A stretch of DNA of 64,000 nt from a bacterium (lineage in GTDB: Bacteria > CAIWAD01): positions 1 through 64,000 of the forward strand of contig JAUIFJ010000020.1 of NCBI GenBank assembly GCA_030429345.1, in the 5' to 3' direction. The notes under the pieces were generated by a model. That model was not told the origin of the DNA. It did not search any database and saw nothing but the letters and a program-made list of their open reading frames with translations. Position numbers and translations under genes: made by a program. Below, piece after piece: positions 1-64,000 of this stretch; position 1 is the first letter of the stretch; each line of letters starts with the position of its first letter.

Positions 1-2
1 TC

Positions 3-113
3 GCAGTTGAAATCGCCACCACCCAAAAATCGCTGTGGCGCGGCTTCAGTACACGATTGACGGCCAAGAGCAACAGGCTAAACCGGACACTAGTGGGTCA
101 AGCCACGGAATGA
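3..113 (+). CDS. Possible 3' end of an unidentified upstream gene
   Basis: The third forward frame is open from the left edge to a TGA at 111-113, giving 36 residues rich in Thr, Arg, Lys and Asn. I do not recognise it. Support for reality is indirect: an intrinsic terminator on the same strand follows about 80 bases later, as expected downstream of a plus-strand gene. The last seven codons lie in sequence shared with the 45-kb repeat element, so the C-terminus may be altered by a repeat insertion, or the frame may simply be non-coding. Confidence 0.2.
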   Translation, partial: AVEIATTQKSLWRGFSTRLTAKSNRLNRTLVGQATE

Positions 114-116
114 CAG
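96..116 (+). repeat. Isolated fragment of the palindromic repeat found at 45.5 kb
   Basis: These 21 bases (GGTCAAGCCACGG followed by AATGACAG) match the distal half of the palindrome repeated in the oxyR-purU array. Only one arm and the loop are conserved here; the left arm is degraded to GTGG. It looks like a remnant of a dispersed genomic repeat. Confidence 0.6.
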
Positions 117-190
117 TGTGATGGGCGAAGAGTGTTGCACCGGAGCGAATCCGCCGGATCCGCCTGAGGGGCCATCTCCGCAACGAGTAC

Positions 191-214
191 GGGCGGCCTG
201 TGGCCGCCCTTTTT
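191..214 (+). terminator. Rho-independent terminator, plus strand
   Basis: A perfect 8-bp stem, GGGCGGCC (191-198) with GGCCGCCC (202-209), has a 3-nt TGT loop and is followed by TTTTTC. The T-tract is on the plus strand, so it ends transcription coming from the left edge, not the minus-strand nuo operon. Confidence 0.8.
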
Positions 215-242
215 CTCCCCCCCGCCTTCGTGACGGCGTGTC

Positions 243-1628
243 CTACAACATTCCCCGCATGCCCTCGTAGAGCCAGGGCAGGATGCCCGCCAGGCAGATC
301 GCCACGGTGCCGGCGGCGATGATCCGGCCGGCGCGCGTGCCGCCGTCGCCGCGGACGGGCAGGTCGCCGTCGACCTCGATGAACATCTGCCGCACGATGC
401 GCAGGTAGTAGTAGAGGCTGATCGTCGAATTGACGGCGGCCAGCAGCACGACCCAGTACCAGCCCCCCGCCGCCGCCTGGGCGAAGAGGAACCACTTGCC
501 GGTGAAGCCCGCCAGCGGCGGAATGCCCGCCAGGCTCAGCAGGCCCAGCAGCATGGCGGTGGCCAGGCCGGGACGCAGGCGGATCAGGCCGCGGAAATCC
601 TCGATCTCCGTCGCTCCGCAATCGCGCTCGCGCTCGAGGATCACGCCGAAGACCACCAGGTTGCCGATCACGTAGACCAGCATGTAGTACAGCATCGCCG
701 CCAGCCCGGCATCGCTCCAGCCGTCGAGCAGGCCCAGCAGCAGGTAGCCGGCCTGGCTGATCGAGCTGTAGGCCATGAAGCGTTTCAGGTTCTGCTGCAG
801 CACGGCCACCAGGTTGCCGAGGCTCATCGCCAGGACGGCCAGCAGAGCCAGCAGCGGCAGCATGTCCGGCAGCGCTCCGGCCAGCGGTCCCTGCAGCAGC
901 TGGAAGAGGAAGGCCAGCCCGGCGGCCTTGGAAGCCGTCGAGAGCCAGATCGCCACGGGGGTCGGCGCGCCCTGGTAGACGTCCGCCGCCCACAGGTGGA
1001 AGGGCGGCAGGCTGAGCTTGAAGCCCGCGCCGGCCAGCAGAAGGGCCAGCACCAGGCCCTGCAGGGGAAGGGGCCGGGCCGGGGCTTCCAGGGCGAGGCT
1101 GCCGCTCAGGCCGATCAGCAGGGCGAAGCCGAAAAGCAGCAGGGCGCTCGAGAGGGCCGCCAGCAGCACGTACTTCAATCCGCCTTCGCCGCTCTGCGGA
1201 TTGCGCCGCGCCCAGGCGCTCAGGGCCACGGCAGGCAGGGTAGCCAGTTCCAGGCCGATCAGCAGGGTGATCAGGTCCCCGGCGCTGACCAGCACCATGG
1301 CGCCGAGCAGGCTCGCCTGCAGGGTCATCAGGAACTCGCCGCGGATCCTTCCCTCGCGATCGGGATTCGGGCGTTCGACGGCGTAGAGAGTACAGACCAG
1401 AGCGCTCAGCAGGAAGATCGCCTTGAAGAGCAGGGCCTGCGGATGCAGCAGGAAGGAGCCGCCAAGCAGGCTGGCCTCCCCCGGCAGGAAGGGCAGGCAG
1501 AACAGTGCCAGGGCCTGCGCGCCCCAGGCCAACAGGGGTGTGACACCGCGTTCGCCGGCGAAGCTTTCCTGCAGCAGCAGGAAGACCAGGGAAAAGAAGA
1601 TCAGGGCTTCGGGGAGCCAGGCGGGCAT
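243..1628 (-). CDS. nuoN: NADH-quinone oxidoreductase subunit N
   Basis: NuoN is one of three antiporter-like proton-pumping membrane subunits of respiratory complex I. The 461-residue product is almost wholly hydrophobic, with about 14 predicted membrane helices. It has the family's conserved stretches, for example the GAGFKLSLPPFHLWAADVYQ region and the lysine-bearing helix after 'LQQNLKRFMAYSSISQAGY'. The start chosen is the ATG at 1628, whose A is the last base of the nuoM stop codon (TGATG). A longer frame upstream of it only shadows nuoM. It is the last gene of the operon; no minus-strand terminator with a U-tract is visible after it. Confidence 0.95.
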   Translation of the reverse strand: MPAWLPEALIFFSLVFLLLQESFAGERGVTPLLAWGAQALALFCLPFLPGEASLLGGSFLLHPQALLFKAIFLLSALVCTLYAVERPNPDREGRIRGEFLMTLQASLLGAMVLVSAGDLITLLIGLELATLPAVALSAWARRNPQSGEGGLKYVLLAALSSALLLFGFALLIGLSGSLALEAPARPLPLQGLVLALLLAGAGFKLSLPPFHLWAADVYQGAPTPVAIWLSTASKAAGLAFLFQLLQGPLAGALPDMLPLLALLAVLAMSLGNLVAVLQQNLKRFMAYSSISQAGYLLLGLLDGWSDAGLAAMLYYMLVYVIGNLVVFGVILERERDCGATEIEDFRGLIRLRPGLATAMLLGLLSLAGIPPLAGFTGKWFLFAQAAAGGWYWVVLLAAVNSTISLYYYLRIVRQMFIEVDGDLPVRGDGGTRAGRIIAAGTVAICLAGILPWLYEGMRGML

Positions 1629-3148
1629 CAGGAAGTTCCTCCCAGGCGAGCGAGGATCGGCAGCAGCGAGGGCGTGATCAGGTCCGTCAGCAGGCGCGGG
1701 AAGAGTCCCACGCCGGCGAGCACGGCGATCAGGATGCCGGTGGCCAGTTTCTCGTTCCAGCGCACGGCGGGCAGGTCCGCGAAGGCCGGATTCGTCTGTG
1801 GTCCCTGGAAGACCTTGGCCAGGCCGCGCAGCACGTAGACCGCGGTGACGACGATCGAGGCCGTCGCGATCACGGTCAGGCTGCGTGTGACGGTCTGCGA
1901 GGTCCAGGGATTGCCGAAGAAGCCGCCCAGGAAGACATGGAACTCGGCAATGAAGCCGGCCAGCCCGGGCAGGCCCAGCGAGGCAAGACCGCCGATGTAG
2001 AAGCTGACAGCCAGCCAGGGCATCACGCGGCCCAGCCCGCCCATCTCGTCGAGAATGCGCGTGTGCGTGCGGCCGTAGACCATGCCGATCAGGCCGAAGA
2101 ACAGTCCGGTCATGATGCCGTGGCTGAACATCTGGATCACGGCGCCCTTGAAGCCCATCAGGTTGAGAGTGCAGAGGCCGAAGAGGATGAAGCCGCAATG
2201 GCTCACGCTGCTGTAGGCCGTGAAGTACTTCAGGTCCCGCTGGCGGATCGCCCCCAGGCTGCCGTAGACGATGTTGACCGTGGTCAGCGCCAGGAAGACC
2301 AGCGCCCACTCCTTGGCCCCTTCCGGCAGCAGGTAGATGCCGATGCGCAGGGCGCCGTAGCCGCCCAGCTTCATCAGCACGCCGGCGTGCAGCATGCTGA
2401 CGCCGGTCGGCGCGCTGGCGTGTCCGTCGGGCGACCAGGTGTGGAAGGGATAGAGCGCGCCGATCACGCCGAAGCCGATGAAGATCGCCGGGAAGGCCCA
2501 GTGCTGCAGGGCCGGGGCGTAGTCCACGCGGCCGAGGGCCAGCAGGTCGAAGGTCTGCAGGCCGCTGCCGTAATACACGCCCAGGAAGCCGGCGATGATG
2601 CCGGCGCTGCCCAGCAGCAGCATCAGGGTCAGCTTCATCGCCGAATAGCGGCGCTTGCCCGTGCCCCAGACGCCGATCAGCAGGTACATGGGCAGGACAG
2701 CGATCTCGTAGAACACGAGGAAAAGGAAGAGGTCGAAACTGACGAAGACGCCGAAGACGCCCGCCACAAGCAGGAAAAGCAGGACGAAGAACTCCTTCAG
2801 CCGCTCCTGCATCTGCCAGCTGGCCAGAACGGCGGTGAAGATGATGATGCCGGTCAGCACGAGCATGCTGGCGCTGATGCCGTCCAGGCCGACCAGGTAC
2901 TGGATCTTCAGCGAGGGGAACCAGGACAAGCGCTCCATGAAATGGAGCTGCGTATCCCGCAGGCCGTCCATGGACAGGCCGCTTTCCGCCTGCCAGGTGC
3001 CCCAGGCCAGGCCGAGGCTGAGCAGCAGCTGGGCCAGCGAGCCGACGAAGGAGATGCCGCGCAGGCGTTCCGCCTGGTGTCCGGGGGTCAGCAACAGGGC
3101 CAGGGCCGTCAGCAGCGGCAGGGCGAGCAGGAAGGAGACCGGACCCAT
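1628..3148 (-). CDS. nuoM: NADH-quinone oxidoreductase subunit M
   Basis: NuoM is an antiporter-like proton-translocating subunit of complex I. The 506-residue protein has the usual length and about 14 membrane helices. Conserved elements include 'FYEIAVLPMYLLIGVWG' (essential Glu on helix 5), 'LYPFHTWSPDGHASAPT' and 'RDLKYFTAYSSVSHCGF'. It begins directly next to the nuoL stop and its own stop shares one base with the nuoN start, so translational coupling along the operon is likely. Confidence 0.96.
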   Translation of the reverse strand: MGPVSFLLALPLLTALALLLTPGHQAERLRGISFVGSLAQLLLSLGLAWGTWQAESGLSMDGLRDTQLHFMERLSWFPSLKIQYLVGLDGISASMLVLTGIIIFTAVLASWQMQERLKEFFVLLFLLVAGVFGVFVSFDLFLFLVFYEIAVLPMYLLIGVWGTGKRRYSAMKLTLMLLLGSAGIIAGFLGVYYGSGLQTFDLLALGRVDYAPALQHWAFPAIFIGFGVIGALYPFHTWSPDGHASAPTGVSMLHAGVLMKLGGYGALRIGIYLLPEGAKEWALVFLALTTVNIVYGSLGAIRQRDLKYFTAYSSVSHCGFILFGLCTLNLMGFKGAVIQMFSHGIMTGLFFGLIGMVYGRTHTRILDEMGGLGRVMPWLAVSFYIGGLASLGLPGLAGFIAEFHVFLGGFFGNPWTSQTVTRSLTVIATASIVVTAVYVLRGLAKVFQGPQTNPAFADLPAVRWNEKLATGILIAVLAGVGLFPRLLTDLITPSLLPILARLGGTS

Positions 3149-5164
3149 CTAGTTGCCTCCCAGCAGCATGCCCAGGCCGAGTACCAGCGCCATGGTTCCG
3201 GCCAGCATCCAGGAGGCGTAGCCCTGCAGCTGGCCGCTCTGCAGAAGGGTCAGCGAAGCGCCGAGGGCCCGGCTGAGCCAGCCGACCGCATTCACTGCCC
3301 CGTCGACCACCGTCCGGTCGAACCAGGCAATGGGCGCCGAGATGCCGCGGAAGATCACCCGGCGGGCGAAGAAAAGCCAGATCTCGTCGATGTAGAACTT
3401 GTTGCGGATCACGCCGCCCAGCGGTCCCAGCAGGGAGGCCAGGGCCTCGCGCCGCGCGCGGCGATCTCCCGTATACAGCCAGCCGGCCAGGGCCAGGCCG
3501 AGCAGGGCCGCCGCCGTCGCCGGCAGGGCGATGTTCCAGTGGATGCCGTGGTGCGCGGCGTGTCCGTGATCCAGGCCGATGTACTCGGCCATGGGCAGCC
3601 AGCCGGCGCAGACGGAGAGCAGGGCCAGCAGCAGCAGGGGAATCGTCATGATGGCGGGGGCCTCGTGGGCCTGCTTCGCGGACTCGCTGCGCGCGGTGCC
3701 GCCGAAGGCCACCAGGTAGATCCGCGCCATGTAGAAGGGAGTCAGCGCGGCCACCGCCAGGGCAATGCCGTAGACCGTGGTGTGTCCTCCCTCGAGGGCC
3801 GCGCGCAGGATCTCGTCCTTGCTGAAGAAGCCGGCCAGCGGCGGCAGGCCGGCGATGGCCAGCACGGCGACCAGGAAGCTGATGTGCGTCAGCGGCATCT
3901 TTTTGCGCAGTCCGCCCATGCGCCAGATGTCGTTGCTGTGCACCGCGTGGATCACGGCGCCGGCTCCCAGGAAGAGCAGCGACTTGAAGAAGGCATGCGT
4001 GAACAGGTGGAACAGGCCCGCCGTGTGACCAAGGGCGTGATCCGCCCGTGCGACACCGAGGGCCAGCAGCATGTAGCCCAGCTGGCTCAGCGTCGAAAAG
4101 GCGAGCACGCGCTTGATGTCGTCCTGGGAACAGGCGATCACGGCGGCGAAGAGACAGGTCAGCGCGCCCAGGAAAGCCGCCACCTCCAGCGGTGTCACGG
4201 CGGCGGCGAAGGCCGGAAAGAGCCTTGCCACCAGGTAGATGCCGGCCACGACCATGGTCGCCGCGTGGATCAGGGCGCTGACCGGGGTCGGCCCTTCCAT
4301 GGCGTCGGGCAGCCAGATGTGCAGCGGGAACATGGCGCTCTTGCCGGCGGCGCCCATCAGCAGGAGCAGCAGCGGCAGGCTCAACAGGCTCAAGCCGACG
4401 AAGGGCGGCAGGGCGAGCACGGCCTCGTGGAAAGCCGGATGATTGAGCAGGGCGAAGTCGGCCGCTTCCAGGCCGGGGGGCACGGCGCCGGCGGCCTGCA
4501 GGCCGGGCAGCAGGCGGAAGCCGAGCCAGGCCAGGCTGAGCAGGCCCAGCAGCAGCCCCAGGTCGGCAAAGCGTGTGACAATGAAGGCCTTCTTCGAGGC
4601 GGAGACGGCCGAGGGCTTGTCGAAGTAGAAGCCGATCAGCAGGAAACTGCTGGCGCCGACCAGTTCCCAGCAGACGAAAAGCTGCAGCAGGTTCGGAGCC
4701 AGCACCAGGCCCAGCATGCTGAAGGTGAAGAGATTGAGAAAAACGAAGTAGCGCGCTTTTCCCGGATCGTCGGCCATGTAGCCGATGGAGTAGAGGTGCA
4801 CCAGGAAACTCACCGTGCAGACCACCACCAGCAGGAGCAGCGAGACCGGATCGATCAGGGTGCCCAGCCCGAAGCTCAGGCCCGGAAGCACCGGCAGCCA
4901 GTCGATGGCGCCGGTGACCAGTGCCGGATGCTCGCTGCCCGGCGGAAAGAGGCCGAAAAAGGCCTTGACGGCAGCCAGGGACAGCAGCAGGCTGGCCAGG
5001 ACGAAGCCGGCCGCCACCTGGGGCAGCCAGCGGAGCTTCAGCGGACGCAGGACCAGTCCGCCCAGCAGGAAACCGGCAAGGGGCAGCAGCGGCACCAGCC
5101 AGAGCGCTTCCAGGGCGAAAGGCAGGCGGCCGCTCTGGGCCAGCATCTCGGGGGCGGCGGTCAT
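3149..5164 (-). CDS. nuoL: NADH-quinone oxidoreductase subunit L
   Basis: NuoL is the distal proton-pumping subunit of complex I, with the long amphipathic lateral helix near its C-terminus. The 671-residue length fits the family. Diagnostic stretches are 'VHLYSIGYMADDPGKARYF', 'CWELVGASSFLLIGFYFD', 'KSAMFPLHIWLPDAMEGPTP' and 'DIKRVLAFSTLSQLGYMLLA'. A ribosome-binding sequence (AGAGGATAGG) precedes the ATG at 5164, and the gap to nuoK is 7 bases. The order K-L-M-N is the standard one. Confidence 0.96.
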   Translation of the reverse strand: MTAAPEMLAQSGRLPFALEALWLVPLLPLAGFLLGGLVLRPLKLRWLPQVAAGFVLASLLLSLAAVKAFFGLFPPGSEHPALVTGAIDWLPVLPGLSFGLGTLIDPVSLLLLVVVCTVSFLVHLYSIGYMADDPGKARYFVFLNLFTFSMLGLVLAPNLLQLFVCWELVGASSFLLIGFYFDKPSAVSASKKAFIVTRFADLGLLLGLLSLAWLGFRLLPGLQAAGAVPPGLEAADFALLNHPAFHEAVLALPPFVGLSLLSLPLLLLLMGAAGKSAMFPLHIWLPDAMEGPTPVSALIHAATMVVAGIYLVARLFPAFAAAVTPLEVAAFLGALTCLFAAVIACSQDDIKRVLAFSTLSQLGYMLLALGVARADHALGHTAGLFHLFTHAFFKSLLFLGAGAVIHAVHSNDIWRMGGLRKKMPLTHISFLVAVLAIAGLPPLAGFFSKDEILRAALEGGHTTVYGIALAVAALTPFYMARIYLVAFGGTARSESAKQAHEAPAIMTIPLLLLALLSVCAGWLPMAEYIGLDHGHAAHHGIHWNIALPATAAALLGLALAGWLYTGDRRARREALASLLGPLGGVIRNKFYIDEIWLFFARRVIFRGISAPIAWFDRTVVDGAVNAVGWLSRALGASLTLLQSGQLQGYASWMLAGTMALVLGLGMLLGGN

Positions 5165-5171
5165 GGGGGGC

Positions 5172-5492
5172 CTATCCTCTCAGGTCATTCAGTTGCGTCA
5201 CATCGCCGCTGGGGCGGCTGCGCGCCAGCGGGACGTAGATGCCCAGGGCCAGCACCACCTCGGCGGCGGCCAGGGCAATGAAGAACAGGGCGCTCAGCTG
5301 GCCGTCCAGCTTGCCCGGATGCAGCAGGTGGATCAGGGCAACCACCAGGACCGCGGCGCTGTTGACCATGATCTCGATCGCCAGCAGCAGGCCCATAGCG
5401 CTGCGGCGCGTCAGCAGGCCGTAGAGCCCGAAGGAGAACAGGGCCAGGCAGAGCAGCAGCCAGTGCTGGATTCCGACGGGGAAGAAACTCAC
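5172..5492 (-). CDS. nuoK: NADH-quinone oxidoreductase subunit K
   Basis: NuoK is a small three-helix membrane subunit of the complex I proton pathway, homologous to MrpC. At 106 residues it has the standard length. The helix 2 motif 'GLLLAIEIMVNSAAVLVVA' carries the conserved membrane Glu, and helix 3 ('FFIALAAAEVVLALGIYV') carries the second. It overlaps nuoJ by four bases. Confidence 0.95.
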   Translation of the reverse strand: MSFFPVGIQHWLLLCLALFSFGLYGLLTRRSAMGLLLAIEIMVNSAAVLVVALIHLLHPGKLDGQLSALFFIALAAAEVVLALGIYVPLARSRPSGDVTQLNDLRG

Positions 5493-6019
5493 GACAGGGG
5501 CCTTTCTTCACCGGATCCCGGGCGCGCAAGGTAGATCGCCGCGATGGCCACGCAGAGCAGCAGCACGCTGATCACCTCGAAGGGCAGCAGCAGGCCGCCC
5601 TCCCCCGGATTCAGCAGGCGCACGCCCATGTCACGGACAGGATTCTCGTGAGGCTCCGCGGGCAGCGCGGCCGGCCAGTCGGTGCGCAGCACCAGGAAAC
5701 TGCAAAGGCCCATGAAGCTCAGCGAAAGGGCCAGGGCCAGGTTGCGTCGCAGGGGAGAGGGCCGGTCCTTCAGCAGGTCCGGGCCGCGGGTGAGCATGAT
5801 GGCGAAGATCAGCAGCACGCTGATGCCGCCGATGTAGACCAGCAGCTGGATGCCCGCCAGGAACTCGGCGTCGAGGATCACGTAGAAGGCGGCTCCGCAG
5901 AAGAGCACGCCGGCCAGGTAGAGCGTCGCGCGCAGCAGGTGCTGCGAACACACGCAGGCCCGGGCCAGTCCCAGGGCGAGCAGGGCGAAGAGATAGAAGA
6001 AGGGGTCGGAGGGTCTCAC
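5489..6019 (-). CDS. nuoJ: NADH-quinone oxidoreductase subunit J
   Basis: NuoJ is a five-helix membrane subunit of complex I next to the quinone channel. The 176-residue product contains the family signature around 'AGIQLLVYIGGISVLLIFAIML', including the conserved Tyr-Ile-Gly-Gly turn. It overlaps nuoI by four bases upstream and nuoK by four bases downstream. The N-terminal 'ACVCSQHLLRATLYLAGVL' region is also typical. Confidence 0.94.
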   Translation of the reverse strand: MRPSDPFFYLFALLALGLARACVCSQHLLRATLYLAGVLFCGAAFYVILDAEFLAGIQLLVYIGGISVLLIFAIMLTRGPDLLKDRPSPLRRNLALALSLSFMGLCSFLVLRTDWPAALPAEPHENPVRDMGVRLLNPGEGGLLLPFEVISVLLLCVAIAAIYLARPGSGEERPLS

Positions 6020-6696
6020 TCGTCCTCCCCGCGCGGCGGCCCCAGGGGCTCGATGCCGTGCAGTTTCTCGCCGGAGGCCGGAACCGGGCCTTCATAGGGC
6101 CTGACCGGAGTGCGGCAGGAAGCGCGCTGCTCCTCGTCCTCGATCTTGCGGGCCAGCGTGTCGTGCGGGCCGGCGTAGTCGTTCAGGTTGTAGACCAGCA
6201 GTCGCCGGTCGTAGACGGCGCTTTCGAAGCGCCCGTCGAAACGGATGGCGTCAAAGGGGCAGGTCTGCACGCAGGCGTAACAGAACGTGCAGGTGTCGAG
6301 GCGCCAGACATAGTGGTCGATTTCCGGCTTCTTCGTCACCTCGCCCTTGTGGGCGTGGATGATGATGCTCTCGTTGGGGCAGGCCCGCTCGCAGATGCGG
6401 CAGGCCGTGCAGCGGTGAAAGCCGTTCTCTTCCTTGACGAAATACAGCCGGCCGCGCGCTCGTTCGGGCAGCTTCAGGGTCTCGCGGTTCTCCGGGTACT
6501 GTTGTGTGACGACCTTCGAGGGGTGTGTCACGTAGCCCAGGGTCAGCTTCATGCCGCCCAGCATGCCCTTCAGGCCGCCGAGGGCGACCTTCCACAGGCT
6601 GTCGCTGTCCGGCCTGGGCGCGGAGACAGTTTGCAGCTCGATGCCGCCGATGCGGCGCGGGCCCGGCTTCTGCGGCTGCAGGCGGATCCAGCTCAC
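6016..6696 (-). CDS. nuoI: NADH-quinone oxidoreductase subunit I, 2x[4Fe-4S]
   Basis: NuoI holds clusters N6a and N6b, which pass electrons towards N2 in NuoB. Two ferredoxin motifs are visible: CTACRICERACP and CTFCYACVQTCP, each CxxCxxCxxxCP. The start is taken as the GTG at 6696, which forms a GTGA overlap with the nuoH stop and gives 226 residues; the frame remains open further upstream only by reading across nuoH. The N-terminal extension before the clusters, about 100 residues, is long but plausible. As no nuoE, nuoF or nuoG is present, these clusters may receive electrons directly from ferredoxin or another donor (inference). Confidence 0.93.
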   Translation of the reverse strand: MSWIRLQPQKPGPRRIGGIELQTVSAPRPDSDSLWKVALGGLKGMLGGMKLTLGYVTHPSKVVTQQYPENRETLKLPERARGRLYFVKEENGFHRCTACRICERACPNESIIIHAHKGEVTKKPEIDHYVWRLDTCTFCYACVQTCPFDAIRFDGRFESAVYDRRLLVYNLNDYAGPHDTLARKIEDEEQRASCRTPVRPYEGPVPASGEKLHGIEPLGPPRGEDE

Positions 6697-7835
6697 GCGG
6701 GGCCTCCCTTTCCGTAGACTCCCAGCAGCAGCACCAGCGCCGCCACCAGAAGGTTGACCATGCTCAGGGGAAGCAGGAAGCGCCATTCCAGCTTCAGCAG
6801 CTGGTCGATGCGCAGGCGCGGGAAAGTCCAGCGCAGCCACATGAAGACGAAGATCAGGCCGCCGGTCTTGAGGCCGAACCAGACCAGCGGCGGAATGAAG
6901 TCCATCACCCGGTTGAAGGTCTGAAGCCCGGCAATGTGGAGCGGCATCCAGCCGCCGAGGAAGAGCGTTGCCGCCAGGCCAGCAGCGATGAACATGTTGA
7001 GGAACTCGGCCAGGTAGAACAGGGCGAATCGCAGGCCCGAATACTCCGTGTGGAAGCCCGCGGTCAGTTCGCTTTCGCCTTCGGCCAGGTCGAAGGGCGT
7101 GCGGTTGAGCTCGGCGGTCGAGGCGATCACGAAAACCAGGAAGGCCACCATGGCCGGCAGGTGTCCGCGCCAGAGCCACCAGCCCTCCTGCTGGCTCTGC
7201 ACGATCTCGCCCAGGCTCAGCGAACCGGTGAAGAGCACGATCACCAGCAGCGAGAGCGTGAGACTCAGCTCGTAGCTGATGATCTGCGCTCCGGCGCGCA
7301 TCGAGCCCAGCAGGCTCCACTTGTTGTTGCTGGCCCAGCCACCCAGCAGGATGCCCAGCACGCTCAAGGCGCCGACCGCGCTAATGAAGAGCAGGCCGAT
7401 GTTCAGGTCGACCACGAAGAGCAGGGGGCTGGCCGGAATGTTGACCAGCGCCAGCAGCATGCCGCTGACCACCAGCCAGGGGGCGGTGAAGAAGAGCAGC
7501 CGATCCGCGTCGCGGGGCACCAGGTCGGCCTTCGAGATCAGCTTGAAGGTGTCGGCCAGGGTCTGCAGGGTGCCGCGCCAGCCGACGCGGGTCGGCCCCA
7601 GGCGGCACTGGAAGCGGGCGGCGATCTTGCGCTCGGCGTAGACGAGCGACAGGCCGAGCAGGGTCATGGCCGCCAGCGTGCCGGCCAGGCCCAGGCCGAT
7701 CCAGAAGGCGCTTTCCCATGGGCTTCGTCCGGCAGCCTCCGCGGCGCGCTCGGCCAGGGTCGGCTGTGTCCAGTCCCTGGCGGCGGAAAGGGAATGCAGG
7801 GCCAGCAGGGCGGTTGTGATCCAGGCGGCTTTCAT
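6693..7835 (-). CDS. nuoH: NADH-quinone oxidoreductase subunit H
   Basis: NuoH is the membrane subunit that anchors the peripheral arm and lines the quinone-binding cavity. The ATG at 7835 forms an ATGA overlap with the nuoD stop and gives 380 residues. It begins with a hydrophobic helix preceded by a short signal-like segment ('MKAAWITTALLALHSLSAA'). Family motifs include 'YAERKIAARFQCRLGPTRVG', 'ISYELSLTLSLL', 'TAELNRTPFDLAEGESELTA' and 'FNTEYSG'-like 'FHTEYSGLRFALFYLAE'. Confidence 0.95.
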   Translation of the reverse strand: MKAAWITTALLALHSLSAARDWTQPTLAERAAEAAGRSPWESAFWIGLGLAGTLAAMTLLGLSLVYAERKIAARFQCRLGPTRVGWRGTLQTLADTFKLISKADLVPRDADRLLFFTAPWLVVSGMLLALVNIPASPLLFVVDLNIGLLFISAVGALSVLGILLGGWASNNKWSLLGSMRAGAQIISYELSLTLSLLVIVLFTGSLSLGEIVQSQQEGWWLWRGHLPAMVAFLVFVIASTAELNRTPFDLAEGESELTAGFHTEYSGLRFALFYLAEFLNMFIAAGLAATLFLGGWMPLHIAGLQTFNRVMDFIPPLVWFGLKTGGLIFVFMWLRWTFPRLRIDQLLKLEWRFLLPLSMVNLLVAALVLLLGVYGKGGPA

Positions 7836-8986
7836 CGGTCCATGTCCGGAACAATCAGGTCCAGCCCGGCCAGCATGGCGACGATGTCGGCCACGCGAGC
7901 GCCGGGCGCGATCTTCGTGATGCACCACAGGTTGTGCAGGTTCGGCGAGCGGAAATGGAAGCGCCAGGGCATGTCCTTGCCGCGGCTGTGAAGATGCACG
8001 CCGAAAATGCCCCGGGGCGTTTCCAGCTCCTCGTAGAAGGTGCCCTCCGGCAGGCGGATCTTGGCCGCCGGCTTGACCAGCATGGTCTTGCCCTCGGGAA
8101 TGTTCTCGATCAGTGTCTCACAGAGCGCCAGCGACTGGCGCATCTCCTCGATGCGCACCCAGTAGCGGTCCCAGCAGTCGCCCTTTTCGCCGACCGGGAC
8201 GACGAAGTCCAGCTGGTCGTATACGCCGTAGGGCCGCACGCGGCGCAGGTCCCAGGGCACTCCGCTGGCGCGCAGCACGGGGCCCGTGGCACCCAGGCCC
8301 AGGGCCTCGTCGCCGCTGAGCGCGCCAATGTCGACCAGGCGCTTCTGGGCGATCAGGTTGCCGCTCAGCATGCGGTCGTATTCGTCGACCTTGGTGCCGA
8401 AGTCCTTCAGCCAGGCGCGTACGCGAGGCGCGAAGTCCTTGTGCAGGTCGTGCAGCAGGCCGCCGGGTTGGATGTAGTTCATCGTCAGCCTGGCGCCGAT
8501 GGTGTCCTCGAAGATCTGCGTCAGTTCCTCGCGGTCGCGGAAGCCGTGGAGGAAGGGCGTGAAAGCGCCCAGGTCCATGCCGAAGACGCCCCACCAGAGC
8601 GTGTGACTCTGCAGGCGTTCCAGTTCCGCCATCAATGTGCGGATGGTCTCGATGCGCTCGTTGGTCTCGATGCCGGCGGCCCGCTCAACGACACGCGTCA
8701 CACACCAGTTGTTGGCCAGGGCGGAAAGGTAGTCCAGGCGATCGCTCAGGTGGACGATCTGGCGGTAGGTCTGGTGTTCGCAGATCTTCTCGATGCCGCG
8801 GTGGATGTAGCCCAGCACGGGGATCACCTGGCGCAGGGTCTCGCCATCCAGCTTGAGCAGCAGGCGCAGCACGCCGTGCGTCGCCGGGTGCTGGGGGCCC
8901 ATGTTGACGAAGTACTCCTGGGTTCCGCCACCGGGGGCGAAATCCGTCCTGAGCAGGTCCTGCAAGGTCAGCGTCTTGGGTGTCAC
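7832..8986 (-). CDS. nuoD: NADH-quinone oxidoreductase subunit D (49-kDa)
   Basis: NuoD is related to [NiFe]-hydrogenase large subunits and forms the quinone site with NuoB. It lacks the hydrogenase metal-binding cysteine pairs, as expected. The product is 384 residues from the GTG at 8986, which overlaps the nuoC stop as GTGA. The signatures are 'NMGPQHPATHGVLRLLLKLDGE', here with the quinone-site His/His, followed by 'GYIHRGIEKICEHQTY' and a C-terminal 'VADIVAMLAGLDLIVPDMDR'. NuoC and NuoD are separate genes here, not fused. Confidence 0.96.
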   Translation of the reverse strand: MTPKTLTLQDLLRTDFAPGGGTQEYFVNMGPQHPATHGVLRLLLKLDGETLRQVIPVLGYIHRGIEKICEHQTYRQIVHLSDRLDYLSALANNWCVTRVVERAAGIETNERIETIRTLMAELERLQSHTLWWGVFGMDLGAFTPFLHGFRDREELTQIFEDTIGARLTMNYIQPGGLLHDLHKDFAPRVRAWLKDFGTKVDEYDRMLSGNLIAQKRLVDIGALSGDEALGLGATGPVLRASGVPWDLRRVRPYGVYDQLDFVVPVGEKGDCWDRYWVRIEEMRQSLALCETLIENIPEGKTMLVKPAAKIRLPEGTFYEELETPRGIFGVHLHSRGKDMPWRFHFRSPNLHNLWCITKIAPGARVADIVAMLAGLDLIVPDMDR

Positions 8987-9435
8987 GGCTTGCCCGGCTC
9001 CAGGATGAAGGAATCCTCGTAGTCCTTGCGCAGTGGCCAGCCTTCCCAGTCGTCTTCGAGGAAGAGCCGGCGCAGGTCCGGGTGCCCGCTGTAGAGCACG
9101 CCGAAGAGGTCGTATACCTCCCGCTCCTGCCACTCGGCGACGGGCCAGAGGGCGTTCAGGCTGGGAGCGACCGGCTGCTGGCGCGGCAGGTCACAGCAGA
9201 CGCGCAGAAGCTCGCCGCTTTCCGTGGAACACAGGAGCCACAGCAGGCGGATGTGTTCCCCTTCGGGATTGTCGACGGCCATGTGGTCGTTGAGCATGTC
9301 GAAGCCCTGCGCCTTCAGGGCCTGCATGCTGCCGATCAGGGCCGGCAGGGGAAGAAGCAGGCTGCGGGGTCTGTCGTCCGCGAGCAGCTCGGCGCCTTCC
9401 TTTCCCGCAATGAAATCTTCCAGCCAGTCGCTCAT
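8983..9435 (-). CDS. nuoC: NADH-quinone oxidoreductase subunit C (30-kDa)
   Basis: NuoC is a structural subunit of the complex I peripheral arm. The 30-kDa signature is clear: '[20 protein letters not shown]' then '[16 protein letters not shown]'. The ATG at 9435 overlaps the nuoB stop as ATGA and gives 150 residues, at the short end for the family, because the N-terminal domain is compact. The frame upstream of that ATG merely shadows nuoB. Confidence 0.94.
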
Positions 9436-10106
9436 CCTCGTTCTCCACGCCCGGGATAAGCGCCCTTGGCTCCGGGGTCGGAGACCGTGCGGCGGTATTC
9501 CTCGTGCACGTTGCGCCGTCCCTGTGCTTCGAAGAGCTCCAGCATCTCGGCCTGGATCTCCTGCTTCGTGATCCCTTCCGGCAAGGCCGCCGTGACCGGC
9601 GCGCGGCGCTCTTCGGGGTGCTTCAGTCCCGCTCGCTCCCGGATCATGCGCTGCAGGGTCAGGATGCCGTAGAACAGTCCCTCGGGGCGCGGCGGGCAAC
9701 CGGGAACGTAGACATCGACCGGAATCACGTCGTCGACCCCGCGCAGGGACGAGTAGCTGTGGTAGATGAAAGGGCCCCCGGAAATCACGCAGGCGCCGGT
9801 GGCGATCACATAGCGCGGTTCGGGCATCTGCTCGTAGAGGGTTCTCAGGGGCTGCGCCATGCGCTTGACAATGGTGCCGGCCACAATCAGCAGGTCCGCC
9901 TGGCGCGGGGAGGGGCGGGTGACCTCGGCGCCGAAGCGGGCCAGGTCATGATGCGAAGCGCCGCTTGCCATCATCATCTCGATGGCGCAGCAGCTGGTGC
10001 CGAAGGTCAGGGGCCACAGGCTGTTGGAGCGCGCCCAGGAGATGACATCCTCCAGGCGTGTCAGCAGCAGGTTCTGTCCCGGCCCTTCGGCATGTCCTAC
10101 AGCCAT
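9432..10106 (-). CDS. nuoB: NADH-quinone oxidoreductase subunit B (cluster N2)
   Basis: NuoB carries the terminal [4Fe-4S] cluster N2 that reduces quinone. The ligands are visible: the tandem Cys in '[18 protein letters not shown]', a Cys in '[15 protein letters not shown]', and a Cys in '[18 protein letters not shown]'. From the ATG at 10106 the protein is 224 residues, with a charged C-terminal extension of about 50 residues beyond the usual core. The start lies ten bases inside nuoA. A longer frame exists upstream but would overlap nuoA heavily and is rejected. Confidence 0.95.
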
Positions 10107-10447
10107 TCGAGCACCCTTTTCTTCCAGGCGTATACTAGCGCCAGCAGCAGGATGGAAATGAAGACCACGATCTCGATCAGCCCCACCAGGCCGACCTGGG
10201 CCTGGGCCATGGCCCAGGGGTAGAGGAAGGCTGCCTCCACGTCGAAGACCAGGAAGAGCAGCGCTACAAGGTAGTAGCCCGCGTGGAAGCGGACCCGGGC
10301 ATTGCCAACGAGTTCCGCGCCGCATTCGTAGGGCCGGGACTCCGTCTGCACCGCCGGACGAGGAGCCAGCAACCGCGAGAAGGCCAGGGCCCCTACGACA
10401 AGGGCCATCGAGAGCAGCAGCTCCAGGAATACAATCAGATAATTCAT
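10097..10447 (-). CDS. nuoA: NADH-quinone oxidoreductase subunit A
   Basis: NuoA is a three-helix membrane subunit at the base of the peripheral arm and the first gene of the operon. The 116-residue protein shows '[44 protein letters not shown]', here quoted only by key residues: the YECG loop, the RF...YYL...FDVE...PWA signature. The ATG at 10447 has CTGGAG a few bases upstream. An FNR/DNR-like palindrome at 10505-10518 sits at the spacing expected for activation of this operon. Confidence 0.95.
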
Positions 10448-10504
10448 GCGACTCCAGCAGGGAACCTACGCGACTGAAGCTAGCGAGCGCAAGATCCTGG
10501 CGAC

Positions 10505-10518
10505 TTGACCAAGGTCAT
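10505..10518 (-). promoter_or_regulatory. FNR/DNR-like site upstream of nuoA
   Basis: TTGAC-CAAG-GTCAT is an inverted repeat of the CRP/FNR-family type. Its centre (10511.5) is about 41 bases upstream of a point where a minus-strand -10-like TAGCTT (10477-10482) would place the transcription start, the classic class II activator geometry. The site assignment is by eye and the regulator is unknown. Confidence 0.55.
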
Positions 10519-10650
10519 GCCCGTTCGCGCAGGACTGTTCCGGCTGCCATTTTCTTTTTCCTGAAGCTGCGCCCAAGGATTTCCACTTCCGCGCCAGTGC
10601 TTGGCGCCCCTTGAAACCGACAAGATGGACAGAGGCAAGGGCGAGGGCGC

Positions 10651-10664
10651 CTGACGAAAGTCAA
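10651..10664 (+). promoter_or_regulatory. Second FNR/DNR-like palindrome in the nuo-cytochrome intergenic region
   Basis: CTGAC-GAAA-GTCAA has the same half-site spacing as its neighbours. It lies between the site assigned to nuoA and the site assigned to the cytochrome cluster and could be an auxiliary or shared operator. No matching -10 was seen at class II distance. Confidence 0.4.
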
Positions 10665-10718
10665 TCCAGGCATCCGCTGTGATTGAACGCTCAGAGTTTG
10701 CGCTTTGGCGCAGAGTGT

Positions 10719-10732
10719 CTGACATAAGTCAA
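10719..10732 (+). promoter_or_regulatory. FNR/DNR-like site upstream of the multiheme cluster
   Basis: CTGAC-ATAA-GTCAA is centred at 10725.5. A -10-like TAATCT at 10755-10760 is exactly where class II activation would need it (start near 10767), leaving a short leader to the ATG at 10803. The 355-bp gene-free stretch 10448-10802 otherwise holds only a short GCGCCA/TGGCGC inverted repeat at 10591-10607. Confidence 0.55.
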
Positions 10733-10802
10733 GGATGCGGCTTATCCGAAAGGCTAATCTAGTGCTCGAATCGACGGGACGGACTTGTCAAAAGGTGCCC
10801 AC

Positions 10803-11009
10803 ATGCAACTGCAATGGAAACTGCTGCTCAGCGGACTGCTGCTGGCCTTTCTCTATGGAGCCTGCGAGAAGATCGACCCGGAGAGCACGAGCGGACCGAG
10901 CCTCGGGGAAGAGGCCGTCGTGCTGACCTGCGAGGGTTGCCATGTGACACGGTCCTACCTGCGCAAGCTGGCCGTGGCGGAGGACGAGGCATCCTCCGGC
11001 GGTGGCTGA
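10803..11009 (+). CDS. N-terminal part of a multiheme c-type cytochrome lipoprotein, cut by an in-frame TGA
   Basis: The ATG at 10803 has AAAAGGTG just upstream. The 68 residues begin with a lipoprotein-type signal 'LLLSGLLLAFLYGAC' (Cys 21; the -3 Tyr makes the lipobox imperfect), followed by one heme motif, CEGCH, and a Ser/Gly-rich linker 'EASSGGG'. A TGA at 11007-11009 then stops the frame. The same frame continues without another stop for 443 codons ('GGSVAQLEPW...', the next entry) to 12341. The two pieces are therefore one gene of about 512 codons whose export signal is separated from most heme motifs by a single stop. A GGA-to-TGA change in the glycine linker would explain it. Confidence 0.7.
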   Translation: MQLQWKLLLSGLLLAFLYGACEKIDPESTSGPSLGEEAVVLTCEGCHVTRSYLRKLAVAEDEASSGGG

Positions 11010-11018
11010 GGCGGCTCC

Positions 11019-12341
11019 GTGGCTCAGTTGGAGCCCTGGCAGAAAGTCTGGATCAACGCCGATTCCTCCTTTTCCGAGATCGACCCGACACACGGCCGCC
11101 TGGGGTGTATCACCTGTCATGGCGGAACCGAACCGGTCATCGCGCAGTCCGACAGCCGCACGGACCTCTTCTACGCCATGATGGAGGCCCACGAGGCGGA
11201 GATCCACTACGACAGCAACGACAATCCGGATCTGGACGAGGTCTTCGACCACAGCCTGATCCATGATCCCAGTGTTCTCGAGTTGGCCGAGGGAAGCTGC
11301 GGCAATGCCAATTGCCACCCGCAGATCGTCGAACTCAACGCGACCAGCATGCATACCCAGCTCTGGGGGGAAAAGCACAAGGTCGCCCTGCGCGCCGGTT
11401 TCAACAGTTTCGAGGACTGCCCGGCCATCCTGCAGGACGGATACCAGGGCGAGTGCACCAGTTGTCACACGACCTGCGGGCAGTGTCATGTATCACGCCC
11501 CCACAGTGTTCACGGCGGCTTTCTTGACAGCCACCGCTTCCAGAAGACGCCCGACATGGAAAACAACTGCACCGCCTGCCACGGCTCCCGTGTCGGCAAC
11601 GACTGGACCGGCCACCTGGCGGGGAACGAGCCGGACGTGCACCAGAGCCTGGGCTTCGACTGCCTGACCTGCCACCAGGAAGACCTGCACGGCGACGGGC
11701 GGACGGACTACACGAGCCGCTACGAGGTCGAGGGCGTTCCCAGCTGCAAGGATTGCCACAGCAACGGTGCCGACAACAACATCTTCCATGAGACCCATTG
11801 GCCCGCCGGAGAAGGCGGAGTCGGCCTCGCCTGCCAGGTCTGCCACAGCCAGCCCTACACGAGCTGCATCAATTGTCACACGAACGGTGTCTGGAGCAGC
11901 GAGGACAACGAGGGCTATGCCGAGTTCCCGACCTTCCGCATCGGCTACAACAGCGGCAATTGGCCGACACACCCCCGCGAAGAGGAAGAGTACGTGGTCG
12001 TGCGGCACGTTCCTGTCAGCGAGGACAGCTACGAGCCCTGGGGCTGGCCGGTTCTCGAGGACTGGGCCGATTTCGAGACCTGGCAGTATTCCACGCCTCA
12101 CAACATCCAGGTCATCACGCGGCAGACGGAAGTCGCCGCCCAGGGACCGGTGGACGCCAGCAATTGCTGGATCAGCTGCCATGCCGTCGAAGGCTTCGAG
12201 GACAACAAGAACCTGTTCCTCTATCGAAGCTATGTGGACAGCCTGGGAGAATCCGTCAGCAATCCCACCCAGACCGAGCGGCAGGCGAACCGGAACGTGA
12301 CCGTCAACTCGCGCGTGCCGACCTACTGGCTGAACGACTGA
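11019..12341 (+). CDS. Multiheme c-type cytochrome (main body; continuation of the upstream interrupted frame)
   Basis: This is the heme-rich bulk of the cytochrome. Taken alone it would start at the GTG at 11019, but there is no ribosome-binding site or signal peptide there, so it cannot be an exported cytochrome by itself. Heme-binding motifs in order are CITCH, CGNANCH (CX4CH), CTSCH, CGQCH, CTACH, CLTCH, CKDCH, CQVCH, CINCH and CWISCH (CX3CH). With CEGCH upstream that makes about 11 potential hemes, two in non-standard spacings. Long spacers between motifs suggest a folded periplasmic or surface electron carrier rather than a simple wire. It heads a plus-strand cluster with a rhodanese lipoprotein, two further multiheme cytochromes and a barrel. 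Its electron partner is unknown. Confidence 0.8.
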   Translation: MAQLEPWQKVWINADSSFSEIDPTHGRLGCITCHGGTEPVIAQSDSRTDLFYAMMEAHEAEIHYDSNDNPDLDEVFDHSLIHDPSVLELAEGSCGNANCHPQIVELNATSMHTQLWGEKHKVALRAGFNSFEDCPAILQDGYQGECTSCHTTCGQCHVSRPHSVHGGFLDSHRFQKTPDMENNCTACHGSRVGNDWTGHLAGNEPDVHQSLGFDCLTCHQEDLHGDGRTDYTSRYEVEGVPSCKDCHSNGADNNIFHETHWPAGEGGVGLACQVCHSQPYTSCINCHTNGVWSSEDNEGYAEFPTFRIGYNSGNWPTHPREEEEYVVVRHVPVSEDSYEPWGWPVLEDWADFETWQYSTPHNIQVITRQTEVAAQGPVDASNCWISCHAVEGFEDNKNLFLYRSYVDSLGESVSNPTQTERQANRNVTVNSRVPTYWLND

Positions 12342-12350
12342 CAACAACGA

Positions 12351-12397
12351 GGAGCCGAAGGCGGTCCAGGTGTGGTATACCACCGTCCTTCGGCTCC
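12351..12397 (+). other. Long RNA hairpin between cytochrome and rhodanese genes
   Basis: GGAGCCGAAG (12351-12360) pairs perfectly with CTTCGGCTCC (12388-12397). The loop region contains a second palindrome, TGGTATACCA (12372-12381). No T-tract follows, so it is more likely an mRNA-processing or stability element, or a partial terminator, than a strong intrinsic terminator. Confidence 0.6.
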
Positions 12398-12415
12398 CTA
12401 AACGGGAGAGTCCCA

Positions 12416-14251
12416 ATGAAGCTCACGCACAAAATTCTGGCCGGCTTCCTGATGGTATCCGTTGGCATTTTCAGCGGCTGCTCGGATGACGACGACGACA
12501 GTTCGGGCACCGGCCCGACCACTTCGCAGTTCGATCTGCTGGTCGATGTCACCGATGACGGCATGCTGGACTGGACGACCGGCTGGATCAAGGACGCGGA
12601 CTATGTGTCCGACAACCTGGCGGATCTCTATGTGATCGACCTTCGCGCCGCCGACGCCTTCGCCGCTGGACATATTCCCGGCGCGATCAACGCCACCCCG
12701 ACCGATCTTCCCGTCGTGGCCGCCGCCAGCGCCGGCAAGGACATTGCCCTGGTGTGCTACACCGGCCAGACGGCCGCCTGGGGCACCATGGCCCTGCGCA
12801 TGCTGGGCTATGAGTCGGCCTTCTCGATGAAATTCGGCATGAGCGCCTGGAACCAGGAATTCTCCGCACCCTGGGACAACAACGTCGGCAGCGACTACGT
12901 GAACGATTTCATCAATGATCCTTCGCCCGCCCTGCCCGAGAACGACGCTCCCACCTTGAGCGGCAGCTATGAGACGGGCAACGACGTGCTCGCCGCCCGC
13001 GTGCTGGAAGTGCTGGCCGAGGGATACATGGGCGTGTCCGGCGACGAGGTGATGACCGCCCCCGGCGACTACAACATCGTCAACTACTGGGCCGAGAGCG
13101 ATTACACGGGCATCGGTCACATTGATGGCGCACTGCAGGTGGCCCCCGGCACCCTGACCAGCGACCAGAACCTCTCCGCCTTCGATCCCGACAATCCGAA
13201 CGTGATCTACTGCTGGACCGGCCAGACCGGTTCGCTGATGAGCTTCTACCTGCGCGTGCTCGGCTTCGAGGTCTACAACCTGCGCTTCGGCGTCAACAGC
13301 ATGATCCACAGCGCCCTGCCCAGTCACACCTGGACCGTCGGCGGCCTGGCCGATTTCAACTTCGACTACCAGACCGGCTCCAGCGTCGACGAATTCGCCC
13401 TGCTGAGCGCCTATGCCGACGAGCATTTCGGCGACTGGAACAACGGCTGGATCAAGGACGTCGCCTATACCTATGACCTGATGAGCGACCTCTTCATCAT
13501 CGACCTGCGCAGCGCCAGCGACTACAATGCCGGACACATCGAAGGCGCGGTCAACGTGACCCTGACCGACATGCTCACGGTGGTCTCGACCCAGAACACG
13601 GACAACCTGGAAGTGGCCGTGGTCTGCTATTCGGGCCAGACGGCCGCCTTCGCCACCATGGCCCTGCGCATGGCCGGGCACAATGCCTATTCGATGAAGT
13701 TCGGCATGAGCGCCTGGCGTGACGAGTACAACGGTTCCTGGATGAACAACATCGGCAGCGAGTACAGCGCGGACATGATCAACGATCCCAGTCCGACACT
13801 GCCCGAGTACGGCTATCCGACGCTCAACACGGGCGAGACCGACGCCATGAGCATCCTGATGGCCCGCATCGACGCGGTGATGGCCGAGGGCTTCGGCGCC
13901 AATGCCGTCAGCAACGACGCGGTGATGGATGTGCCCGAGGATTATCATATCTACAACTACTGGGCCGTTGCCGACTACGAGGGCGAAGGCCACATTCCAG
14001 GCGCCTACCAGCTGGATCCGGGCAGCGTGACCACCAACGGCCTGCTGAACGCCCTGCATCCGACGGAGACCAATGTGCTCTACTGCTGGACCGGCCAGAC
14101 CAGCGCTCTCACGACCTGCTACCTCAACGTGATGGGCTACGACATGCTGAGCCTGAAGTTCGGCGCCAACGGCATGATGTACGACGCGCTGAGCGGCCAC
14201 AAGTGGCCCGAAGCCGGCGTCGGCGCCAACTATCCCGTGGTGACCGAGTAG
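12416..14251 (+). CDS. Lipoprotein with four tandem rhodanese-like domains
   Basis: The 611-residue protein starts at the ATG at 12416, with GGGAGAG as ribosome-binding site. A lipobox 'IFSGC' (Cys 22) and an Asp-rich linker follow. Four rhodanese-like domains have active-site loops CYTGQT (Cys 114), CWTGQT (Cys 266), CYSGQT (Cys 404) and CWTGQT (Cys 557). Domains 1 and 3 resemble each other ('GWIKD', 'DLR', 'AGHI.GA.N.T') and domains 2 and 4 resemble each other ('YNYWA..DY.G.GHI.GA'), so a two-domain unit was duplicated. Domains 2 and 4 lack the usual Asp-x-Arg. Rhodaneses transfer sulfane sulfur via a persulfide on the loop Cys; the substrate here is unknown. Rhodanese lipoproteins also occur in some extracellular electron-conduit gene clusters, as I recall for the Geobacter ext loci. 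Confidence 0.85.
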   Translation: MKLTHKILAGFLMVSVGIFSGCSDDDDDSSGTGPTTSQFDLLVDVTDDGMLDWTTGWIKDADYVSDNLADLYVIDLRAADAFAAGHIPGAINATPTDLPVVAAASAGKDIALVCYTGQTAAWGTMALRMLGYESAFSMKFGMSAWNQEFSAPWDNNVGSDYVNDFINDPSPALPENDAPTLSGSYETGNDVLAARVLEVLAEGYMGVSGDEVMTAPGDYNIVNYWAESDYTGIGHIDGALQVAPGTLTSDQNLSAFDPDNPNVIYCWTGQTGSLMSFYLRVLGFEVYNLRFGVNSMIHSALPSHTWTVGGLADFNFDYQTGSSVDEFALLSAYADEHFGDWNNGWIKDVAYTYDLMSDLFIIDLRSASDYNAGHIEGAVNVTLTDMLTVVSTQNTDNLEVAVVCYSGQTAAFATMALRMAGHNAYSMKFGMSAWRDEYNGSWMNNIGSEYSADMINDPSPTLPEYGYPTLNTGETDAMSILMARIDAVMAEGFGANAVSNDAVMDVPEDYHIYNYWAVADYEGEGHIPGAYQLDPGSVTTNGLLNALHPTETNVLYCWTGQTSALTTCYLNVMGYDMLSLKFGANGMMYDALSGHKWPEAGVGANYPVVTE

Positions 14252-14266
14252 TCTTGAAGTCTTTCG

Positions 14267-14292
14267 CGGCGGGGCGTTCCGGCGCCCCGCCG
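14267..14292 (+). terminator. GC-rich hairpin after the rhodanese gene
   Basis: CGGCGGGGCG (14267-14276) pairs with CGCCCCGCCG (14283-14292) around a 6-nt loop. Only ATCTTG follows, so termination would be inefficient; partial termination with readthrough into the octaheme gene is plausible. Confidence 0.5.
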
Positions 14293-14318
14293 ATCTTGAA
14301 TCAAAGGGAACGCGCCTC

Positions 14319-15167
14319 GTGCATACCGGACTTCTTCTAGCACTGCTCCTGTCCTGGGCGCCGCTCCTGGCCGCCGGGAGCTGGCCAGCGCCCCCGGCTG
14401 CGGATTCCCTCTTCGACGGCAGGTACCTGACCTTGCCGGATCGCCCGGACCCTCACGGGGATCCCGCTGCCTGCCTGGCCTGCCACACTTCCGGTGAGCC
14501 GACCCTGCAGGATTTGCGGCCGGAAAGCTGCCGCGAGTGCCATGACCCGCGGGCGCACCATCGCCGCATTCACCCGCTGGGCATGGTGCCGTCCGACGAG
14601 GTTCCGATTCCCGCCTTTATGCCCCTGGATGAGGGCCTGCTCGCCTGCGGCACCTGTCACAGCAAATCCTGCACTCCGGATCGCTCCAATCGCAACTCGC
14701 TGCGCGGAGCGCCCTGGCCGCAGCGACAGGATTTCTGCTTCCAGTGCCACAAACGGGATTTCTTTCCCGGCCTGGACCCCCACCATCGGCCCTTGCGCGC
14801 GGTGGACCAGGAACGCCTGCTGGAGCTGGGCCTGACGGTTTCCTGCGACCTCTGCCACAAGGAAGATGAACAGGTCGATCTGTTGTCCGAGTCGGATCAC
14901 TTGTGCCGGCGCTGCCACCCCAGCCGGGATCACGAACTGCGCCATATGGGCTTCTCGATGGACCCGGAGCGGAATCCTGCAGAGGCCGCGCTCTATCGCG
15001 AGTACATCGAGCTGGGCGGCCGCGAGCTGCCGCTGGGCTCCGAGGGACGCATCGGCTGTACGACCTGTCACACGCCCAGTCCGGAGTGCGGAGACCAGAC
15101 GGTCTATCCGCCCCGCGGCCTGCGCCTTCCCCTGGACCGGATCTGCCATGTCTGCCACGGTTTCTAG
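14319..15167 (+). CDS. Octaheme c-type cytochrome, exported
   Basis: The 282-residue product starts at a GTG at 14319 with AAAGGGA upstream. It has a Sec signal peptide ('LLLALLLSWAPLLAAG'). Eight CXXCH motifs are visible: CLACH, CRECH, CGTCH, CFQCH, CDLCH, CRRCH, CTTCH and CHVCH, the last three residues from the C-terminus. The density of one heme per about 35 residues is that of a periplasmic electron-transfer wire such as MtrA- or OmaB-type proteins, though I cannot assign it to either family. It overlaps the next gene by 20 bases and sits two genes from an outer-membrane barrel, the arrangement expected for a porin-cytochrome conduit. Confidence 0.88.
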   Translation: MHTGLLLALLLSWAPLLAAGSWPAPPAADSLFDGRYLTLPDRPDPHGDPAACLACHTSGEPTLQDLRPESCRECHDPRAHHRRIHPLGMVPSDEVPIPAFMPLDEGLLACGTCHSKSCTPDRSNRNSLRGAPWPQRQDFCFQCHKRDFFPGLDPHHRPLRAVDQERLLELGLTVSCDLCHKEDEQVDLLSESDHLCRRCHPSRDHELRHMGFSMDPERNPAEAALYREYIELGGRELPLGSEGRIGCTTCHTPSPECGDQTVYPPRGLRLPLDRICHVCHGF

Positions 15168-16137
15168 AGTCGCCTCGCGCTGCGGCGCGCTTGCCCTGTT
15201 GTGCCTGCTCTGCGCCTGCTCCATCCTTCCACGCGCTTCCGCCCCTCATCTGATCGTGCTGGCGCCCGACGACACCCTGTACCAGGACCTGGGAGACTGG
15301 GAACTGCTTCCGGAGCGGGCCTGGCACAAGACCGCGCTCCGCTGGCTGGCGGGCGACGAGGATCTTGCCATCCGGCCCCTTGACGACCTGCGGCCCAGGG
15401 GAGCGGCCTTGTGGAGCGCTTCCGCCGCAGGAGTCTTTCGCATGGACTCCCTCGAGGCGCGCGGCGAGCCCAGGCCCTTCGATCGCCGACGGGCGCGGGG
15501 TCTGGCGCCCCTGGCCGACGGCCGCCTCTGGTTGAGCCTGGACGAGCCTGCCCGGGTCGAACAGCGGTCGCCAACGGGAAACTTGCTGCAGCGGATCGAA
15601 CCGCCACAGGGCTGGAACCAGCCGGGGCGGCTGGTGGCAGACGAAAGGCGACTCTGGGTGCTGGACCCGGGCGCTTCCTGCCTGCAGCTCTTCGATGCCG
15701 AGGGCACCTGGCTGAAGAGAATCAGCGGTCCCCCGGACCTGCCCATGCTGGCGCCACTGGATGCCTGCGGCGACGGCGAGGGCGGGCTGTGGCTGCTGGA
15801 CGCCTGGCGCGGCGGTCTGTATCACTTCAGCGCCGAGGGCGAACTCCTGCCCGGGATCTCGCTTCGGACCCAGGGGCCGGGCGCGCTGAGCCTGGCGCAT
15901 TCCCTGGCCCGGGATACGCGCGGACACCTGCTGGTGCTCTGCCTGGACGAGTTGCGTCTGTATACGGACAAAGGAGCGCTGGTGGCCCGGATCCAGGACC
16001 GCCGCATGCTCGGCGATCCGATCCTCGTCCGTTGCGACACACGTGACCGCATGTTTCTGCCGCAGCGGGACGGCGGCCTGCGGATCTTCGGCTTCCGCCC
16101 CCTGCATGGCGCGGCCGCCTGGGAGGTGCAGCCATGA
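15148..16137 (+). CDS. Beta-propeller (NHL-like) lipoprotein
   Basis: The 329-residue protein begins inside the end of the octaheme gene at the ATG at 15148. The signal 'GALALLCLLCAC' ends in a lipobox Cys, so an outer-membrane-anchored lipoprotein is likely. The body has recurring 'G.LWL.D....V...S..G' and 'LWVLDPGASCLQLFDAEG' type blades, suggesting a five- or six-bladed NHL-like propeller. No enzymatic residues are recognisable. The next gene starts four bases before its stop (ATGA). Propeller proteins encoded beside porins and multiheme cytochromes may act in assembly or docking; that role is inference. Confidence 0.7.
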   Translation: MSATVSRVASRCGALALLCLLCACSILPRASAPHLIVLAPDDTLYQDLGDWELLPERAWHKTALRWLAGDEDLAIRPLDDLRPRGAALWSASAAGVFRMDSLEARGEPRPFDRRRARGLAPLADGRLWLSLDEPARVEQRSPTGNLLQRIEPPQGWNQPGRLVADERRLWVLDPGASCLQLFDAEGTWLKRISGPPDLPMLAPLDACGDGEGGLWLLDAWRGGLYHFSAEGELLPGISLRTQGPGALSLAHSLARDTRGHLLVLCLDELRLYTDKGALVARIQDRRMLGDPILVRCDTRDRMFLPQRDGGLRIFGFRPLHGAAAWEVQP

Positions 16138-17891
16138 GAATCCTGCTATTTCTGCTGGTGCTGGCAACGCTGCCCCCCCGGCTTGACGCCGGACCCGCCG
16201 AGCGGCTGGAGGCCCTGCGCCGCTGGGACGGCGGGGCGGGTTGGACCATGGACGGGAGGCTCAGCTGGCGCAGCAGCTGGCACAACCCGGGCGCGGAAAA
16301 AGCCCTGCCGGGCTCCCACCCCGCGGAGAAGAGGCTGCTGCTGCACAGCGGACGGCTCCTGATCGGCGCGCACAGCACCCTGGCTTCCGACTCGCGCTTC
16401 GACTGGTCGCTCGCGGCGGGCGGAACGTTGGCCGAGAACAGCCTCTACGCGCAACGGATCCTCACCCCGGAGGGACGGGTGCGACTGGACTTCCGTCCGC
16501 TGGACTGGCTGGGAATCGGCGGACAGGCGCGCTACGGCTGGCGTCTGGCAAATGCCTTTGCCAGCGACAGCCTGCGGCGGCGGGACCTGATTGCCGCCCT
16601 GAACCTGCGCTTGGTCCTGCCCTCGTTTTTGCCTGGAGAACTACAGCTTCAGGGAGGCAACCGCCGGATCTTCGAGGAGGACTTCCTTGAGGACCAGCGA
16701 TTCGGACGAGTCGATCTGCGCATGCGGCCCCTGCGAGACCTGCGGCTGGAATTCTTCGGCGAAAGTCAAGGCTATGGCCGTGACAGCCTTGACTATGAGT
16801 TGCAGCGCAATACGGCGGGACTGCGCCTTTCAGGTCGATTGCCATGGGGCATTCGCCAGGAAGGGCAGTTGTCGCGCCGCTACAGGGAAGGCCGGCAGCG
16901 CTGGCTAGTACGGGAATCACTGCTGCTGGAGCCCCACAGGGAGCATCGCCTGGCCCTGCGGTTGTCCAGTGACTGGAGCGACTGGCAGGAGCGCTCGCTG
17001 TACCGGCGCTGGATTCGCGGTACATGGCAATGGCTGCCCCTGGAGTGGGTCGGAGCCCGTCTTCAGTTCCGCAGCGATCTGCGGGACTTCGACGAGGAGG
17101 TGCTGAGCCATGAGCGCAGCATCGGCTTGGGGCCCTGGTTCAAGCTGCGCCCCGGCGCGGAGAGTCCGTTGGCCCGGATGTGGCCCGGCGCGCGGGATCT
17201 GTCCCTGGATGGCAACCTGGACCTGGGCTACCTTGAAAGCTCCACCTGGGGCAAGGGACTGGAAGGCCGACTGCAGGCGGATGCCCTTCTGCCCGTCTAC
17301 TGGACGAAGGACCTGACAAGCCGCCTGCAAAACCAGCTGCAGCTGAATACCCTGCGCCTGCAGGAGGCAGAAGACCTTGCGCAGCGACTTGGCCGGCCGG
17401 TGGAAAAGGAGCTGCAGGCCGAAGTCAACAACCGCCTGAGCCTCAGCAGCGAGGCATCGCTGGACCGCTGGCGGCTGGGGCACCGGGTGCACTGGCAGCG
17501 CCAGGCAGGCAGCGAACTGCTCTTCGAGTTGGACAGCTTGCGCAATACCCTGGGCAACGAAATCTGGCTGCGCATGCCGCTGGGAAGCTTCCAGCATTTG
17601 CGCCTGTCGGGCATGCACCTGCGGCATACCCTGGCGAATCCCATGCGAGCGGTGGAGTACCGACTGACAGGCGGCTGGCAGCTGCAGCTCGAGCGCCTGC
17701 GCGCCGGCGGCGAGGCGGTCTGGAGACCGGCGAGACGCGCCATCAAGGAGCGCTGCTGGCTCAACGCTTTCCTGGACGGCCGCTACCGCAAACTGCGCGC
17801 CCGTCTCTCCCTGCAATTCGCCGGGGACCCGAAGGACTGGTTCAACAAGGATACGCAGTGCTGGCTGCAAGTGGAGAGGAGCCTGTGGTGA
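16134..17891 (+). CDS. Outer-membrane beta-barrel protein, candidate cytochrome-conduit porin
   Basis: The 585-residue product has a cleavable signal peptide ('ILLFLLVLATLPPRLDA'). It consists of alternating polar/hydrophobic strands rich in Trp, Arg and Leu and ends in an aromatic residue (…ERSLW), typical of BAM-inserted barrels. No sequence family was recognised. Flanked by an octaheme cytochrome and a dodecaheme cytochrome and overlapping both neighbours by four bases, it is the obvious candidate for an MtrB/OmbB-like sheath that lets hemes cross the outer membrane. The functional assignment rests on context and predicted fold, not on a motif. Confidence 0.65.
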   Translation: MRILLFLLVLATLPPRLDAGPAERLEALRRWDGGAGWTMDGRLSWRSSWHNPGAEKALPGSHPAEKRLLLHSGRLLIGAHSTLASDSRFDWSLAAGGTLAENSLYAQRILTPEGRVRLDFRPLDWLGIGGQARYGWRLANAFASDSLRRRDLIAALNLRLVLPSFLPGELQLQGGNRRIFEEDFLEDQRFGRVDLRMRPLRDLRLEFFGESQGYGRDSLDYELQRNTAGLRLSGRLPWGIRQEGQLSRRYREGRQRWLVRESLLLEPHREHRLALRLSSDWSDWQERSLYRRWIRGTWQWLPLEWVGARLQFRSDLRDFDEEVLSHERSIGLGPWFKLRPGAESPLARMWPGARDLSLDGNLDLGYLESSTWGKGLEGRLQADALLPVYWTKDLTSRLQNQLQLNTLRLQEAEDLAQRLGRPVEKELQAEVNNRLSLSSEASLDRWRLGHRVHWQRQAGSELLFELDSLRNTLGNEIWLRMPLGSFQHLRLSGMHLRHTLANPMRAVEYRLTGGWQLQLERLRAGGEAVWRPARRAIKERCWLNAFLDGRYRKLRARLSLQFAGDPKDWFNKDTQCWLQVERSLW

Positions 17892-19552
17892 GGACCTGGA
17901 AGAGTTCCGGCATCGGGCTGCTGCTGGCAGCCGCATTTGCGGCCGCTCCCGCGGGCCAGTGTCAGACGGATGCTGTCGATTCCCTGCTCCAGGCGCGCCG
18001 CCACAACGGTCTGGCGGGTTCGCCACACCAGGTGCTCTCGGAGCTGGCCGGTGCCCAGGCCATGGATGAAGTGAGCCGGGCTGCCTGGGCCTGCCTGCTC
18101 TGTCATCCCTCGCCGCCCAACGACGAGCCGCCCACCCTCTGGGACGATTTCCGTGAGCCGGCGAATCTGGACCTTCATTCCCCGAACCTGTGCCTGAGCT
18201 GCCATGACGGCCTGCTGGCCACGGGTTTCACCTCGCCCTGCGTAGGGCGCCGCCAGGTGGAACTGAGCCAGCTGCGCCCCCCGGCCTCACCTGAGTCCGC
18301 CGGTCATCTCTTCGCTTTTGCAGACTCGAGCGCCGGTGCGCCTTCGACGATCGCGCCGCGCGACCTGCCGGTGGTTGATCACCGGGTTTCTTGCACGACC
18401 TGCCACGATCCGCATAGCTCGCAGCAGGAGTTCATGCTGCGCAAGGATCCCGAAGCCGGAGAACTTTGCCTCGCCTGCCATCGTCTGGAGGGGTGGAGTT
18501 TCGGCAGCCATGGAGGATCGCCGGACCAGCACGACGAGGACCTGCGGCAGATCGCCTGCGCCGCCTGTCATCGCATTCATGCCCCGGATGCCCGACCGGC
18601 GCTGCTGAAGGGCGGCGAGGCCCAGACCTGCCTGGGCTGCCACGACGGCAGCGTCGACTGCGAGGACGAGGTGGCGAGCGCGGAAGACCTGACCAGCGTC
18701 TTCGAGAAGCCCTACCGGCACCCCGTGGGCTTCATGGAAGGGGCGCAGGAAGGCGGCGGCTGGGTCGGCTTCTTCGCCGGCAGCGGCGAGCCCTATGCTG
18801 TCGAATGCAGCTCCTGTCATAATCCCCACGCCGCCGGACACCCCGAGGATCCGGATGTCTTCGGCGGCCTGGACGGCAGCCTGCGCGGCGTGGAGGGCGT
18901 TTCCCCCCTGGGCATGCGTCGCCCTGCGGAGCGCGAGGCCGAGATTTGCATGATGTGTCACGGCTTCACGGCGGACGGTCCCCTTGTCACGCGCAACCCC
19001 TGGGGAACCGGCCGGGACGTGGCAGAGGACTTCTCGCTGGCCAACCGAAGTTTCCACCCGGTGCTGGGCACGGTGTCCGGCGCAGGCAGCCCGAGCCTCA
19101 AGCTCGAGGCCGGAGGCACGGCCCGCGGCAACCTGCCCGCTGAAGCGATCGGCCTGCAGACCCTGAACTGCAGCGACTGCCACGGCAACGACGATCCGCT
19201 GGGTCCGCAGGGGCCCCATGCCTCCAACATTCCGGGCTTGCTCAAGGCGGAATTCGACAGCTACGGCCAGGGCGGTCAGGCCGATCCGCTGTGCATGCAG
19301 TGCCACGAGGGCGGCGTGCTCTTCAGCTCGCAGAGTTGGCGCTGGCACAGCCTGCATGCCGACGCGGGCTTCAGCTGCGCCGCCTGCCACGATCCTCACG
19401 GATCCCGCACCTTGGACGGCCTGCTCAACCTGGACCGCCGTCCCTGGGCCGAGGCCGTCGAGGGCGAATTCCTCATCGAGAAGATCGACCTGCATACGGG
19501 CACCTGCACGATCAAGTGCCATGGCTACGTACACAAGGAGGTCCGCTGGTAG
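17888..19552 (+). CDS. Dodecaheme c-type cytochrome, exported
   Basis: Starting from the GTG at 17888, which overlaps the barrel's stop as GTGA, the protein is 554 residues with a signal peptide ('GIGLLLAAAFAAAPAGQ'). Twelve heme motifs follow: CLLCH, CLSCH, CTTCH, CLACH, CAACH, CLGCH, CSSCH, CMMCH, CSDCH, CMQCH, CAACH and CTIKCH (CX3CH). Many are followed by 'DPH', 'NPH' or 'HG', the doubled-CXXCH layout of periplasmic and surface multiheme proteins. It may be the external or terminal cytochrome of the conduit. The cluster ends with the strong terminator at 19578. Confidence 0.85.
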   Translation: MRTWKSSGIGLLLAAAFAAAPAGQCQTDAVDSLLQARRHNGLAGSPHQVLSELAGAQAMDEVSRAAWACLLCHPSPPNDEPPTLWDDFREPANLDLHSPNLCLSCHDGLLATGFTSPCVGRRQVELSQLRPPASPESAGHLFAFADSSAGAPSTIAPRDLPVVDHRVSCTTCHDPHSSQQEFMLRKDPEAGELCLACHRLEGWSFGSHGGSPDQHDEDLRQIACAACHRIHAPDARPALLKGGEAQTCLGCHDGSVDCEDEVASAEDLTSVFEKPYRHPVGFMEGAQEGGGWVGFFAGSGEPYAVECSSCHNPHAAGHPEDPDVFGGLDGSLRGVEGVSPLGMRRPAEREAEICMMCHGFTADGPLVTRNPWGTGRDVAEDFSLANRSFHPVLGTVSGAGSPSLKLEAGGTARGNLPAEAIGLQTLNCSDCHGNDDPLGPQGPHASNIPGLLKAEFDSYGQGGQADPLCMQCHEGGVLFSSQSWRWHSLHADAGFSCAACHDPHGSRTLDGLLNLDRRPWAEAVEGEFLIEKIDLHTGTCTIKCHGYVHKEVRW

Positions 19553-19577
19553 CCTGCCTGCCTTGCCTTGCTTGCTC

Positions 19578-19611
19578 AAAGTCGACATCGCACCCGGTGT
19601 CGACTTTTTTT
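19578..19611 (+). terminator. Rho-independent terminator of the multiheme cluster
   Basis: AAAGTCGACA (19578-19587) and TGTCGACTTT (19598-19607) form a perfect 10-bp stem with a 10-nt loop, followed by TTTT. It closes the cluster that starts at 10803. The following stretch to 19819 holds no gene I can support. Confidence 0.88.
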
Positions 19612-19819
19612 ATGGAATCCGCATCCCTTTCATCCCCCTTCTTTCCGTCGCCCGCCCTGATTCCGCAAGGCAGCGTTTTCTGTGCTGTTCCGTTGAGCTT
19701 CTCGTCCGGGCGCGGAACTCCTTGCAGGATCGCGTCTGCAATGGTGTCTTGTTTTATGTGATAACGGTGTTCTTACAGAGCGTCGCATCCCTTGAGAGAT
19801 GCCAAAAGGAGGTCGTCGA

Positions 19820-20461
19820 TTGACCGCCGTCCGAGCCTACAGCCGGGCCGAGCAATGGGCCCACACCTTGAGTCACGGCTTCGGCCTGCTGCTGGCGCTG
19901 GCCGGCGCGACGGCTCTTGTGGCGCGCAGCGCAGGCCTGGGCAGCGCCTGGCCGATCGTCGCCTGCGCCGTCTACGGCGCGACCCTGGTGCTGCTCTACG
20001 GCGCTTCGACCCTGTATCACGCCCTCGATCCGCGACGCCGCTGGCCTCGTCTGCTGGATCACGCGGCGATCTACCTGCTGATCGCCGGGACCTATACGCC
20101 CTTCCTGCTGCTGCATCTGCGCGGTCCCTGGGGCTGGTCGCTCTTCGGAGTGGTCTGGGGCGGCGCGCTGGCCGGCATGCTGCTGGTGCTGTTCTCCCTG
20201 CGACTGCCGGCCTGGGTGGCCAGCCTGCCCTACCTGCTCATGGGCTGGGCCTGCCTCGTCGCACTTCGTCCCTTTCTGGAAAAGGTCCACACGGCGGGGC
20301 TGCTCCTGCTGCTCGCCGGGGGGCTGTGCTACACGGGGGGAATCGTCTTCTACCTGTGGCGGCGCCTGCCGTGGAACCACGCGCTCTGGCACCTGTGGGT
20401 GCTGGCGGGAAGCGTGTTCCATTTCCTGGCGGTCTGGTTCTCGCTCCCCGCAGCCCCCTAG
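19820..20461 (+). CDS. trhA: Hemolysin III / TrhA family membrane protein
   Basis: This is a seven-helix membrane protein of the PAQR/hemolysin-III superfamily, linked in bacteria to membrane-energetics homeostasis. A TTG at 19820 is the best start: AAAAGGAGG ends seven bases upstream, whereas the ATG at 19799 has no such signal. That gives 213 residues. Signature elements are 'AHTLSHGFGLLLALAG', 'LYGASTLYHALD', 'DHAAIYLLIAGTYTPF' and a final 'HALWHLWVLAGSVFHFLAV' with the metal-type histidines. It is monocistronic and convergent with the kinase gene. Confidence 0.9.
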   Translation: MTAVRAYSRAEQWAHTLSHGFGLLLALAGATALVARSAGLGSAWPIVACAVYGATLVLLYGASTLYHALDPRRRWPRLLDHAAIYLLIAGTYTPFLLLHLRGPWGWSLFGVVWGGALAGMLLVLFSLRLPAWVASLPYLLMGWACLVALRPFLEKVHTAGLLLLLAGGLCYTGGIVFYLWRRLPWNHALWHLWVLAGSVFHFLAVWFSLPAAP

Positions 20462-20482
20462 CGGCCGCTTCGGGCGCTCCGC

Positions 20483-23194
20483 TCAGGCAGCGGATTCGCG
20501 GCGGTCCAGGTGCTGCTCCAGGACGGCCCGCAGGGCTTCGGGCTGCAGGGGCTTGGCCAGGAAATCGCTCATGCCCGCTTCCAGGCAGCGCTCGCGGTCT
20601 TCGGGCATGGCCCAGGCGGTCAGGGCCACGACCGGTGTGCGAGTGTGCCTGTCGCCCGCATCTCCCTGCCGAATGCGCCGCGTGGTCTCGAAGCCGTCCA
20701 GCAGGGGCATGGCGCAGTCCATCAGGACCAGGTCGAAGGCTTGGCTGCGCAGGGCCTGCAGCGCTTCCTCGCCGTTGCGCGCTTCCACGCTTTCAAGATC
20801 CAGCTTGTCGAGGAATCCCCGCAACACCAGTCGGCTTTCGGGATGATCGTCCGCGACCAGCACCCTTCCGCTGAAAGCGCCTTCCCCGGCTTCGGAGGAT
20901 CGTCTGTCCGGAAGGTGCTGCAGGGGGTGGCGGGTTTCGCCGCGAAGCAGACGCTTCAAGGCCAGCCGCAGCTTTTCTTCGCCCATGGGTTTGGCCAGGA
21001 CCAGCAGCCCCAGATCTGCTGGCGGGGGGCCAAGTCGCTGCAGCATGCCCTGCCTCATCAAGAGGAGCAGGCTCAGGCGCTCGTCGCCCAGGCGCTTGCG
21101 GAAGGACTGCTGAAAGGCCCGATAGCCCTGCGCCAGGGGAGGACGGTCCCAGATCACCTGCAGCGGTCCCTCGCAGCGATGCCGTTCTTCCGCGAGCCAG
21201 TCCAGCGGGTCCCGTCCCTCCGGCAGACAGAGAACACGGCGCCCCAAGCGCTGCAGCAGCTCTTCCAGATAGTGCCGCTGCGCCCTTGATGAGGGCAGCA
21301 GGCGAGTCTCCACGGCCGGGAGCAGTTCCGTGTCCGGCTGGCCCTGTGGCTGCAGGGGCTTCAGCTGCACCGTGAACCAGAAGGTGGAGCCCTTGCCCGG
21401 AAGGCTGTTGACGCCGATGCTGCCGCCCATCTGCTCGCAGAGCTGCCTGCAGATGGAAAGTCCCAGGCCGGAGCCGCCGACTTTCCTGGCAGTCTCGCGA
21501 TCGACCTGCTGGAAGCTGCGGAAGAGGGTCTCTTTCTGCTCCGCGCTCAGGCCGATGCCCTCGTCCTTGACTTCGAAGCGCAACTGGCCCGTCGAGCGGC
21601 CTTCCATGCAGCGGATCTGGATCGATCCGCCCTGCGAGAACTTGATTCCGTTGTGGATCAGGTTGACCAGAACCTGGCGCAGGCGGTTGGGATCGCCCAG
21701 GTAGCGCTTTCCTGGCAAGACGCTGGCCGGACAGAGTAGTTCGATGTCCTTTTCCTCGGCCTGCAGGGCCAGGGTGCCGCCGATCTCGCCCAGCAGGTCC
21801 GCCAGGTCAAACTCGACTTCCTCCAGCACCAGTTTTCCCGCCTCGATGCGCGACATGTCGAGCACATCGTTCAACAGGCTGAGCAGCGACTCGGCGCTGC
21901 GGTGCGCCAGGTGGGCCAGCTGCTGCTGTTCCGTCTTCAGGTCGCTGTCGAGCAGCAGTCTCAGCAGCCCGAGCACGCCGTTCATCGGTGTGCGGATCTC
22001 GTGGCTCATGTTGGCCAGGAACTCGCTCTTCGTGCGGTTGGCGCGCCGGGTTTCCTCCATGGCCAGGGTGAGCGCGCGACGGGCCTTCTGCTCCTGGGTG
22101 ATGTCGCGGAAACTCCAGACCCGTCCCAGGAAGCGCTCCTCGTGCCGCATGGGGCGAACCGTCCATTCGAAGCTGCGGCCGTCCTGCAGCTCGAGCTGGG
22201 TTTCGTAGGCCTCATCGCTGGCGCGAATCACCTTCATTTCGCTGTCGAAGACTTCCGGTTTCAGACAGGCCTCGCGCAGGCGCCGCAGCAGCGGCTGCAG
22301 CCGGCGGCGCTCGAGCAGGGCCGGCTCGAGCCGCCAGTAGCGGGCGAAGCGACTGTTCCAGCGCAGCAGGCGATCCTCCGGGTCGGTGACGAGGGTGCCG
22401 TTCATCGAGGCCTCGAGGGTCGCTTCCAGCTGCCCCAGGGTATTTTCCAGGCGCAGCTCGCTTTCCTTGCGCGTGCTGATGTCCGTTCTCAGGGCCACGT
22501 ACTGCATGGGTTTGCCGGATGAGTCCAGGGTCGGCACAATCGTCGTCTGCAGCCAGTAGAGGTGCCCGTCCTTGGCCCGGTTGCAGATCACCCCCTGCCA
22601 GGTCCGGCCATGGGTGATCTCGCGGTACATTTCGCGGAAGAACTCTTTTGAATGCATGCCGGAATTGAGCAGGCGATGGTTCTGCCCGATCAGCTCGGAA
22701 CGCGCGTAGCCGCTCAGCTCGACGAACTTGTCGTTGCAGTAGGTAATGCTCCCCCGCAGGTCGGTCATGGCGACAATGGCGTGCTGGTCCAGCGCCTCCT
22801 TCTGCTGGTGGAGGAGCTCGCCTGCCCGTTCCACCTGCCGGGTCAGGGACTGTCGCTGCCGGGCCTCCTCCTGTCGCAGGCTGCGCAGGCGGGAAACCAG
22901 TTCCGCGCTTTCACCTTTGCTGTCTTCCAGGTCGGGATCCGCCTCGTCGAGGGCCAGGCGGAGCAACTGGCGCTGCAGGCGGCGTCTCAACCGCTGTTCA
23001 CGCAGGGCGAAGGCGAAGAGGGTGAACAGAAGTGCCGCGAAGAGCAGTTCCGTCCAGGAGAACTCGATCTGCAGCAGGGGGGCCGCAAGCGCGGGACGAA
23101 ACAGGCACAGCAGGAGAAGGGCGCTCAGGCGGCCCTTGGCGACGGGGAAAACGGATCCGGGTTGGCGGCTAAGAAGTGGCGACATGGAATGCAT
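20483..23194 (-). CDS. Hybrid sensor histidine kinase with two PAS domains and a C-terminal receiver
   Basis: The 903-residue protein has two N-terminal hydrophobic segments (about 20-65), a coiled coil (about 70-135), PAS domains at about 135-250 and 255-370, HisKA with SHEIRTP (His 398), and a HATPase_c domain with N-box NLIHNGIKFS and G-boxes DEGIGLS and GGSGLGLS. Residues 620-745 look like a degenerate receiver without a clear phosphoacceptor Asp. A true receiver (about 775-895) follows, with Asp 826, the acidic pair 782-783 and Lys 881. The absence of an Hpt domain or partner regulator in the window means the output is unknown. It is transcribed towards trhA and away from the protease gene. 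Confidence 0.92.
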   Translation of the reverse strand: MHSMSPLLSRQPGSVFPVAKGRLSALLLLCLFRPALAAPLLQIEFSWTELLFAALLFTLFAFALREQRLRRRLQRQLLRLALDEADPDLEDSKGESAELVSRLRSLRQEEARQRQSLTRQVERAGELLHQQKEALDQHAIVAMTDLRGSITYCNDKFVELSGYARSELIGQNHRLLNSGMHSKEFFREMYREITHGRTWQGVICNRAKDGHLYWLQTTIVPTLDSSGKPMQYVALRTDISTRKESELRLENTLGQLEATLEASMNGTLVTDPEDRLLRWNSRFARYWRLEPALLERRRLQPLLRRLREACLKPEVFDSEMKVIRASDEAYETQLELQDGRSFEWTVRPMRHEERFLGRVWSFRDITQEQKARRALTLAMEETRRANRTKSEFLANMSHEIRTPMNGVLGLLRLLLDSDLKTEQQQLAHLAHRSAESLLSLLNDVLDMSRIEAGKLVLEEVEFDLADLLGEIGGTLALQAEEKDIELLCPASVLPGKRYLGDPNRLRQVLVNLIHNGIKFSQGGSIQIRCMEGRSTGQLRFEVKDEGIGLSAEQKETLFRSFQQVDRETARKVGGSGLGLSICRQLCEQMGGSIGVNSLPGKGSTFWFTVQLKPLQPQGQPDTELLPAVETRLLPSSRAQRHYLEELLQRLGRRVLCLPEGRDPLDWLAEERHRCEGPLQVIWDRPPLAQGYRAFQQSFRKRLGDERLSLLLLMRQGMLQRLGPPPADLGLLVLAKPMGEEKLRLALKRLLRGETRHPLQHLPDRRSSEAGEGAFSGRVLVADDHPESRLVLRGFLDKLDLESVEARNGEEALQALRSQAFDLVLMDCAMPLLDGFETTRRIRQGDAGDRHTRTPVVALTAWAMPEDRERCLEAGMSDFLAKPLQPEALRAVLEQHLDRRESAA

Positions 23195-23391
23195 GTGTCC
23201 CGTATCTGCTGCGCGTGGCTGGAAGCGCTACTTCTTCTGCGTGTTCGATGACCCTTATCGGCAGAATACTTTGGGAATCCAATCTCGATCATTAAAGGGC
23301 AACACTCTTTGGCTGACCTATGTCGGCTTTCGCGCGGGCGGCAGTTCCTATATTCGCCGGGCCTGATTACTGGTCCAACACCTGGAGTCCC

Positions 23392-25992
23392 ATGCCTGCC
23401 GCGTTCCCTTTTCTGCTGATCCCCCTTGTTCTCGCCTTTTTCTTGTCGGCCCCCTGCAGCCAGGCTGCCGAGGCGACCCTGCCATCCGGCCATTTCTACG
23501 TGGACGCCGGTCCCGGACAGCTCCTGGAGCCCTCCCGGCTGCAGGCCGAACTGCGCGCCGGGGGCAGCGAGCTGCGCGTGCAAAGCCTGCAAGCGCTGGA
23601 TCCCGGGCTCGAGTGGAGCGGAAGGTGTGATCTTTCCGGCCTGCATCGCCTGGTCCTGGAAGACGCGCAGCTGCCGCCGGAAGCCGCCTGCCTGGATCTG
23701 CTGCGAAAGCTGCCTTCCCTGAAGCGGGTCGAGGCGGTCCAGTGGCGGGAAGTCCACGGCTGGCATCCGGATGATCCCGGCCTGACCGCCCAGTGGCACC
23801 TGCGCAACGTGGCCGCCGTCGAGGCCTGGCAGATCCAGCGCGGCCGCGATTCGGTCTCGGTGGCGATCCTCGACACGGGCGTCGACATGGATCACGAGGA
23901 CCTGGCCGGGCGCATCTGGATCCACCCGGGCGAGGACCTGAACGGCAACGGCGTATACGATCCCGAGGACGAGGACGGGCTGGACACGGACGGCAACGGG
24001 CTGATCGACGACATCCAGGGCTGGGACTACGTGGATCTGCCGCCGGGCAGCCTCTGGCAGGGCGAGGACGGCAGCCCGGCCGACAACTGGCCCGACGACT
24101 TCAACGGACACGGCACCCATTGCGCCGGCATCGCCGCCGCGGCGGGCGACAACGGGATGGGCGTGGCCGGCCTGGGCTTCGGCGCGCGCGTCATGGCGAT
24201 CCGCGTCGGCTACCAGAGCAACAACGGCCAGGCCTACGTGGGCTACAGCATCGAGGGGCTGATGCTCGCCGCGTACTACGGCGCCGACGTGGTCAGCATG
24301 AGCTACGGCGGCTCCGGCTTTTCGGATTTCGTCGACGAGCTGACCTGGAACATGTCCCAGGGAGGCGTTGTCTGCCTGGCCTCGGCGGGCAACGACGGCA
24401 TCACGGACACTTTCTATCCCGCCGGCTACGAGAACGTGATCTCGGTGGCGGCGACGAACCCGGACGACAGCCGCGCCGGCTATTCCAACTACGGCGACTG
24501 GATCGACCTGGGCGCTCCGGGAACGCAGATCCTGGCGACCCTGGTCGGCGGCGGCTACGGCCGTCTCACGGGCACCAGCATGAGCTGTCCGCTGACAGCC
24601 GGTCTTTGCGCCCTGCTGAAGGGCGTGCGCCCGGAATGGGGGATCACGGAAGTGCGGGCCCGGCTGCAGGCGAGCTGTGATCCGGTCTCGGGCAATCCGG
24701 AGGGCATGGGCGCGGGCCGCATCAACGCGGCGCGCGCCGTCGACCTGGTGCCGCGGGTCAGCCGGGTGGAGATCACGGACCCGCGCCGTCGCCTGGCGGA
24801 TGGCGAATGGTCGGAGGTCGCCTTCACTGTATACGTGCCGCTCGAGGATCCCCTGGCCGAGGCCGTGATCCAGCTCGAGAGCCTTGAGCAAGGCCTGGAG
24901 TTCGAAAGCCCTTCCGTGGACGTGGGCATGCTCTTTCCCCAGCAGGAAACGACCGTGACGACCCGGGCGCGCTGGACGGGCGAAGGCGTCGCCTCGCCGC
25001 TCTTCCGCATGGTGCTGTATGACAACGGTCCGCGCTGGGAAGGCCTGGGGAGGCTCGAGGCGGGACTGGGCGAGGTGCTGCTGATCGACGCCGACCGGGC
25101 CACGGACTGGGACATCCGTCCCTGGATCACGGAAAGCCTCGACGCGCTCGGCTTGTCACACGAGAGCATCAGCATGCGTCTGCCCGGCATGGGCTGGCCC
25201 ATGCTGTCGCGCTACGATCACATCCTGCTGCTCTCGGGCAGCGACCTGGAACCGGACCTTGAAGCGGCGCCCCTGCCGCCGTCGCTCTTCGACAGCCTGG
25301 AAGCCTACCGGGCGGGCGGAGGCCACCTGCTGCTCAGCGGGCAGAACCTGGCCGATGCCCTGCCGGCCAACTGGCTGGCCGACGAACTGGGAGCCGCGGT
25401 GGCGGACCCGGCCGTCGGCGCCGCCGTGGCACACGGCATTGCCGGGGATCCCCTCACGGAGGGCCTGCAGCTGCTGCTGATCGGATCCGGCGGCGCCGGC
25501 AACCAGGAAGAGATGGACCAGTTCTTCGCCCCGGATGCCCGTGTGCTCTTCAGCTGGGACGAGGGCGATCCCTCGGCCGCAGCCGCCCTGCGCAGCGAGG
25601 ACGGCCGCCTGACCGTGCTCGGTTTCGGCCTCGAGGGCGTCAATGGCGAACCGGACTGGGCCAGCAGCCGCAGCCTGCTGCTCGAGCGGTTGCTTGGACT
25701 CGAAACGGCTCTTGGCCGGACACCCCTCCCTGCTGAATTCGCCCTGCAGGCCGCCTGGCCCAATCCCTTCAATCCCGAACTGCAGCTGGCCCTGCAGCTG
25801 GACCGCTCCCGCGACGTGGTGATCGAGGTCTACAATCTGGCCGGCGCCCGCGTCGACCGGCTGGCGCCGGGCAGGCTCTCCGCCGGCCGGCACCAGCTTT
25901 CCTGGCGGCCGCAGGGGCTGGCCAGCGGCCATTATCTGATGCATTTGCGTGACAGCCGGCACTCCCCGACCTCCGTACTTTATCTGAAGTGA
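23392..25992 (+). CDS. Secreted subtilisin-like serine protease with C-terminal sorting-type domain
   Basis: The start chosen is the ATG at 23392 (CTGGAG upstream; a signal peptide begins immediately), giving 866 residues. The S8 catalytic triad is Asp 161 (AILDTGVD), His 240 (NGHGTH) and Ser 396 (GTSMSCP), with oxyanion Asn 334 (SAGNDG). An Asp/Asn-rich insert (about 180-210, 'DLNGNGVYDPEDEDGLDTDG') looks calcium-binding. After a beta-rich region, the last about 85 residues form the 'WPNPFNPELQLALQL...VYNLAGARV...SGHY' module, related to T9SS/FlgD-like C-terminal domains. The product is therefore probably secreted or surface-attached. Its substrate is unknown. Confidence 0.93.
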   Translation: MPAAFPFLLIPLVLAFFLSAPCSQAAEATLPSGHFYVDAGPGQLLEPSRLQAELRAGGSELRVQSLQALDPGLEWSGRCDLSGLHRLVLEDAQLPPEAACLDLLRKLPSLKRVEAVQWREVHGWHPDDPGLTAQWHLRNVAAVEAWQIQRGRDSVSVAILDTGVDMDHEDLAGRIWIHPGEDLNGNGVYDPEDEDGLDTDGNGLIDDIQGWDYVDLPPGSLWQGEDGSPADNWPDDFNGHGTHCAGIAAAAGDNGMGVAGLGFGARVMAIRVGYQSNNGQAYVGYSIEGLMLAAYYGADVVSMSYGGSGFSDFVDELTWNMSQGGVVCLASAGNDGITDTFYPAGYENVISVAATNPDDSRAGYSNYGDWIDLGAPGTQILATLVGGGYGRLTGTSMSCPLTAGLCALLKGVRPEWGITEVRARLQASCDPVSGNPEGMGAGRINAARAVDLVPRVSRVEITDPRRRLADGEWSEVAFTVYVPLEDPLAEAVIQLESLEQGLEFESPSVDVGMLFPQQETTVTTRARWTGEGVASPLFRMVLYDNGPRWEGLGRLEAGLGEVLLIDADRATDWDIRPWITESLDALGLSHESISMRLPGMGWPMLSRYDHILLLSGSDLEPDLEAAPLPPSLFDSLEAYRAGGGHLLLSGQNLADALPANWLADELGAAVADPAVGAAVAHGIAGDPLTEGLQLLLIGSGGAGNQEEMDQFFAPDARVLFSWDEGDPSAAAALRSEDGRLTVLGFGLEGVNGEPDWASSRSLLLERLLGLETALGRTPLPAEFALQAAWPNPFNPELQLALQLDRSRDVVIEVYNLAGARVDRLAPGRLSAGRHQLSWRPQGLASGHYLMHLRDSRHSPTSVLYLK

Positions 25993-26024
25993 CAGAGGAC
26001 AGCAACAAGCATCAGGGAGTCACA

Positions 26025-27023
26025 ATGCGACTGGCACTACTTTTCGGCGGCATGGTCTTCGCCAGCCTGGCGTCGGCCGAGATCCTTTTCGAGGAAACCT
26101 TTTCCGGCGGAACTCCGGACCTTGGCTGGGAGACCCAGTGGGGCGAGGAAAGCAACACCATCGAAGTCGATTTCCAGGCGGACAATCCTTCCGGAGACGG
26201 CTTCGTGGGCAAGCTGGGCAACGACTTGAGCGGTGGCGGCGTCGGCTCGCTCTACGTGCCCGCCGGCAATGACCTGACGGACTACACCGTCCACGCGCAG
26301 GTCTACCTGAACCTGGGGCAGACCCACTACCGCGGCGTTATCGGGCGTTCGACGGGCGTCAACGGGGACGACACCTTCACCCACTACAGCTTCCTGGCCG
26401 ACCTGAGCGAGAACACGGGCATGGGAGACCAGCGCTTCCGTCTGCGTGTACACGGCCTGGACCAGTTTCCGATCGTGATCCGCGACTGGGACGCGGAGGA
26501 ACTGGGTTCCCTGTATCCCGCCGAGGACGGCTGGTACCGCATGTCGATGCGCATGGAAGGAAACCAGATCTGGTGCTACATCAACGACCAGATGCTGCCG
26601 GGCTGCCCCTTCACGGACAACAACCTGTCCAGCGGCAGTTTCGGCGTCTACTTCTGGGATTTCGCCGTCGTCGACCAGTTTCTCTTCTTCGACGACATGG
26701 TCGTCGAGGGCGAGGCGACCTCCGTGGAAGACGCCGAACAACCCCTCGGCTTCGAGCTGCTGAGCAGCTATCCCAACCCCTTCAACCCGCAGACCTGGAC
26801 GCGTTTCCGCCTGGACAGCCCATCGCGGATCCAGCTCGCCGTCTACAACCTGCAAGGCCAGAAAGTGCGCCAGCTGGCGCAGGGCTCCTGGCCCGCCGGC
26901 CTGCACCAGCTGCCCTGGGACGGTCGCAACAGCCTGGGACAGGAAGTCGCCAGCGGCACCTACCTGCTGCTGCTCGACAACGGCCGGCAGTCGCAGAGCG
27001 AAAGCCTGTTGCTGACCCGCTAG
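26025..27023 (+). CDS. Secreted protein with lectin-like jelly-roll fold and C-terminal sorting-type domain
   Basis: The 332-residue product starts at the ATG at 26025 with AGGGAG upstream. It has a signal peptide ('LALLFGGMVFASLASA'), a beta-sandwich region (about 20-235) beginning 'ETFSGGTPDLGWETQWGEES' that resembles LamG/DUF1080-like carbohydrate-binding folds, and a 'SYPNPFNPQTWTRFRL...VYNLQGQKV...ASGTYLLLL' C-terminal module. I see no catalytic residues. It follows the protease by 32 bases, so the two are probably co-transcribed. Confidence 0.75.
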   Translation: MRLALLFGGMVFASLASAEILFEETFSGGTPDLGWETQWGEESNTIEVDFQADNPSGDGFVGKLGNDLSGGGVGSLYVPAGNDLTDYTVHAQVYLNLGQTHYRGVIGRSTGVNGDDTFTHYSFLADLSENTGMGDQRFRLRVHGLDQFPIVIRDWDAEELGSLYPAEDGWYRMSMRMEGNQIWCYINDQMLPGCPFTDNNLSSGSFGVYFWDFAVVDQFLFFDDMVVEGEATSVEDAEQPLGFELLSSYPNPFNPQTWTRFRLDSPSRIQLAVYNLQGQKVRQLAQGSWPAGLHQLPWDGRNSLGQEVASGTYLLLLDNGRQSQSESLLLTR

Positions 27024-27031
27024 CTTCTTCC

Positions 27032-27064
27032 GGGCCGGGGTCCACGCGACCCCGGCCCTTTTCT
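27032..27064 (+). terminator. Rho-independent terminator after the protease/lectin pair
   Basis: GGGCCGGGGTC (27032-27042) pairs perfectly with GACCCCGGCCC (27048-27058) around CACGC and is followed by TTTTC. It separates the two-gene secreted-protein unit from the receptor operon that starts 20 bases later. Confidence 0.85.
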
Positions 27065-27083
27065 TCCCACCTTCGGAATCGCC

Positions 27084-29639
27084 ATGAACGCTTTTCTGCT
27101 GCTGCTTCTGCTGCTGCCTTCCGCCGGGCTTCTCGCTGCGGGCGGCACCCTTGCCGGACGTGTCCTGGCGCAGGGCGAGCCGCTGGGCGGCGCGAACGTG
27201 GTCCTGGTCGGCGAGGCCAAGGGAGCGGCCACCGACCTGAACGGCGGCTTCCTGATTCTCGATGTGTCACCCGGTCCCCACCTTCTGCGCGTGAGCTACC
27301 TGGGCATGCACACCTGGGAACAGGACATCTTCATGCTCAGCGAGTACACGACGCGGATCGACGTGGAGCTCATGCCGCAGGCCCTGCAGGGGGATACCCT
27401 CGTCGTACAGGCCCGCCGCGACCTGAGCCCGCTGGATGCCACCTCGAGCCAGGCGGTGCTGGGACGCCGGGAACTGGAACTGAGCCCGCGCAGCGACTTC
27501 CTCGACCTGCTGGCGACCCAGGCCGGCGTCACACGGGACGAGGACGGCGGCATGCATCTGCGCGGCGGCCGCCTGGGGGAAGTGCGCGTGCTGCTCGACG
27601 GGCAGGACCTGCGCGACCCGCTGGACATGGGCTTCCAGGACCTGATCAACGAGGACATGGTTTCCGAGCTGGTCGTCGTCTCCGGCACCTTCGGCGCGCG
27701 CTACGGCGACGCGCTCAGCGGAGTGGTCCGTGTCACGGGACAGAGCCGGGTGCGCCGACCGGAGTTCCGCCTGCGCTACACCAGCGCGGACCTGGTCGAC
27801 TCGCCCTGGCGCGAACGCGGCGCCTACGGCGTTCCCGAATCCGGCCTCTGGCGGGAAACGGATCACGGCGATCTTTTCGGAACGGACCCCGCCTGGGGAC
27901 GCCTCAACCAGCCGGGACGCATGCAGCTCAAGGTGGCCACGCCCGCGCGGATGAGCGGTGTGGACATGGTGCTGGGCCTGCTCTCCGAGACGCAGGACAG
28001 CCACTTGCCGCACGGCGGCAGCAGCCGCGGGGACCTGTCACTCAACCTGGGACACGACATGGCTTCCGGCGGGCGGCTGGAACTGGGCCTGGGGCGGAAA
28101 AGCAGCCTGCGCCAGGGATACAGCCATTTCTGGAAATACCTGCCGCTCAACCGGCACAGCCAGCTGCGCGAGCAGCAGCGCCTGAACCTGCGTTTCAGCA
28201 ACAGCCTGGGGGATCGTTCGGTCTACCGGCTGCGCCTGGGCCTGGTGCGGAACGAGAGCCGCCGCGGCATCCTGCGCGATGGCGAGTGGCTAGCGGAAAG
28301 CGAGTACCGGCGCCGCAGCTTCAGCGCGCAGCAGGACTTCTTCGCGGAGGGACATGACCCCAGCCTCTCGCGGCATTCGAGCACGCGCGGCGAGATCGCC
28401 GGCGACTGGACCTGGCGTCCCCGGCCGACTTTCGAGCTGGCGGCCGGCGGCGAACTGACGCGGACAGAGCTGGACTGGAAAGAGCGACACCTGGTCTTCG
28501 GGGACGCAGAGACGGCGGATCCCGCCCTGAGCTGGACCGACGCCAGTGAACACGCGCCCCTGCAGGGAGCCCTGTGGAGCGAGCAGAAGATCGAGACCGG
28601 CTGGCTGGTCCTGCACACGGGCCTGCGGCTGGACTGGTTCGATCCCGATGCCGGCGCCTGGGCCGAGCCCGACCGGCTCCTGCAGCCGGACGGCGGACTG
28701 GCCCCGCTGCAGGAAGTGGACCCCTGGCTCTATCTCTCGCCGCGCCTCGGCATTGCCTTCCCGGTCAGCGAGCGCACCGTGATGCACGCCAGCTACGGGC
28801 GCTTCATCCAGTTCCCCGACCACCGTTCCCTGTATACGAACAGCGGGCGCACGCTGGACGGGGGAGAGCTGCCCCTGCTGGGGTATGCCGGGCTGGAGCC
28901 CCAGCAGACGACGGCCTTCGAGATCGGCGCCAAGCAGCGGCCCGCTCCCGGCGTGCAGCTGGAAGTGACGGCCTGGATGAAGGACATGAAGAAGCTGCTC
29001 TCGACCATCGTCGGCAAACAGCTGACGCGGGAGTACGTGGTCTACGCCAACAGCGATTACGGGAACGTCGCCGGTGTCGACCTCGCCGCCGAGCTTCCCC
29101 TGGGCTCGCGCAGCCGGGCCCGCATCGACTACACGCTGATGAATGCCCGCGGCAGCGCCAGCGAGCCGGAGGCGGGACTGGTCACGGTGCAGAACGGCGA
29201 GGAAGTGGAGTACAACGAGTTTCCGCTGGACTTCGACCAGCGCCACGACCTGAGCGCCGCTCTGGAGACGGACTGGGGACTCGGCGTTTCCAGTTCCCTG
29301 CTGGTCCAGGGCGCCAGCGGCCTGCCCTACACGCCCTTCATCGATGTGGGCGTCACCGCCCCGACCAACAGCGCCAACCGGCCCTGGACCTGGACCGCCG
29401 ACCTGGGCCTGCGCTGGTCGCGCGCTCTTGGAGCACACCGCATGACCCTGCGGCTGGATGTGCGCAATCTCTTCGACCGCCGCAACGTGGTCCAGGTCTT
29501 CGCCAGCAGCGGGGAACCTTATGTGGACCCGCGCAACCTGATCGGCTCCACCGAAGACAGCAAACACGATCCTTCCCATGTTTCGCCTCCGCGCAGCCTG
29601 CGCCTGGGGCTGGAACTGGCCTTGTGGGACAAGCGCTGA
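27084..29639 (+). CDS. TonB-dependent outer-membrane receptor with N-terminal carboxypeptidase-regulatory-like domain
   Basis: The 851-residue protein has a signal peptide, then a 'GRVLAQGEPLGGANVVLVGEA' domain (about 22-100) of the CarboxypepD_reg type seen in Bacteroidota SusC/CirA-like receptors. A plug domain follows (about 110-230; 'LLATQAGVTRDEDGGMHLRG', 'VVVSGTFGARYGDALSGVV'), and the rest is a long barrel. No clear TonB box is visible, as is common for this subtype. The ligand is unknown; the operon gives no sugar- or metal-specific partner. The stop shares one base with the next gene's start (TGATG). Confidence 0.9.
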   Translation: MNAFLLLLLLLPSAGLLAAGGTLAGRVLAQGEPLGGANVVLVGEAKGAATDLNGGFLILDVSPGPHLLRVSYLGMHTWEQDIFMLSEYTTRIDVELMPQALQGDTLVVQARRDLSPLDATSSQAVLGRRELELSPRSDFLDLLATQAGVTRDEDGGMHLRGGRLGEVRVLLDGQDLRDPLDMGFQDLINEDMVSELVVVSGTFGARYGDALSGVVRVTGQSRVRRPEFRLRYTSADLVDSPWRERGAYGVPESGLWRETDHGDLFGTDPAWGRLNQPGRMQLKVATPARMSGVDMVLGLLSETQDSHLPHGGSSRGDLSLNLGHDMASGGRLELGLGRKSSLRQGYSHFWKYLPLNRHSQLREQQRLNLRFSNSLGDRSVYRLRLGLVRNESRRGILRDGEWLAESEYRRRSFSAQQDFFAEGHDPSLSRHSSTRGEIAGDWTWRPRPTFELAAGGELTRTELDWKERHLVFGDAETADPALSWTDASEHAPLQGALWSEQKIETGWLVLHTGLRLDWFDPDAGAWAEPDRLLQPDGGLAPLQEVDPWLYLSPRLGIAFPVSERTVMHASYGRFIQFPDHRSLYTNSGRTLDGGELPLLGYAGLEPQQTTAFEIGAKQRPAPGVQLEVTAWMKDMKKLLSTIVGKQLTREYVVYANSDYGNVAGVDLAAELPLGSRSRARIDYTLMNARGSASEPEAGLVTVQNGEEVEYNEFPLDFDQRHDLSAALETDWGLGVSSSLLVQGASGLPYTPFIDVGVTAPTNSANRPWTWTADLGLRWSRALGAHRMTLRLDVRNLFDRRNVVQVFASSGEPYVDPRNLIGSTEDSKHDPSHVSPPRSLRLGLELALWDKR

Positions 29640-32614
29640 TGCGATACATCTCGATCTTCCTGCTGGCGGCGCTTTCCGCCGGCGAGCTTTCCGCAGCCGT
29701 GGACTGCAACTCCTGCCATGGACGTGATCCAAGCCTGTCGGCTCTTCCCGCCGGCGAGGCCTCGAAGGCCCTTCGCCGCGTCCGGGCAAACGCGGACAAC
29801 GCCATCGGCGTGATGGACCGCGGCCAGCTGGGCAACTTCGGCAGCAACCTGGGCGACATGGCCGACTTCCACATCTGGAACAACAACTCGCTTCACTGGC
29901 CCGCGGAGGCCAGCGATGTCTTCCAGTATGCCTTCGGCTTCGGTCTGGTTGTCGCACAACGGGATTCCGACGGCACGGCGAACGTGATCGAGAGCGTGAT
30001 CAACGCCACCTCCGGCCTGCGTGACTGGACACCTGCCGAAGGCAGCCTGGGCACCCTCTTCAGCGGGGAGCTGCGCGCCAGCGACGAAACCCCCTACCTG
30101 GCGCACAGCCACCTGCCGCAGACCTGGCCGGACAGCGGTTGGCCCGGAGCCTGGCGCGAGGAATACGCCTTTCCCAACCCTTCGGGGAATCCGGCCTTTC
30201 CGGTGCAGGACGCGCCGGGCGAGTTCACCAGCGACGGCGATACCTGGGCCGTCTTCGATGACCGCGAGAATCCGCGGGGTTCCCTTGGCATCGAGGTGAG
30301 ACAAGCCGGCTTCAGCTACGGTCGCCCCTACGCCAGCGACCACCTGGTCTGGCGCAGCTGGATCCACAACACCTCCGGGGCGGACCTGGATTCGGTCTAC
30401 ATCGGCTACTATGTGAACTACCGGCCGGACTACGATTTCGTCGACCGCATTGGAATGACCGGCACGGCGGAACTGGGCCTGCCGCATGGACGGGAGAGGG
30501 ACATTGTACGCGTCTGGGACGCCAACAACGAACTGGACGGGGTCTGGGCCGAGGAGGACATGCCCCTGGGCGTGCCGGCTTTCGTGATGCTCGAGACTCC
30601 GCAGGACCTGGGCGTGACCGACTTCCACTACTTCCGGGGCGAGCTGAAACCGGACACGGACGAACTTTTCTGGAACATCCTTGCGAGCAGGCCGGAACAA
30701 ATGGACGAGGTGCGCCGCGCGGTCTACTTCCACGGGGAGAATCCGCGCATCGACGACACGGACCTGGCCCTGCAGGAGCAGCTCTACGGCGAAGGCGCGC
30801 GGATCAACTTCGTCGTGATGAGCGGGCCGCTGACGATCGCCGCCGGGGACAGCGTGCTCTCCAGCTGCGCCGCCGTGATCGGCGAGAGCGGAGACGCGCC
30901 CGGCGAACCCTCTTTCGACGACCTGGACGCCAATATCGCCGACCTTTGGAACAGCTACACGCGCTACCGTTTCGGCGGTCCGCCGCCTCCTCCCGCTCCC
31001 GACCTTCGCGGAGCCGCTGTCGAAGGGGCCGTGAGACTCTGGTGGAATCCCCTGCCTTCCGAAGAGGCGGAGGACTTCCAGGGCTACCGCCTCTACCGCA
31101 GCCAGGACTACGGCCTGAGCTGGGGCGAAGTGATCACGGACAACCGGGGAGCGCCCGTCGGCTATGTGCCGCTCGCCCAGTGGGACCTGGAGGACGGGAT
31201 CACCGGCAGGGATCCGCTGGGCTGGCTCTGGCTGGGCGAGGACAGCGGCCTGGCCTACAGCTTCGAGGACCAGGACGTGATCCCCGGCGTCGAGTACTGG
31301 TACTGCCTGAAAGCCTACAACAGCGGCCAGCCGCCGACGGCGGAGGAGGAGGGCCTGCCCAGCCAGGAGAACCCCTTCGGCAATCCGGATGATCGCCATG
31401 TGATCGCCCTGAGGCCGCACTCGCTGCCGCCCGGCTTTTCGGGGGGCAGCGCCGGAGTGGACACCCTGGCGCCGTTGGACGGCCTGCTGTGTGACGGAAT
31501 CGCCGGCTTCGAGGTACTCGATCCCCAGGCCCTGCGGGATACGGAATGGGAACTGAGCTTTCCGGCGGACACGCTGGGCACTTTCCACCTGGTCGACCTG
31601 GGAGCCGGTGACACGCTCTTCGCCTGGCAGGCGATTCCCGACAGCGCCTCGCCGACCCTGCCGGCAACGGCAGGCTTCCGCCTCTGGCTGGAGGACGCGG
31701 CCGAGGGCGTGCGCCAGCTGGGCTGGAACGAGGACAGCCCGACCACCTTCGACTGGTGGATGGAATGGCGCTCGGGCCTGGTCAACGAGTTTCCGGAATA
31801 CGTGGTCGGCTACGACGATTTCCGTGTCCGGATCACGGAAAGCGACCAGACTCATCCGCTGGAGGGCCATCTCTACTTCTTCGGCCTGACGGGGCCGGAT
31901 TCCCTGGTCGTCGACGTGCCGATCCGGGTCGAGAAGCGCGCGCCGGATGCCGAGGACTGGATCGATGTGAGCTCCTTCGCCAACTACGAGGAGCTGCGGC
32001 TGTTTCACGACGTGCCGGGGCTCAGCGACTGGGGATGGGACCTGATCCCCGGGGGCGACGCGGGCAGCCCGACCCGCCTGGGCTACGAGGCCTATACGGA
32101 CGCCCTCTTCCTCAAAGACAACCCGGATCCGGACACGGGCAACCAGATCCTGGTCAAGACCAATAATTTCGACTGGCACCTGACAGCGGAGGGAGACACG
32201 GTGATCGGTGTGGCACCGAATCCGGGAGACGTCTTCACCGTGTTGACGAACAAGCCCTTCCGTCCCGGAGTGCGCTACCGCTTCCGTACACAGCCGCCGT
32301 CACACGACGCGAGCCGCCCCGCGGCCGCCGTGCGGACCGTGCCGGATCCCTACATCGCGGGCAACGCGCTCGAGCAGGGGGAGAACAGCCGGCGGCTGCT
32401 CTTCACGCGCCTGCCTGGGCCCTGCACGATCCGCATCTACACGGTCGCCGGGGACCTGGTGCGCGTCCTGTCGCACGAGGATCCGGCCAGCGACCAGCTG
32501 GCCTGGGACCTGCGCAACGAGAGCCGCCAGCACGTGGCCTACGGCCTGTACCTCTTTCATGTCCGTGAGACGAACGGCCGCGAGCAGCAGGGCCGCTTCC
32601 TTGTGATCCGCTAG
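29639..32614 (+). CDS. Large secreted FN3-type protein with a single CXXCH near the N-terminus
   Basis: The 991-residue product begins at 29639, coupled to the receptor gene. A signal peptide ('IFLLAALSAGELSAA') is followed within seven residues by CNSCH, one potential c-heme site. A long N-terminal region of unknown fold has 'WPGAWREEYAFP' and 'YGRPYASDHLVWRSWIHN' stretches typical of secreted proteins in FCB-related phyla. A fibronectin-III-like domain starts near residue 450 ('APDLRGAAVEGAVRLWWNPL'). The C-terminus ('IRIYTVAGDLVRVL...VAYGLYLFHV') is a divergent sorting-type module lacking NPFNP. Function is unknown; linkage to a TonB receptor and PorV-like barrel suggests a surface substrate-handling or secretion role. 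Confidence 0.7.
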   Translation: MRYISIFLLAALSAGELSAAVDCNSCHGRDPSLSALPAGEASKALRRVRANADNAIGVMDRGQLGNFGSNLGDMADFHIWNNNSLHWPAEASDVFQYAFGFGLVVAQRDSDGTANVIESVINATSGLRDWTPAEGSLGTLFSGELRASDETPYLAHSHLPQTWPDSGWPGAWREEYAFPNPSGNPAFPVQDAPGEFTSDGDTWAVFDDRENPRGSLGIEVRQAGFSYGRPYASDHLVWRSWIHNTSGADLDSVYIGYYVNYRPDYDFVDRIGMTGTAELGLPHGRERDIVRVWDANNELDGVWAEEDMPLGVPAFVMLETPQDLGVTDFHYFRGELKPDTDELFWNILASRPEQMDEVRRAVYFHGENPRIDDTDLALQEQLYGEGARINFVVMSGPLTIAAGDSVLSSCAAVIGESGDAPGEPSFDDLDANIADLWNSYTRYRFGGPPPPPAPDLRGAAVEGAVRLWWNPLPSEEAEDFQGYRLYRSQDYGLSWGEVITDNRGAPVGYVPLAQWDLEDGITGRDPLGWLWLGEDSGLAYSFEDQDVIPGVEYWYCLKAYNSGQPPTAEEEGLPSQENPFGNPDDRHVIALRPHSLPPGFSGGSAGVDTLAPLDGLLCDGIAGFEVLDPQALRDTEWELSFPADTLGTFHLVDLGAGDTLFAWQAIPDSASPTLPATAGFRLWLEDAAEGVRQLGWNEDSPTTFDWWMEWRSGLVNEFPEYVVGYDDFRVRITESDQTHPLEGHLYFFGLTGPDSLVVDVPIRVEKRAPDAEDWIDVSSFANYEELRLFHDVPGLSDWGWDLIPGGDAGSPTRLGYEAYTDALFLKDNPDPDTGNQILVKTNNFDWHLTAEGDTVIGVAPNPGDVFTVLTNKPFRPGVRYRFRTQPPSHDASRPAAAVRTVPDPYIAGNALEQGENSRRLLFTRLPGPCTIRIYTVAGDLVRVLSHEDPASDQLAWDLRNESRQHVAYGLYLFHVRETNGREQQGRFLVIR

Positions 32615-32622
32615 GAGGAACC

Positions 32623-33621
32623 GTGAGACAAGTCCTTGCCACCTGCCTATGCATCGCCCTGCCGCTGGCCCTGGGCCAGGCCTTCACCCGCGCCGGCACC
32701 ACGGCGGCCCAGTTCCTCAAGCTGCCGGTCAGCGCGCACGCGGCGGCGCTCTCGGGCAGCGTCGCCATCCTGCCGCCGGGCTGGTCCGGACGGGGCAACT
32801 CCGCCGAGGCGATGCTGCTCAACCCGGCGGCCCTGGCGGGCATCGGCCAGGGGGCGGTCAGTTTCGGGCAGCAGCGCATCTGGCAGTCGCTGGATCACGG
32901 CACGGCGGCCGGCTGCGTCCCGATCAGCGATCGCCTGGCCCTGGGCCTGGGGCTGAACTGGCTTTCCGCCCCCGATCAGGAGATCACGACCCTCGAGCAG
33001 CCGGACGGAACCGGCGCCCACTACAGCTACAACGACCTGGCCCTCACGCTGAGCGCCGGCCTGCGCATGAACGAGCGCCTGGCCTTCGGCATGACGGCCC
33101 GCGGCATCCGCCAGGACCTGCACAACGAGCGCGCCCAGGGCTGGGGCCTGGACATGGCCCTGCTGCTGCAGACGCCCTGGCGCGGAGTGCGCCTGGCCTG
33201 CGCCATCGAGAACTTCGGCACGCGCATGGAACTTGAAGGGGAGGACCTGCTGATTCCTTCGAGCGACGGCCGCGTCGCCGCCCTGCAGACGGAAGACTTC
33301 GCCCAGCCCCTGCTCTTCAAGCTGGGCCTGGCGGCTCCGCTCTGGGAAGGGGAGGGCCAGAAGCTGGAAGGCAGCCTGCAGGCCGAACACCCCAACGACA
33401 ACCGCCAGCGCCTGGGCCTGGGCCTGGAATACGACTTCCGCGAACGCTTCCAGCTGCGCGCCGGCCGGGTCTTTCGCCACGACCTGCTTAGCTGGAGCGC
33501 CGGCGCCGGCCTGCGCCATGAACTCTCGCGCAGCGGCCTGGGCGTGCGCATCGACGCAGCCTGGGTGCAGAGCGAGCTTTTCGAGGACCTGAAGCTGTTC
33601 ACCGTGGGGCTGGAATTCTAG
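32623..33621 (+). CDS. porV: PorV/PorQ-family outer-membrane barrel
   Basis: The 332-residue protein starts at a GTG at 32623 preceded by AGGAGGAA. The signature 'RAGTTAAQFLKLPVSAHAAALSGS' directly after the signal peptide is that of the PorV/UPF0164 family, FadL-like barrels that in Bacteroidota bind substrate C-terminal domains of the type IX secretion system. The C-terminus ends in Phe (VGLEF), as expected. It is the last gene of the receptor operon. Its final 150 bases are duplicated at 36239-36388 (about 93% identical). Confidence 0.82.
   Translation: MRQVLATCLCIALPLALGQAFTRAGTTAAQFLKLPVSAHAAALSGSVAILPPGWSGRGNSAEAMLLNPAALAGIGQGAVSFGQQRIWQSLDHGTAAGCVPISDRLALGLGLNWLSAPDQEITTLEQPDGTGAHYSYNDLALTLSAGLRMNERLAFGMTARGIRQDLHNERAQGWGLDMALLLQTPWRGVRLACAIENFGTRMELEGEDLLIPSSDGRVAALQTEDFAQPLLFKLGLAAPLWEGEGQKLEGSLQAEHPNDNRQRLGLGLEYDFRERFQLRAGRVFRHDLLSWSAGAGLRHELSRSGLGVRIDAAWVQSELFEDLKLFTVGLEF
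33472..33621 (+). repeat. 150-bp direct repeat, copy 1 (3' end of porV)
   Basis: This segment encodes the last 49 residues of PorV plus the stop and is repeated in direct orientation at 36239-36388. By eye I count 10 base differences; seven altered codons are synonymous and only two change the residue. Confidence 0.92.
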
Positions 33622-33688
33622 GGGAGATATCCAATTTCTATACTGTCGAGTAACTTGTAGCTCATTTCGTTTGAAGCACAAGAATGGA

Positions 33689-33717
33689 TCGCCCCTGTCC
33701 GGGGCGGGGTCTTTTTC
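33689..33717 (+). terminator. Probable terminator of the porV operon
   Basis: TCGCCCC (33689-33695) pairs with GGGGCGG (33701-33707, one T-G wobble) and GGTCTTTTTC follows. The next gene's ATG lies at 33720, directly behind the T-tract, an unusually tight arrangement at the junction where base composition changes. Confidence 0.55.
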
Positions 33718-33719
33718 GT

Positions 33720-36227
33720 ATGTCACTCGTTTTCATCCTCTTCCTGTTCCTTGCTCGGGAATCCTCCGCTGCGCTCATCCACTTTCCCGGCGATACGGAC
33801 TCGCTTCAAGCCGCAATTGACATGGCGATGGAAGGGGATACGGTGCTGGTTGCACCGGGAATCCATCAACAGCGAATTGTAATCCCAAGCGGTAGACTCA
33901 CATTGGCGTCCCATTTTCTCTTGTCCCAAGACTCCGCGGATGTTCACGACACAGTGTTGGACGGGGAGAATCTTGGAAGTGTCATCCGAGTAGAAATGCA
34001 AAGCGGTGACACGCTACGTTTAGTTGGATTAACGGTAACTGGAGGACACGCCGAGTATGAATACGAGAGTTCAACAACTACAGGTGGTGGCACGCATGTA
34101 GAGGATGTCGGGTTTATGGAACTGCGTTCATTGCGATATGTGGGAAATACTGGTGAACGATCTGGAGCGGCATTCTACTTCCAGAATCTGGAGGGAATGC
34201 ATCGAGGAGACTTTTTAATGAGCGATATCCAGAGTATCGAGAACCATCGAACAGGGTATTTCGGCCATTCCTTCGATGCATTCAAGATTTATCGCGCCAG
34301 CTCGATCATCGCTAAGGGACTGCGGTTTACCAGTCAATTGGATTGGGCAGCACGTGGATTCCATTTGCAAGCCGAGGATTCCTTGTTTGTCCAAGGTGTA
34401 ACCATTGAAGGGCTAAGCAACCAGGAATCCTATGTATTCCGCTGTCGAATCGGTGGCTCCGGACGAGGAATCGTGCGAGATGTGCGAATTCGGGCGAATC
34501 ATTACCTGGATCGGTCCCTGTTCCTTGCATCCAGCGCAGACTGGGGTCATTTGCAGGTTCGAAACATCGTGTTCGAGAACAATGAGTACTTGAACGAAGA
34601 TGGTCAGTACGAGCTGAATGACAACAGTAACGTATACATAGGCTCAATCGAAAATGCGAGCGTGGATGTAGACAGTATTTATGTACGAAGCAATCGCCTG
34701 CAAGGTGCACTGCGTTTGCTGACCGTCGTGGGCCCCGGCCAGGTGCGAAATCTCTATGTTGAAGAGAACGAGTGCGGCCCTGCTCTGGGGCCGGGTGGTT
34801 TCGTTTGCTATTTGGACCGCAACATCAGCATTCGCGACAGCTACTTCAGGAACAATTCTGTCAGGATATGGCGTGAACCCGGTTCAGAACCATATACTGA
34901 GGGTGGCACTTTATTGCTCCATAGGACCTTCGATGAGGACAGTGTCCTTGTGCAGAATCTCGAATTCAGTGGAAATGAATACCTGGATCCGGATGATCAC
35001 CCACTCGAGCAAATCGTATCCGATCTACAAAGCATGGCATACGAAGCCAATCCAACGAATGGTAGAGTTTATGCCGGGAATCTGCCAGGGCAGGCACGGT
35101 ATTTTCTAATGGATTCTTGTTTGTTCGTAGACAACTCCTGCCCAGTAATACTACCGGAAGTAAACACCCCTTTCGGCGATGAACTTGTTGGAAGTACCGT
35201 ATTGATCGGTGGTGCAACTGGTGAGGAAGCACCTGGTACACGATGCATTATTCGAAACACGCGCTTCGTAAACTGTGACGATGGTGCTCTCCAAGTGATT
35301 AATCCCGCCGAATTCCTCCAGATTCAAAACCTAGACATTGTCGACTGCAAGAGGATGGGGCTTCGTGTCCGTAATTTCGACGGCCCCAATACTCAGGTCA
35401 GGATCGAAAATGTCCTTGTTCATAACCTCCAGAAACAGTGGGCCTTCATGTCCTACCCTTGGGACTGGAGCGCCCAGTTTGCCCTCTCCATCAGCTCGAC
35501 CGAAGAGGGTGGATCACTTGTTTCGAATGTGACGGTCAGTGAGTGCGACGTGGTACTATTAACTTCGAACTACAACTTGAGTTCCGGCAACAAGCTGTGG
35601 AACAGCTTGCTGTGGGACAATGAATATGAAAGCTTCTACCGACCGAACACAGGCGACCTGGAGTATGCCTGGTGCGTCCTGCCCGAGGAGCGTCCGGGAG
35701 AAGGCAACCAGGTCAATGTCAATCCCTTCTTCGATGAGGAGCTTGGAGCTCCCTATCTGTCTCCCTTTTCGCCATTGATCGATGCGGGTTCGCCGGACTC
35801 TGTATTTCATGATCGTGAGGATCCAGCCATGCCGGGTGCAGCTCTTTGGCCCAGCCAGGGCGGATTGCGCAACGATATCGGGTATACGGGCGGCCCGGGC
35901 GCAATGAGTCTGGAGCAGCTTGTCAGCGTACCGGCTCTTCCCCGTGCACAGGCCGAATTGCCGAAGACGCTCTCCCTGTTCTCGCCTTCGCCAAATCCCT
36001 TCAATCCAGCAACCACCTTGCGTTTCCATCTGTCTCGAGCGGGAAAAGTGGAAATGGACCTGTTCAACATTCGAGGGCAACGGGTCAGGCGAATACTGGA
36101 GGAGCCCTTGTCCGCGGGCGAGCATCAGCGACTCCTGCATGCCGGGAATCTGTCCAGCGGCCTTTACATTGTCCAGCTGAAGGCGCATGGCGCAATGGAG
36201 TCGAAAAAGCTTCTGTTGCTCAAATAG
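33720..36227 (+). CDS. Secreted parallel beta-helix protein with C-terminal sorting-type domain, AT-richer than its surroundings
   Basis: From the ATG at 33720 the protein is 835 residues: a signal peptide ('LVFILFLFLARESSAA'), then 'DSLQAAIDMAMEGDTVLVAPG', the usual entry strand of right-handed beta-helix (pectate-lyase-like) repeats, which run to about residue 710. The C-terminal module is 'SPSPNPFNPATTLRFHL...LFNIRGQRV...SGLYIVQLK'. No pectate-lyase catalytic residues are recognised, so an adhesin or surface structural role is as likely as an enzyme. The first 2 kb is clearly richer in A/T and uses codons such as AAT, GAA, CGA and TTG that its neighbours avoid. Together with the flanking porV repeats this suggests acquisition by transfer. 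An in-frame ATG at 33684 would lie upstream of the hairpin and is less likely. Confidence 0.8.
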   Translation: MSLVFILFLFLARESSAALIHFPGDTDSLQAAIDMAMEGDTVLVAPGIHQQRIVIPSGRLTLASHFLLSQDSADVHDTVLDGENLGSVIRVEMQSGDTLRLVGLTVTGGHAEYEYESSTTTGGGTHVEDVGFMELRSLRYVGNTGERSGAAFYFQNLEGMHRGDFLMSDIQSIENHRTGYFGHSFDAFKIYRASSIIAKGLRFTSQLDWAARGFHLQAEDSLFVQGVTIEGLSNQESYVFRCRIGGSGRGIVRDVRIRANHYLDRSLFLASSADWGHLQVRNIVFENNEYLNEDGQYELNDNSNVYIGSIENASVDVDSIYVRSNRLQGALRLLTVVGPGQVRNLYVEENECGPALGPGGFVCYLDRNISIRDSYFRNNSVRIWREPGSEPYTEGGTLLLHRTFDEDSVLVQNLEFSGNEYLDPDDHPLEQIVSDLQSMAYEANPTNGRVYAGNLPGQARYFLMDSCLFVDNSCPVILPEVNTPFGDELVGSTVLIGGATGEEAPGTRCIIRNTRFVNCDDGALQVINPAEFLQIQNLDIVDCKRMGLRVRNFDGPNTQVRIENVLVHNLQKQWAFMSYPWDWSAQFALSISSTEEGGSLVSNVTVSECDVVLLTSNYNLSSGNKLWNSLLWDNEYESFYRPNTGDLEYAWCVLPEERPGEGNQVNVNPFFDEELGAPYLSPFSPLIDAGSPDSVFHDREDPAMPGAALWPSQGGLRNDIGYTGGPGAMSLEQLVSVPALPRAQAELPKTLSLFSPSPNPFNPATTLRFHLSRAGKVEMDLFNIRGQRVRRILEEPLSAGEHQRLLHAGNLSSGLYIVQLKAHGAMESKKLLLLK

Positions 36228-36238
36228 TCGTCAGGTGG

Positions 36239-36388
36239 TTCCGCCACGACCTGCTTAGCTGGAGCGCCGGCGCCGGCCTGCGTCACGAGCTGGCCCGCAG
36301 CGGCCTGGGCGTGCGCATCGACGCCGCCTGGGTGCAGAGCGGGCTTTTCGAGGACCTGAAGCTGTTCACCGTGGGGCTGGAGTTCTAG
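36239..36388 (+). pseudogene. 3' fragment of a second porV gene (direct repeat, copy 2)
   Basis: These 150 bases encode 49 residues, from 'FRHDLLSWSAGAGLRHEL' to 'FTVGLEF' plus a TAG stop, with only two residue differences from the end of the intact PorV (Ser to Ala, Glu to Gly). No start, signal peptide or upstream porV sequence remains; the region just 5' is the end of the beta-helix gene. Because most differences are synonymous, the copies diverged while both were functional, and the front of this copy was later lost or replaced by the beta-helix cassette. Confidence 0.85.
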
Positions 36389-36465
36389 GCACTCTTTCAA
36401 AGTCATGCCGTTTCTGTGCTACTTTGCCCGTTTTCTGGACTGGAAGGGGCGCTACGGGTTTCATT

Positions 36466-36479
36466 TTGACTTTGGTCAA
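36466..36479 (+). promoter_or_regulatory. FNR/DNR-like site upstream of pntA
   Basis: TTGAC-TTTG-GTCAA is a perfect inverted repeat with a 4-base spacer. A weak -10-like CATGAT at 36505-36510 is within three bases of the class II position, giving a leader of roughly 65 bases to the pntA ATG. Confidence 0.6.
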
Positions 36480-36581
36480 TACCACCCCAACCCTTGTATT
36501 CCAACATGATGCGGATCGCCCCACTTGGCGATCGCGAAGCTGTCGCAACAACCCCCACCGCACCGAAACCGGGAAGAGCGC

Positions 36582-38147
36582 ATGATCATCGGCATACCCC
36601 ATGAAAGCGAGCTGCGCGAAAATCGCGTGGCCGTCACACCGGAGACCGCCCGCAAGCTGATCAAGCTGGGCTTCGATGTGCACGTCGAGAAGGGAGCGGG
36701 ACACAAGGCTGATTTCGAGGACGAGGCCTACCGGGACGCGGGCGTCACCATCGTGGACGACCCGAAGACCATCTGGAACGAGGCCGACATCGTGATGAAG
36801 GTCCTGCCGCCCGCCGTCGACCCCCAGACCGGAGTGCACGAGGCGGAGCTGATCCGCATCGGCGGCACCCTGGTCAGTTTCCTCTGGCCGGCTCAGCACC
36901 CCGACCTGCTCGAGAAGTTGAAGGACCGCAAGATCACGGCCCTGGCCATGGACTGCATTCCGCGCATCTCGCGCGCGCAGAAAATGGACGCCTTGAGCTC
37001 AATGGCCAACATTGCCGGCTACCGCGCCGTGGTGGAGGCGGCCAACCATTTCGGCCGTTTCTTCACCGGCCAGATGACCGCCGCCGGCACGGTCAAGCCG
37101 GCCAAGGTGCTGGTGATCGGCGCCGGCGTCGCCGGGCTGGCGGCCATCGGCGCCGCCAAGAACCTGGGCGCCATCGTGCGCGCCTTCGACACGCGGCCCG
37201 CGGTCAAGGACCAGGTGATCAGCATGGGCGCCGACTTCCTCGAGCTGGATTTCGAGGAGGACGGCACCGGCGAAGGCGGCTACGCCAAGGTCATGTCCAA
37301 GGAATTCATCGACGCCGAGATGGCCCTCTTCCGCGAGCAATGCAAGGAAGTGGACATCATCATCACCACGGCGCTGATCCCCGGCAAGAAGGCGCCGATC
37401 CTGATCACCGAGGACATGGTGCACAGCATGAAGCCGGGCAGCGTGATTGTCGACCTGGCCGCGGCCAACGGCGGCAACTGCGCCTTCACCCAGGCCGACA
37501 GGGTGATCCACGAGGCCGGAGTCAAGATCGTCGGCTACACCGACCTGGCCGGCCGGCTGGCGGCGCAGGCCAGCCAGCTCTACGGCAACAACCTGGTGCA
37601 CCTGCTGAGTGACATGTGCAAGGGCGAAAACGGCTACCACGTGGACCTGGAGGACACGGTGGTCCGCGGCGCCCTGGTGACGCACAATGGCGAAATCACC
37701 TGGCCGCCGCCCAAGCTGGAGCTGCCGGCGCAGGACGCCAGCGCGGCCAATACGGAGGTCGTGATTCCGCCCCCTGCCCCGGACGAGGAGGCCAAGCCCA
37801 AGGGGCCGATGACGACGATCATCATGATGCTCGTCGCCGCGGGCCTGCTCTGGCTGATCGGCCAGAAGGCGCCCTCCGACTTCCTCAACCATTTCACGGT
37901 CTTCGTGCTCAGCGTCTTCATCGGCTACCAGGTCATCTGGAATGTCACCGCGGCGCTGCATACCCCCCTGATGAGTGTCACGAACGCGATCAGCGGCATC
38001 ATCCTGGTCGGCGCCATGCTCCAGGTGAGCCACGGGGAAAGCACGCTGGTCGTCGGCCTGGCGGCCTTCGCGCTGCTGATCGCGATGATCAACGTGGCCG
38101 GCGGGTTTCTTGTCACACAACGCATGCTCAGCATGTTCCGCAAATAG
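36582..38147 (+). CDS. pntA: NAD(P) transhydrogenase alpha subunit
   Basis: PntA binds NAD(H) and, with PntB, couples hydride transfer between NAD(H) and NADP(H) to proton movement. The 521-residue product is the long form: domain I (about 1-380) with '[20 protein letters not shown]', '[22 protein letters not shown]' and the mobile-loop region '[20 protein letters not shown]', then a proline-rich linker and four membrane helices (about 405-515). The ATG at 36582 follows GGGAAGAG. pntB starts nine bases after the stop. Confidence 0.96.
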
Positions 38148-38156
38148 GAGGAAAGC

Positions 38157-39581
38157 ATGTCCCAGGGACTTCTTTCCACGGCCTACCTGGCGGCGGGCAT
38201 TCTTTTCATCTTCTGTCTCGGCGGCCTGAGCCGTCACGAGACCGCGCGCCGCGGCAATCTCTACGGCATCATCGGCATGGGGATCGCCCTGGTGGCGACC
38301 TTCTTCAGCGTGCAGTTCGACGGCGTATACATGTGGCTCTTCGGCGCCGTCGCCGTCGGCGCCCTGATCGGCACCTGGCTGGCGCTCAAGGTCGAAATGA
38401 CCTCGATGCCCGAACTTGTGGCCGTGCTGCACAGCTTCGTCGGCCTGGCCGCCGCGGTGGTCGGCATCAACAGCTACCTTGAGTCGCACGGCGGACACGG
38501 CGCCGAGGTGACGATCCACCTGATCGAGGTCGTGCTCGGCGTCTTCATCGGCGGCGTGACCTTCACCGGTTCGGTGGTGGCCTACGGCAAGCTGGCGGGC
38601 AAGATCCGCAGCAAGCCCCTGATCATGCCCGGCCGGCACATGCTCAACCTGGCGATGATCATTGCCGCCACGGTTCTCGGCGTGCTGATCGTCCAGGGAG
38701 GCATGCCTCACACCCAGACGACACTCGTATACCTGCTGGTCATCCTCGGCATCAGCTTCTTCATCGGCTGGCACATGGTGATGGCCATCGGCGGCGCCGA
38801 CATGCCGGTCGTGGTCAGCATGCTCAACAGCTATTCGGGCTGGGCGGCGGCGGCCACGGGCTTCATGCTCTCCAACGACCTGCTGATCATCACCGGCGCC
38901 CTGGTCGGCTCCAGCGGCGCGATCCTGTCCTACATCATGTGCGCCGCCATGAACCGCAGTTTCGTCAGCGTGATCCTCGGCGGATTCGGGGATTCGGGCG
39001 GCGGACCGGCCGCGGGCGGCGCGGCGGCCCAGGGCGACCTGGAGTACACCTCGACCAGCATCGACGAGACCGCCGAACGCATGGCCAACGCGAAGAAGGT
39101 CATCGTGGTGCCCGGCTACGGCATGGCCGTGGCGCACGCCCAGCATCCGGTGAAGCAGATCACCGACATGCTGATCGAGAACAAGTGCGACGTGCAGTTC
39201 GCGATCCACCCGGTCGCCGGTCGCCTGCCGGGACACATGAATGTTCTCCTGGCCGAGGCCCGAGTGCCCTACGACATCGTCCACGAAATGGACGACATCA
39301 ACAACCAGTTCGAGGAGACGGACGTGGTGCTGATCATCGGCGCCAACGACATCGTCAACCCGGGCGCGCTCGAGGATCCTTCCAGTCCGATCTACGGCAT
39401 GCCCGTGCTCGAGGTCTGGAAGGCGAAGAAAGTCATCGTGATGAAGCGCTCGATGGGCGTGGGCTATTCGGGCGTAGACAATCCGCTCTTCTACAAGGAG
39501 AACACGGACATGCTCTTCGGCGACGCCAAGGCCAGCGTCGACGGCATCCTCACCGCGCTGGGGAACTTCCTCAAGAGTTAG
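38157..39581 (+). CDS. pntB: NAD(P) transhydrogenase beta subunit
   Basis: PntB provides most of the membrane domain II and the NADP(H)-binding domain III. The 474-residue protein has about nine helices (1-270), then domain III with '[20 protein letters not shown]', '[19 protein letters not shown]', '[15 protein letters not shown]' and '[20 protein letters not shown]'. A strong AGGAGGAAAGC precedes the ATG. In the membrane, PntAB typically runs towards NADPH, driven by the proton gradient. Confidence 0.97.
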
Positions 39582-39612
39582 CATTTCGTATCACACGCAC
39601 GACAAAGTCAAG

Positions 39613-39643
39613 GGCGGCTTCGGGAAACCGGAGCCGCCTTTTT
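39613..39643 (+). terminator. Rho-independent terminator after pntAB
   Basis: GGCGGCTTCGG (39613-39623) pairs imperfectly with CCGGAGCCGCC (39628-39638) around a GAAA-type loop, followed by TTTTT. Confidence 0.85.
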
Positions 39644-39744
39644 GGTTGAGAGTGTTACGAAACGCTGCCAGACCTTGATTGGTCTGGCTGGAGAAAGTAT
39701 TGTGCCTGCAATTCACAGCAAGGCACACGGAAATCCTTCAGCAC

Positions 39745-40002
39745 ATGGTATCAACGATGCAGACCTGGACCTTTAGCCTGATCCTCGATCGAAGCGACAT
39801 CACTACCGAACTGGAGAATGCGCTGTATGAGAACGGGTGCAGCGACTCGCTTCCCGGGGTCGAGGATGGCCTCGCCTACATCGACTTTAGCCGGAGCGCG
39901 CACAGCAAAACGGAAGCTCAGGCCAGCGCAGTGGAACAGGTCGAACGCGCCTTGGGGAAGCATTGCGTATTGCGGGTCGAAGAAATTCCTTCGAAGCAAT
40001 GA
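39745..40002 (+). CDS. Small protein of the 'LILD...DALYEAGC...YLDFDREA' family, lacking the usual C-terminal DNA-binding part
   Basis: The 85-residue product 'TWTFSLILDRSDITTELENA...' matches a widespread small-protein family that I know by pattern ('FTL.L......EL.DALYEAGC.D......DG..Y.DF.REA.S...A...A...VE'). Family members usually continue into a helix-turn-helix segment after 'RVVRVEP'. This one stops at 'CVLRVEEIPSKQ', so it seems truncated or a short form. Start choice (39745 or 39757) is uncertain because no good ribosome-binding site is visible. Function is unknown. It converges with the barrel gene at 40021. Confidence 0.5.
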   Translation: MVSTMQTWTFSLILDRSDITTELENALYENGCSDSLPGVEDGLAYIDFSRSAHSKTEAQASAVEQVERALGKHCVLRVEEIPSKQ

Positions 40003-40020
40003 GTTCAGCACCCGAACTTC

Positions 40021-40569
40021 TCAGAACTGCACCCGCACCCCCGCGAAGACTTCGTCGTAGTCCCGCCCGAAGCTTGTCACACGGTACTCGGCGCCAAGCG
40101 AAACATTGAGGGTCTCGCCGACTGGCAGATCGATTCCCGCCCAGGGCGCCAGCCAGAAGAGGGCCTCCTTGCCCGTGTTCTCCTCGCCGCTTTCGTCGAT
40201 GAGTCCGTCATCGTCGTTGTCGCGGCCGTCTTCTTCGGCTCCGTACTCCATCGGCGCCGACATCCCCAGATAGCCCTTGACGCCCAGAAAAGGGGCCAGC
40301 CTGGCGGAGGAGAGCACGCGCGCCCCCGTTTCCCCGCCGACGAAGACATGCCCAAGCTGCCTGCTGAAGAGCAGCGAAACCGCCGCATGGCTCTGCAGCC
40401 AGGGCCGGTGGTTGCGGATGCCCCCGTAGGACAGATCCAGGGAAGAGGGATCGCTGAGCAGGGAAAGGGCAAGGACCTTGGAATCGAAGTGCTTGAAGAG
40501 GACGGATTCCGCCTGGCCAAGCGGTGCCAGTGCGAGGGTCAGGCCAAGAAGTGGAAGAATGAGGCGCAT
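40021..40569 (-). CDS. Small outer-membrane beta-barrel protein, unknown function
   Basis: From the ATG at 40569 (rather than 40623) the product is 182 residues with a clear signal peptide ('LILPLLGLTLALAPLGQAES'). Short amphipathic strands follow and the chain ends in Phe ('DEVFAGVRVQF'), typical of 8-stranded OmpA/OmpX-like barrels. An Asp-rich loop 'DGRDNDDDGLIDESGEE' could bind calcium. I recognise no family. It is a single gene. Confidence 0.65.
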   Translation of the reverse strand: MRLILPLLGLTLALAPLGQAESVLFKHFDSKVLALSLLSDPSSLDLSYGGIRNHRPWLQSHAAVSLLFSRQLGHVFVGGETGARVLSSARLAPFLGVKGYLGMSAPMEYGAEEDGRDNDDDGLIDESGEENTGKEALFWLAPWAGIDLPVGETLNVSLGAEYRVTSFGRDYDEVFAGVRVQF

Positions 40570-40754
40570 CTGGGCATCCTGATTGTTGAATCGAGAAGAT
40601 CGCCAAAGACCTTTTCGTTCCACTTGACATAGCTCTGGAAAACCACTTCAGGGATTAACATACTCGAACAGCGGGCTTGCGGTTGAAAAGCTCCTTCCCG
40701 TTCCCAGGTTCCAGCGAGATTCACCACGATTCGGCCCCGACTTCCGGACTGCGC

Positions 40755-40988
40755 ATGCTGGCCCTATGTCTCACGATTCTGCTTGTAGCGAGCCCTCCCT
40801 GCCCGGCCTTCTTCTCGCTGGAGGAGCCCAGCCGGGCCAGCGCAGAGTCCACTTCCCGCGAAGTGCGGCCTTTGAAACTCGTCCAGAGCCCCCAAGGACA
40901 TCGAGCTTCCCCCTGCTACGCCGTGAGTCATAGCAGGGAGGAGCGGGAGATGTCGTTGCGGATCACGGCAATCGAGTGGAAGTACTAG
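40755..40988 (+). CDS. Possible small secreted protein, unknown
   Basis: The frame from the ATG at 40755 encodes 77 residues with an N-terminal hydrophobic segment ('MLALCLTILLVASPPCPAFF') that would serve as a signal peptide. The rest is polar and resembles nothing I know. An in-frame TTG at 40677 would lengthen it to 103 residues. Neither start has a convincing ribosome-binding site, so this may not be a gene. Confidence 0.3.
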   Translation: MLALCLTILLVASPPCPAFFSLEEPSRASAESTSREVRPLKLVQSPQGHRASPCYAVSHSREEREMSLRITAIEWKY

Positions 40989-41086
40989 CCGATGCATTCA
41001 GGAGAACTCAAGCAGCACGTCGCCCCTTGCTGGCTCTTGCCACACACTCCCTGGTCCGGCAGGGAGGATAGATCCGGAGAACTCCG

Positions 41087-43420
41087 ATGATTTGCCGAGC
41101 GATGCTTGCCGGAATCCTGCTGGCAGCGGGTGTGAGCCACGCCGCCCTGGACGACTTCTATTACAGCTACGACGAGATCGAGGCCGAACTGGACAGCCTG
41201 GCCGCCGCCCACCCCACCGTGATGCGGGTCGATTCCATCGGATACGCCTGGGCCAGCGGGCGTCCGATCTGGTCGGTCAAGCTGAGCCAGGACGTGATGC
41301 AGGAGTTGGACAAGCCCGCCCTGTGGGTCAACGGCCAGTGTCACGCGGAGGAGATCCTGGGCGTCAGCATCAGCATGGCCTTCATTCGCGAACTGGCCCA
41401 CTGGGGGGATCTGGGGCATCCGAATTATGCGCCCTTCCTGCAGGCCATGGAGATCCATGTCGTACCGAGCAACAACCCCGACGGCCTGGATGTGGTGCTC
41501 GCCGAGACCGATCGCACCTACCGCAAGAACCTGCATCCTTTCCTGCCCGATGCCTCTTGCCAGATTGCTCCCGGAGTCGGCAACGACAGCTGCGGGGTGG
41601 ACCTCAACCGCAACTACCCTGCCTGGTTCGAGCACGGGGACGGTCTGTGGGAGCTCAACGACGATGTGGAGCTCTTCGACTACTACCGCGGCCCGGAGCC
41701 CTTGAGCGAGCCCGAATGCGCCGCCGTGCACCGGCAGATGGAGCGCGAGCGCTTCGTCGCCGCCGTGGCCTATCACAGCGCTCGGACCTCGGGCAACATC
41801 GAGATCATCATCCATCCCTGGGAATGGGAGAACCCTTCCGACCGCCGCTGCCCGGCGCCGGACTACGACATGATGCAGGGCCTGACACGCTCCATGGGCA
41901 ACCGGATCCAGGGTTCCGTCTACGAGGTCTACCGCAACATTGCCGGCAAGGGCCGCAAGGGCAGTCATCACAATTACGCCTACAACCACTACGGCGCCGT
42001 CGGCCTGCTGATCGAGGTGGGCAGCAACGGCGACGCGGGCATGCAGCCCCAGGATCAGGCGACCATCGACTGGATCGTGGACCAGAACCTGAACGGGCTC
42101 TACTGGCTCTGCCGCCGTATCATCGGATTCCAGGTGGACGCGCCCGGCCTGCGGCTGCACACACGACACGAGGGAAACCCACTGGAAGCGCGCCTGCGGC
42201 TACAGGAGGTGATGCACGAGAACTGCACTCCCTGGTACCGCACGGATCCGCAGTGGGGCGCCTACTACCGCCTGCTGAAGCCGCGCAGCTACACGCTCGC
42301 TGTGCGCAAACACGGTTTCGCCGCCGTGGATCAGCCGGTGATCATCGGCAACAGCGCCCCGACGAGCGTGGTCGTGGACCTTCAGGCCCTGCCGACGCAC
42401 GCCCTCGAGCTGGCCTTCCGCGACCCGCTGGGGCCGATCACGGTGGAGCGCGTCGAGCTGCTGGATCACAACGCGGACACGACACTGGTCTGGGAGAACC
42501 TGGAGGCCCTGTCGACGAGCCTGCCGGAAGGGGAGTATACGCTGCGCGCTTTCTCCGGTTCGCACATCAGCGCGATTGCCACGCTGCAGCTCTTCGGCGA
42601 CCTGGAGGCGAATCAGATCCTGCATCCGCGGAGTGACACGCCGCCGGACATCGACCGGTCCTTTCTGTCCCTCGCGGACTTCGAGCAGCTCGGCGCCGGC
42701 TGCGACTGGGCGATCGAGGACTTCGAGGGCCAGGCGGTCTTCAACGACAACAGCGGCGAGTGGTACGCGGCGGACCAGGACTGCGAGCTGCGCAGCCTGG
42801 AGAGTTTCTCCCTTCAGGCCCCGCTGAGGGAGAACACGCCCGGGACTCTCGAATTCGACTATTTCCATGTCCTGGAAGGCGGCCGGGACAGCGCCTTCGT
42901 CGTGATCCATTCTCTCAGCGAGGGGACAAGCAGCATCGTCCGCGAATGGACGGGCCGCAGCCCGCGCTGGGAGCGCGCCCTGATCGACCTGGGCGACTGG
43001 GAGGGCCAGGAGATCCGTTTCGGCTTTCGCGTGAAAACCGACGAGCTGGTCCACGACTGGGGCCTGATGCTGCGCAACATCCGCCTGAGCTGGAGCGCGG
43101 CGGCGACCTCCGTCGCTTCCCCGAGCCTGCCCGCGGGCTTCGCGCTGCAGGTGGCGCCCAACCCTTTCAATCCGCACACGACGGTCCAGTTGTCCTTCCC
43201 GCAACAAGCGATCGGCGCGCGGCTGCAGCTGCGCCTCTACGATCTGCTGGGCCGGCAGGTCCTGGAACTGGCCGGCAGCCGGGTGATCACGGCGGCCAGT
43301 GTGTTCCATTCGCTGGATGGGTCCGCTCTCGCCAGCGGTGTCTACCTGCTGGATGCGAGAGTGAGTCGGGAGGGGAGAGAGCTCTTTCGTGAGACGCGCT
43401 GGGTGGCTTTGGTCAAGTAG
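41087..43420 (+). CDS. Secreted M14 zinc carboxypeptidase with C-terminal sorting-type domain
   Basis: The 777-residue protein has a signal peptide ('AMLAGILLAAGVSHA'), then an M14 peptidase domain (about 22-350). Zinc ligands are His 86 and Glu 89 (GQCHAEE) and His 230 (AYHS); the substrate Asn/Arg pair is 174-175 (VDLNRNYP) and the catalytic Glu is 310 (LLIEVGSNG). A CarboxypepD_reg-like segment (about 350-470) and a beta-sandwich follow. The chain ends in 'VAPNPFNPHTTVQLSF...LYDLLGRQV...ASGVYLL'. It would trim C-terminal residues of peptides outside the cell, perhaps after the secreted subtilase at 23.4 kb. Confidence 0.92.
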   Translation: MICRAMLAGILLAAGVSHAALDDFYYSYDEIEAELDSLAAAHPTVMRVDSIGYAWASGRPIWSVKLSQDVMQELDKPALWVNGQCHAEEILGVSISMAFIRELAHWGDLGHPNYAPFLQAMEIHVVPSNNPDGLDVVLAETDRTYRKNLHPFLPDASCQIAPGVGNDSCGVDLNRNYPAWFEHGDGLWELNDDVELFDYYRGPEPLSEPECAAVHRQMERERFVAAVAYHSARTSGNIEIIIHPWEWENPSDRRCPAPDYDMMQGLTRSMGNRIQGSVYEVYRNIAGKGRKGSHHNYAYNHYGAVGLLIEVGSNGDAGMQPQDQATIDWIVDQNLNGLYWLCRRIIGFQVDAPGLRLHTRHEGNPLEARLRLQEVMHENCTPWYRTDPQWGAYYRLLKPRSYTLAVRKHGFAAVDQPVIIGNSAPTSVVVDLQALPTHALELAFRDPLGPITVERVELLDHNADTTLVWENLEALSTSLPEGEYTLRAFSGSHISAIATLQLFGDLEANQILHPRSDTPPDIDRSFLSLADFEQLGAGCDWAIEDFEGQAVFNDNSGEWYAADQDCELRSLESFSLQAPLRENTPGTLEFDYFHVLEGGRDSAFVVIHSLSEGTSSIVREWTGRSPRWERALIDLGDWEGQEIRFGFRVKTDELVHDWGLMLRNIRLSWSAAATSVASPSLPAGFALQVAPNPFNPHTTVQLSFPQQAIGARLQLRLYDLLGRQVLELAGSRVITAASVFHSLDGSALASGVYLLDARVSREGRELFRETRWVALVK

Positions 43421-43459
43421 TCGAGGAAGGCAACAAGAGGCCGTAGGAGTACTGCCTGG

Positions 43460-44293
43460 GTGTTTAAGCATTGGTTCATAGGAAGTCGAATCTGGCGCGC
43501 CTGTTTGTCGCTGGCTTTTGTGACGTGTAGCGGGGTGGCGAATGTCAGCACACCAGACCGCCCGACCTTGCCGCGCCCCAATGAAGGGCTGATCTATCCT
43601 CGCGAAGCCTTTGCCGATGGCATTCCTGGTTCTGTCGTGCTGGATGCACTGGTGGACGCAAGAGGCAGGGCATCGCAGCTGCGAGTTTTGAACGAGGAGC
43701 CTTCGGATCACGGTTTCGCGGAGCAGGTTCTACTGCAGGTGAGAAAACTTCGATTCAACCGCCATGACTCGGAAGCGAACCGGGACTCGACGGTACGTGT
43801 GACCTGGACCGTCGTGTTTCAACCGGAGCACTTCGACCCCTTCACACGCCTCTATCGCGGAGAACAGCCTCCGAGGATCAGAAATCGTATCAGCAAGCAT
43901 GATTCCGCGCTGAAGGCTTTTACAGAAGCGAATCCCTGCATTCCACCCCGGCTGGAATTCATGGAGGATTGGCATGCCTGGAGCAAACCAGGTCTGGCTG
44001 AAGGGACCCGTTGGAAAGGCCTGATCTATCCCGAGGAAGCGTTCAAGGCAGGAATCGAGGGGCTGGCCCAGGTCGGATTCGTCGTTTGCGCAGATGGTTC
44101 TGTCAGTGACCTTCGAATATTGGGTGAGCGTCCGGAGGGCCATGGCTTCGGCATGGCTGCCGTGAAACATATCGGCGTGCGACGTCACATTCCCGGCCAG
44201 ATAGTGGAAGGGGTTCCAGGCGCGATCCTGATGCAGGAAAACATCCGCTTCCGGATGGAGGACTTCGATCCCGTGACACGGAGGCACAGGTAG
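43460..44293 (+). CDS. Exported protein with two tandem TonB C-terminal-like domains
   Basis: The 277-residue product starts at a GTG at 43460 with AGGAG upstream. A hydrophobic stretch (about 12-27) could be a signal peptide or anchor. Two similar domains follow: 'GLIYPREAFADGIPGSVVLDALVDARGRASQLRVL' (about 48-130) and 'GLIYPEEAFKAGIEGLAQVGFVVCADGSVSDLRIL' (about 190-265). Both have the 'YP..A...GI.G.V.....V...G....L.VL' pattern of TonB C-terminal domains. There is no Pro-rich periplasmic spanner and no exbBD nearby, so a classical energy transducer is doubtful; it may be a stand-alone receptor-interacting or envelope protein. Confidence 0.65.
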   Translation: MFKHWFIGSRIWRACLSLAFVTCSGVANVSTPDRPTLPRPNEGLIYPREAFADGIPGSVVLDALVDARGRASQLRVLNEEPSDHGFAEQVLLQVRKLRFNRHDSEANRDSTVRVTWTVVFQPEHFDPFTRLYRGEQPPRIRNRISKHDSALKAFTEANPCIPPRLEFMEDWHAWSKPGLAEGTRWKGLIYPEEAFKAGIEGLAQVGFVVCADGSVSDLRILGERPEGHGFGMAAVKHIGVRRHIPGQIVEGVPGAILMQENIRFRMEDFDPVTRRHR

Positions 44294-44391
44294 GGGCAGG
44301 GCGCTGAGGGGCCGTGTGTGCCATCCTCAGGAGGGATCGAGCCTGCTTGCCAGACCTCTTTTTCGGGTTGTCGGCAGGGCCGTTGTTCTAC

Positions 44392-44408
44392 CGGGCCTCA
44401 GAGGCCCG
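44392..44408. promoter_or_regulatory. Inverted repeat upstream of oxyR
   Basis: CGGGCCTC-A-GAGGCCCG is a perfect 8-bp inverted repeat ending 22 bases before the oxyR ATG. It has no T-tract, so it may be an operator (LysR-type regulators often autoregulate) or a 5'-UTR hairpin. Confidence 0.4.
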
Positions 44409-44430
44409 TGGTCTGTATATTCCCCTCACT

Positions 44431-45360
44431 ATGCCGATCCACCCATCCCACATCAGCCTCACCGAGCTGAGGTATTTTATCGCCCTGGCTGAGATCGGCC
44501 ATTTCGGGCGCGCGGCGGCGCATTGCAATGTGAGCCAGCCGACCCTGAGCGCCGGGCTGAAGAAGCTCGAGGAGAGCCTGGGAGTCCAGCTCTTCGAGCG
44601 CGGACACCGGCTGCTGGGCATGACGGAGGAGGGCAAGCGCCTGCTGCTCCGCGCGCGCCGCGTGCTGGCCGAAGCCGAGGAGCTGGTCGAGGAGGCGATG
44701 GTCGCCGGCGACCGCATGCGGGGCAGCCTGCGCCTGGGAGCGATTCCGACCATCGCGCCGGACCTCCTGCCCTGGCTGGTGCCCTGGCTGGATCGGGAAG
44801 AAGAGCAGCTGCGGGTCATCTGGCAGGAAGAGCGTACGGCGGATCTGCTGCTCGGCCTGCAGGAATTCCGCCTCGACGCCGCCTTCCTCGCCCTGCCCCT
44901 GGAGGCGGACGGCCTGGAATGCCTGCCTCTCTACGAGGAACAGTTCCGCCTGGTCATGGCCGAAAGCTTCCAGCCGCCCTTCCAGGCGCCGCCGTCGAAA
45001 GAGCAGCTGCAGGGCCAGCCGATCCTGCTGCTGACCGAGGGCCACTGCCTGCGCGACCAAGTGCTTGAACTCTGCGGCAACCAGCCCCGCGAGGGCGAGG
45101 CGGCCGACTACCGCGCCGCCAGCCTGGAAACCCTGATGCAGTTGGTGCGCACCGGCCGCGGCATGACCCTGCTGCCGGCCCTGGCCGCCGAACGCAGCGC
45201 AGGCCTCAAGGAGCTGGCCTTCGACGGCCCGGCCCCGGGGCGGCGCATCGCCCTTTGCTGGCGCTCAACTTCTCCGCGAAGGGCAGCCTTCCGCCGCCTG
45301 GGGGAGCGCCTCCGCGAAGCCCATCCCAAGGTGCCGGGAATGTCCACGCTCTCGGAATAG
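44431..45360 (+). CDS. oxyR: Peroxide-sensing LysR-type regulator OxyR
   Basis: The 309-residue protein has an N-terminal winged helix ('LTELRYFIALAEIGHFGRAA', 'VSQPTLSAGLKKLEESLGVQLFER') and a LysR substrate domain. The redox pair is in 'LLTEGHCLRDQVLELC': Cys 206 and Cys 215, the same nine-residue spacing as the Cys 199/Cys 208 pair of E. coli OxyR. The ATG at 44431 gives the family length. No catalase or peroxiredoxin gene is adjacent, so its targets lie elsewhere. Confidence 0.93.
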   Translation: MPIHPSHISLTELRYFIALAEIGHFGRAAAHCNVSQPTLSAGLKKLEESLGVQLFERGHRLLGMTEEGKRLLLRARRVLAEAEELVEEAMVAGDRMRGSLRLGAIPTIAPDLLPWLVPWLDREEEQLRVIWQEERTADLLLGLQEFRLDAAFLALPLEADGLECLPLYEEQFRLVMAESFQPPFQAPPSKEQLQGQPILLLTEGHCLRDQVLELCGNQPREGEAADYRAASLETLMQLVRTGRGMTLLPALAAERSAGLKELAFDGPAPGRRIALCWRSTSPRRAAFRRLGERLREAHPKVPGMSTLSE

Positions 45361-45998
45361 AAGAGGTCGCACGGAGTGCACGGAGAAGGAAAGAGAAGGC
45401 CCTTCGCTGTCATCCCGCGGCTTGACCGCGGGATCCTTGTCCGCGTCGCAGACAGGACTGGCGTCTTGCATACTCTCCCGGTGTTGCACGTCCACTGGCC
45501 CTCCGGTCTTCGACGCGGAGCAGGATTCCGTGGTCAAGCCACGGAATGACAGCCATGGGAACTCCAATCCGCGTCGCAGACAGGACTGGCGTCTTGCAGG
45601 CTCTCCCGGTGTTGCACGTCCACTGGCCCTCCGGTCTTCGACGCGGAGCAGGATTCCGTGGTCAAGCCACGGAATGACAGCCATGGGAACTCCAATCCGC
45701 GTCGCAGACAGGACTGGCGTGTTGCAGGCTCTCCCGGTGTGGCACGTCCACTGGCCCTCCGGTCTTCGACGCGGAGCAGGATTCCGTGGTCAAGCCACGG
45801 AATGACAACCATGGGAACTCCAATCCTTGTCGCAGACAGGAATGGCGTGTTGCAGGCGCTACCGGTGTTGCACATCCGCTGGCCCTCCGGTCTTCGACGC
45901 GGAGCAGGATTCCGTGGTCAAGCCACGGAATGACAGCCATGGGAACCATTCATTCCTCTGTGATCTCCGTCTTCTCCGTGCCCTCCGTGCGAGCTCTT
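45361..45998. mobile_element. MITE-like repeat element with 28-bp terminal inverted repeats and four tandem 128-bp units
   Basis: The interval between the oxyR stop and the end of purU is filled by one element. Its ends are inverted repeats: 45361-45388 matches the reverse complement of 45971-45998 at 26 of 28 positions (core CTTCTCCGTG...CTCCGTGCGA). Inside are an inverted palindrome (45412-45434) and nearly four copies of a 128-bp unit. No open frame encodes a transposase, and no clear target-site duplication was seen. Many short frames run through it because 128 is not a multiple of three; none looks like a gene. Confidence 0.65.
45442..45946. repeat. Tandem array of about four 128-bp units
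   Basis: Units begin at 45442, 45570, 45698 and 45826 (…GTCGCAGACAGG…) and are nearly identical. Each contains the palindrome ATTCCGTGG-TCAAG-CCACGGAAT (45525-45547, then +128 each time). Preceding it at 45412-45434 is ATCCCGCGG-CTTGA-CCGCGGGAT, a related palindrome with the complementary loop, so in inverted orientation. A fragment of the same palindrome occurs at 96-116. Unit size and the absence of unique spacers exclude CRISPR. Confidence 0.9.
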
Positions 45999-46003
45999 CC
46001 TTC

Positions 46004-46855
46004 TTAGTCAAACACCACCGTCTTGTTGTTCCAGCTGAGCACCTGGTGTTCCAGGTGGTGACGCAGGGCGCGGCTCAGGACGACTTTTTCCAGGTCCTTG
46101 CCTTTGCGGACCAGGTCCCGGGCCGTGTCGCGGTGCGAGATGCGGGTCGTCTCCTGGTCGATGATCGGGCCGGCGTCCAGCTCGTCACTGACGTAGTGGG
46201 CTGTCGCGCCGATCAGCTTGACCCCGCGGGAGTGGGCCTGGTGGTAGGGCCGCGCCCCGGGAAAGGCGGGCAGGAAACTGTGGTGGATGTTGATGATGCG
46301 GTTTTCCCAGGCGGCGACGAAGTCCGGGCTCAAGATCTGCATGTAGCGCGCCAGCACCACCGTGTCGATCCGGTAATCCGAGAGCAGCGCCTGCTGGCGT
46401 TGTTCCAGTTCCGCCTTGCTGCCCTCGGCGGAGGACAGGCAGTGGAAGTTCAGCCCGAAGCGCTCGGCGGTCGGGCGCAGGCTTTCGTGGTTGCTGACAA
46501 CGAGCGGAATCTCGCAGCGCAGTTCGCCGGCCTGCCAGCGGGCGAGAATGTCGTGCAGACAATGGCCCTGCTTCGAGACCAGCAGGGCAACGCGCTGCTT
46601 TTCCTCCAGGCGGAAGCTGCGCCAGGCCATCTCCTTCGGCTCCGCGATCTCCGCTCCGAAGCGCCGGGCCAGGTCCTCGCCGCCTCCTGCCGGGCTTTGC
46701 CAGACCAGGCGCATGAAGAACATGCCCTCGTCGGGATCCACGTGCTCGTCCAGGTCGACCACGTTCCCGCCCTCGCGCTGAATCCAGGAGGTGACCTCCG
46801 CAATCAGTCCCGGCTGGTCCTTGCAGTGGATCAACAGGCCCTGGCCTTTCTTCAT
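46004..46855 (-). CDS. purU: Formyltetrahydrofolate deformylase
   Basis: PurU hydrolyses 10-formyl-THF to THF and formate, balancing the one-carbon pool and feeding formate to purine synthesis. The 283-residue form starts at the ATG at 46855, preceded by AAGGAGAGGAA; an ATG 22 codons upstream lacks such a signal. An N-terminal ACT domain ('LLIHCKDQPGLIAEVTSWI') is followed by the formyl-transfer domain with catalytic Asn/His in 'RIINIHHSFLPAFPGA' and Asp in 'SDELDAGPIIDQE'. Length matches E. coli PurU (about 280). Confidence 0.95.
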   Translation of the reverse strand: MKKGQGLLIHCKDQPGLIAEVTSWIQREGGNVVDLDEHVDPDEGMFFMRLVWQSPAGGGEDLARRFGAEIAEPKEMAWRSFRLEEKQRVALLVSKQGHCLHDILARWQAGELRCEIPLVVSNHESLRPTAERFGLNFHCLSSAEGSKAELEQRQQALLSDYRIDTVVLARYMQILSPDFVAAWENRIINIHHSFLPAFPGARPYHQAHSRGVKLIGATAHYVSDELDAGPIIDQETTRISHRDTARDLVRKGKDLEKVVLSRALRHHLEHQVLSWNNKTVVFD

Positions 46856-46974
46856 TTCCTCTCCTTCCGCGTACAATTCGAGTCCCGGTTCGAACTCGAT
46901 GTGTTTATCCGTTTCTACCATCAGCAGGTGATCGCCGGGAAGGGGGCCACGCCCGGCACTTCCGCTTGCGCAGC

Positions 46975-46988
46975 GCGATCCAGATCAA
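46975..46988 (+). promoter_or_regulatory. Weak FNR-like half-palindrome upstream of PFOR (distal)
   Basis: GCGAT-CCAG-ATCAA has one good half-site (ATCAA) and one poor one. It is listed because it lies in the same gene-free region (46856-47245) as the better site at 47048 and keeps the same 4-base spacer. The rest of this 390-bp region shows no gene. Confidence 0.25.
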
Positions 46989-47047
46989 GAGTATCGGCTT
47001 TTCAAGCCGCCGGCGCCATGTCAGAATTCCATGCGCGGAAGTGCCGA

Positions 47048-47061
47048 TTGAGATGGATCAA
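47048..47061 (+). promoter_or_regulatory. FNR-like palindrome upstream of PFOR
   Basis: TTGAG-ATGG-ATCAA differs from the FNR consensus TTGAT-N4-ATCAA at one base. No good -10 hexamer was found at class II distance, so activation here is less certain than at nuoA, the cytochromes or rnfB. Confidence 0.4.
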
Positions 47062-47245
47062 GTGAGGGGCGCGCATCCGGTGCCACCTTGCGTCGATTTG
47101 ATTGCGGAATGCATGGAAGAACAATAGCGGCAAGACACCACGCCGCATTCCTGCACCAGGGCATTGTACACCACCGCGTCCGGCTTTCCCGGCAAGCATC
47201 ACGGGACTTCGAATTCCGCCGGCGCGTCCAGTTCACGGGGGTCTC

Positions 47246-50811
<3,566 letters not shown>

Positions 50812-50815
<4 letters not shown>

Positions 50816-51813
50816 GCATCGACCTGAGAACCAAATGGCTGGGCCTGGATCTGAAGTCCCCGCTTGTCGTGGCCCCCTCGCCGCTGTGTGACAAACTGGA
50901 CAACCTGAAGCGCATGGAAGACGCCGGCGCATCGGCGATTGTCCTGCACAGCCTCTTCGAGGAGCAGATCAATGCCGAGAACCGTGACCTGGATCGCGCC
51001 CTTACCGGCGGCAGCGACAGTTTCGCAGAGGCCTTGAGCTATTTCCCGGATCCCCTGCAGCTCAGCCTGCCCCGCGACCGCTACATGGATCTGCTGCGAA
51101 AGGCCGCGGAGAGCCTGTCCATTCCCGTGCTGGGAAGCCTGAACGGCGTCAGCAGCGGGGGGTGGATCTCCATCGCACGCGAAATGGAAGAGGCCGGCGC
51201 GGCAGCCCTGGAGCTGAACTCCTACTTCATTCCGACCGACTCCACCGTGCCGCCGGAAGACATCGACAAGCAGTATCTCTACCTGGCGCGGGAAGTACGC
51301 AGCTGTGTGCGCCTGCCCTTCTCGGTCAAGCTGAGTCCCTATTTCAGCAGCTTCGCCAACCTGGCCTCTCGATTGGAGAAGGAAGGGGTCCAGGGCCTGA
51401 CGCTCTTCAACCGCTTCTACCAGCCGGATTTCGACCTGGAGGAGCTGGACATCTCGCCCAGCCTGAACCTGAGTTCGCCGGTGGAACTGCGCCTGCGCCT
51501 GCGCTGGGCCGCCATCCTGCACGGACGCGTGCCCATGCAGCTGGCGCTGACCGGCGGCGTCCACAGCGGCGAGGACGTGGTCAAATGCCTGCTGGCGGGA
51601 GCCACGGTGACACAATGCGCCTCGGCTCTTCTGCAGAACGGCATCGGGCATCTGCAGGAGATCCGCACCCGCTTGCTGCGCTGGATGGAGGAGAAGGAGT
51701 ACGAAAGCGTGAGCCAGATGCGCGGCGCCATGAGCCAGAAGTCGGTGGCCAATCCGAACGCCTTCGAACGCGCCAACTACCTGAAGGTCCTGAGCAGCTA
51801 CAGCCTGGACTAG
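50812..51813 (+). CDS. Dihydroorotate dehydrogenase-like flavoprotein, coupled to PFOR
   Basis: The 333-residue protein belongs to the DHOD TIM-barrel family: 'LGLDLKSPLVVAPSPLCDKL' at the N-terminus, 'FSVKLSPYFSSFANLASRLE' and the phosphate-binding 'LALTGGVHSGEDVVKCLLAGA'. Canonical class 1 active-site Cys/Ser placement was not confirmed, and no pyrimidine genes are nearby. It begins inside the PFOR stop codon (GTGA), so the two are co-translated. 'DHOD-like' proteins recur next to PFOR in other anaerobes, so a role linked to ferredoxin or pyruvate metabolism, rather than UMP synthesis, is more likely. Confidence 0.8.
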
Positions 51814-51842
51814 GTGCATCACGAAGCCATGAGAGCACACAC

Positions 51843-51874
51843 GGGCTCCGGCGCTTGTCGCCGGGGCCCTTTTC
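51843..51874 (+). terminator. Rho-independent terminator after the PFOR operon
   Basis: GGGCTCCGGC (51843-51852) pairs with GCCGGGGCCC (51860-51869) with one T-G wobble, and TTTTC follows. The remaining 348 bases to the next gene (51875-52222) hold no gene or clear regulatory site. Confidence 0.85.
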
Positions 51875-52222
51875 ATTGCCCAGCCATTCTCGTGTCGCCT
51901 GGCGGGTCCCGCCCTGGGAAGGCATCCCTTCCCCTGCTTCAGGATGCACGGATTCAGCTTTGCGCTGTCGGCTTTGTCAGAAGCCGTAGCTGTGTTTCGC
52001 ATTGCAGGACTGGCTGAAGCTTGGGAAGTTGTCCGCCGGGTGATCCCTTGGGCGAACCCGCACACAGCGATTCCATCAGATGGTGCTTCGATCCTGCTCC
52101 CGGCCTTGCCGTTCCGTGATCCATCAAGCTGTGTGTGCCATGCGCCTGCGGATCTCCCTTGCCGGATGGATGACTGTCCCCGCCGGTTGGACGGGGTTGA
52201 ATCAAGAAAGGGAGATCTGCCC

Positions 52223-55200
52223 ATGCGCAGCGCATGCCTGATCGGTCTTGGACTCCTGCTCTCGCAGGGGCTGGCCCGCGCGGACTTCGGAGTCAATGCG
52301 ACGCTGACCGGAATGAGTCACGGGGCGGCCAATGCCGTGGCCCTCAAATCGGACACCTGCCTGCTGGGGGCCGGTTCGACCCTGGTGCTGATCGACATCA
52401 GCTCCTCCTGGCAGCCGGAGGAGATCTCCACTTTCGCCACCGCGGGCCTGATCAACGGCATTGCCGTGCAGGGCGAGACGGTCTACCTGAGCACCGGCAT
52501 CGACGGTCTGCAGATCGTAGACATCGATACGCCGGAAAGCCCCGTGCTTGTCTCACGCATCGACCGCCCGGCCGTCGACGCCGTCGCCATCGGGGATGTG
52601 CTCTACCTGGTCGACAGTGCCGGCCTGCTTGCCTGCTACGACCTGCAGACCCCGGCCTCGCCGCAGCTTCTCGACGAGATCGACCTGGACATGGTGCCGA
52701 CGCGCCTCGAGTACCAGGACCTGCAGGGAGCCCTGCAGGTCTTCGTCAGCGGTTCCACCGGCCTGCAGCTCGTCGATGTTGCGGACCCGGAGAGCCTGGC
52801 CCTGCAGGGCTTCCTGCCGACGGTGTATCTCAACGGACTGGCAGTGAACGGAACCGAGGCCTACCTGGCCAGCTCCGGCGAGGGCCTGCTGCTGGCCGAC
52901 ATCAGTTCCCCCATGTCCCCGGTGCTGGAAGAAGGCAGCTACAACCCGGGAGGCAGCCTGGGCTGTTCGGACGTGCATGTGCAGGGCTGGAGCATTCTGG
53001 TTTCGTGCTACATCAATGGCCTGAAGCTGCTGGGACGCGAGGGCGATGCCTTCTATGAATCGGACTCCTGGGGCGGCGGCATTCCCGTGCAGGGAGTCGG
53101 GGACGATGATCGCTGGGTCGCGGCGGACTACCAGTTCGGCATGCGCGTCTACGAGGATTTCGGCAAGGGCAGCGTCGACGAGTACTACCGAAAGGCCAGT
53201 TCCAGCCGCGGCCTTTTCCTGCAGGGCGAGGACCTGTTTTCCGGCGGCCACCGCGGCGGCGTCCGCCTGCTGGACCTTTCGGAGGACGCGGGGAACCCCA
53301 ACGAGATCGGACGGGCCGAGTACTTCGGACCTGTTTTCGGGCTGGTGGCCGAAGACCGTCAGGTCTACGCCAGCCTCTTCTATTCCGGATTCGTCAGCCT
53401 GGACTTCAGCCTTCCCGGGGATCCGGAGGAGCTGAGCCTTGTGGACACGGAAGGCCAGGCCCAGCAGTTCGACCTGGATGGCGACCGCCTGCTGGTCGGC
53501 GACGGTTTCGGAGGCCTGCAGCTCTACGATGTCAGCAATCCCGCCTCGCCGATGCTGCTGGACAGCCTGCACTTCGCCAGTGATGTATACGATGTCAGTT
53601 CCGAAGGCGACCTGGCGATCTGCGCCGCCACCTCCGATGGCGTGATCGTGCTCGATCGCAGCGATCCCGACGCGCTGAGCGTGCTCGGGCAGTGGGACGA
53701 GACCTTTTTCACCCGCGGCGTGCACCTGTCCGACGGAAGGGCCTACGTGGCCGCCGCCGAGGGGCTGTTCGTAATCGACCTGGAAGACCCGACGCAGCCG
53801 GGGCTGCTGGCCGCCCACGCGCTCCCGAGTGCGCGGGACGTGATCCGCCAGGGCAACATCGCCTACGTGGCCAGCCAGAGCGACGGCTTCTACGCCGTGG
53901 ACATCAGCAACCTGAACAATACCCAGACCGTGGCCAGCTACCAGATGCCCGAAGGCGCCGAGGACCTGGAGGTCGCCGGCGACCGCGTCTACATGGCCGG
54001 CTACCGGGCCGGGGTCTTCGCCCTGCAGGTGGAGATTCCCCAGGAGATCACGCCGGCCCTGCCGGCGACCCTGGATTGCCTGGAGGACGCCAGCGTGGCC
54101 TTCGTGCCGGGCGAGCACATCAACAACCCCGGCGGAGTGCAGGTCACCATCGCGGTCCAGGGCAGCGAGCACATCGCGGCGGAGATGAGCGGGGATTCGC
54201 TGATCGCCACTCCGCAGCCGGACTTCTTCGGCACGGAAAGCCTGACCGTGCTGGTGACCAACGAGAGCACGGAGCAGACGATTCCCGTCGACCTGCCGGT
54301 TGTCGTACAGAACCTGCCCGACGACCCGGTCCTGCAGCTGCCGGAGGCGCTGTCCCTGGACGAGGACACGGTCCTGCCCCTGGATCTGCAGCTCTACGCC
54401 AGCGACGCTGACGGCGACGACCTGCTCTTCGAGCCGGAAGCCGCCAGCCTCGAGCTGCAGCTCTTCGGCAACCAGCTCTTCCTCGTGCCTCCGCCGGACT
54501 GGAACGGCAGCGACTGGCTCTTCCTTTTGGCCAGCGACGATTCCCAGGATCGCGCCACGGTCCAGGACAGCGTGCTGGTCACGGTCCAGCCGGTGGACGA
54601 TCCTCCGCGCGTGATCCAGCCGCTGGACGAGCTGCTGATCCCCGAGGACGGCAGCGACAGCAGCATCGACCTGGCGACGGTCTTCACGGAAGTCGACGGC
54701 CAGGAACTCGGCTTTTCCGTCGATCCGGAAGACCTGCAGCAGCTCAGCGTGGAGATTCTAGGTGGCCAGGTCAGCATCACGCCCGCTGCCGACTGGAACG
54801 GCGAGCAGCTGCTGAGCTTCATCGCCTTCGACGACGAGGGACCGCAGCGGCTGCAGACAGTGGAAGAGCTGCTGGTCAGGGTGACGCCGGTCAACGACGC
54901 TCCCCATGTGATCCAGCCACCGCAGGAACTCCTGCTTCCCGAGGACGGCAGCGACTCGAGCATCGACCTGGACACGGTCTTCGACGACGTGGACGGGGAC
55001 CCCTTGTCCTACAGCGCCAATTCGGAGGACCTGCTTCATCTGCAGGTGGAGTTTGCCGGCTCCCAGCTCACGATCACGCCGCAGGCCGACTGGCACGGCA
55101 GCGAAACGGTGATCCTGAGGGCCGAGGACGGGCAGGATCCCGAGCGCCTGGGTGTCAGCGTCGACCTGCCGGTGACCGTGACGCCGGTCAACGATCCGCC

Positions 55201-57043
55201 CTATGTGATCCAGGCGCTGGGCGAAGTCCAGATTCCCGAGGACGGCAGCGACTCGAGCATCGACCTGGTGACTGTCTTCGGGGATGTAGACGGCGACGCC
55301 CTCGCCTATTCGGCCGAGTGGGACGCGAACCAGCTGGATGTGCAGATCTCGGGCAGCCAGGTCACGATCACCCCGGTCGCCGACTGGAACGGCAGCGCGA
55401 CCATCCTCTTCACCGCCGATGACGACGACAGCGAGGCCCGTGATACCGCCAGCGAGGACCTGCTGGTGATCGTGGTGCCGGAGAACGACGCCCCGCTGAT
55501 CGACCTGCCGCCTGGCATCAGCATGGCCGAGGACGCGGGCCTCGTCGAGGATTTCGGACCCTATCTGGAAGACGTGGACGGAGATCCCCTGCTGCTCGCC
55601 GTCAGCGGCAACACGGAAATCGCCGTCCTCATCGACGGCGAAGAAGTCAGCTTCAGCTCGCCGGCGGACTGGCATGGCGAGGAAGTGCTGGTCTTCAGCG
55701 TCGAGGACGATTTCGGCCGCCTGGCCGCGAGCGACACGACCACGGTGGTCGTGACACCCGTCAACGACGCACCGGTTGTGATCCAGGAGCTCGACGAGCT
55801 GCAGATTCCGGAAGACGGCAGCGACTCGAGCATCGACCTGGCGACGGTCTTCGGGGACGTGGACGGGGATCCACTGAGCTACAGCGCCAACACGGAAGAG
55901 CTGGAGCACCTGGATGTTTCCGTTGTAGACGGGGTCGTCACGATCACGCCGATCTCCGACTGGGCCGGCAGCGAGACCGTCGTCTTCACCGCCGACGATG
56001 CGCAGGAGGAGGATCGACTGGCCGCAGCAGGCGAGTGGAAGCATTCGGCGTCCAAGGGTCCGCTGCGAGCAACGCGTGATACGGCCACCGAGGACCTGCT
56101 GGTCGTCGTCCTTCCGGAGCAGGACTGCCCCGAGCTCTGCGTGCCCCTGGATTCGCTGACCTCGGGGCTGGAGGATACGCCCTTCGTCATCTCCAATGTG
56201 GATTCGCTGGTCGCGGCCCATTTCTGCGATGCCGACGCGGGGGACAGCCTGGTCGTCGCGACCCTGCTGGCCGACGTGGAAGGCCTCGAGATCGACTACG
56301 TGGACAATGTGGCCACCCTCACACCGCCACAGGACTTCTTCGGATCGATCACGCTCACGCTCTCGGTCAGCGATGGCGACTGCGCGGCCGAGGCGGTGAT
56401 CGCCTGGGAGATCCTGCCGGTCAACGACGTCCCCGTGGTCAGCATCTGCAACACGGAAGACCTCCCCTGCGGCGAGATCCCCTGGCCGGACCTGGAAAGC
56501 TTCCTGCAGGTGATCACCGAAGAGGGGCTGGAACTGCAGATCAGCGACGCGGAGGACACGCCGATGACCCTGCGCTGGATGCTCGACGGAGAGGAAGTAG
56601 CCAGCCAGGACGCGATAAGCGGCCCCTGCAGCTTCTACCTGCCCGACCTGGAGGGCCTGCTGGATCACGACCTCTCCCTGCACGCGGAACTGGTCGACGG
56701 CGAGCATGTCTGGAACCTGGAGGGCGGCGTGTGCCAGTGGCTGCTGCAGAACGTGGACCTGGATCAGCCGGAACTGCCGCGTGATTTCTACCTGGGGCCT
56801 GTCGCGCCGAACCCCTTCAATCCCGCGACACGGCTGGCCTTCGGCCTGCCCAGGGAAGCCGAGCTGGAGCTGCGGCTCTACAACCTGCAGGGCGCCCTGG
56901 TCTCCCGGCTGAGTTCGGGTCGCCTGCCCGCCGGGCACCACGAGGCGAGGATCGACGGGACCGGCCTGGCCAGCGGTGTATACATCGCCGTTCTCGAGAG
57001 CCCGGGACTGCGACTCACGGAAAAAATGCTGCTGCTGAAATAG
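52223..57043 (+). CDS. Giant secreted protein: LVIVD-type propeller, six cadherin/Ig-like repeats, C-terminal sorting-type domain
   Basis: From the ATG at 52223 (AAAGGGAG upstream; the frame is open further back but without a signal) the product is 1606 residues. A signal peptide is followed by about 600 residues of 'G.A.V.....GL...DIS.P..P' repeats, an LVIVD-type beta-propeller. Residues about 690-1370 hold Ig/cadherin-like domains with 'NDAP.VIQ...L..PEDGSDSSIDL.TVF.DVDGD.L.YS' and 'DW.GSETV.F.A.D' signatures, period 99 residues. At DNA level the repeats are close to identical in places (297-bp period). The protein ends with 'VAPNPFNPATRLAFGL...LYNLQGALV...ASGVYIAVL'. This architecture suggests an adhesin or surface-layer-like protein. 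Confidence 0.88.
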   Translation: MRSACLIGLGLLLSQGLARADFGVNATLTGMSHGAANAVALKSDTCLLGAGSTLVLIDISSSWQPEEISTFATAGLINGIAVQGETVYLSTGIDGLQIVDIDTPESPVLVSRIDRPAVDAVAIGDVLYLVDSAGLLACYDLQTPASPQLLDEIDLDMVPTRLEYQDLQGALQVFVSGSTGLQLVDVADPESLALQGFLPTVYLNGLAVNGTEAYLASSGEGLLLADISSPMSPVLEEGSYNPGGSLGCSDVHVQGWSILVSCYINGLKLLGREGDAFYESDSWGGGIPVQGVGDDDRWVAADYQFGMRVYEDFGKGSVDEYYRKASSSRGLFLQGEDLFSGGHRGGVRLLDLSEDAGNPNEIGRAEYFGPVFGLVAEDRQVYASLFYSGFVSLDFSLPGDPEELSLVDTEGQAQQFDLDGDRLLVGDGFGGLQLYDVSNPASPMLLDSLHFASDVYDVSSEGDLAICAATSDGVIVLDRSDPDALSVLGQWDETFFTRGVHLSDGRAYVAAAEGLFVIDLEDPTQPGLLAAHALPSARDVIRQGNIAYVASQSDGFYAVDISNLNNTQTVASYQMPEGAEDLEVAGDRVYMAGYRAGVFALQVEIPQEITPALPATLDCLEDASVAFVPGEHINNPGGVQVTIAVQGSEHIAAEMSGDSLIATPQPDFFGTESLTVLVTNESTEQTIPVDLPVVVQNLPDDPVLQLPEALSLDEDTVLPLDLQLYASDADGDDLLFEPEAASLELQLFGNQLFLVPPPDWNGSDWLFLLASDDSQDRATVQDSVLVTVQPVDDPPRVIQPLDELLIPEDGSDSSIDLATVFTEVDGQELGFSVDPEDLQQLSVEILGGQVSITPAADWNGEQLLSFIAFDDEGPQRLQTVEELLVRVTPVNDAPHVIQPPQELLLPEDGSDSSIDLDTVFDDVDGDPLSYSANSEDLLHLQVEFAGSQLTITPQADWHGSETVILRAEDGQDPERLGVSVDLPVTVTPVNDPPYVIQALGEVQIPEDGSDSSIDLVTVFGDVDGDALAYSAEWDANQLDVQISGSQVTITPVADWNGSATILFTADDDDSEARDTASEDLLVIVVPENDAPLIDLPPGISMAEDAGLVEDFGPYLEDVDGDPLLLAVSGNTEIAVLIDGEEVSFSSPADWHGEEVLVFSVEDDFGRLAASDTTTVVVTPVNDAPVVIQELDELQIPEDGSDSSIDLATVFGDVDGDPLSYSANTEELEHLDVSVVDGVVTITPISDWAGSETVVFTADDAQEEDRLAAAGEWKHSASKGPLRATRDTATEDLLVVVLPEQDCPELCVPLDSLTSGLEDTPFVISNVDSLVAAHFCDADAGDSLVVATLLADVEGLEIDYVDNVATLTPPQDFFGSITLTLSVSDGDCAAEAVIAWEILPVNDVPVVSICNTEDLPCGEIPWPDLESFLQVITEEGLELQISDAEDTPMTLRWMLDGEEVASQDAISGPCSFYLPDLEGLLDHDLSLHAELVDGEHVWNLEGGVCQWLLQNVDLDQPELPRDFYLGPVAPNPFNPATRLAFGLPREAELELRLYNLQGALVSRLSSGRLPAGHHEARIDGTGLASGVYIAVLESPGLRLTEKMLLLK

Positions 57044-57064
57044 CCCGCGCGATTGCCTCGAAAA

Positions 57065-57098
57065 GGCGGTTCTCCCTGCAACGGGAGAACCGTCCTTT
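57065..57098 (+). terminator. Rho-independent terminator after the giant secreted protein
   Basis: CGGTTCTCCC (57067-57076) pairs perfectly with GGGAGAACCG (57083-57092) around TGCAAC, followed by TCCTTTC. The short T-tract makes it moderate in strength. Confidence 0.7.
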
Positions 57099-57174
57099 CG
57101 CAGGGACTTGCAGTTCTGCCTCGACAGGCCTATGTTCTGCGCGCTTTTCGAAGAATCCCGACCGGAGGAGTGAA

Positions 57175-57288
57175 ATGAAGAACACAATGCAACACACCCC
57201 GACCTGCCTGAAAACCGTGTTGTATTGTGGAGGCTTCATTGCAGTATCTTCTTGGATCCCGCCTGGAGCTGCGCCCCGAGGGGCGTAG
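57175..57288 (+). CDS. Possible 37-aa leader peptide overlapping the ABC-F gene start
   Basis: An ATG at 57175 has a strong ribosome-binding site (GGAGGAG at 57164-57170). The frame encodes 37 residues and ends at a TAG at 57286-57288, about 50 bases inside the ABC-F gene in another frame. Its own sequence has no known domain. Several antibiotic-responsive ABC-F genes are induced through ribosome stalling on an upstream peptide; the arrangement here would permit that, but coupling or chance are also possible. Confidence 0.4.
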   Translation: MKNTMQHTPTCLKTVLYCGGFIAVSSWIPPGAAPRGA

Positions 57289-58855
57289 CCACCCCTTATT
57301 CACCGACCTTGGCTTCGAGCTGGGGGCAGAGGCCCGCGTCGGGCTGATCGGCGCCAACGGAAGCGGCAAGACTACGCTCCTGCACCTGCTGGAAGGCAGC
57401 CTTTCGGCAGACAGCGGAGACCTGCGCCGCATGCCCGGCCTGCGCACGGCGCTGCTGCCGCAACAGGCCCCGGCCGACTCGCGGCGTTCCGCCGAGGCCT
57501 TTCTCTGGGCCGGCCATCCTGCCTTGTGGGAGCTGAAGCTGCGTCTGCAGCAGGGCCCTGCCGACTCGCCGGCCTGGCTGGAGGCCTTCGCCGACTACGA
57601 GGCTGCCGGCGGCTATCTGCTCGAGGCGCGCTGCCTGGAACACCTCGAGCGCTCCGGACTGCATGAAGCCGTGCTGCAACGCAGCCTGGGCGAGCTCAGC
57701 GGGGGAGAGCGCACGCGCCTGGCCCTGGCCCGCTTCAGCCTGGTTGAAGCCGACCTGTTGCTGCTCGACGAACCGGACACGCACCTGGACGAGCCGGGGC
57801 GCGCCCTGCTGGAAGGCTTCCTGGCAGAGTGCCGGCGACCCTATGTGCTCTGCAGCCATGACCGGGAACTGCTCGACCGCTGTACGACAACTACCTGGGC
57901 CCTGGCCGGGGGCAGCCTGGTGAGCTACCCCGCCTCCTGCAGTTCCTACCTCGAACACGAAGCACAGGAAGAGCGCCGGATGCAGCACGAAGCGCGGGAG
58001 CATCGACGCCGGGTCCAGGCCCTCAAGCGTGCGGCAGAGGAGCGGCGGCAGTGGGCCGAGAGCCACCAGCCGACAACGGGCGGCGAGGGACGCGCCCACG
58101 TATACGAGTGCGTGAGCAACCGCGCGCGCAAGTCGATGAAGCGCGCCAGGGCCGTCGAAACGCGGCTGGAAGCCGCCCGCAGGAGCCTGGAGGCGCAGCA
58201 GCCCGTGATCCGCCGCAGACGCAGCATGCGCTTCGAGAAGGCCGAAGGGGCGGGCCGCAGCCTCCTGCGCTGCGAGGGACTGGGCGCCAGGCCCGGCGGA
58301 GAGTGGCTCTTCCGCAGGCTGAGCCTGCGCCTGCAGCCCGGGGAAAGCCTGGCCCTGCGAGGCGCCAACGGCTGCGGCAAGTCGACCCTGTTGCGCATGC
58401 TGGCCGGCAGGCGTCCGGCGGAGGAAGGGGAGATCCACTGGAGCCCGGGCGCGCGGATCGGCTGCTACAGCCCGGATCACGAGGACCTGGATCACGGCGC
58501 CTCGGCCCTGCAGGCGGTACTCGGCGACCGGCCAGGGGAGCAGGGACGGGCGCGGACCCTGCTGGCCTGTCTCTGCTTTCCCGAAGAAGCGCTGCAGACC
58601 GCGGTCGGCGACTTGAGCAGCGGCGAGCGCAGCAAGGTCGCGCTGGCACGGCTGCTTCACGGTCCCTTTACGGTGCTACTGCTGGACGAGCCGCAGAGCC
58701 ACCTGGAACTGGAGGCTCGTGTCGCCCTGGAAGAGGCTCTGGCGGACTACCGGGGCAGCCTGGTCTTCGTGAGCCACGATTCGCGCTTCCGCGAGCGCCT
58801 GGCGACACAGGAGCTGGATCTGCAAATGAAAACGCTCAGCGAAGGTCTCTTCTAG
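57239..58855 (+). CDS. ABC-F family ATPase (ribosome-associated, no membrane domain)
   Basis: The TTG at 57239, five bases after TGGAGG, is the preferred start (538 residues); a GTG at 57227 is in frame but lacks a ribosome-binding site. Two ATP-binding cassettes are present: Walker A GANGSGKTT and GANGCGKST, signatures LSGGERTRLALA and LSSGERSKVALA, Walker B LLLLDEPDTHLD and LLLDEPQSHLE, and switch His in CSHDRELL and VSHDSRF. A charged linker (about 235-340) matches the P-site tRNA-interacting region of ABC-F factors. It is divergent from EttA and nearer to shorter Uup/resistance-type members, but substrate protection cannot be inferred. Confidence 0.88.
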   Translation: MQYLLGSRLELRPEGRSHPLFTDLGFELGAEARVGLIGANGSGKTTLLHLLEGSLSADSGDLRRMPGLRTALLPQQAPADSRRSAEAFLWAGHPALWELKLRLQQGPADSPAWLEAFADYEAAGGYLLEARCLEHLERSGLHEAVLQRSLGELSGGERTRLALARFSLVEADLLLLDEPDTHLDEPGRALLEGFLAECRRPYVLCSHDRELLDRCTTTTWALAGGSLVSYPASCSSYLEHEAQEERRMQHEAREHRRRVQALKRAAEERRQWAESHQPTTGGEGRAHVYECVSNRARKSMKRARAVETRLEAARRSLEAQQPVIRRRRSMRFEKAEGAGRSLLRCEGLGARPGGEWLFRRLSLRLQPGESLALRGANGCGKSTLLRMLAGRRPAEEGEIHWSPGARIGCYSPDHEDLDHGASALQAVLGDRPGEQGRARTLLACLCFPEEALQTAVGDLSSGERSKVALARLLHGPFTVLLLDEPQSHLELEARVALEEALADYRGSLVFVSHDSRFRERLATQELDLQMKTLSEGLF

Positions 58856-58974
58856 CGGGTTTCGGCTGTTGCCTGCCGCTACGTGCTCCGTGTGGCTTCG
58901 GCAAGAGCTGCAACGTGATGCTGTATCACGCAGAGCGATGAAGGCTGTCGCTTTGCGGACGAGGAAGCTCCGGA

Positions 58975-60081
58975 TCATTCCGACTCCCTGGAATCCGCCG
59001 TGTCACTCGCCAGCATGCGTGCCTCCATTCCCGGGCTGGCCCATTGGCGGAACCCGCCCTGGCCGTCGTCGAGCAGGAAGAGCGCTTCCACCTCATCCAG
59101 GGCGGCAACGATTTCCATGCCCTCCTGCGGCCCCAGGACCATCAGCGCCGTCGCCAGCGCGTCGGCATGGCCGCAGGCGGGAGCGAGCACGGTGACGCTG
59201 ACCGTGGAGGATTCGATGGGCCGGCCGCTGCGCGGGTCCAGGATGTGGGGCAGCTTCCGCTCCTGGAAGCGGCGATAATTGCGGTAGCTGCCGGAGGTGG
59301 CCAGGGCGCCGGACGTGAGACAGATTCGGGTCTGCAGGTCCAGCTGATCCGCGGGTGGGCCTTCCCGGGGATTCTGGACCCCGATGCGCCAGCATTCCAG
59401 GCCCGGCGGGCTGCCGGAGCAGAGCACCTCGCCTCCGATCTCGGCGCACCAGTTGCCGGCGCCGCGTGAGACAAGAATCCGGCCCAGCTGGTCCACGGCC
59501 CAGCCCTTGGCAACGGCGCTGAAATCCAGGCGGCTGGCCGAATGGCTCTTGCGAATGCTCCAGACGGAGGGCTCCTCCTGCCAGGAAAAGGCCTGCAGTC
59601 CGGCGACCCGGCGGGCGGCCTCCAGTTGCCGCGCATCCGGTTCCGGGCCGGCCTCGGAACTGCCGAAGCCCCAGGCCTCGATCAGGGGCCCGATGCCCGG
59701 GTCGAAGGCTCCGCGGCTTTCGCGGTAGACCTGGCCGCTCAAGGCCAGCACCTCGCGGAAATCCTCATCCAGCTGGACCAGGCTGTCGGCGGGAGCCCGG
59801 TTGAGCCGCGAGATCAGGCTTGTCGGGTCCCAGGTCGAGAGACTGGCGTTGATCTGCTGGAGGCGCTCGCCGATCTCGCGCTCCAGGTTGGAGGCGACCC
59901 ATTCGGGATCGGCGGCTAGAGGCAGGTCGGCCAGCTGCACGCTCCAGGTCGTGCCCATGGTCTCGCCTTGCAGCAGGATCAGGCCGGGCTGGACGGCCTC
60001 CCGTTCCCGGGCCCTCCAGTAGAGGGCCAGCAGGCTGGCCAGGGCGACGAAGAGGATCCATTTGCGATCGACGGCTTTCAG
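58975..60081 (-). CDS. apbE: FAD:protein FMN transferase, ApbE family
   Basis: ApbE proteins transfer FMN from FAD to Thr residues of exported flavoproteins such as RnfG and RnfD. Visible motifs are 'GETMGTTWSVQL', 'DFSAVAKGWAVDQLGR', 'CAEIGGEVLCSG', 'SGSYRNYRR', 'HILDPRSGRP' and 'GHADALATALMVLG'. An N-terminal membrane/signal helix ('WILFVALASLLALYW') places it in the periplasm. The start is uncertain: a CTG at 60081 after GAGAGGTG gives 368 residues, the family size; the nearest in-frame ATG is at 60240, beyond the FNR-like site, and would add 53 unlikely residues. It is divergent from rnfB, which fits a role in Rnf maturation. Confidence 0.88.
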   Translation of the reverse strand: MKAVDRKWILFVALASLLALYWRAREREAVQPGLILLQGETMGTTWSVQLADLPLAADPEWVASNLEREIGERLQQINASLSTWDPTSLISRLNRAPADSLVQLDEDFREVLALSGQVYRESRGAFDPGIGPLIEAWGFGSSEAGPEPDARQLEAARRVAGLQAFSWQEEPSVWSIRKSHSASRLDFSAVAKGWAVDQLGRILVSRGAGNWCAEIGGEVLCSGSPPGLECWRIGVQNPREGPPADQLDLQTRICLTSGALATSGSYRNYRRFQERKLPHILDPRSGRPIESSTVSVTVLAPACGHADALATALMVLGPQEGMEIVAALDEVEALFLLDDGQGGFRQWASPGMEARMLASDTADSRESE

Positions 60082-60154
60082 CTGACACCTCTCAATCGAC
60101 GTCGTCGTTTCGTTGACAGAAAAGGACAGAAAGTTTGATTCCGCCCTGGAATTC

Positions 60155-60168
60155 TTGATCTGGGTCAA
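60155..60168. promoter_or_regulatory. FNR/DNR-like site between apbE and rnfB
   Basis: TTGAT-CTGG-GTCAA is an inverted repeat in the 284-bp divergent region. On the plus strand a -10-like TATCTT at 60192-60197 is within one base of the class II position, pointing to rnfB. On the minus strand it lies 74 bases before the presumed apbE start, so one site could serve both genes. Confidence 0.55.
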
Positions 60169-60365
60169 ATCGCACAAGATTACCGGCGAGTTATCTTTAG
60201 GGCGATTGGAATCTGACGCCGAAGATCCGATAACATCCATTATACGAATGGATGAAAGCACGGAATCGGAATGACACGACGAAGCGAGAAGGCACCCGGC
60301 CTTCTCCTTTCCTTTTTGCCTGCCCCTGCAATTCCGACCTCTTTCCCTGAAAGGCCGGGTGAGCG

Positions 60366-61238
60366 ATGAGCGTCCTGCTGACCGCCCTGGCCCTGATGGC
60401 CGCCCTGGGCATTCTGCTGGCCCTGATCCTGGCCCTTGCCAGCAGAAAGCTGCATGTCCACGAAGATCCCCGCATCGACCAGACGGAAGAGCTGCTGCCC
60501 GGCACCAACTGCGGAGCCTGCGGACAGCCGGGTTGCCGCGCCTTCGCCGAGAAGCTGGTGGCCGGGGAGGCATCGCCGGCCGGCTGCACTGTCAGCTCGC
60601 CCGATAACCGTGAAGCGATCGCCGCCTACCTCGGTGTGGACGTGGGGAGCGCCAACCGTCGCGTGGCGCGCCTGGCCTGTGCCGGGGGCAGCCATGTGGC
60701 GCGCCAGCGGGTGACCTACAAGGGGCACTCCTCCTGCCGCAGCGCCTCGCTGGTCGCCGGCGGCGGCAAGGGCTGCGCCTGGGGCTGCCTGGGACTGGGA
60801 GACTGCGAGGATGTCTGCGGCTTCGGTGCGATCCATATGGATGTCCACGGCTTGCCCGTTGTCGACGAAGCCGCCTGCACGGCCTGCGGCGACTGTGTTG
60901 AAATCTGTCCCAAGGGGCTGTTTTCGCTGGTGGACCAGCAGCAGCGCCTCTGGGTGGCCTGCAAGAGCCTGCTCACCGGGGACTTGGCGGAAGAGGAATG
61001 CCAGGTGGCATGCACGGGCTGCGGCAAGTGCGCCCAGGACGCTCCGGCCCTGATCGAGATCGTCGACGGGCTGGCTGTGGTCAAGCCCCATGATCCGCAG
61101 CTGGCGGAGCTCACGGCCATCGATCGCTGCCCGACAGGGGCGATCCAGTGGGTCGACCTGGTCCAGGGACAGGCCGCATTCCGCAAGGGACGGCAGGCGA
61201 AGCAGGTGCTACGGGAAAGCGCCCTGCCAACCGGCTAG
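60366..61238 (+). CDS. rnfB: Electron transport complex subunit RnfB
   Basis: RnfB is the ferredoxin-oxidising iron-sulfur subunit of the Rnf ion-pumping complex. The 290-residue protein has an N-terminal membrane helix (about 5-26), then the RnfB-specific cluster CGACGQPGC (Cys 49, 52, 57, with Cys 74), the 'CAWGCLGLGDCEDVCGFGAI' motif, a ferredoxin motif CTACGDCVEICP and another at CTGCGKC. This is the long form found in many anaerobes. No other rnf genes lie within the window; the gene after it is a large unidentified protein, so rnfCDGEA would have to be further right or elsewhere. Confidence 0.93.
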   Translation: MSVLLTALALMAALGILLALILALASRKLHVHEDPRIDQTEELLPGTNCGACGQPGCRAFAEKLVAGEASPAGCTVSSPDNREAIAAYLGVDVGSANRRVARLACAGGSHVARQRVTYKGHSSCRSASLVAGGGKGCAWGCLGLGDCEDVCGFGAIHMDVHGLPVVDEAACTACGDCVEICPKGLFSLVDQQQRLWVACKSLLTGDLAEEECQVACTGCGKCAQDAPALIEIVDGLAVVKPHDPQLAELTAIDRCPTGAIQWVDLVQGQAAFRKGRQAKQVLRESALPTG

Positions 61239-61258
61239 GGACGAGGAAGGATTGTTTC

Positions 61259-64000
61259 ATGGCGATTCGCTGGTTGCAGAAGCTGGGGCCCTTTCGGGGC
61301 CGCCCCTCGGTCGACCGACGGGAGATGCGTTCCGAAAGGGATCTGCTGCAGGAGCTGGAAAGCGCCCTGGGGAGTCGCCTGCACGAGGGGCGCGGTTCGC
61401 TGGCCCGGGCCGCGGCCTGGAGCCGGAGCGGACGCCGGGCGGTGGTGGAGCTGGCGGCGGGGGAAGTTTTCGAGGAGGGCGCCTCCCTGCAGGCGATCGC
61501 CGACGAAGGCCTGCCCCTGGTCCTGCACTTGGTGCCCGGTGCCGAAGAAAGCCGCCGCCTCAATCTTCAGGGCGGCCTGGGGCTGGACAGCCTGAAGGCC
61601 GCCGGCTGGCTGGTCCTGCAGCCGACCACTCCCGATGAGCTCCTGCCGCTGGCCCTGCTGTCACGGCGCCTGAGCGAAGCCCTGCTGCGGCCGGTGGCCC
61701 TGCTGAGGGAGTTCACCCACGACGGTGCCGGTCTTTTTCCGGTCCCGCTGCCCGGAGTCGGCCTGCCTTCGCTGGAGGACCTGCTGGCCTATGCCGGAAA
61801 TCCTGCCGACCGGATCGAATGCCCCCTGCCCTGGCAACAGGCGCTCTACGGCCGCAACCGCCGTCGCCTGCCTCGCGTGCTGGATCCCGCGCAGCCCCGC
61901 GCCGCCCGCGTGCGGCCGGGCCTGGAAAGCGCGGGCCATGCCTCGCAAATGAAGAGCCTTCGCGAAGAGGGCCAGGCCGATTGGCTGCGCGAGGAATGCC
62001 GCCGATTCGACGAGCTGCTGGGCCTGGGACTCTTTCAGGCTCCGCCGAGCGGCGGGCCCCTGGTGGCCCATGGACGCCTTGCCGGCTGGCTGAGCGAGGT
62101 GCTGCCCGTGGTGCCGGCCCTGAAGGGAAGCACCCTCTACGCGCCCCGCCTGCTGCATCCCCTGCTGGATCCCCTTCCCGTGGAAGCGCGGCTGCTGGCC
62201 TCGGGCGACAGCCTGGCCGGCCAGGCCCTGCAACTGCCCGCTGCCGGAGAAGGCCTGCAGATCGAAACCCTGCTGGCGGGCCTGGAGAAGGCGCAGGCCC
62301 TTCCCTCACTGCGCATTCGCCGCGACAGCGCCCGCAGTCCCCGTGACGAGGTCCGCAGCCAGGAGCTGGGCGACCTCTTCCCGCTGCCGGCGACCGTCGG
62401 CGGAAAGGAGGGAGGAGCATCCGTCTTCGGGAAAGCCGAGCTGCCGCAGAGTCCCGCCCTGGTGCTGGTTTCTGCCGATGCGGCCCGCGCGGCCCAGGCG
62501 GCGGCGCGCCTCTGCGCCCTGCTCGATGGCCTGGAAGGTGCCCGGAGCTGCGCCATGCGGGTCCACCCCGGACAGCACGACCGGGGCCTGAGCGCCTGGC
62601 GCATCCAGCTGAAGCGCGCCGGGGATCGCCCCGAGATCCACGGTGAGACACGCAACGACCTGCTCTGCACGCTGGACGCGCGCAGCGCACGCGAACTGCC
62701 GGAGCGCCTGTTGTGCGAAGGGCAGGGGCTGCTGCAGGTCCTGCCGCCGCGCGCTGTGCCGGCGGGACGGGTCGCCGAACACGCCGTCAGCCCGGCCACC
62801 GCCGACTTTCCCGGACCCCTTTGGCTGGCCCTCGCGCCCGCGGGCGAAAGCTCCGAGGCGCTGGATCGCCTCTGCGGATCGCTTGCCGCCGCCCTGCTGG
62901 TCCATACGGGGCTTGAGGCCGGCGCAAGCCTGCAGCAGCTGAAGCGCGAGAACCCGCACTGGAAGGAAGGCGTGGACAGCCTGCGCGCCCTTTCCCGCGA
63001 ACTGCTGCCTCCGCGTAGCCCTTCGACCCTCGAGGCCGAGGCTCACGCCGGCCTGCTGCGCCGCCTGCCGCGCCAGGAAGCGCCCATCGACGATCCGCAC
63101 CGCATGGCGGCCCATTCCACGCTCAACGAGGCCTGGGACGGGGTTTGTGATCCAGCCGCCTTTTCAGGACGACTGCCCGCCCGCAGCGGCCGACTGCGCC
63201 GCGAGGAGCGCCGTCCCGACCTGCCCTGGCTGGATGCCGAAGGCTGCGGCGATCTGTCACACGCCTGGACCGTCTGCCCGGAAGGGGCCCTGCCGCTGAA
63301 ACGTCTCACGCCGGCCGAGGTGCTCGACGCGCTCCTGGCCTGGGCGGCGGGCAGGGGCGAGGAGACGCGCCGCCTGAGCATGAAAAGCCGCAGCCTGGCC
63401 GCTGCCTTCGCCAAGGCGCTGGCGACAACGCCGGGGGCGGACGGCGCCCGCGTGCTGCACGAGCTGCTGGAGGCCGAGCTGGCCAAGGACGAGGAGCTGC
63501 GCGCGGAAGTACGCGTGATCCAGGAGGCCCTGTCCGGCCTGCCGCTGATCCACCAGCCGGGACAGGCCGCCTGCCTGCTGGCTCTGGGGGTCGACGCGGA
63601 TGCCTGCAAGGGCTGCGGCCTCTGCGCCCAGGCGGTCGATTCCAGCGGCCTGGGCATGCGCAACTGGGAAGAGGTCCGCGAAGAGGCCGGCCTGCGCTGG
63701 AGCCGCTGGCAGCTGCTGCCGGCGACGGCGGAGGGCCTGCCCGGAGTGGAGGAAGGGCAGCAGCATCCCGAGCGCCTGCTCTTCGACACGGAAGCCGCCG
63801 AAGCCTTCGGTCCCGGCGACGACAGTCCGGCGGGCAACACGGCGCGCAGCGCGATCCGGCTTTTCGCCGGCATGGCTTCCGCCATGGGACGTCAGCAGCA
63901 GCCGGCACTTCTGGCCCGTGTGACAACCGCCATCGGCGCCCTGGAAGAACAGTTGGCCCGCCGCCTGAGCATCGGCGGGGACAAGGCCGCGCGCCTCAAG
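61259..64000 (+). CDS. Large iron-sulfur protein, weakly like 2-oxoacid:ferredoxin oxidoreductase; runs off the right edge
   Basis: From the ATG at 61259 (GAGGAAGG upstream) the frame is open for 914 codons to the edge. I do not recognise a close family. The layout resembles a degenerate PFOR: an N-terminal region like the alpha domain, a region near 380-600 ('VLVSADAARAAQAAARLCALLDG') like the gamma domain, then 'WTVCPEGALP' and a cluster motif 'ACKGCGLCAQAV' (about 782-793) like the ferredoxin part. The first of these cysteine groups is incomplete. It lies 20 bases after rnfB and is probably co-transcribed under the FNR-like site. Roles such as a ferredoxin-handling partner of RnfB are inference only. 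Confidence 0.6.
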   Translation, partial: MAIRWLQKLGPFRGRPSVDRREMRSERDLLQELESALGSRLHEGRGSLARAAAWSRSGRRAVVELAAGEVFEEGASLQAIADEGLPLVLHLVPGAEESRRLNLQGGLGLDSLKAAGWLVLQPTTPDELLPLALLSRRLSEALLRPVALLREFTHDGAGLFPVPLPGVGLPSLEDLLAYAGNPADRIECPLPWQQALYGRNRRRLPRVLDPAQPRAARVRPGLESAGHASQMKSLREEGQADWLREECRRFDELLGLGLFQAPPSGGPLVAHGRLAGWLSEVLPVVPALKGSTLYAPRLLHPLLDPLPVEARLLASGDSLAGQALQLPAAGEGLQIETLLAGLEKAQALPSLRIRRDSARSPRDEVRSQELGDLFPLPATVGGKEGGASVFGKAELPQSPALVLVSADAARAAQAAARLCALLDGLEGARSCAMRVHPGQHDRGLSAWRIQLKRAGDRPEIHGETRNDLLCTLDARSARELPERLLCEGQGLLQVLPPRAVPAGRVAEHAVSPATADFPGPLWLALAPAGESSEALDRLCGSLAAALLVHTGLEAGASLQQLKRENPHWKEGVDSLRALSRELLPPRSPSTLEAEAHAGLLRRLPRQEAPIDDPHRMAAHSTLNEAWDGVCDPAAFSGRLPARSGRLRREERRPDLPWLDAEGCGDLSHAWTVCPEGALPLKRLTPAEVLDALLAWAAGRGEETRRLSMKSRSLAAAFAKALATTPGADGARVLHELLEAELAKDEELRAEVRVIQEALSGLPLIHQPGQAACLLALGVDADACKGCGLCAQAVDSSGLGMRNWEEVREEAGLRWSRWQLLPATAEGLPGVEEGQQHPERLLFDTEAAEAFGPGDDSPAGNTARSAIRLFAGMASAMGRQQQPALLARVTTAIGALEEQLARRLSIGGDKAARLK

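Follow-up and report, generated by a model that had tools for sequence, protein, structure and literature searches.

The Mtr, Pio and Omb-Omc porin-cytochrome conduits, by which bacteria pass electrons across the outer membrane, follow a plan in which a membrane barrel is combined with inner and outer multiheme cytochromes; these are not known to contain selenocysteine (Sec) or rhodanese. A different assortment of parts is found in the Geobacter extHIJKLMNOPQS operon, whose neighbourhood holds a rhodanese lipoprotein, an outer-membrane barrel, a Sec-containing multiheme, several multihemes and a cytochrome b. A Geobacter strain with extHIJKL as its only conduit partially reduces Fe(III) and Mn(IV) oxides (PMC6148476), and deletion of extI impairs the reduction of selenite and tellurite (PMC5877670). 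The Sec of this operon lies in the pentaheme ExtKL (NF040886), a multiheme c-type cytochrome with one selenocysteine that is found with a rhodanese in some operons. Sec-containing members are also annotated in GenBank for the octaheme tetrathionate reductase family (TIGR04315), for which sulfur-compound chemistry is possible (PMC13188914). Finally, in clusters 5-T/4 of Dethiobacter alkaliphilus, the octaheme DealDRAFT_1917 is encoded together with a rhodanese-domain protein and is upregulated under thiosulfate respiration (PMC10376724); it is described as SirA/Otr-related, with no Sec reported.

Here we describe six genes of an uncultured Delongbacteria-like bacterium (assembly GCA_030429345.1, contig JAUIFJ010000020.1), found within an analysed window of 64,000 nucleotides, that appear to wire electrons across the outer membrane. 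The plan resembles that of extHIJKLMN, but the predicted selenocysteine sits in a different protein and the barrel is not ExtI-like. The first gene carries an in-frame TGA that is almost certainly read as selenocysteine, and the heme protein that it encodes almost always occurs beside a rhodanese lipoprotein, which suggests an unstudied and widespread way of respiring sulfur (or selenium) at the cell surface.

A six-gene cluster and its predicted outer-membrane conduit

The cluster was first noticed in a sequence-only reading, which proposed a candidate extracellular electron conduit built from six same-strand genes with about 31 heme motifs, and this observation is confirmed: the six genes are real, and the motifs total 31. 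Three details required correction. Gene 1 is open only if the TGA at codon 69 is read through, a feature that the earlier reading did not mention although it is the most informative one. The barrel had been described as flanked by two cytochromes with four-base overlaps, but its immediate upstream neighbour is the propeller lipoprotein, while downstream it does overlap the dodecaheme. A regulated promoter had also been claimed, but no sigma-70-like promoter was found upstream of gene 1; the claimed terminator, in contrast, corresponds to a terminator-like hairpin. The arrangement is not due to chance, since all six genes recur in the same order in three other genomes of the family, with extra genes inserted, and the propeller, barrel and dodecaheme are syntenic in three sister genomes.

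Features of the cluster, in positions of the analysed window
Feature	Position	Strand	Description
Gene 1	10803..12341	+	11-heme lipoprotein cytochrome (512 aa), 9 CX2CH, 1 CX3CH and 1 CX4CH; in-frame TGA read as selenocysteine at residue 69 (GGG-U-GG); distant ExtM homologue
TGA codon	11007..11009	+	predicted selenocysteine 69
SECIS-like hairpin	11021..11035	+	stem 11021-11025 / 11031-11035, loop AGUUG, 16 nt between UGA and loop
Gene 2	12416..14251	+	lipoprotein with four rhodanese domains (a duplicated two-domain unit); catalytic Cys114, 266, 404 and 557; acidic SDDDDD stretch after the lipobox Cys
Gene 3	14319..15167	+	octaheme c-type cytochrome (8 heme motifs), probably periplasmic
Gene 4	15148..16137	+	propeller-like (NHL in relatives) lipoprotein
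Overlap of genes 4 and 5	16134..16137	+	ATGA
Gene 5	16134..17891	+	predicted outer-membrane beta-barrel, about 24 strands predicted
Overlap of genes 5 and 6	17888..17891	+	4 nt
Gene 6	17888..19552	+	dodecaheme c-type cytochrome, 11 CX2CH and 1 CX3CH (paired CXXCH repeats)
Terminator-like hairpin	19578..19607	+	13 bp, with T tract, at the end of the cluster

The interpretation of the cluster as a conduit is partly supported. A barrel, multihemes and lipoproteins are conserved as a block, and a cytochrome b561/multiheme module lies beside the block in relatives and elsewhere in this genome. In Krumholzibacteriota, the same cytochrome-rhodanese pair sits beside a barrel-like ORF and a decaheme of the DmsE/MtrA family that scores above the curated cut-off of its model. 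The structural model of gene 5 is beta-barrel-like but of low confidence (pLDDT 51), so that its fold matches say only that it is an outer-membrane barrel; that the parts form a physical complex carrying electrons is inferred from these gene contents. The earlier claim that none of the components matches a named conduit is only half right, because rhodanese-containing conduits are already described (PMC6148476) and gene 1 is a distant homologue of ExtM. For the barrel the claim holds: no Pfam or NCBIfam barrel model matched gene 5, including the MtrB/PioB models, a profile comparison gave no match to ExtI (NF040900), and no sequence match was found in the PDB. Since the multihemes show MtrC/MtrF-like domain hits and the overall plan is that of a porin-cytochrome conduit, this might be an ordinary conduit to Fe(III), Mn(IV) or an electrode in which rhodanese and Sec are accessories for the repair or protection of surface thiols. 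We consider this unlikely, as metal reduction needs no Sec, and the strict co-retention of Sec/Cys with rhodanese described below is hard to explain if both are accessory.

Predicted selenocysteine in a distant relative of ExtM

The in-frame TGA occurs in gene 1 of all four family genomes and in other phyla. In an alignment of 85 family members, the column of the TGA holds Sec in 55, Cys in 23, another residue in 6 and a gap in 1, so that 78 of 85 carry Sec or Cys. The genome itself encodes tRNA-Sec(UCA), SelA and SelB. The hairpin that follows the TGA fits the criteria for bacterial SECIS elements (a loop of 3-9 nt, a stem of 4-16 bp, a G in the first two loop positions and a spacing of 16-37 nt; PMC13188914), and across the alignment it shows 31 compensatory cells against 8 in shuffles, with 5 of 6 pairs covarying. 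Only this covariation was informative: the folding energy of the single sequence near the TGA does not stand out from shuffles, the single-sequence folding z-scores of the Sec genes did not differ from those of the Cys genes, and a search of Rfam near the TGA returned nothing. Mechanical ORF calling starts gene 1 at GTG 11019, after the TGA, which would fit a true stop, an assembly error or a pseudogene. However, the signal peptide and heme 1 lie upstream of the TGA and are lost together with the Sec in such a call, and with the TGA conserved in independent genomes of several families and Cys at the same column elsewhere, this possibility is very improbable. Selenocysteine is thus well supported by sequence, its presence in the protein being inferred.

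The relationship of gene 1 to known families is remote. At profile level it is homologous to ExtM (hhalign probability 99.6, E 1.6e-23), and 35 of 73 family members match the ExtM model (NF040943) weakly, although gene 1 itself has no match to this model, whose equivalog cut-off is 800 bits; it is therefore a homologue of ExtM and not an equivalog, and ExtM lacks the Sec loop. Identification as ExtKL was rejected, since gene 1 does not match NF040886, one of 73 relatives matches it only weakly (E 0.005), and the Sec of ExtKL lies in another context, the C-terminal GHxIPDG-U-PTPNR. Identification as an octaheme tetrathionate reductase was rejected likewise: gene 1 has no match to TIGR04315, and one of 73 relatives matches weakly. 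Searches of the PDB returned nothing for gene 1 alone and weak matches to generic multiheme cytochromes with the profile, and a Foldseek search with a predicted structure, in which hemes are not modelled, gave no meaningful match. No NCBIfam model matches gene 1, and the 2026 review of the prokaryotic selenoproteome, in the parts consulted, names other Sec multihemes only; this looks like an undescribed selenoprotein family.

The rhodanese partner and a proposed sulfur relay

Gene 2 gives four Pfam rhodanese (PF00581) stretches (E 4.4e-45), each with an intact active-site loop, C-[YW]-[ST]-G-Q-T, as expected of a catalytically competent rhodanese. The sequence-only reading had left open whether the tandem rhodanese reflects sulfur chemistry at the cell surface or a structural use of the fold; as all four catalytic cysteines are kept, the structural use is unlikely and we rejected it. 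The family scan found at least 569 relatives, of which 80 were kept. A rhodanese lipoprotein with intact catalytic cysteines adjoins the cytochrome in 77 of 77 scorable Sec/Cys loci and in 0 of 7 loci that lost the residue. The best tree places 7 losses, of which 4 independent pairs rest on strongly supported branches, none of them discordant; with so few, the phylogenetic sign test alone is not significant (p 0.125). We nonetheless regard the link between Sec/Cys and rhodanese as well supported. An acidic stretch follows the lipobox in 53 of 56 rhodanese homologues and resembles the surface lipoprotein export signal SDDDD of Bacteroidetes (PMC5080379), so surface exposure is inferred from a signal defined in another phylum.

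The explanation that we favour, with moderate confidence, is that the outer end of the conduit is a two-protein module, composed of the rhodanese lipoprotein and the 11-heme lipoprotein cytochrome, which carries Sec (or Cys in other phyla) on a glycine-rich loop between hemes 1 and 2. In this view, rhodanese would take sulfane sulfur from polysulfide, elemental sulfur, thiosulfate or a similar substrate as a cysteine persulfide and hand it to the Sec/Cys, and the hemes, fed from quinol through cytochrome b561/multiheme proteins, the octaheme, the barrel and the dodecaheme, would reduce the resulting Se-S (or S-S) bond, release sulfide and restore the selenolate. What the sequences support is the insertion of Sec, the lipoprotein signals, the intact rhodanese cysteines, the near-obligate partnership and the conservation of the conduit genes, whereas the surface location, the persulfide relay itself, electron transfer across the membrane, sulfur (rather than selenium or tellurium) as substrate and the reductive direction are all inferred, without substrate or expression data. 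Published parallels are the extHIJKL conduit with its rhodanese lipoprotein and, by analogy of gene content, the Dethiobacter octaheme DealDRAFT_1917 with its rhodanese-domain neighbour. On the other hand, some loci (L087, L112, L118 and L136 among those compared) carry the cytochrome-rhodanese pair with no obvious conduit genes within reach. The same relay could run in the oxidative direction, with the Sec/heme site oxidizing sulfide or mineral sulfide to sulfane sulfur that is stored on rhodanese while electrons enter the cell. The chemistry is reversible, cytochrome b561 proteins can reduce quinone, and an exported rhodanese has been linked to metal sulfide oxidation in Acidithiobacillus (cited in PMC6148476); however, no sulfide-oxidation genes were seen in the cluster, and Sec enzymes in anaerobes are mostly reductive, making this direction doubtful.

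Comparison with ext and distribution of the family

The closest characterized operon, ext, is tied to selenite/tellurite and metal reduction and not to sulfur, which speaks against our favoured reading. The cluster might instead be a distant counterpart of extHIJKLMNOPQS that reduces selenium or tellurium oxyanions, with the rhodanese carrying selenium as a perselenide and Sec used to handle it; a rhodanese lipoprotein, a barrel, a Sec multiheme and an ExtM homologue are shared. We think this unlikely, since neither the barrel nor the rhodanese is orthologous to ExtI or ExtH, with gene 2 matching no ExtH model (NF040901) and being unlike ExtH outside generic motifs, since the Sec is in a different protein, and since the Cys form is common in Ignavibacteria and relatives, which suggests a thiol function that does not need selenium. 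The gene order also differs, and the propeller lipoprotein and dodecaheme are additions. Among the ExtKL loci retrieved for this comparison, L163-L167 lack ext neighbours, while genuine ext operons came from L168, L169 and L172.

A broader reading, which remains tentative, is that the Sec/Cys multiheme and a surface rhodanese form an obligate two-protein persulfide (or perselenide) reductase plugged onto several unrelated outer-membrane conduits across the FCB group and beyond, which would constitute a previously unnamed selenoprotein family and a previously undescribed, molybdenum-free route of extracellular sulfur respiration. The co-loss of Sec/Cys and rhodanese gives a concrete, testable role for the rhodanese lipoproteins that are seen without explanation in electron conduits such as ExtHIJKL, and suggests a way for cells to respire sulfane sulfur or selenium compounds at the surface without molybdoenzymes. 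The family occurs in mostly uncultured phyla such as Neomarinimicrobiota, Calditrichota, Krumholzibacteriota and Delongbacteria, but Cys-form members are also found in genomes labelled Melioribacter roseus, a species with a cultured isolate, so the family may be approachable in the laboratory.

Predicted reading through of the in-frame TGA of gene 1

The six genes are present on one strand and carry 31 heme-binding motifs (11 + 8 + 12, in genes 1, 3 and 6), together with the four rhodanese domains of gene 2, a propeller-like lipoprotein (gene 4) and a barrel (gene 5), so that what the sequence-only reading had observed at this locus was confirmed in its essentials. Two of its details were not confirmed: the barrel, which had been described as flanked by two cytochromes with four-base overlaps, overlaps the propeller gene upstream and the dodecaheme gene downstream by four bases and is not directly flanked by two cytochromes, and although a terminator-like hairpin does end the cluster, no sigma-70-like promoter was found to match the claimed regulated promoter. 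Gene 1 is open only through an in-frame TGA, codon 69 of 512. A lipoprotein signal peptide, whose lipobox Cys21 is nearly invariant in the family, and heme 1 both lie upstream of this codon, so a start at the downstream GTG would lose both.

Several lines of evidence indicate that the TGA almost certainly encodes selenocysteine (Sec). Homologues at 56-58% identity in three genomes of the same family, at 38% in the same class, and in other phyla have TGA in the same place, mostly in the context GGG-U-GG, between hemes 1 and 2. A scan of the genome collection gave at least 569 relatives, and in the 85-sequence set built from the best 80 plus others, the aligned residue is Sec in 55, Cys in 23, another residue in 6 and unresolved in 1. 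The genome also encodes tRNA-Sec with anticodon UCA, SelA and SelB. In 34 Sec-type genes, a 6-bp hairpin with a GUU-type loop follows the TGA; 90% of cells pair, 31 cells carry compensatory changes against 8 in shuffles, and sliding the partner destroys the pattern. The hairpin in the window (loop AGUUG, 16 nt spacing) satisfies the bacterial SECIS criteria given in PMC13188914.

Coordinates of the features discussed, in the window and in the loci used for comparison
Sequence	Position	Strand	Feature
Window	1-10447	minus	Complex I-type genes (Nuo 49-kDa, 20-kDa and ferredoxin-like subunits)
Window	10803-19552		Six-gene cluster
Window	11007-11009		In-frame TGA of gene 1
Window	11019		GTG, alternative start of gene 1
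Window	11021-11025/11031-11035		Stem of the SECIS-like hairpin
Window	19578-19607		Terminator-like hairpin
Window	19799-23194	(minus strand, given with the kinase)	Haemolysin-III-like membrane protein gene and hybrid PAS histidine kinase
L221 (contig C92 of the window's genome)	4778-10534		18-heme, NHL propeller and 9-heme/cytochrome b561 genes
L209 (Neomarinimicrobiota)	3492-7916		Two gene 1 copies in tandem
L210 (Neomarinimicrobiota)	4218-8826		Two gene 1 copies in tandem
L086	8001-10021		Cys-form cytochrome and truncated rhodanese
L121 (Krumholzibacteriota)	4444-9482		DmsE/MtrA-family decaheme, barrel-like ORF, Sec cytochrome and rhodanese
L125 (Krumholzibacteriota)	4394-11366		DmsE/MtrA-family decaheme, barrel-like ORF, Sec cytochrome and rhodanese
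L168 (ext operon)	15191-16528		ExtH
L169 (ext operon)	15062-16429		ExtH
L172 (ext operon)	516-3038		ExtH

A near-obligate rhodanese partner and an exchangeable conduit

A rhodanese ORF homologous to gene 2 lies next to the cytochrome gene, nearly always immediately downstream. Scoring adjacency only in those loci with enough flanking DNA gives 77 with Sec/Cys and rhodanese, 7 with neither, and none of the mixed classes. On the best tree, from which the trait columns had been removed, both traits are lost 7 times, together each time; however, only 4 independent pairs sit on strongly supported branches, too few for the sign test alone to be significant. Most of these genomes are metagenome assemblies, and the host names used here are the submitters' labels. 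Two Neomarinimicrobiota loci (L209 and L210) carry a Sec copy of gene 1, its rhodanese, and then a second copy without Sec or Cys; scored as having a rhodanese, such a copy would be the one exception. At another locus, L086, a Cys-form cytochrome in a Sec-dominated clade is followed by a truncated, apparently decaying rhodanese. The catalytic loops of the rhodanese are kept, with four in the window protein (Cys114, 266, 404 and 557) and usually two elsewhere. Of the 56 rhodanese homologues with a recognisable lipobox, 53 have an acidic stretch after the lipid-anchored cysteine, and the window protein has CSDDDDD, which resembles the surface-export signal SDDDD of Bacteroides (PMC5080379). This suggests, but does not prove, that the rhodanese faces outside.

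In three sister genomes, the order is gene 1, gene 2 and gene 3, then (with ORF boundaries that vary between the three) a hexaheme, a cytochrome b561, a triheme, a 9-heme protein with a cytochrome b domain, an NHL propeller and an 18-heme protein, followed by genes 4, 5 and 6. In the window's genome, the 9-heme/cytochrome b, propeller and 18-heme genes sit instead on another contig, C92. Gene 5 homologues occur only in this family among 116 genomes tested, and although the barrel model is of low confidence, its matches are outer-membrane barrels, MtrB among them. In other phyla, the pair is joined to other conduits: a DmsE/MtrA-family decaheme (above the curated cut-off) and a barrel-like ORF in Krumholzibacteriota, where the Sec cytochrome and rhodanese follow them in what looks like an MtrAB-type conduit with a Sec surface cytochrome; a barrel-like ORF with a 12-heme protein in Calditrichota; and a barrel-like ORF with 4-, 10-, 11- and 14-heme proteins in a genome labelled Melioribacter. 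The barrel calls in these phyla rest on a crude amphipathicity score and no family match, and in four of ten loci inspected no conduit gene is within reach. So the pair is the core and the conduit is exchangeable.

Relation to the Geobacter ext operon

The nearest described system is Geobacter extHIJKLMNOPQS, which includes the rhodanese lipoprotein ExtH, the barrel ExtI, the selenoprotein ExtKL and ExtM with 12 hemes, among others (PMC6148476, PMC5877670), and real ext operons (loci L168, L169 and L172) were fetched for comparison. The gene 1 family is homologous to ExtM (hhalign probability 99.6, E 1.6e-23, from heme 2 to heme 8) and to ExtN, but ExtM has no Sec/Cys loop between hemes 1 and 2. 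ExtKL is a different pentaheme, whose Sec lies in a C-terminal motif GHxIPDG-U-PTPNR. ExtI and gene 5 are unrelated at profile level, and gene 2 does not match the ExtH model. The window cluster is therefore not a member of the ext family but would work on a similar plan with Sec moved to another protein, and the electron-conduit interpretation of the sequence-only reading, which had offered the cluster as possibly an undescribed type, is supported in part. No NCBIfam model covers gene 1, and, in a literature search confined to open PMC papers, the passages on Sec multihemes in the 2026 selenoproteome review name ExtKL, an octaheme tetrathionate reductase-type protein and a GSU2204-type barrel/CXXCH protein (PMC13188914). 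The ExtH proteins of the three fetched operons end in a flexible, often glycine-rich tail with a C-terminal Cys (GGGC, GGGGC and VVGC at the very end), reminiscent of the GGG-U-GG arm of gene 1. ExtKL selenoprotein genes in several genomes of the sampled Desulfobacteraceae-labelled phylum (loci L163, L164, L165, L166 and L167) stand alone, without ExtH, ExtI or ExtM neighbours, and ExtKL may have a role outside the ext operon.

Possible mechanism and genomic surroundings

The co-loss implies that Sec/Cys and rhodanese act on one another. The simplest chemistry would be the transfer of sulfane sulfur (or selenium) from the rhodanese cysteine to the loop Sec/Cys, followed by reduction by the hemes. 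The AlphaFold model of gene 1 (mean pLDDT 86) leaves the loop around Sec69 among its less certain regions, without regular secondary structure, which is compatible with a mobile arm. While the readthrough codon, the hairpin and the joint retention of Sec/Cys with rhodanese are drawn directly from sequence comparison, the substrate and direction of the reaction, as well as surface location, complex formation and activity, are inferred. A multiheme encoded in a cluster with a rhodanese-domain protein rises under thiosulfate respiration in Dethiobacter (PMC10376724), a parallel that rests on analogy alone, while the ext operon points to selenite/tellurite. On present evidence, we consider reductive sulfane-sulfur respiration about as likely as not, and reduction of selenium/tellurium oxyanions unlikely though still possible; sulfide oxidation seems somewhat less likely again, and metal reduction with an accessory rhodanese the least likely of the four.

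The Complex I-type genes lie divergently beside the cluster, so quinone-linked respiration genes are next to the conduit. On the other side, the haemolysin-III-like gene and the hybrid PAS histidine kinase follow the cluster, and the kinase could be its regulator.
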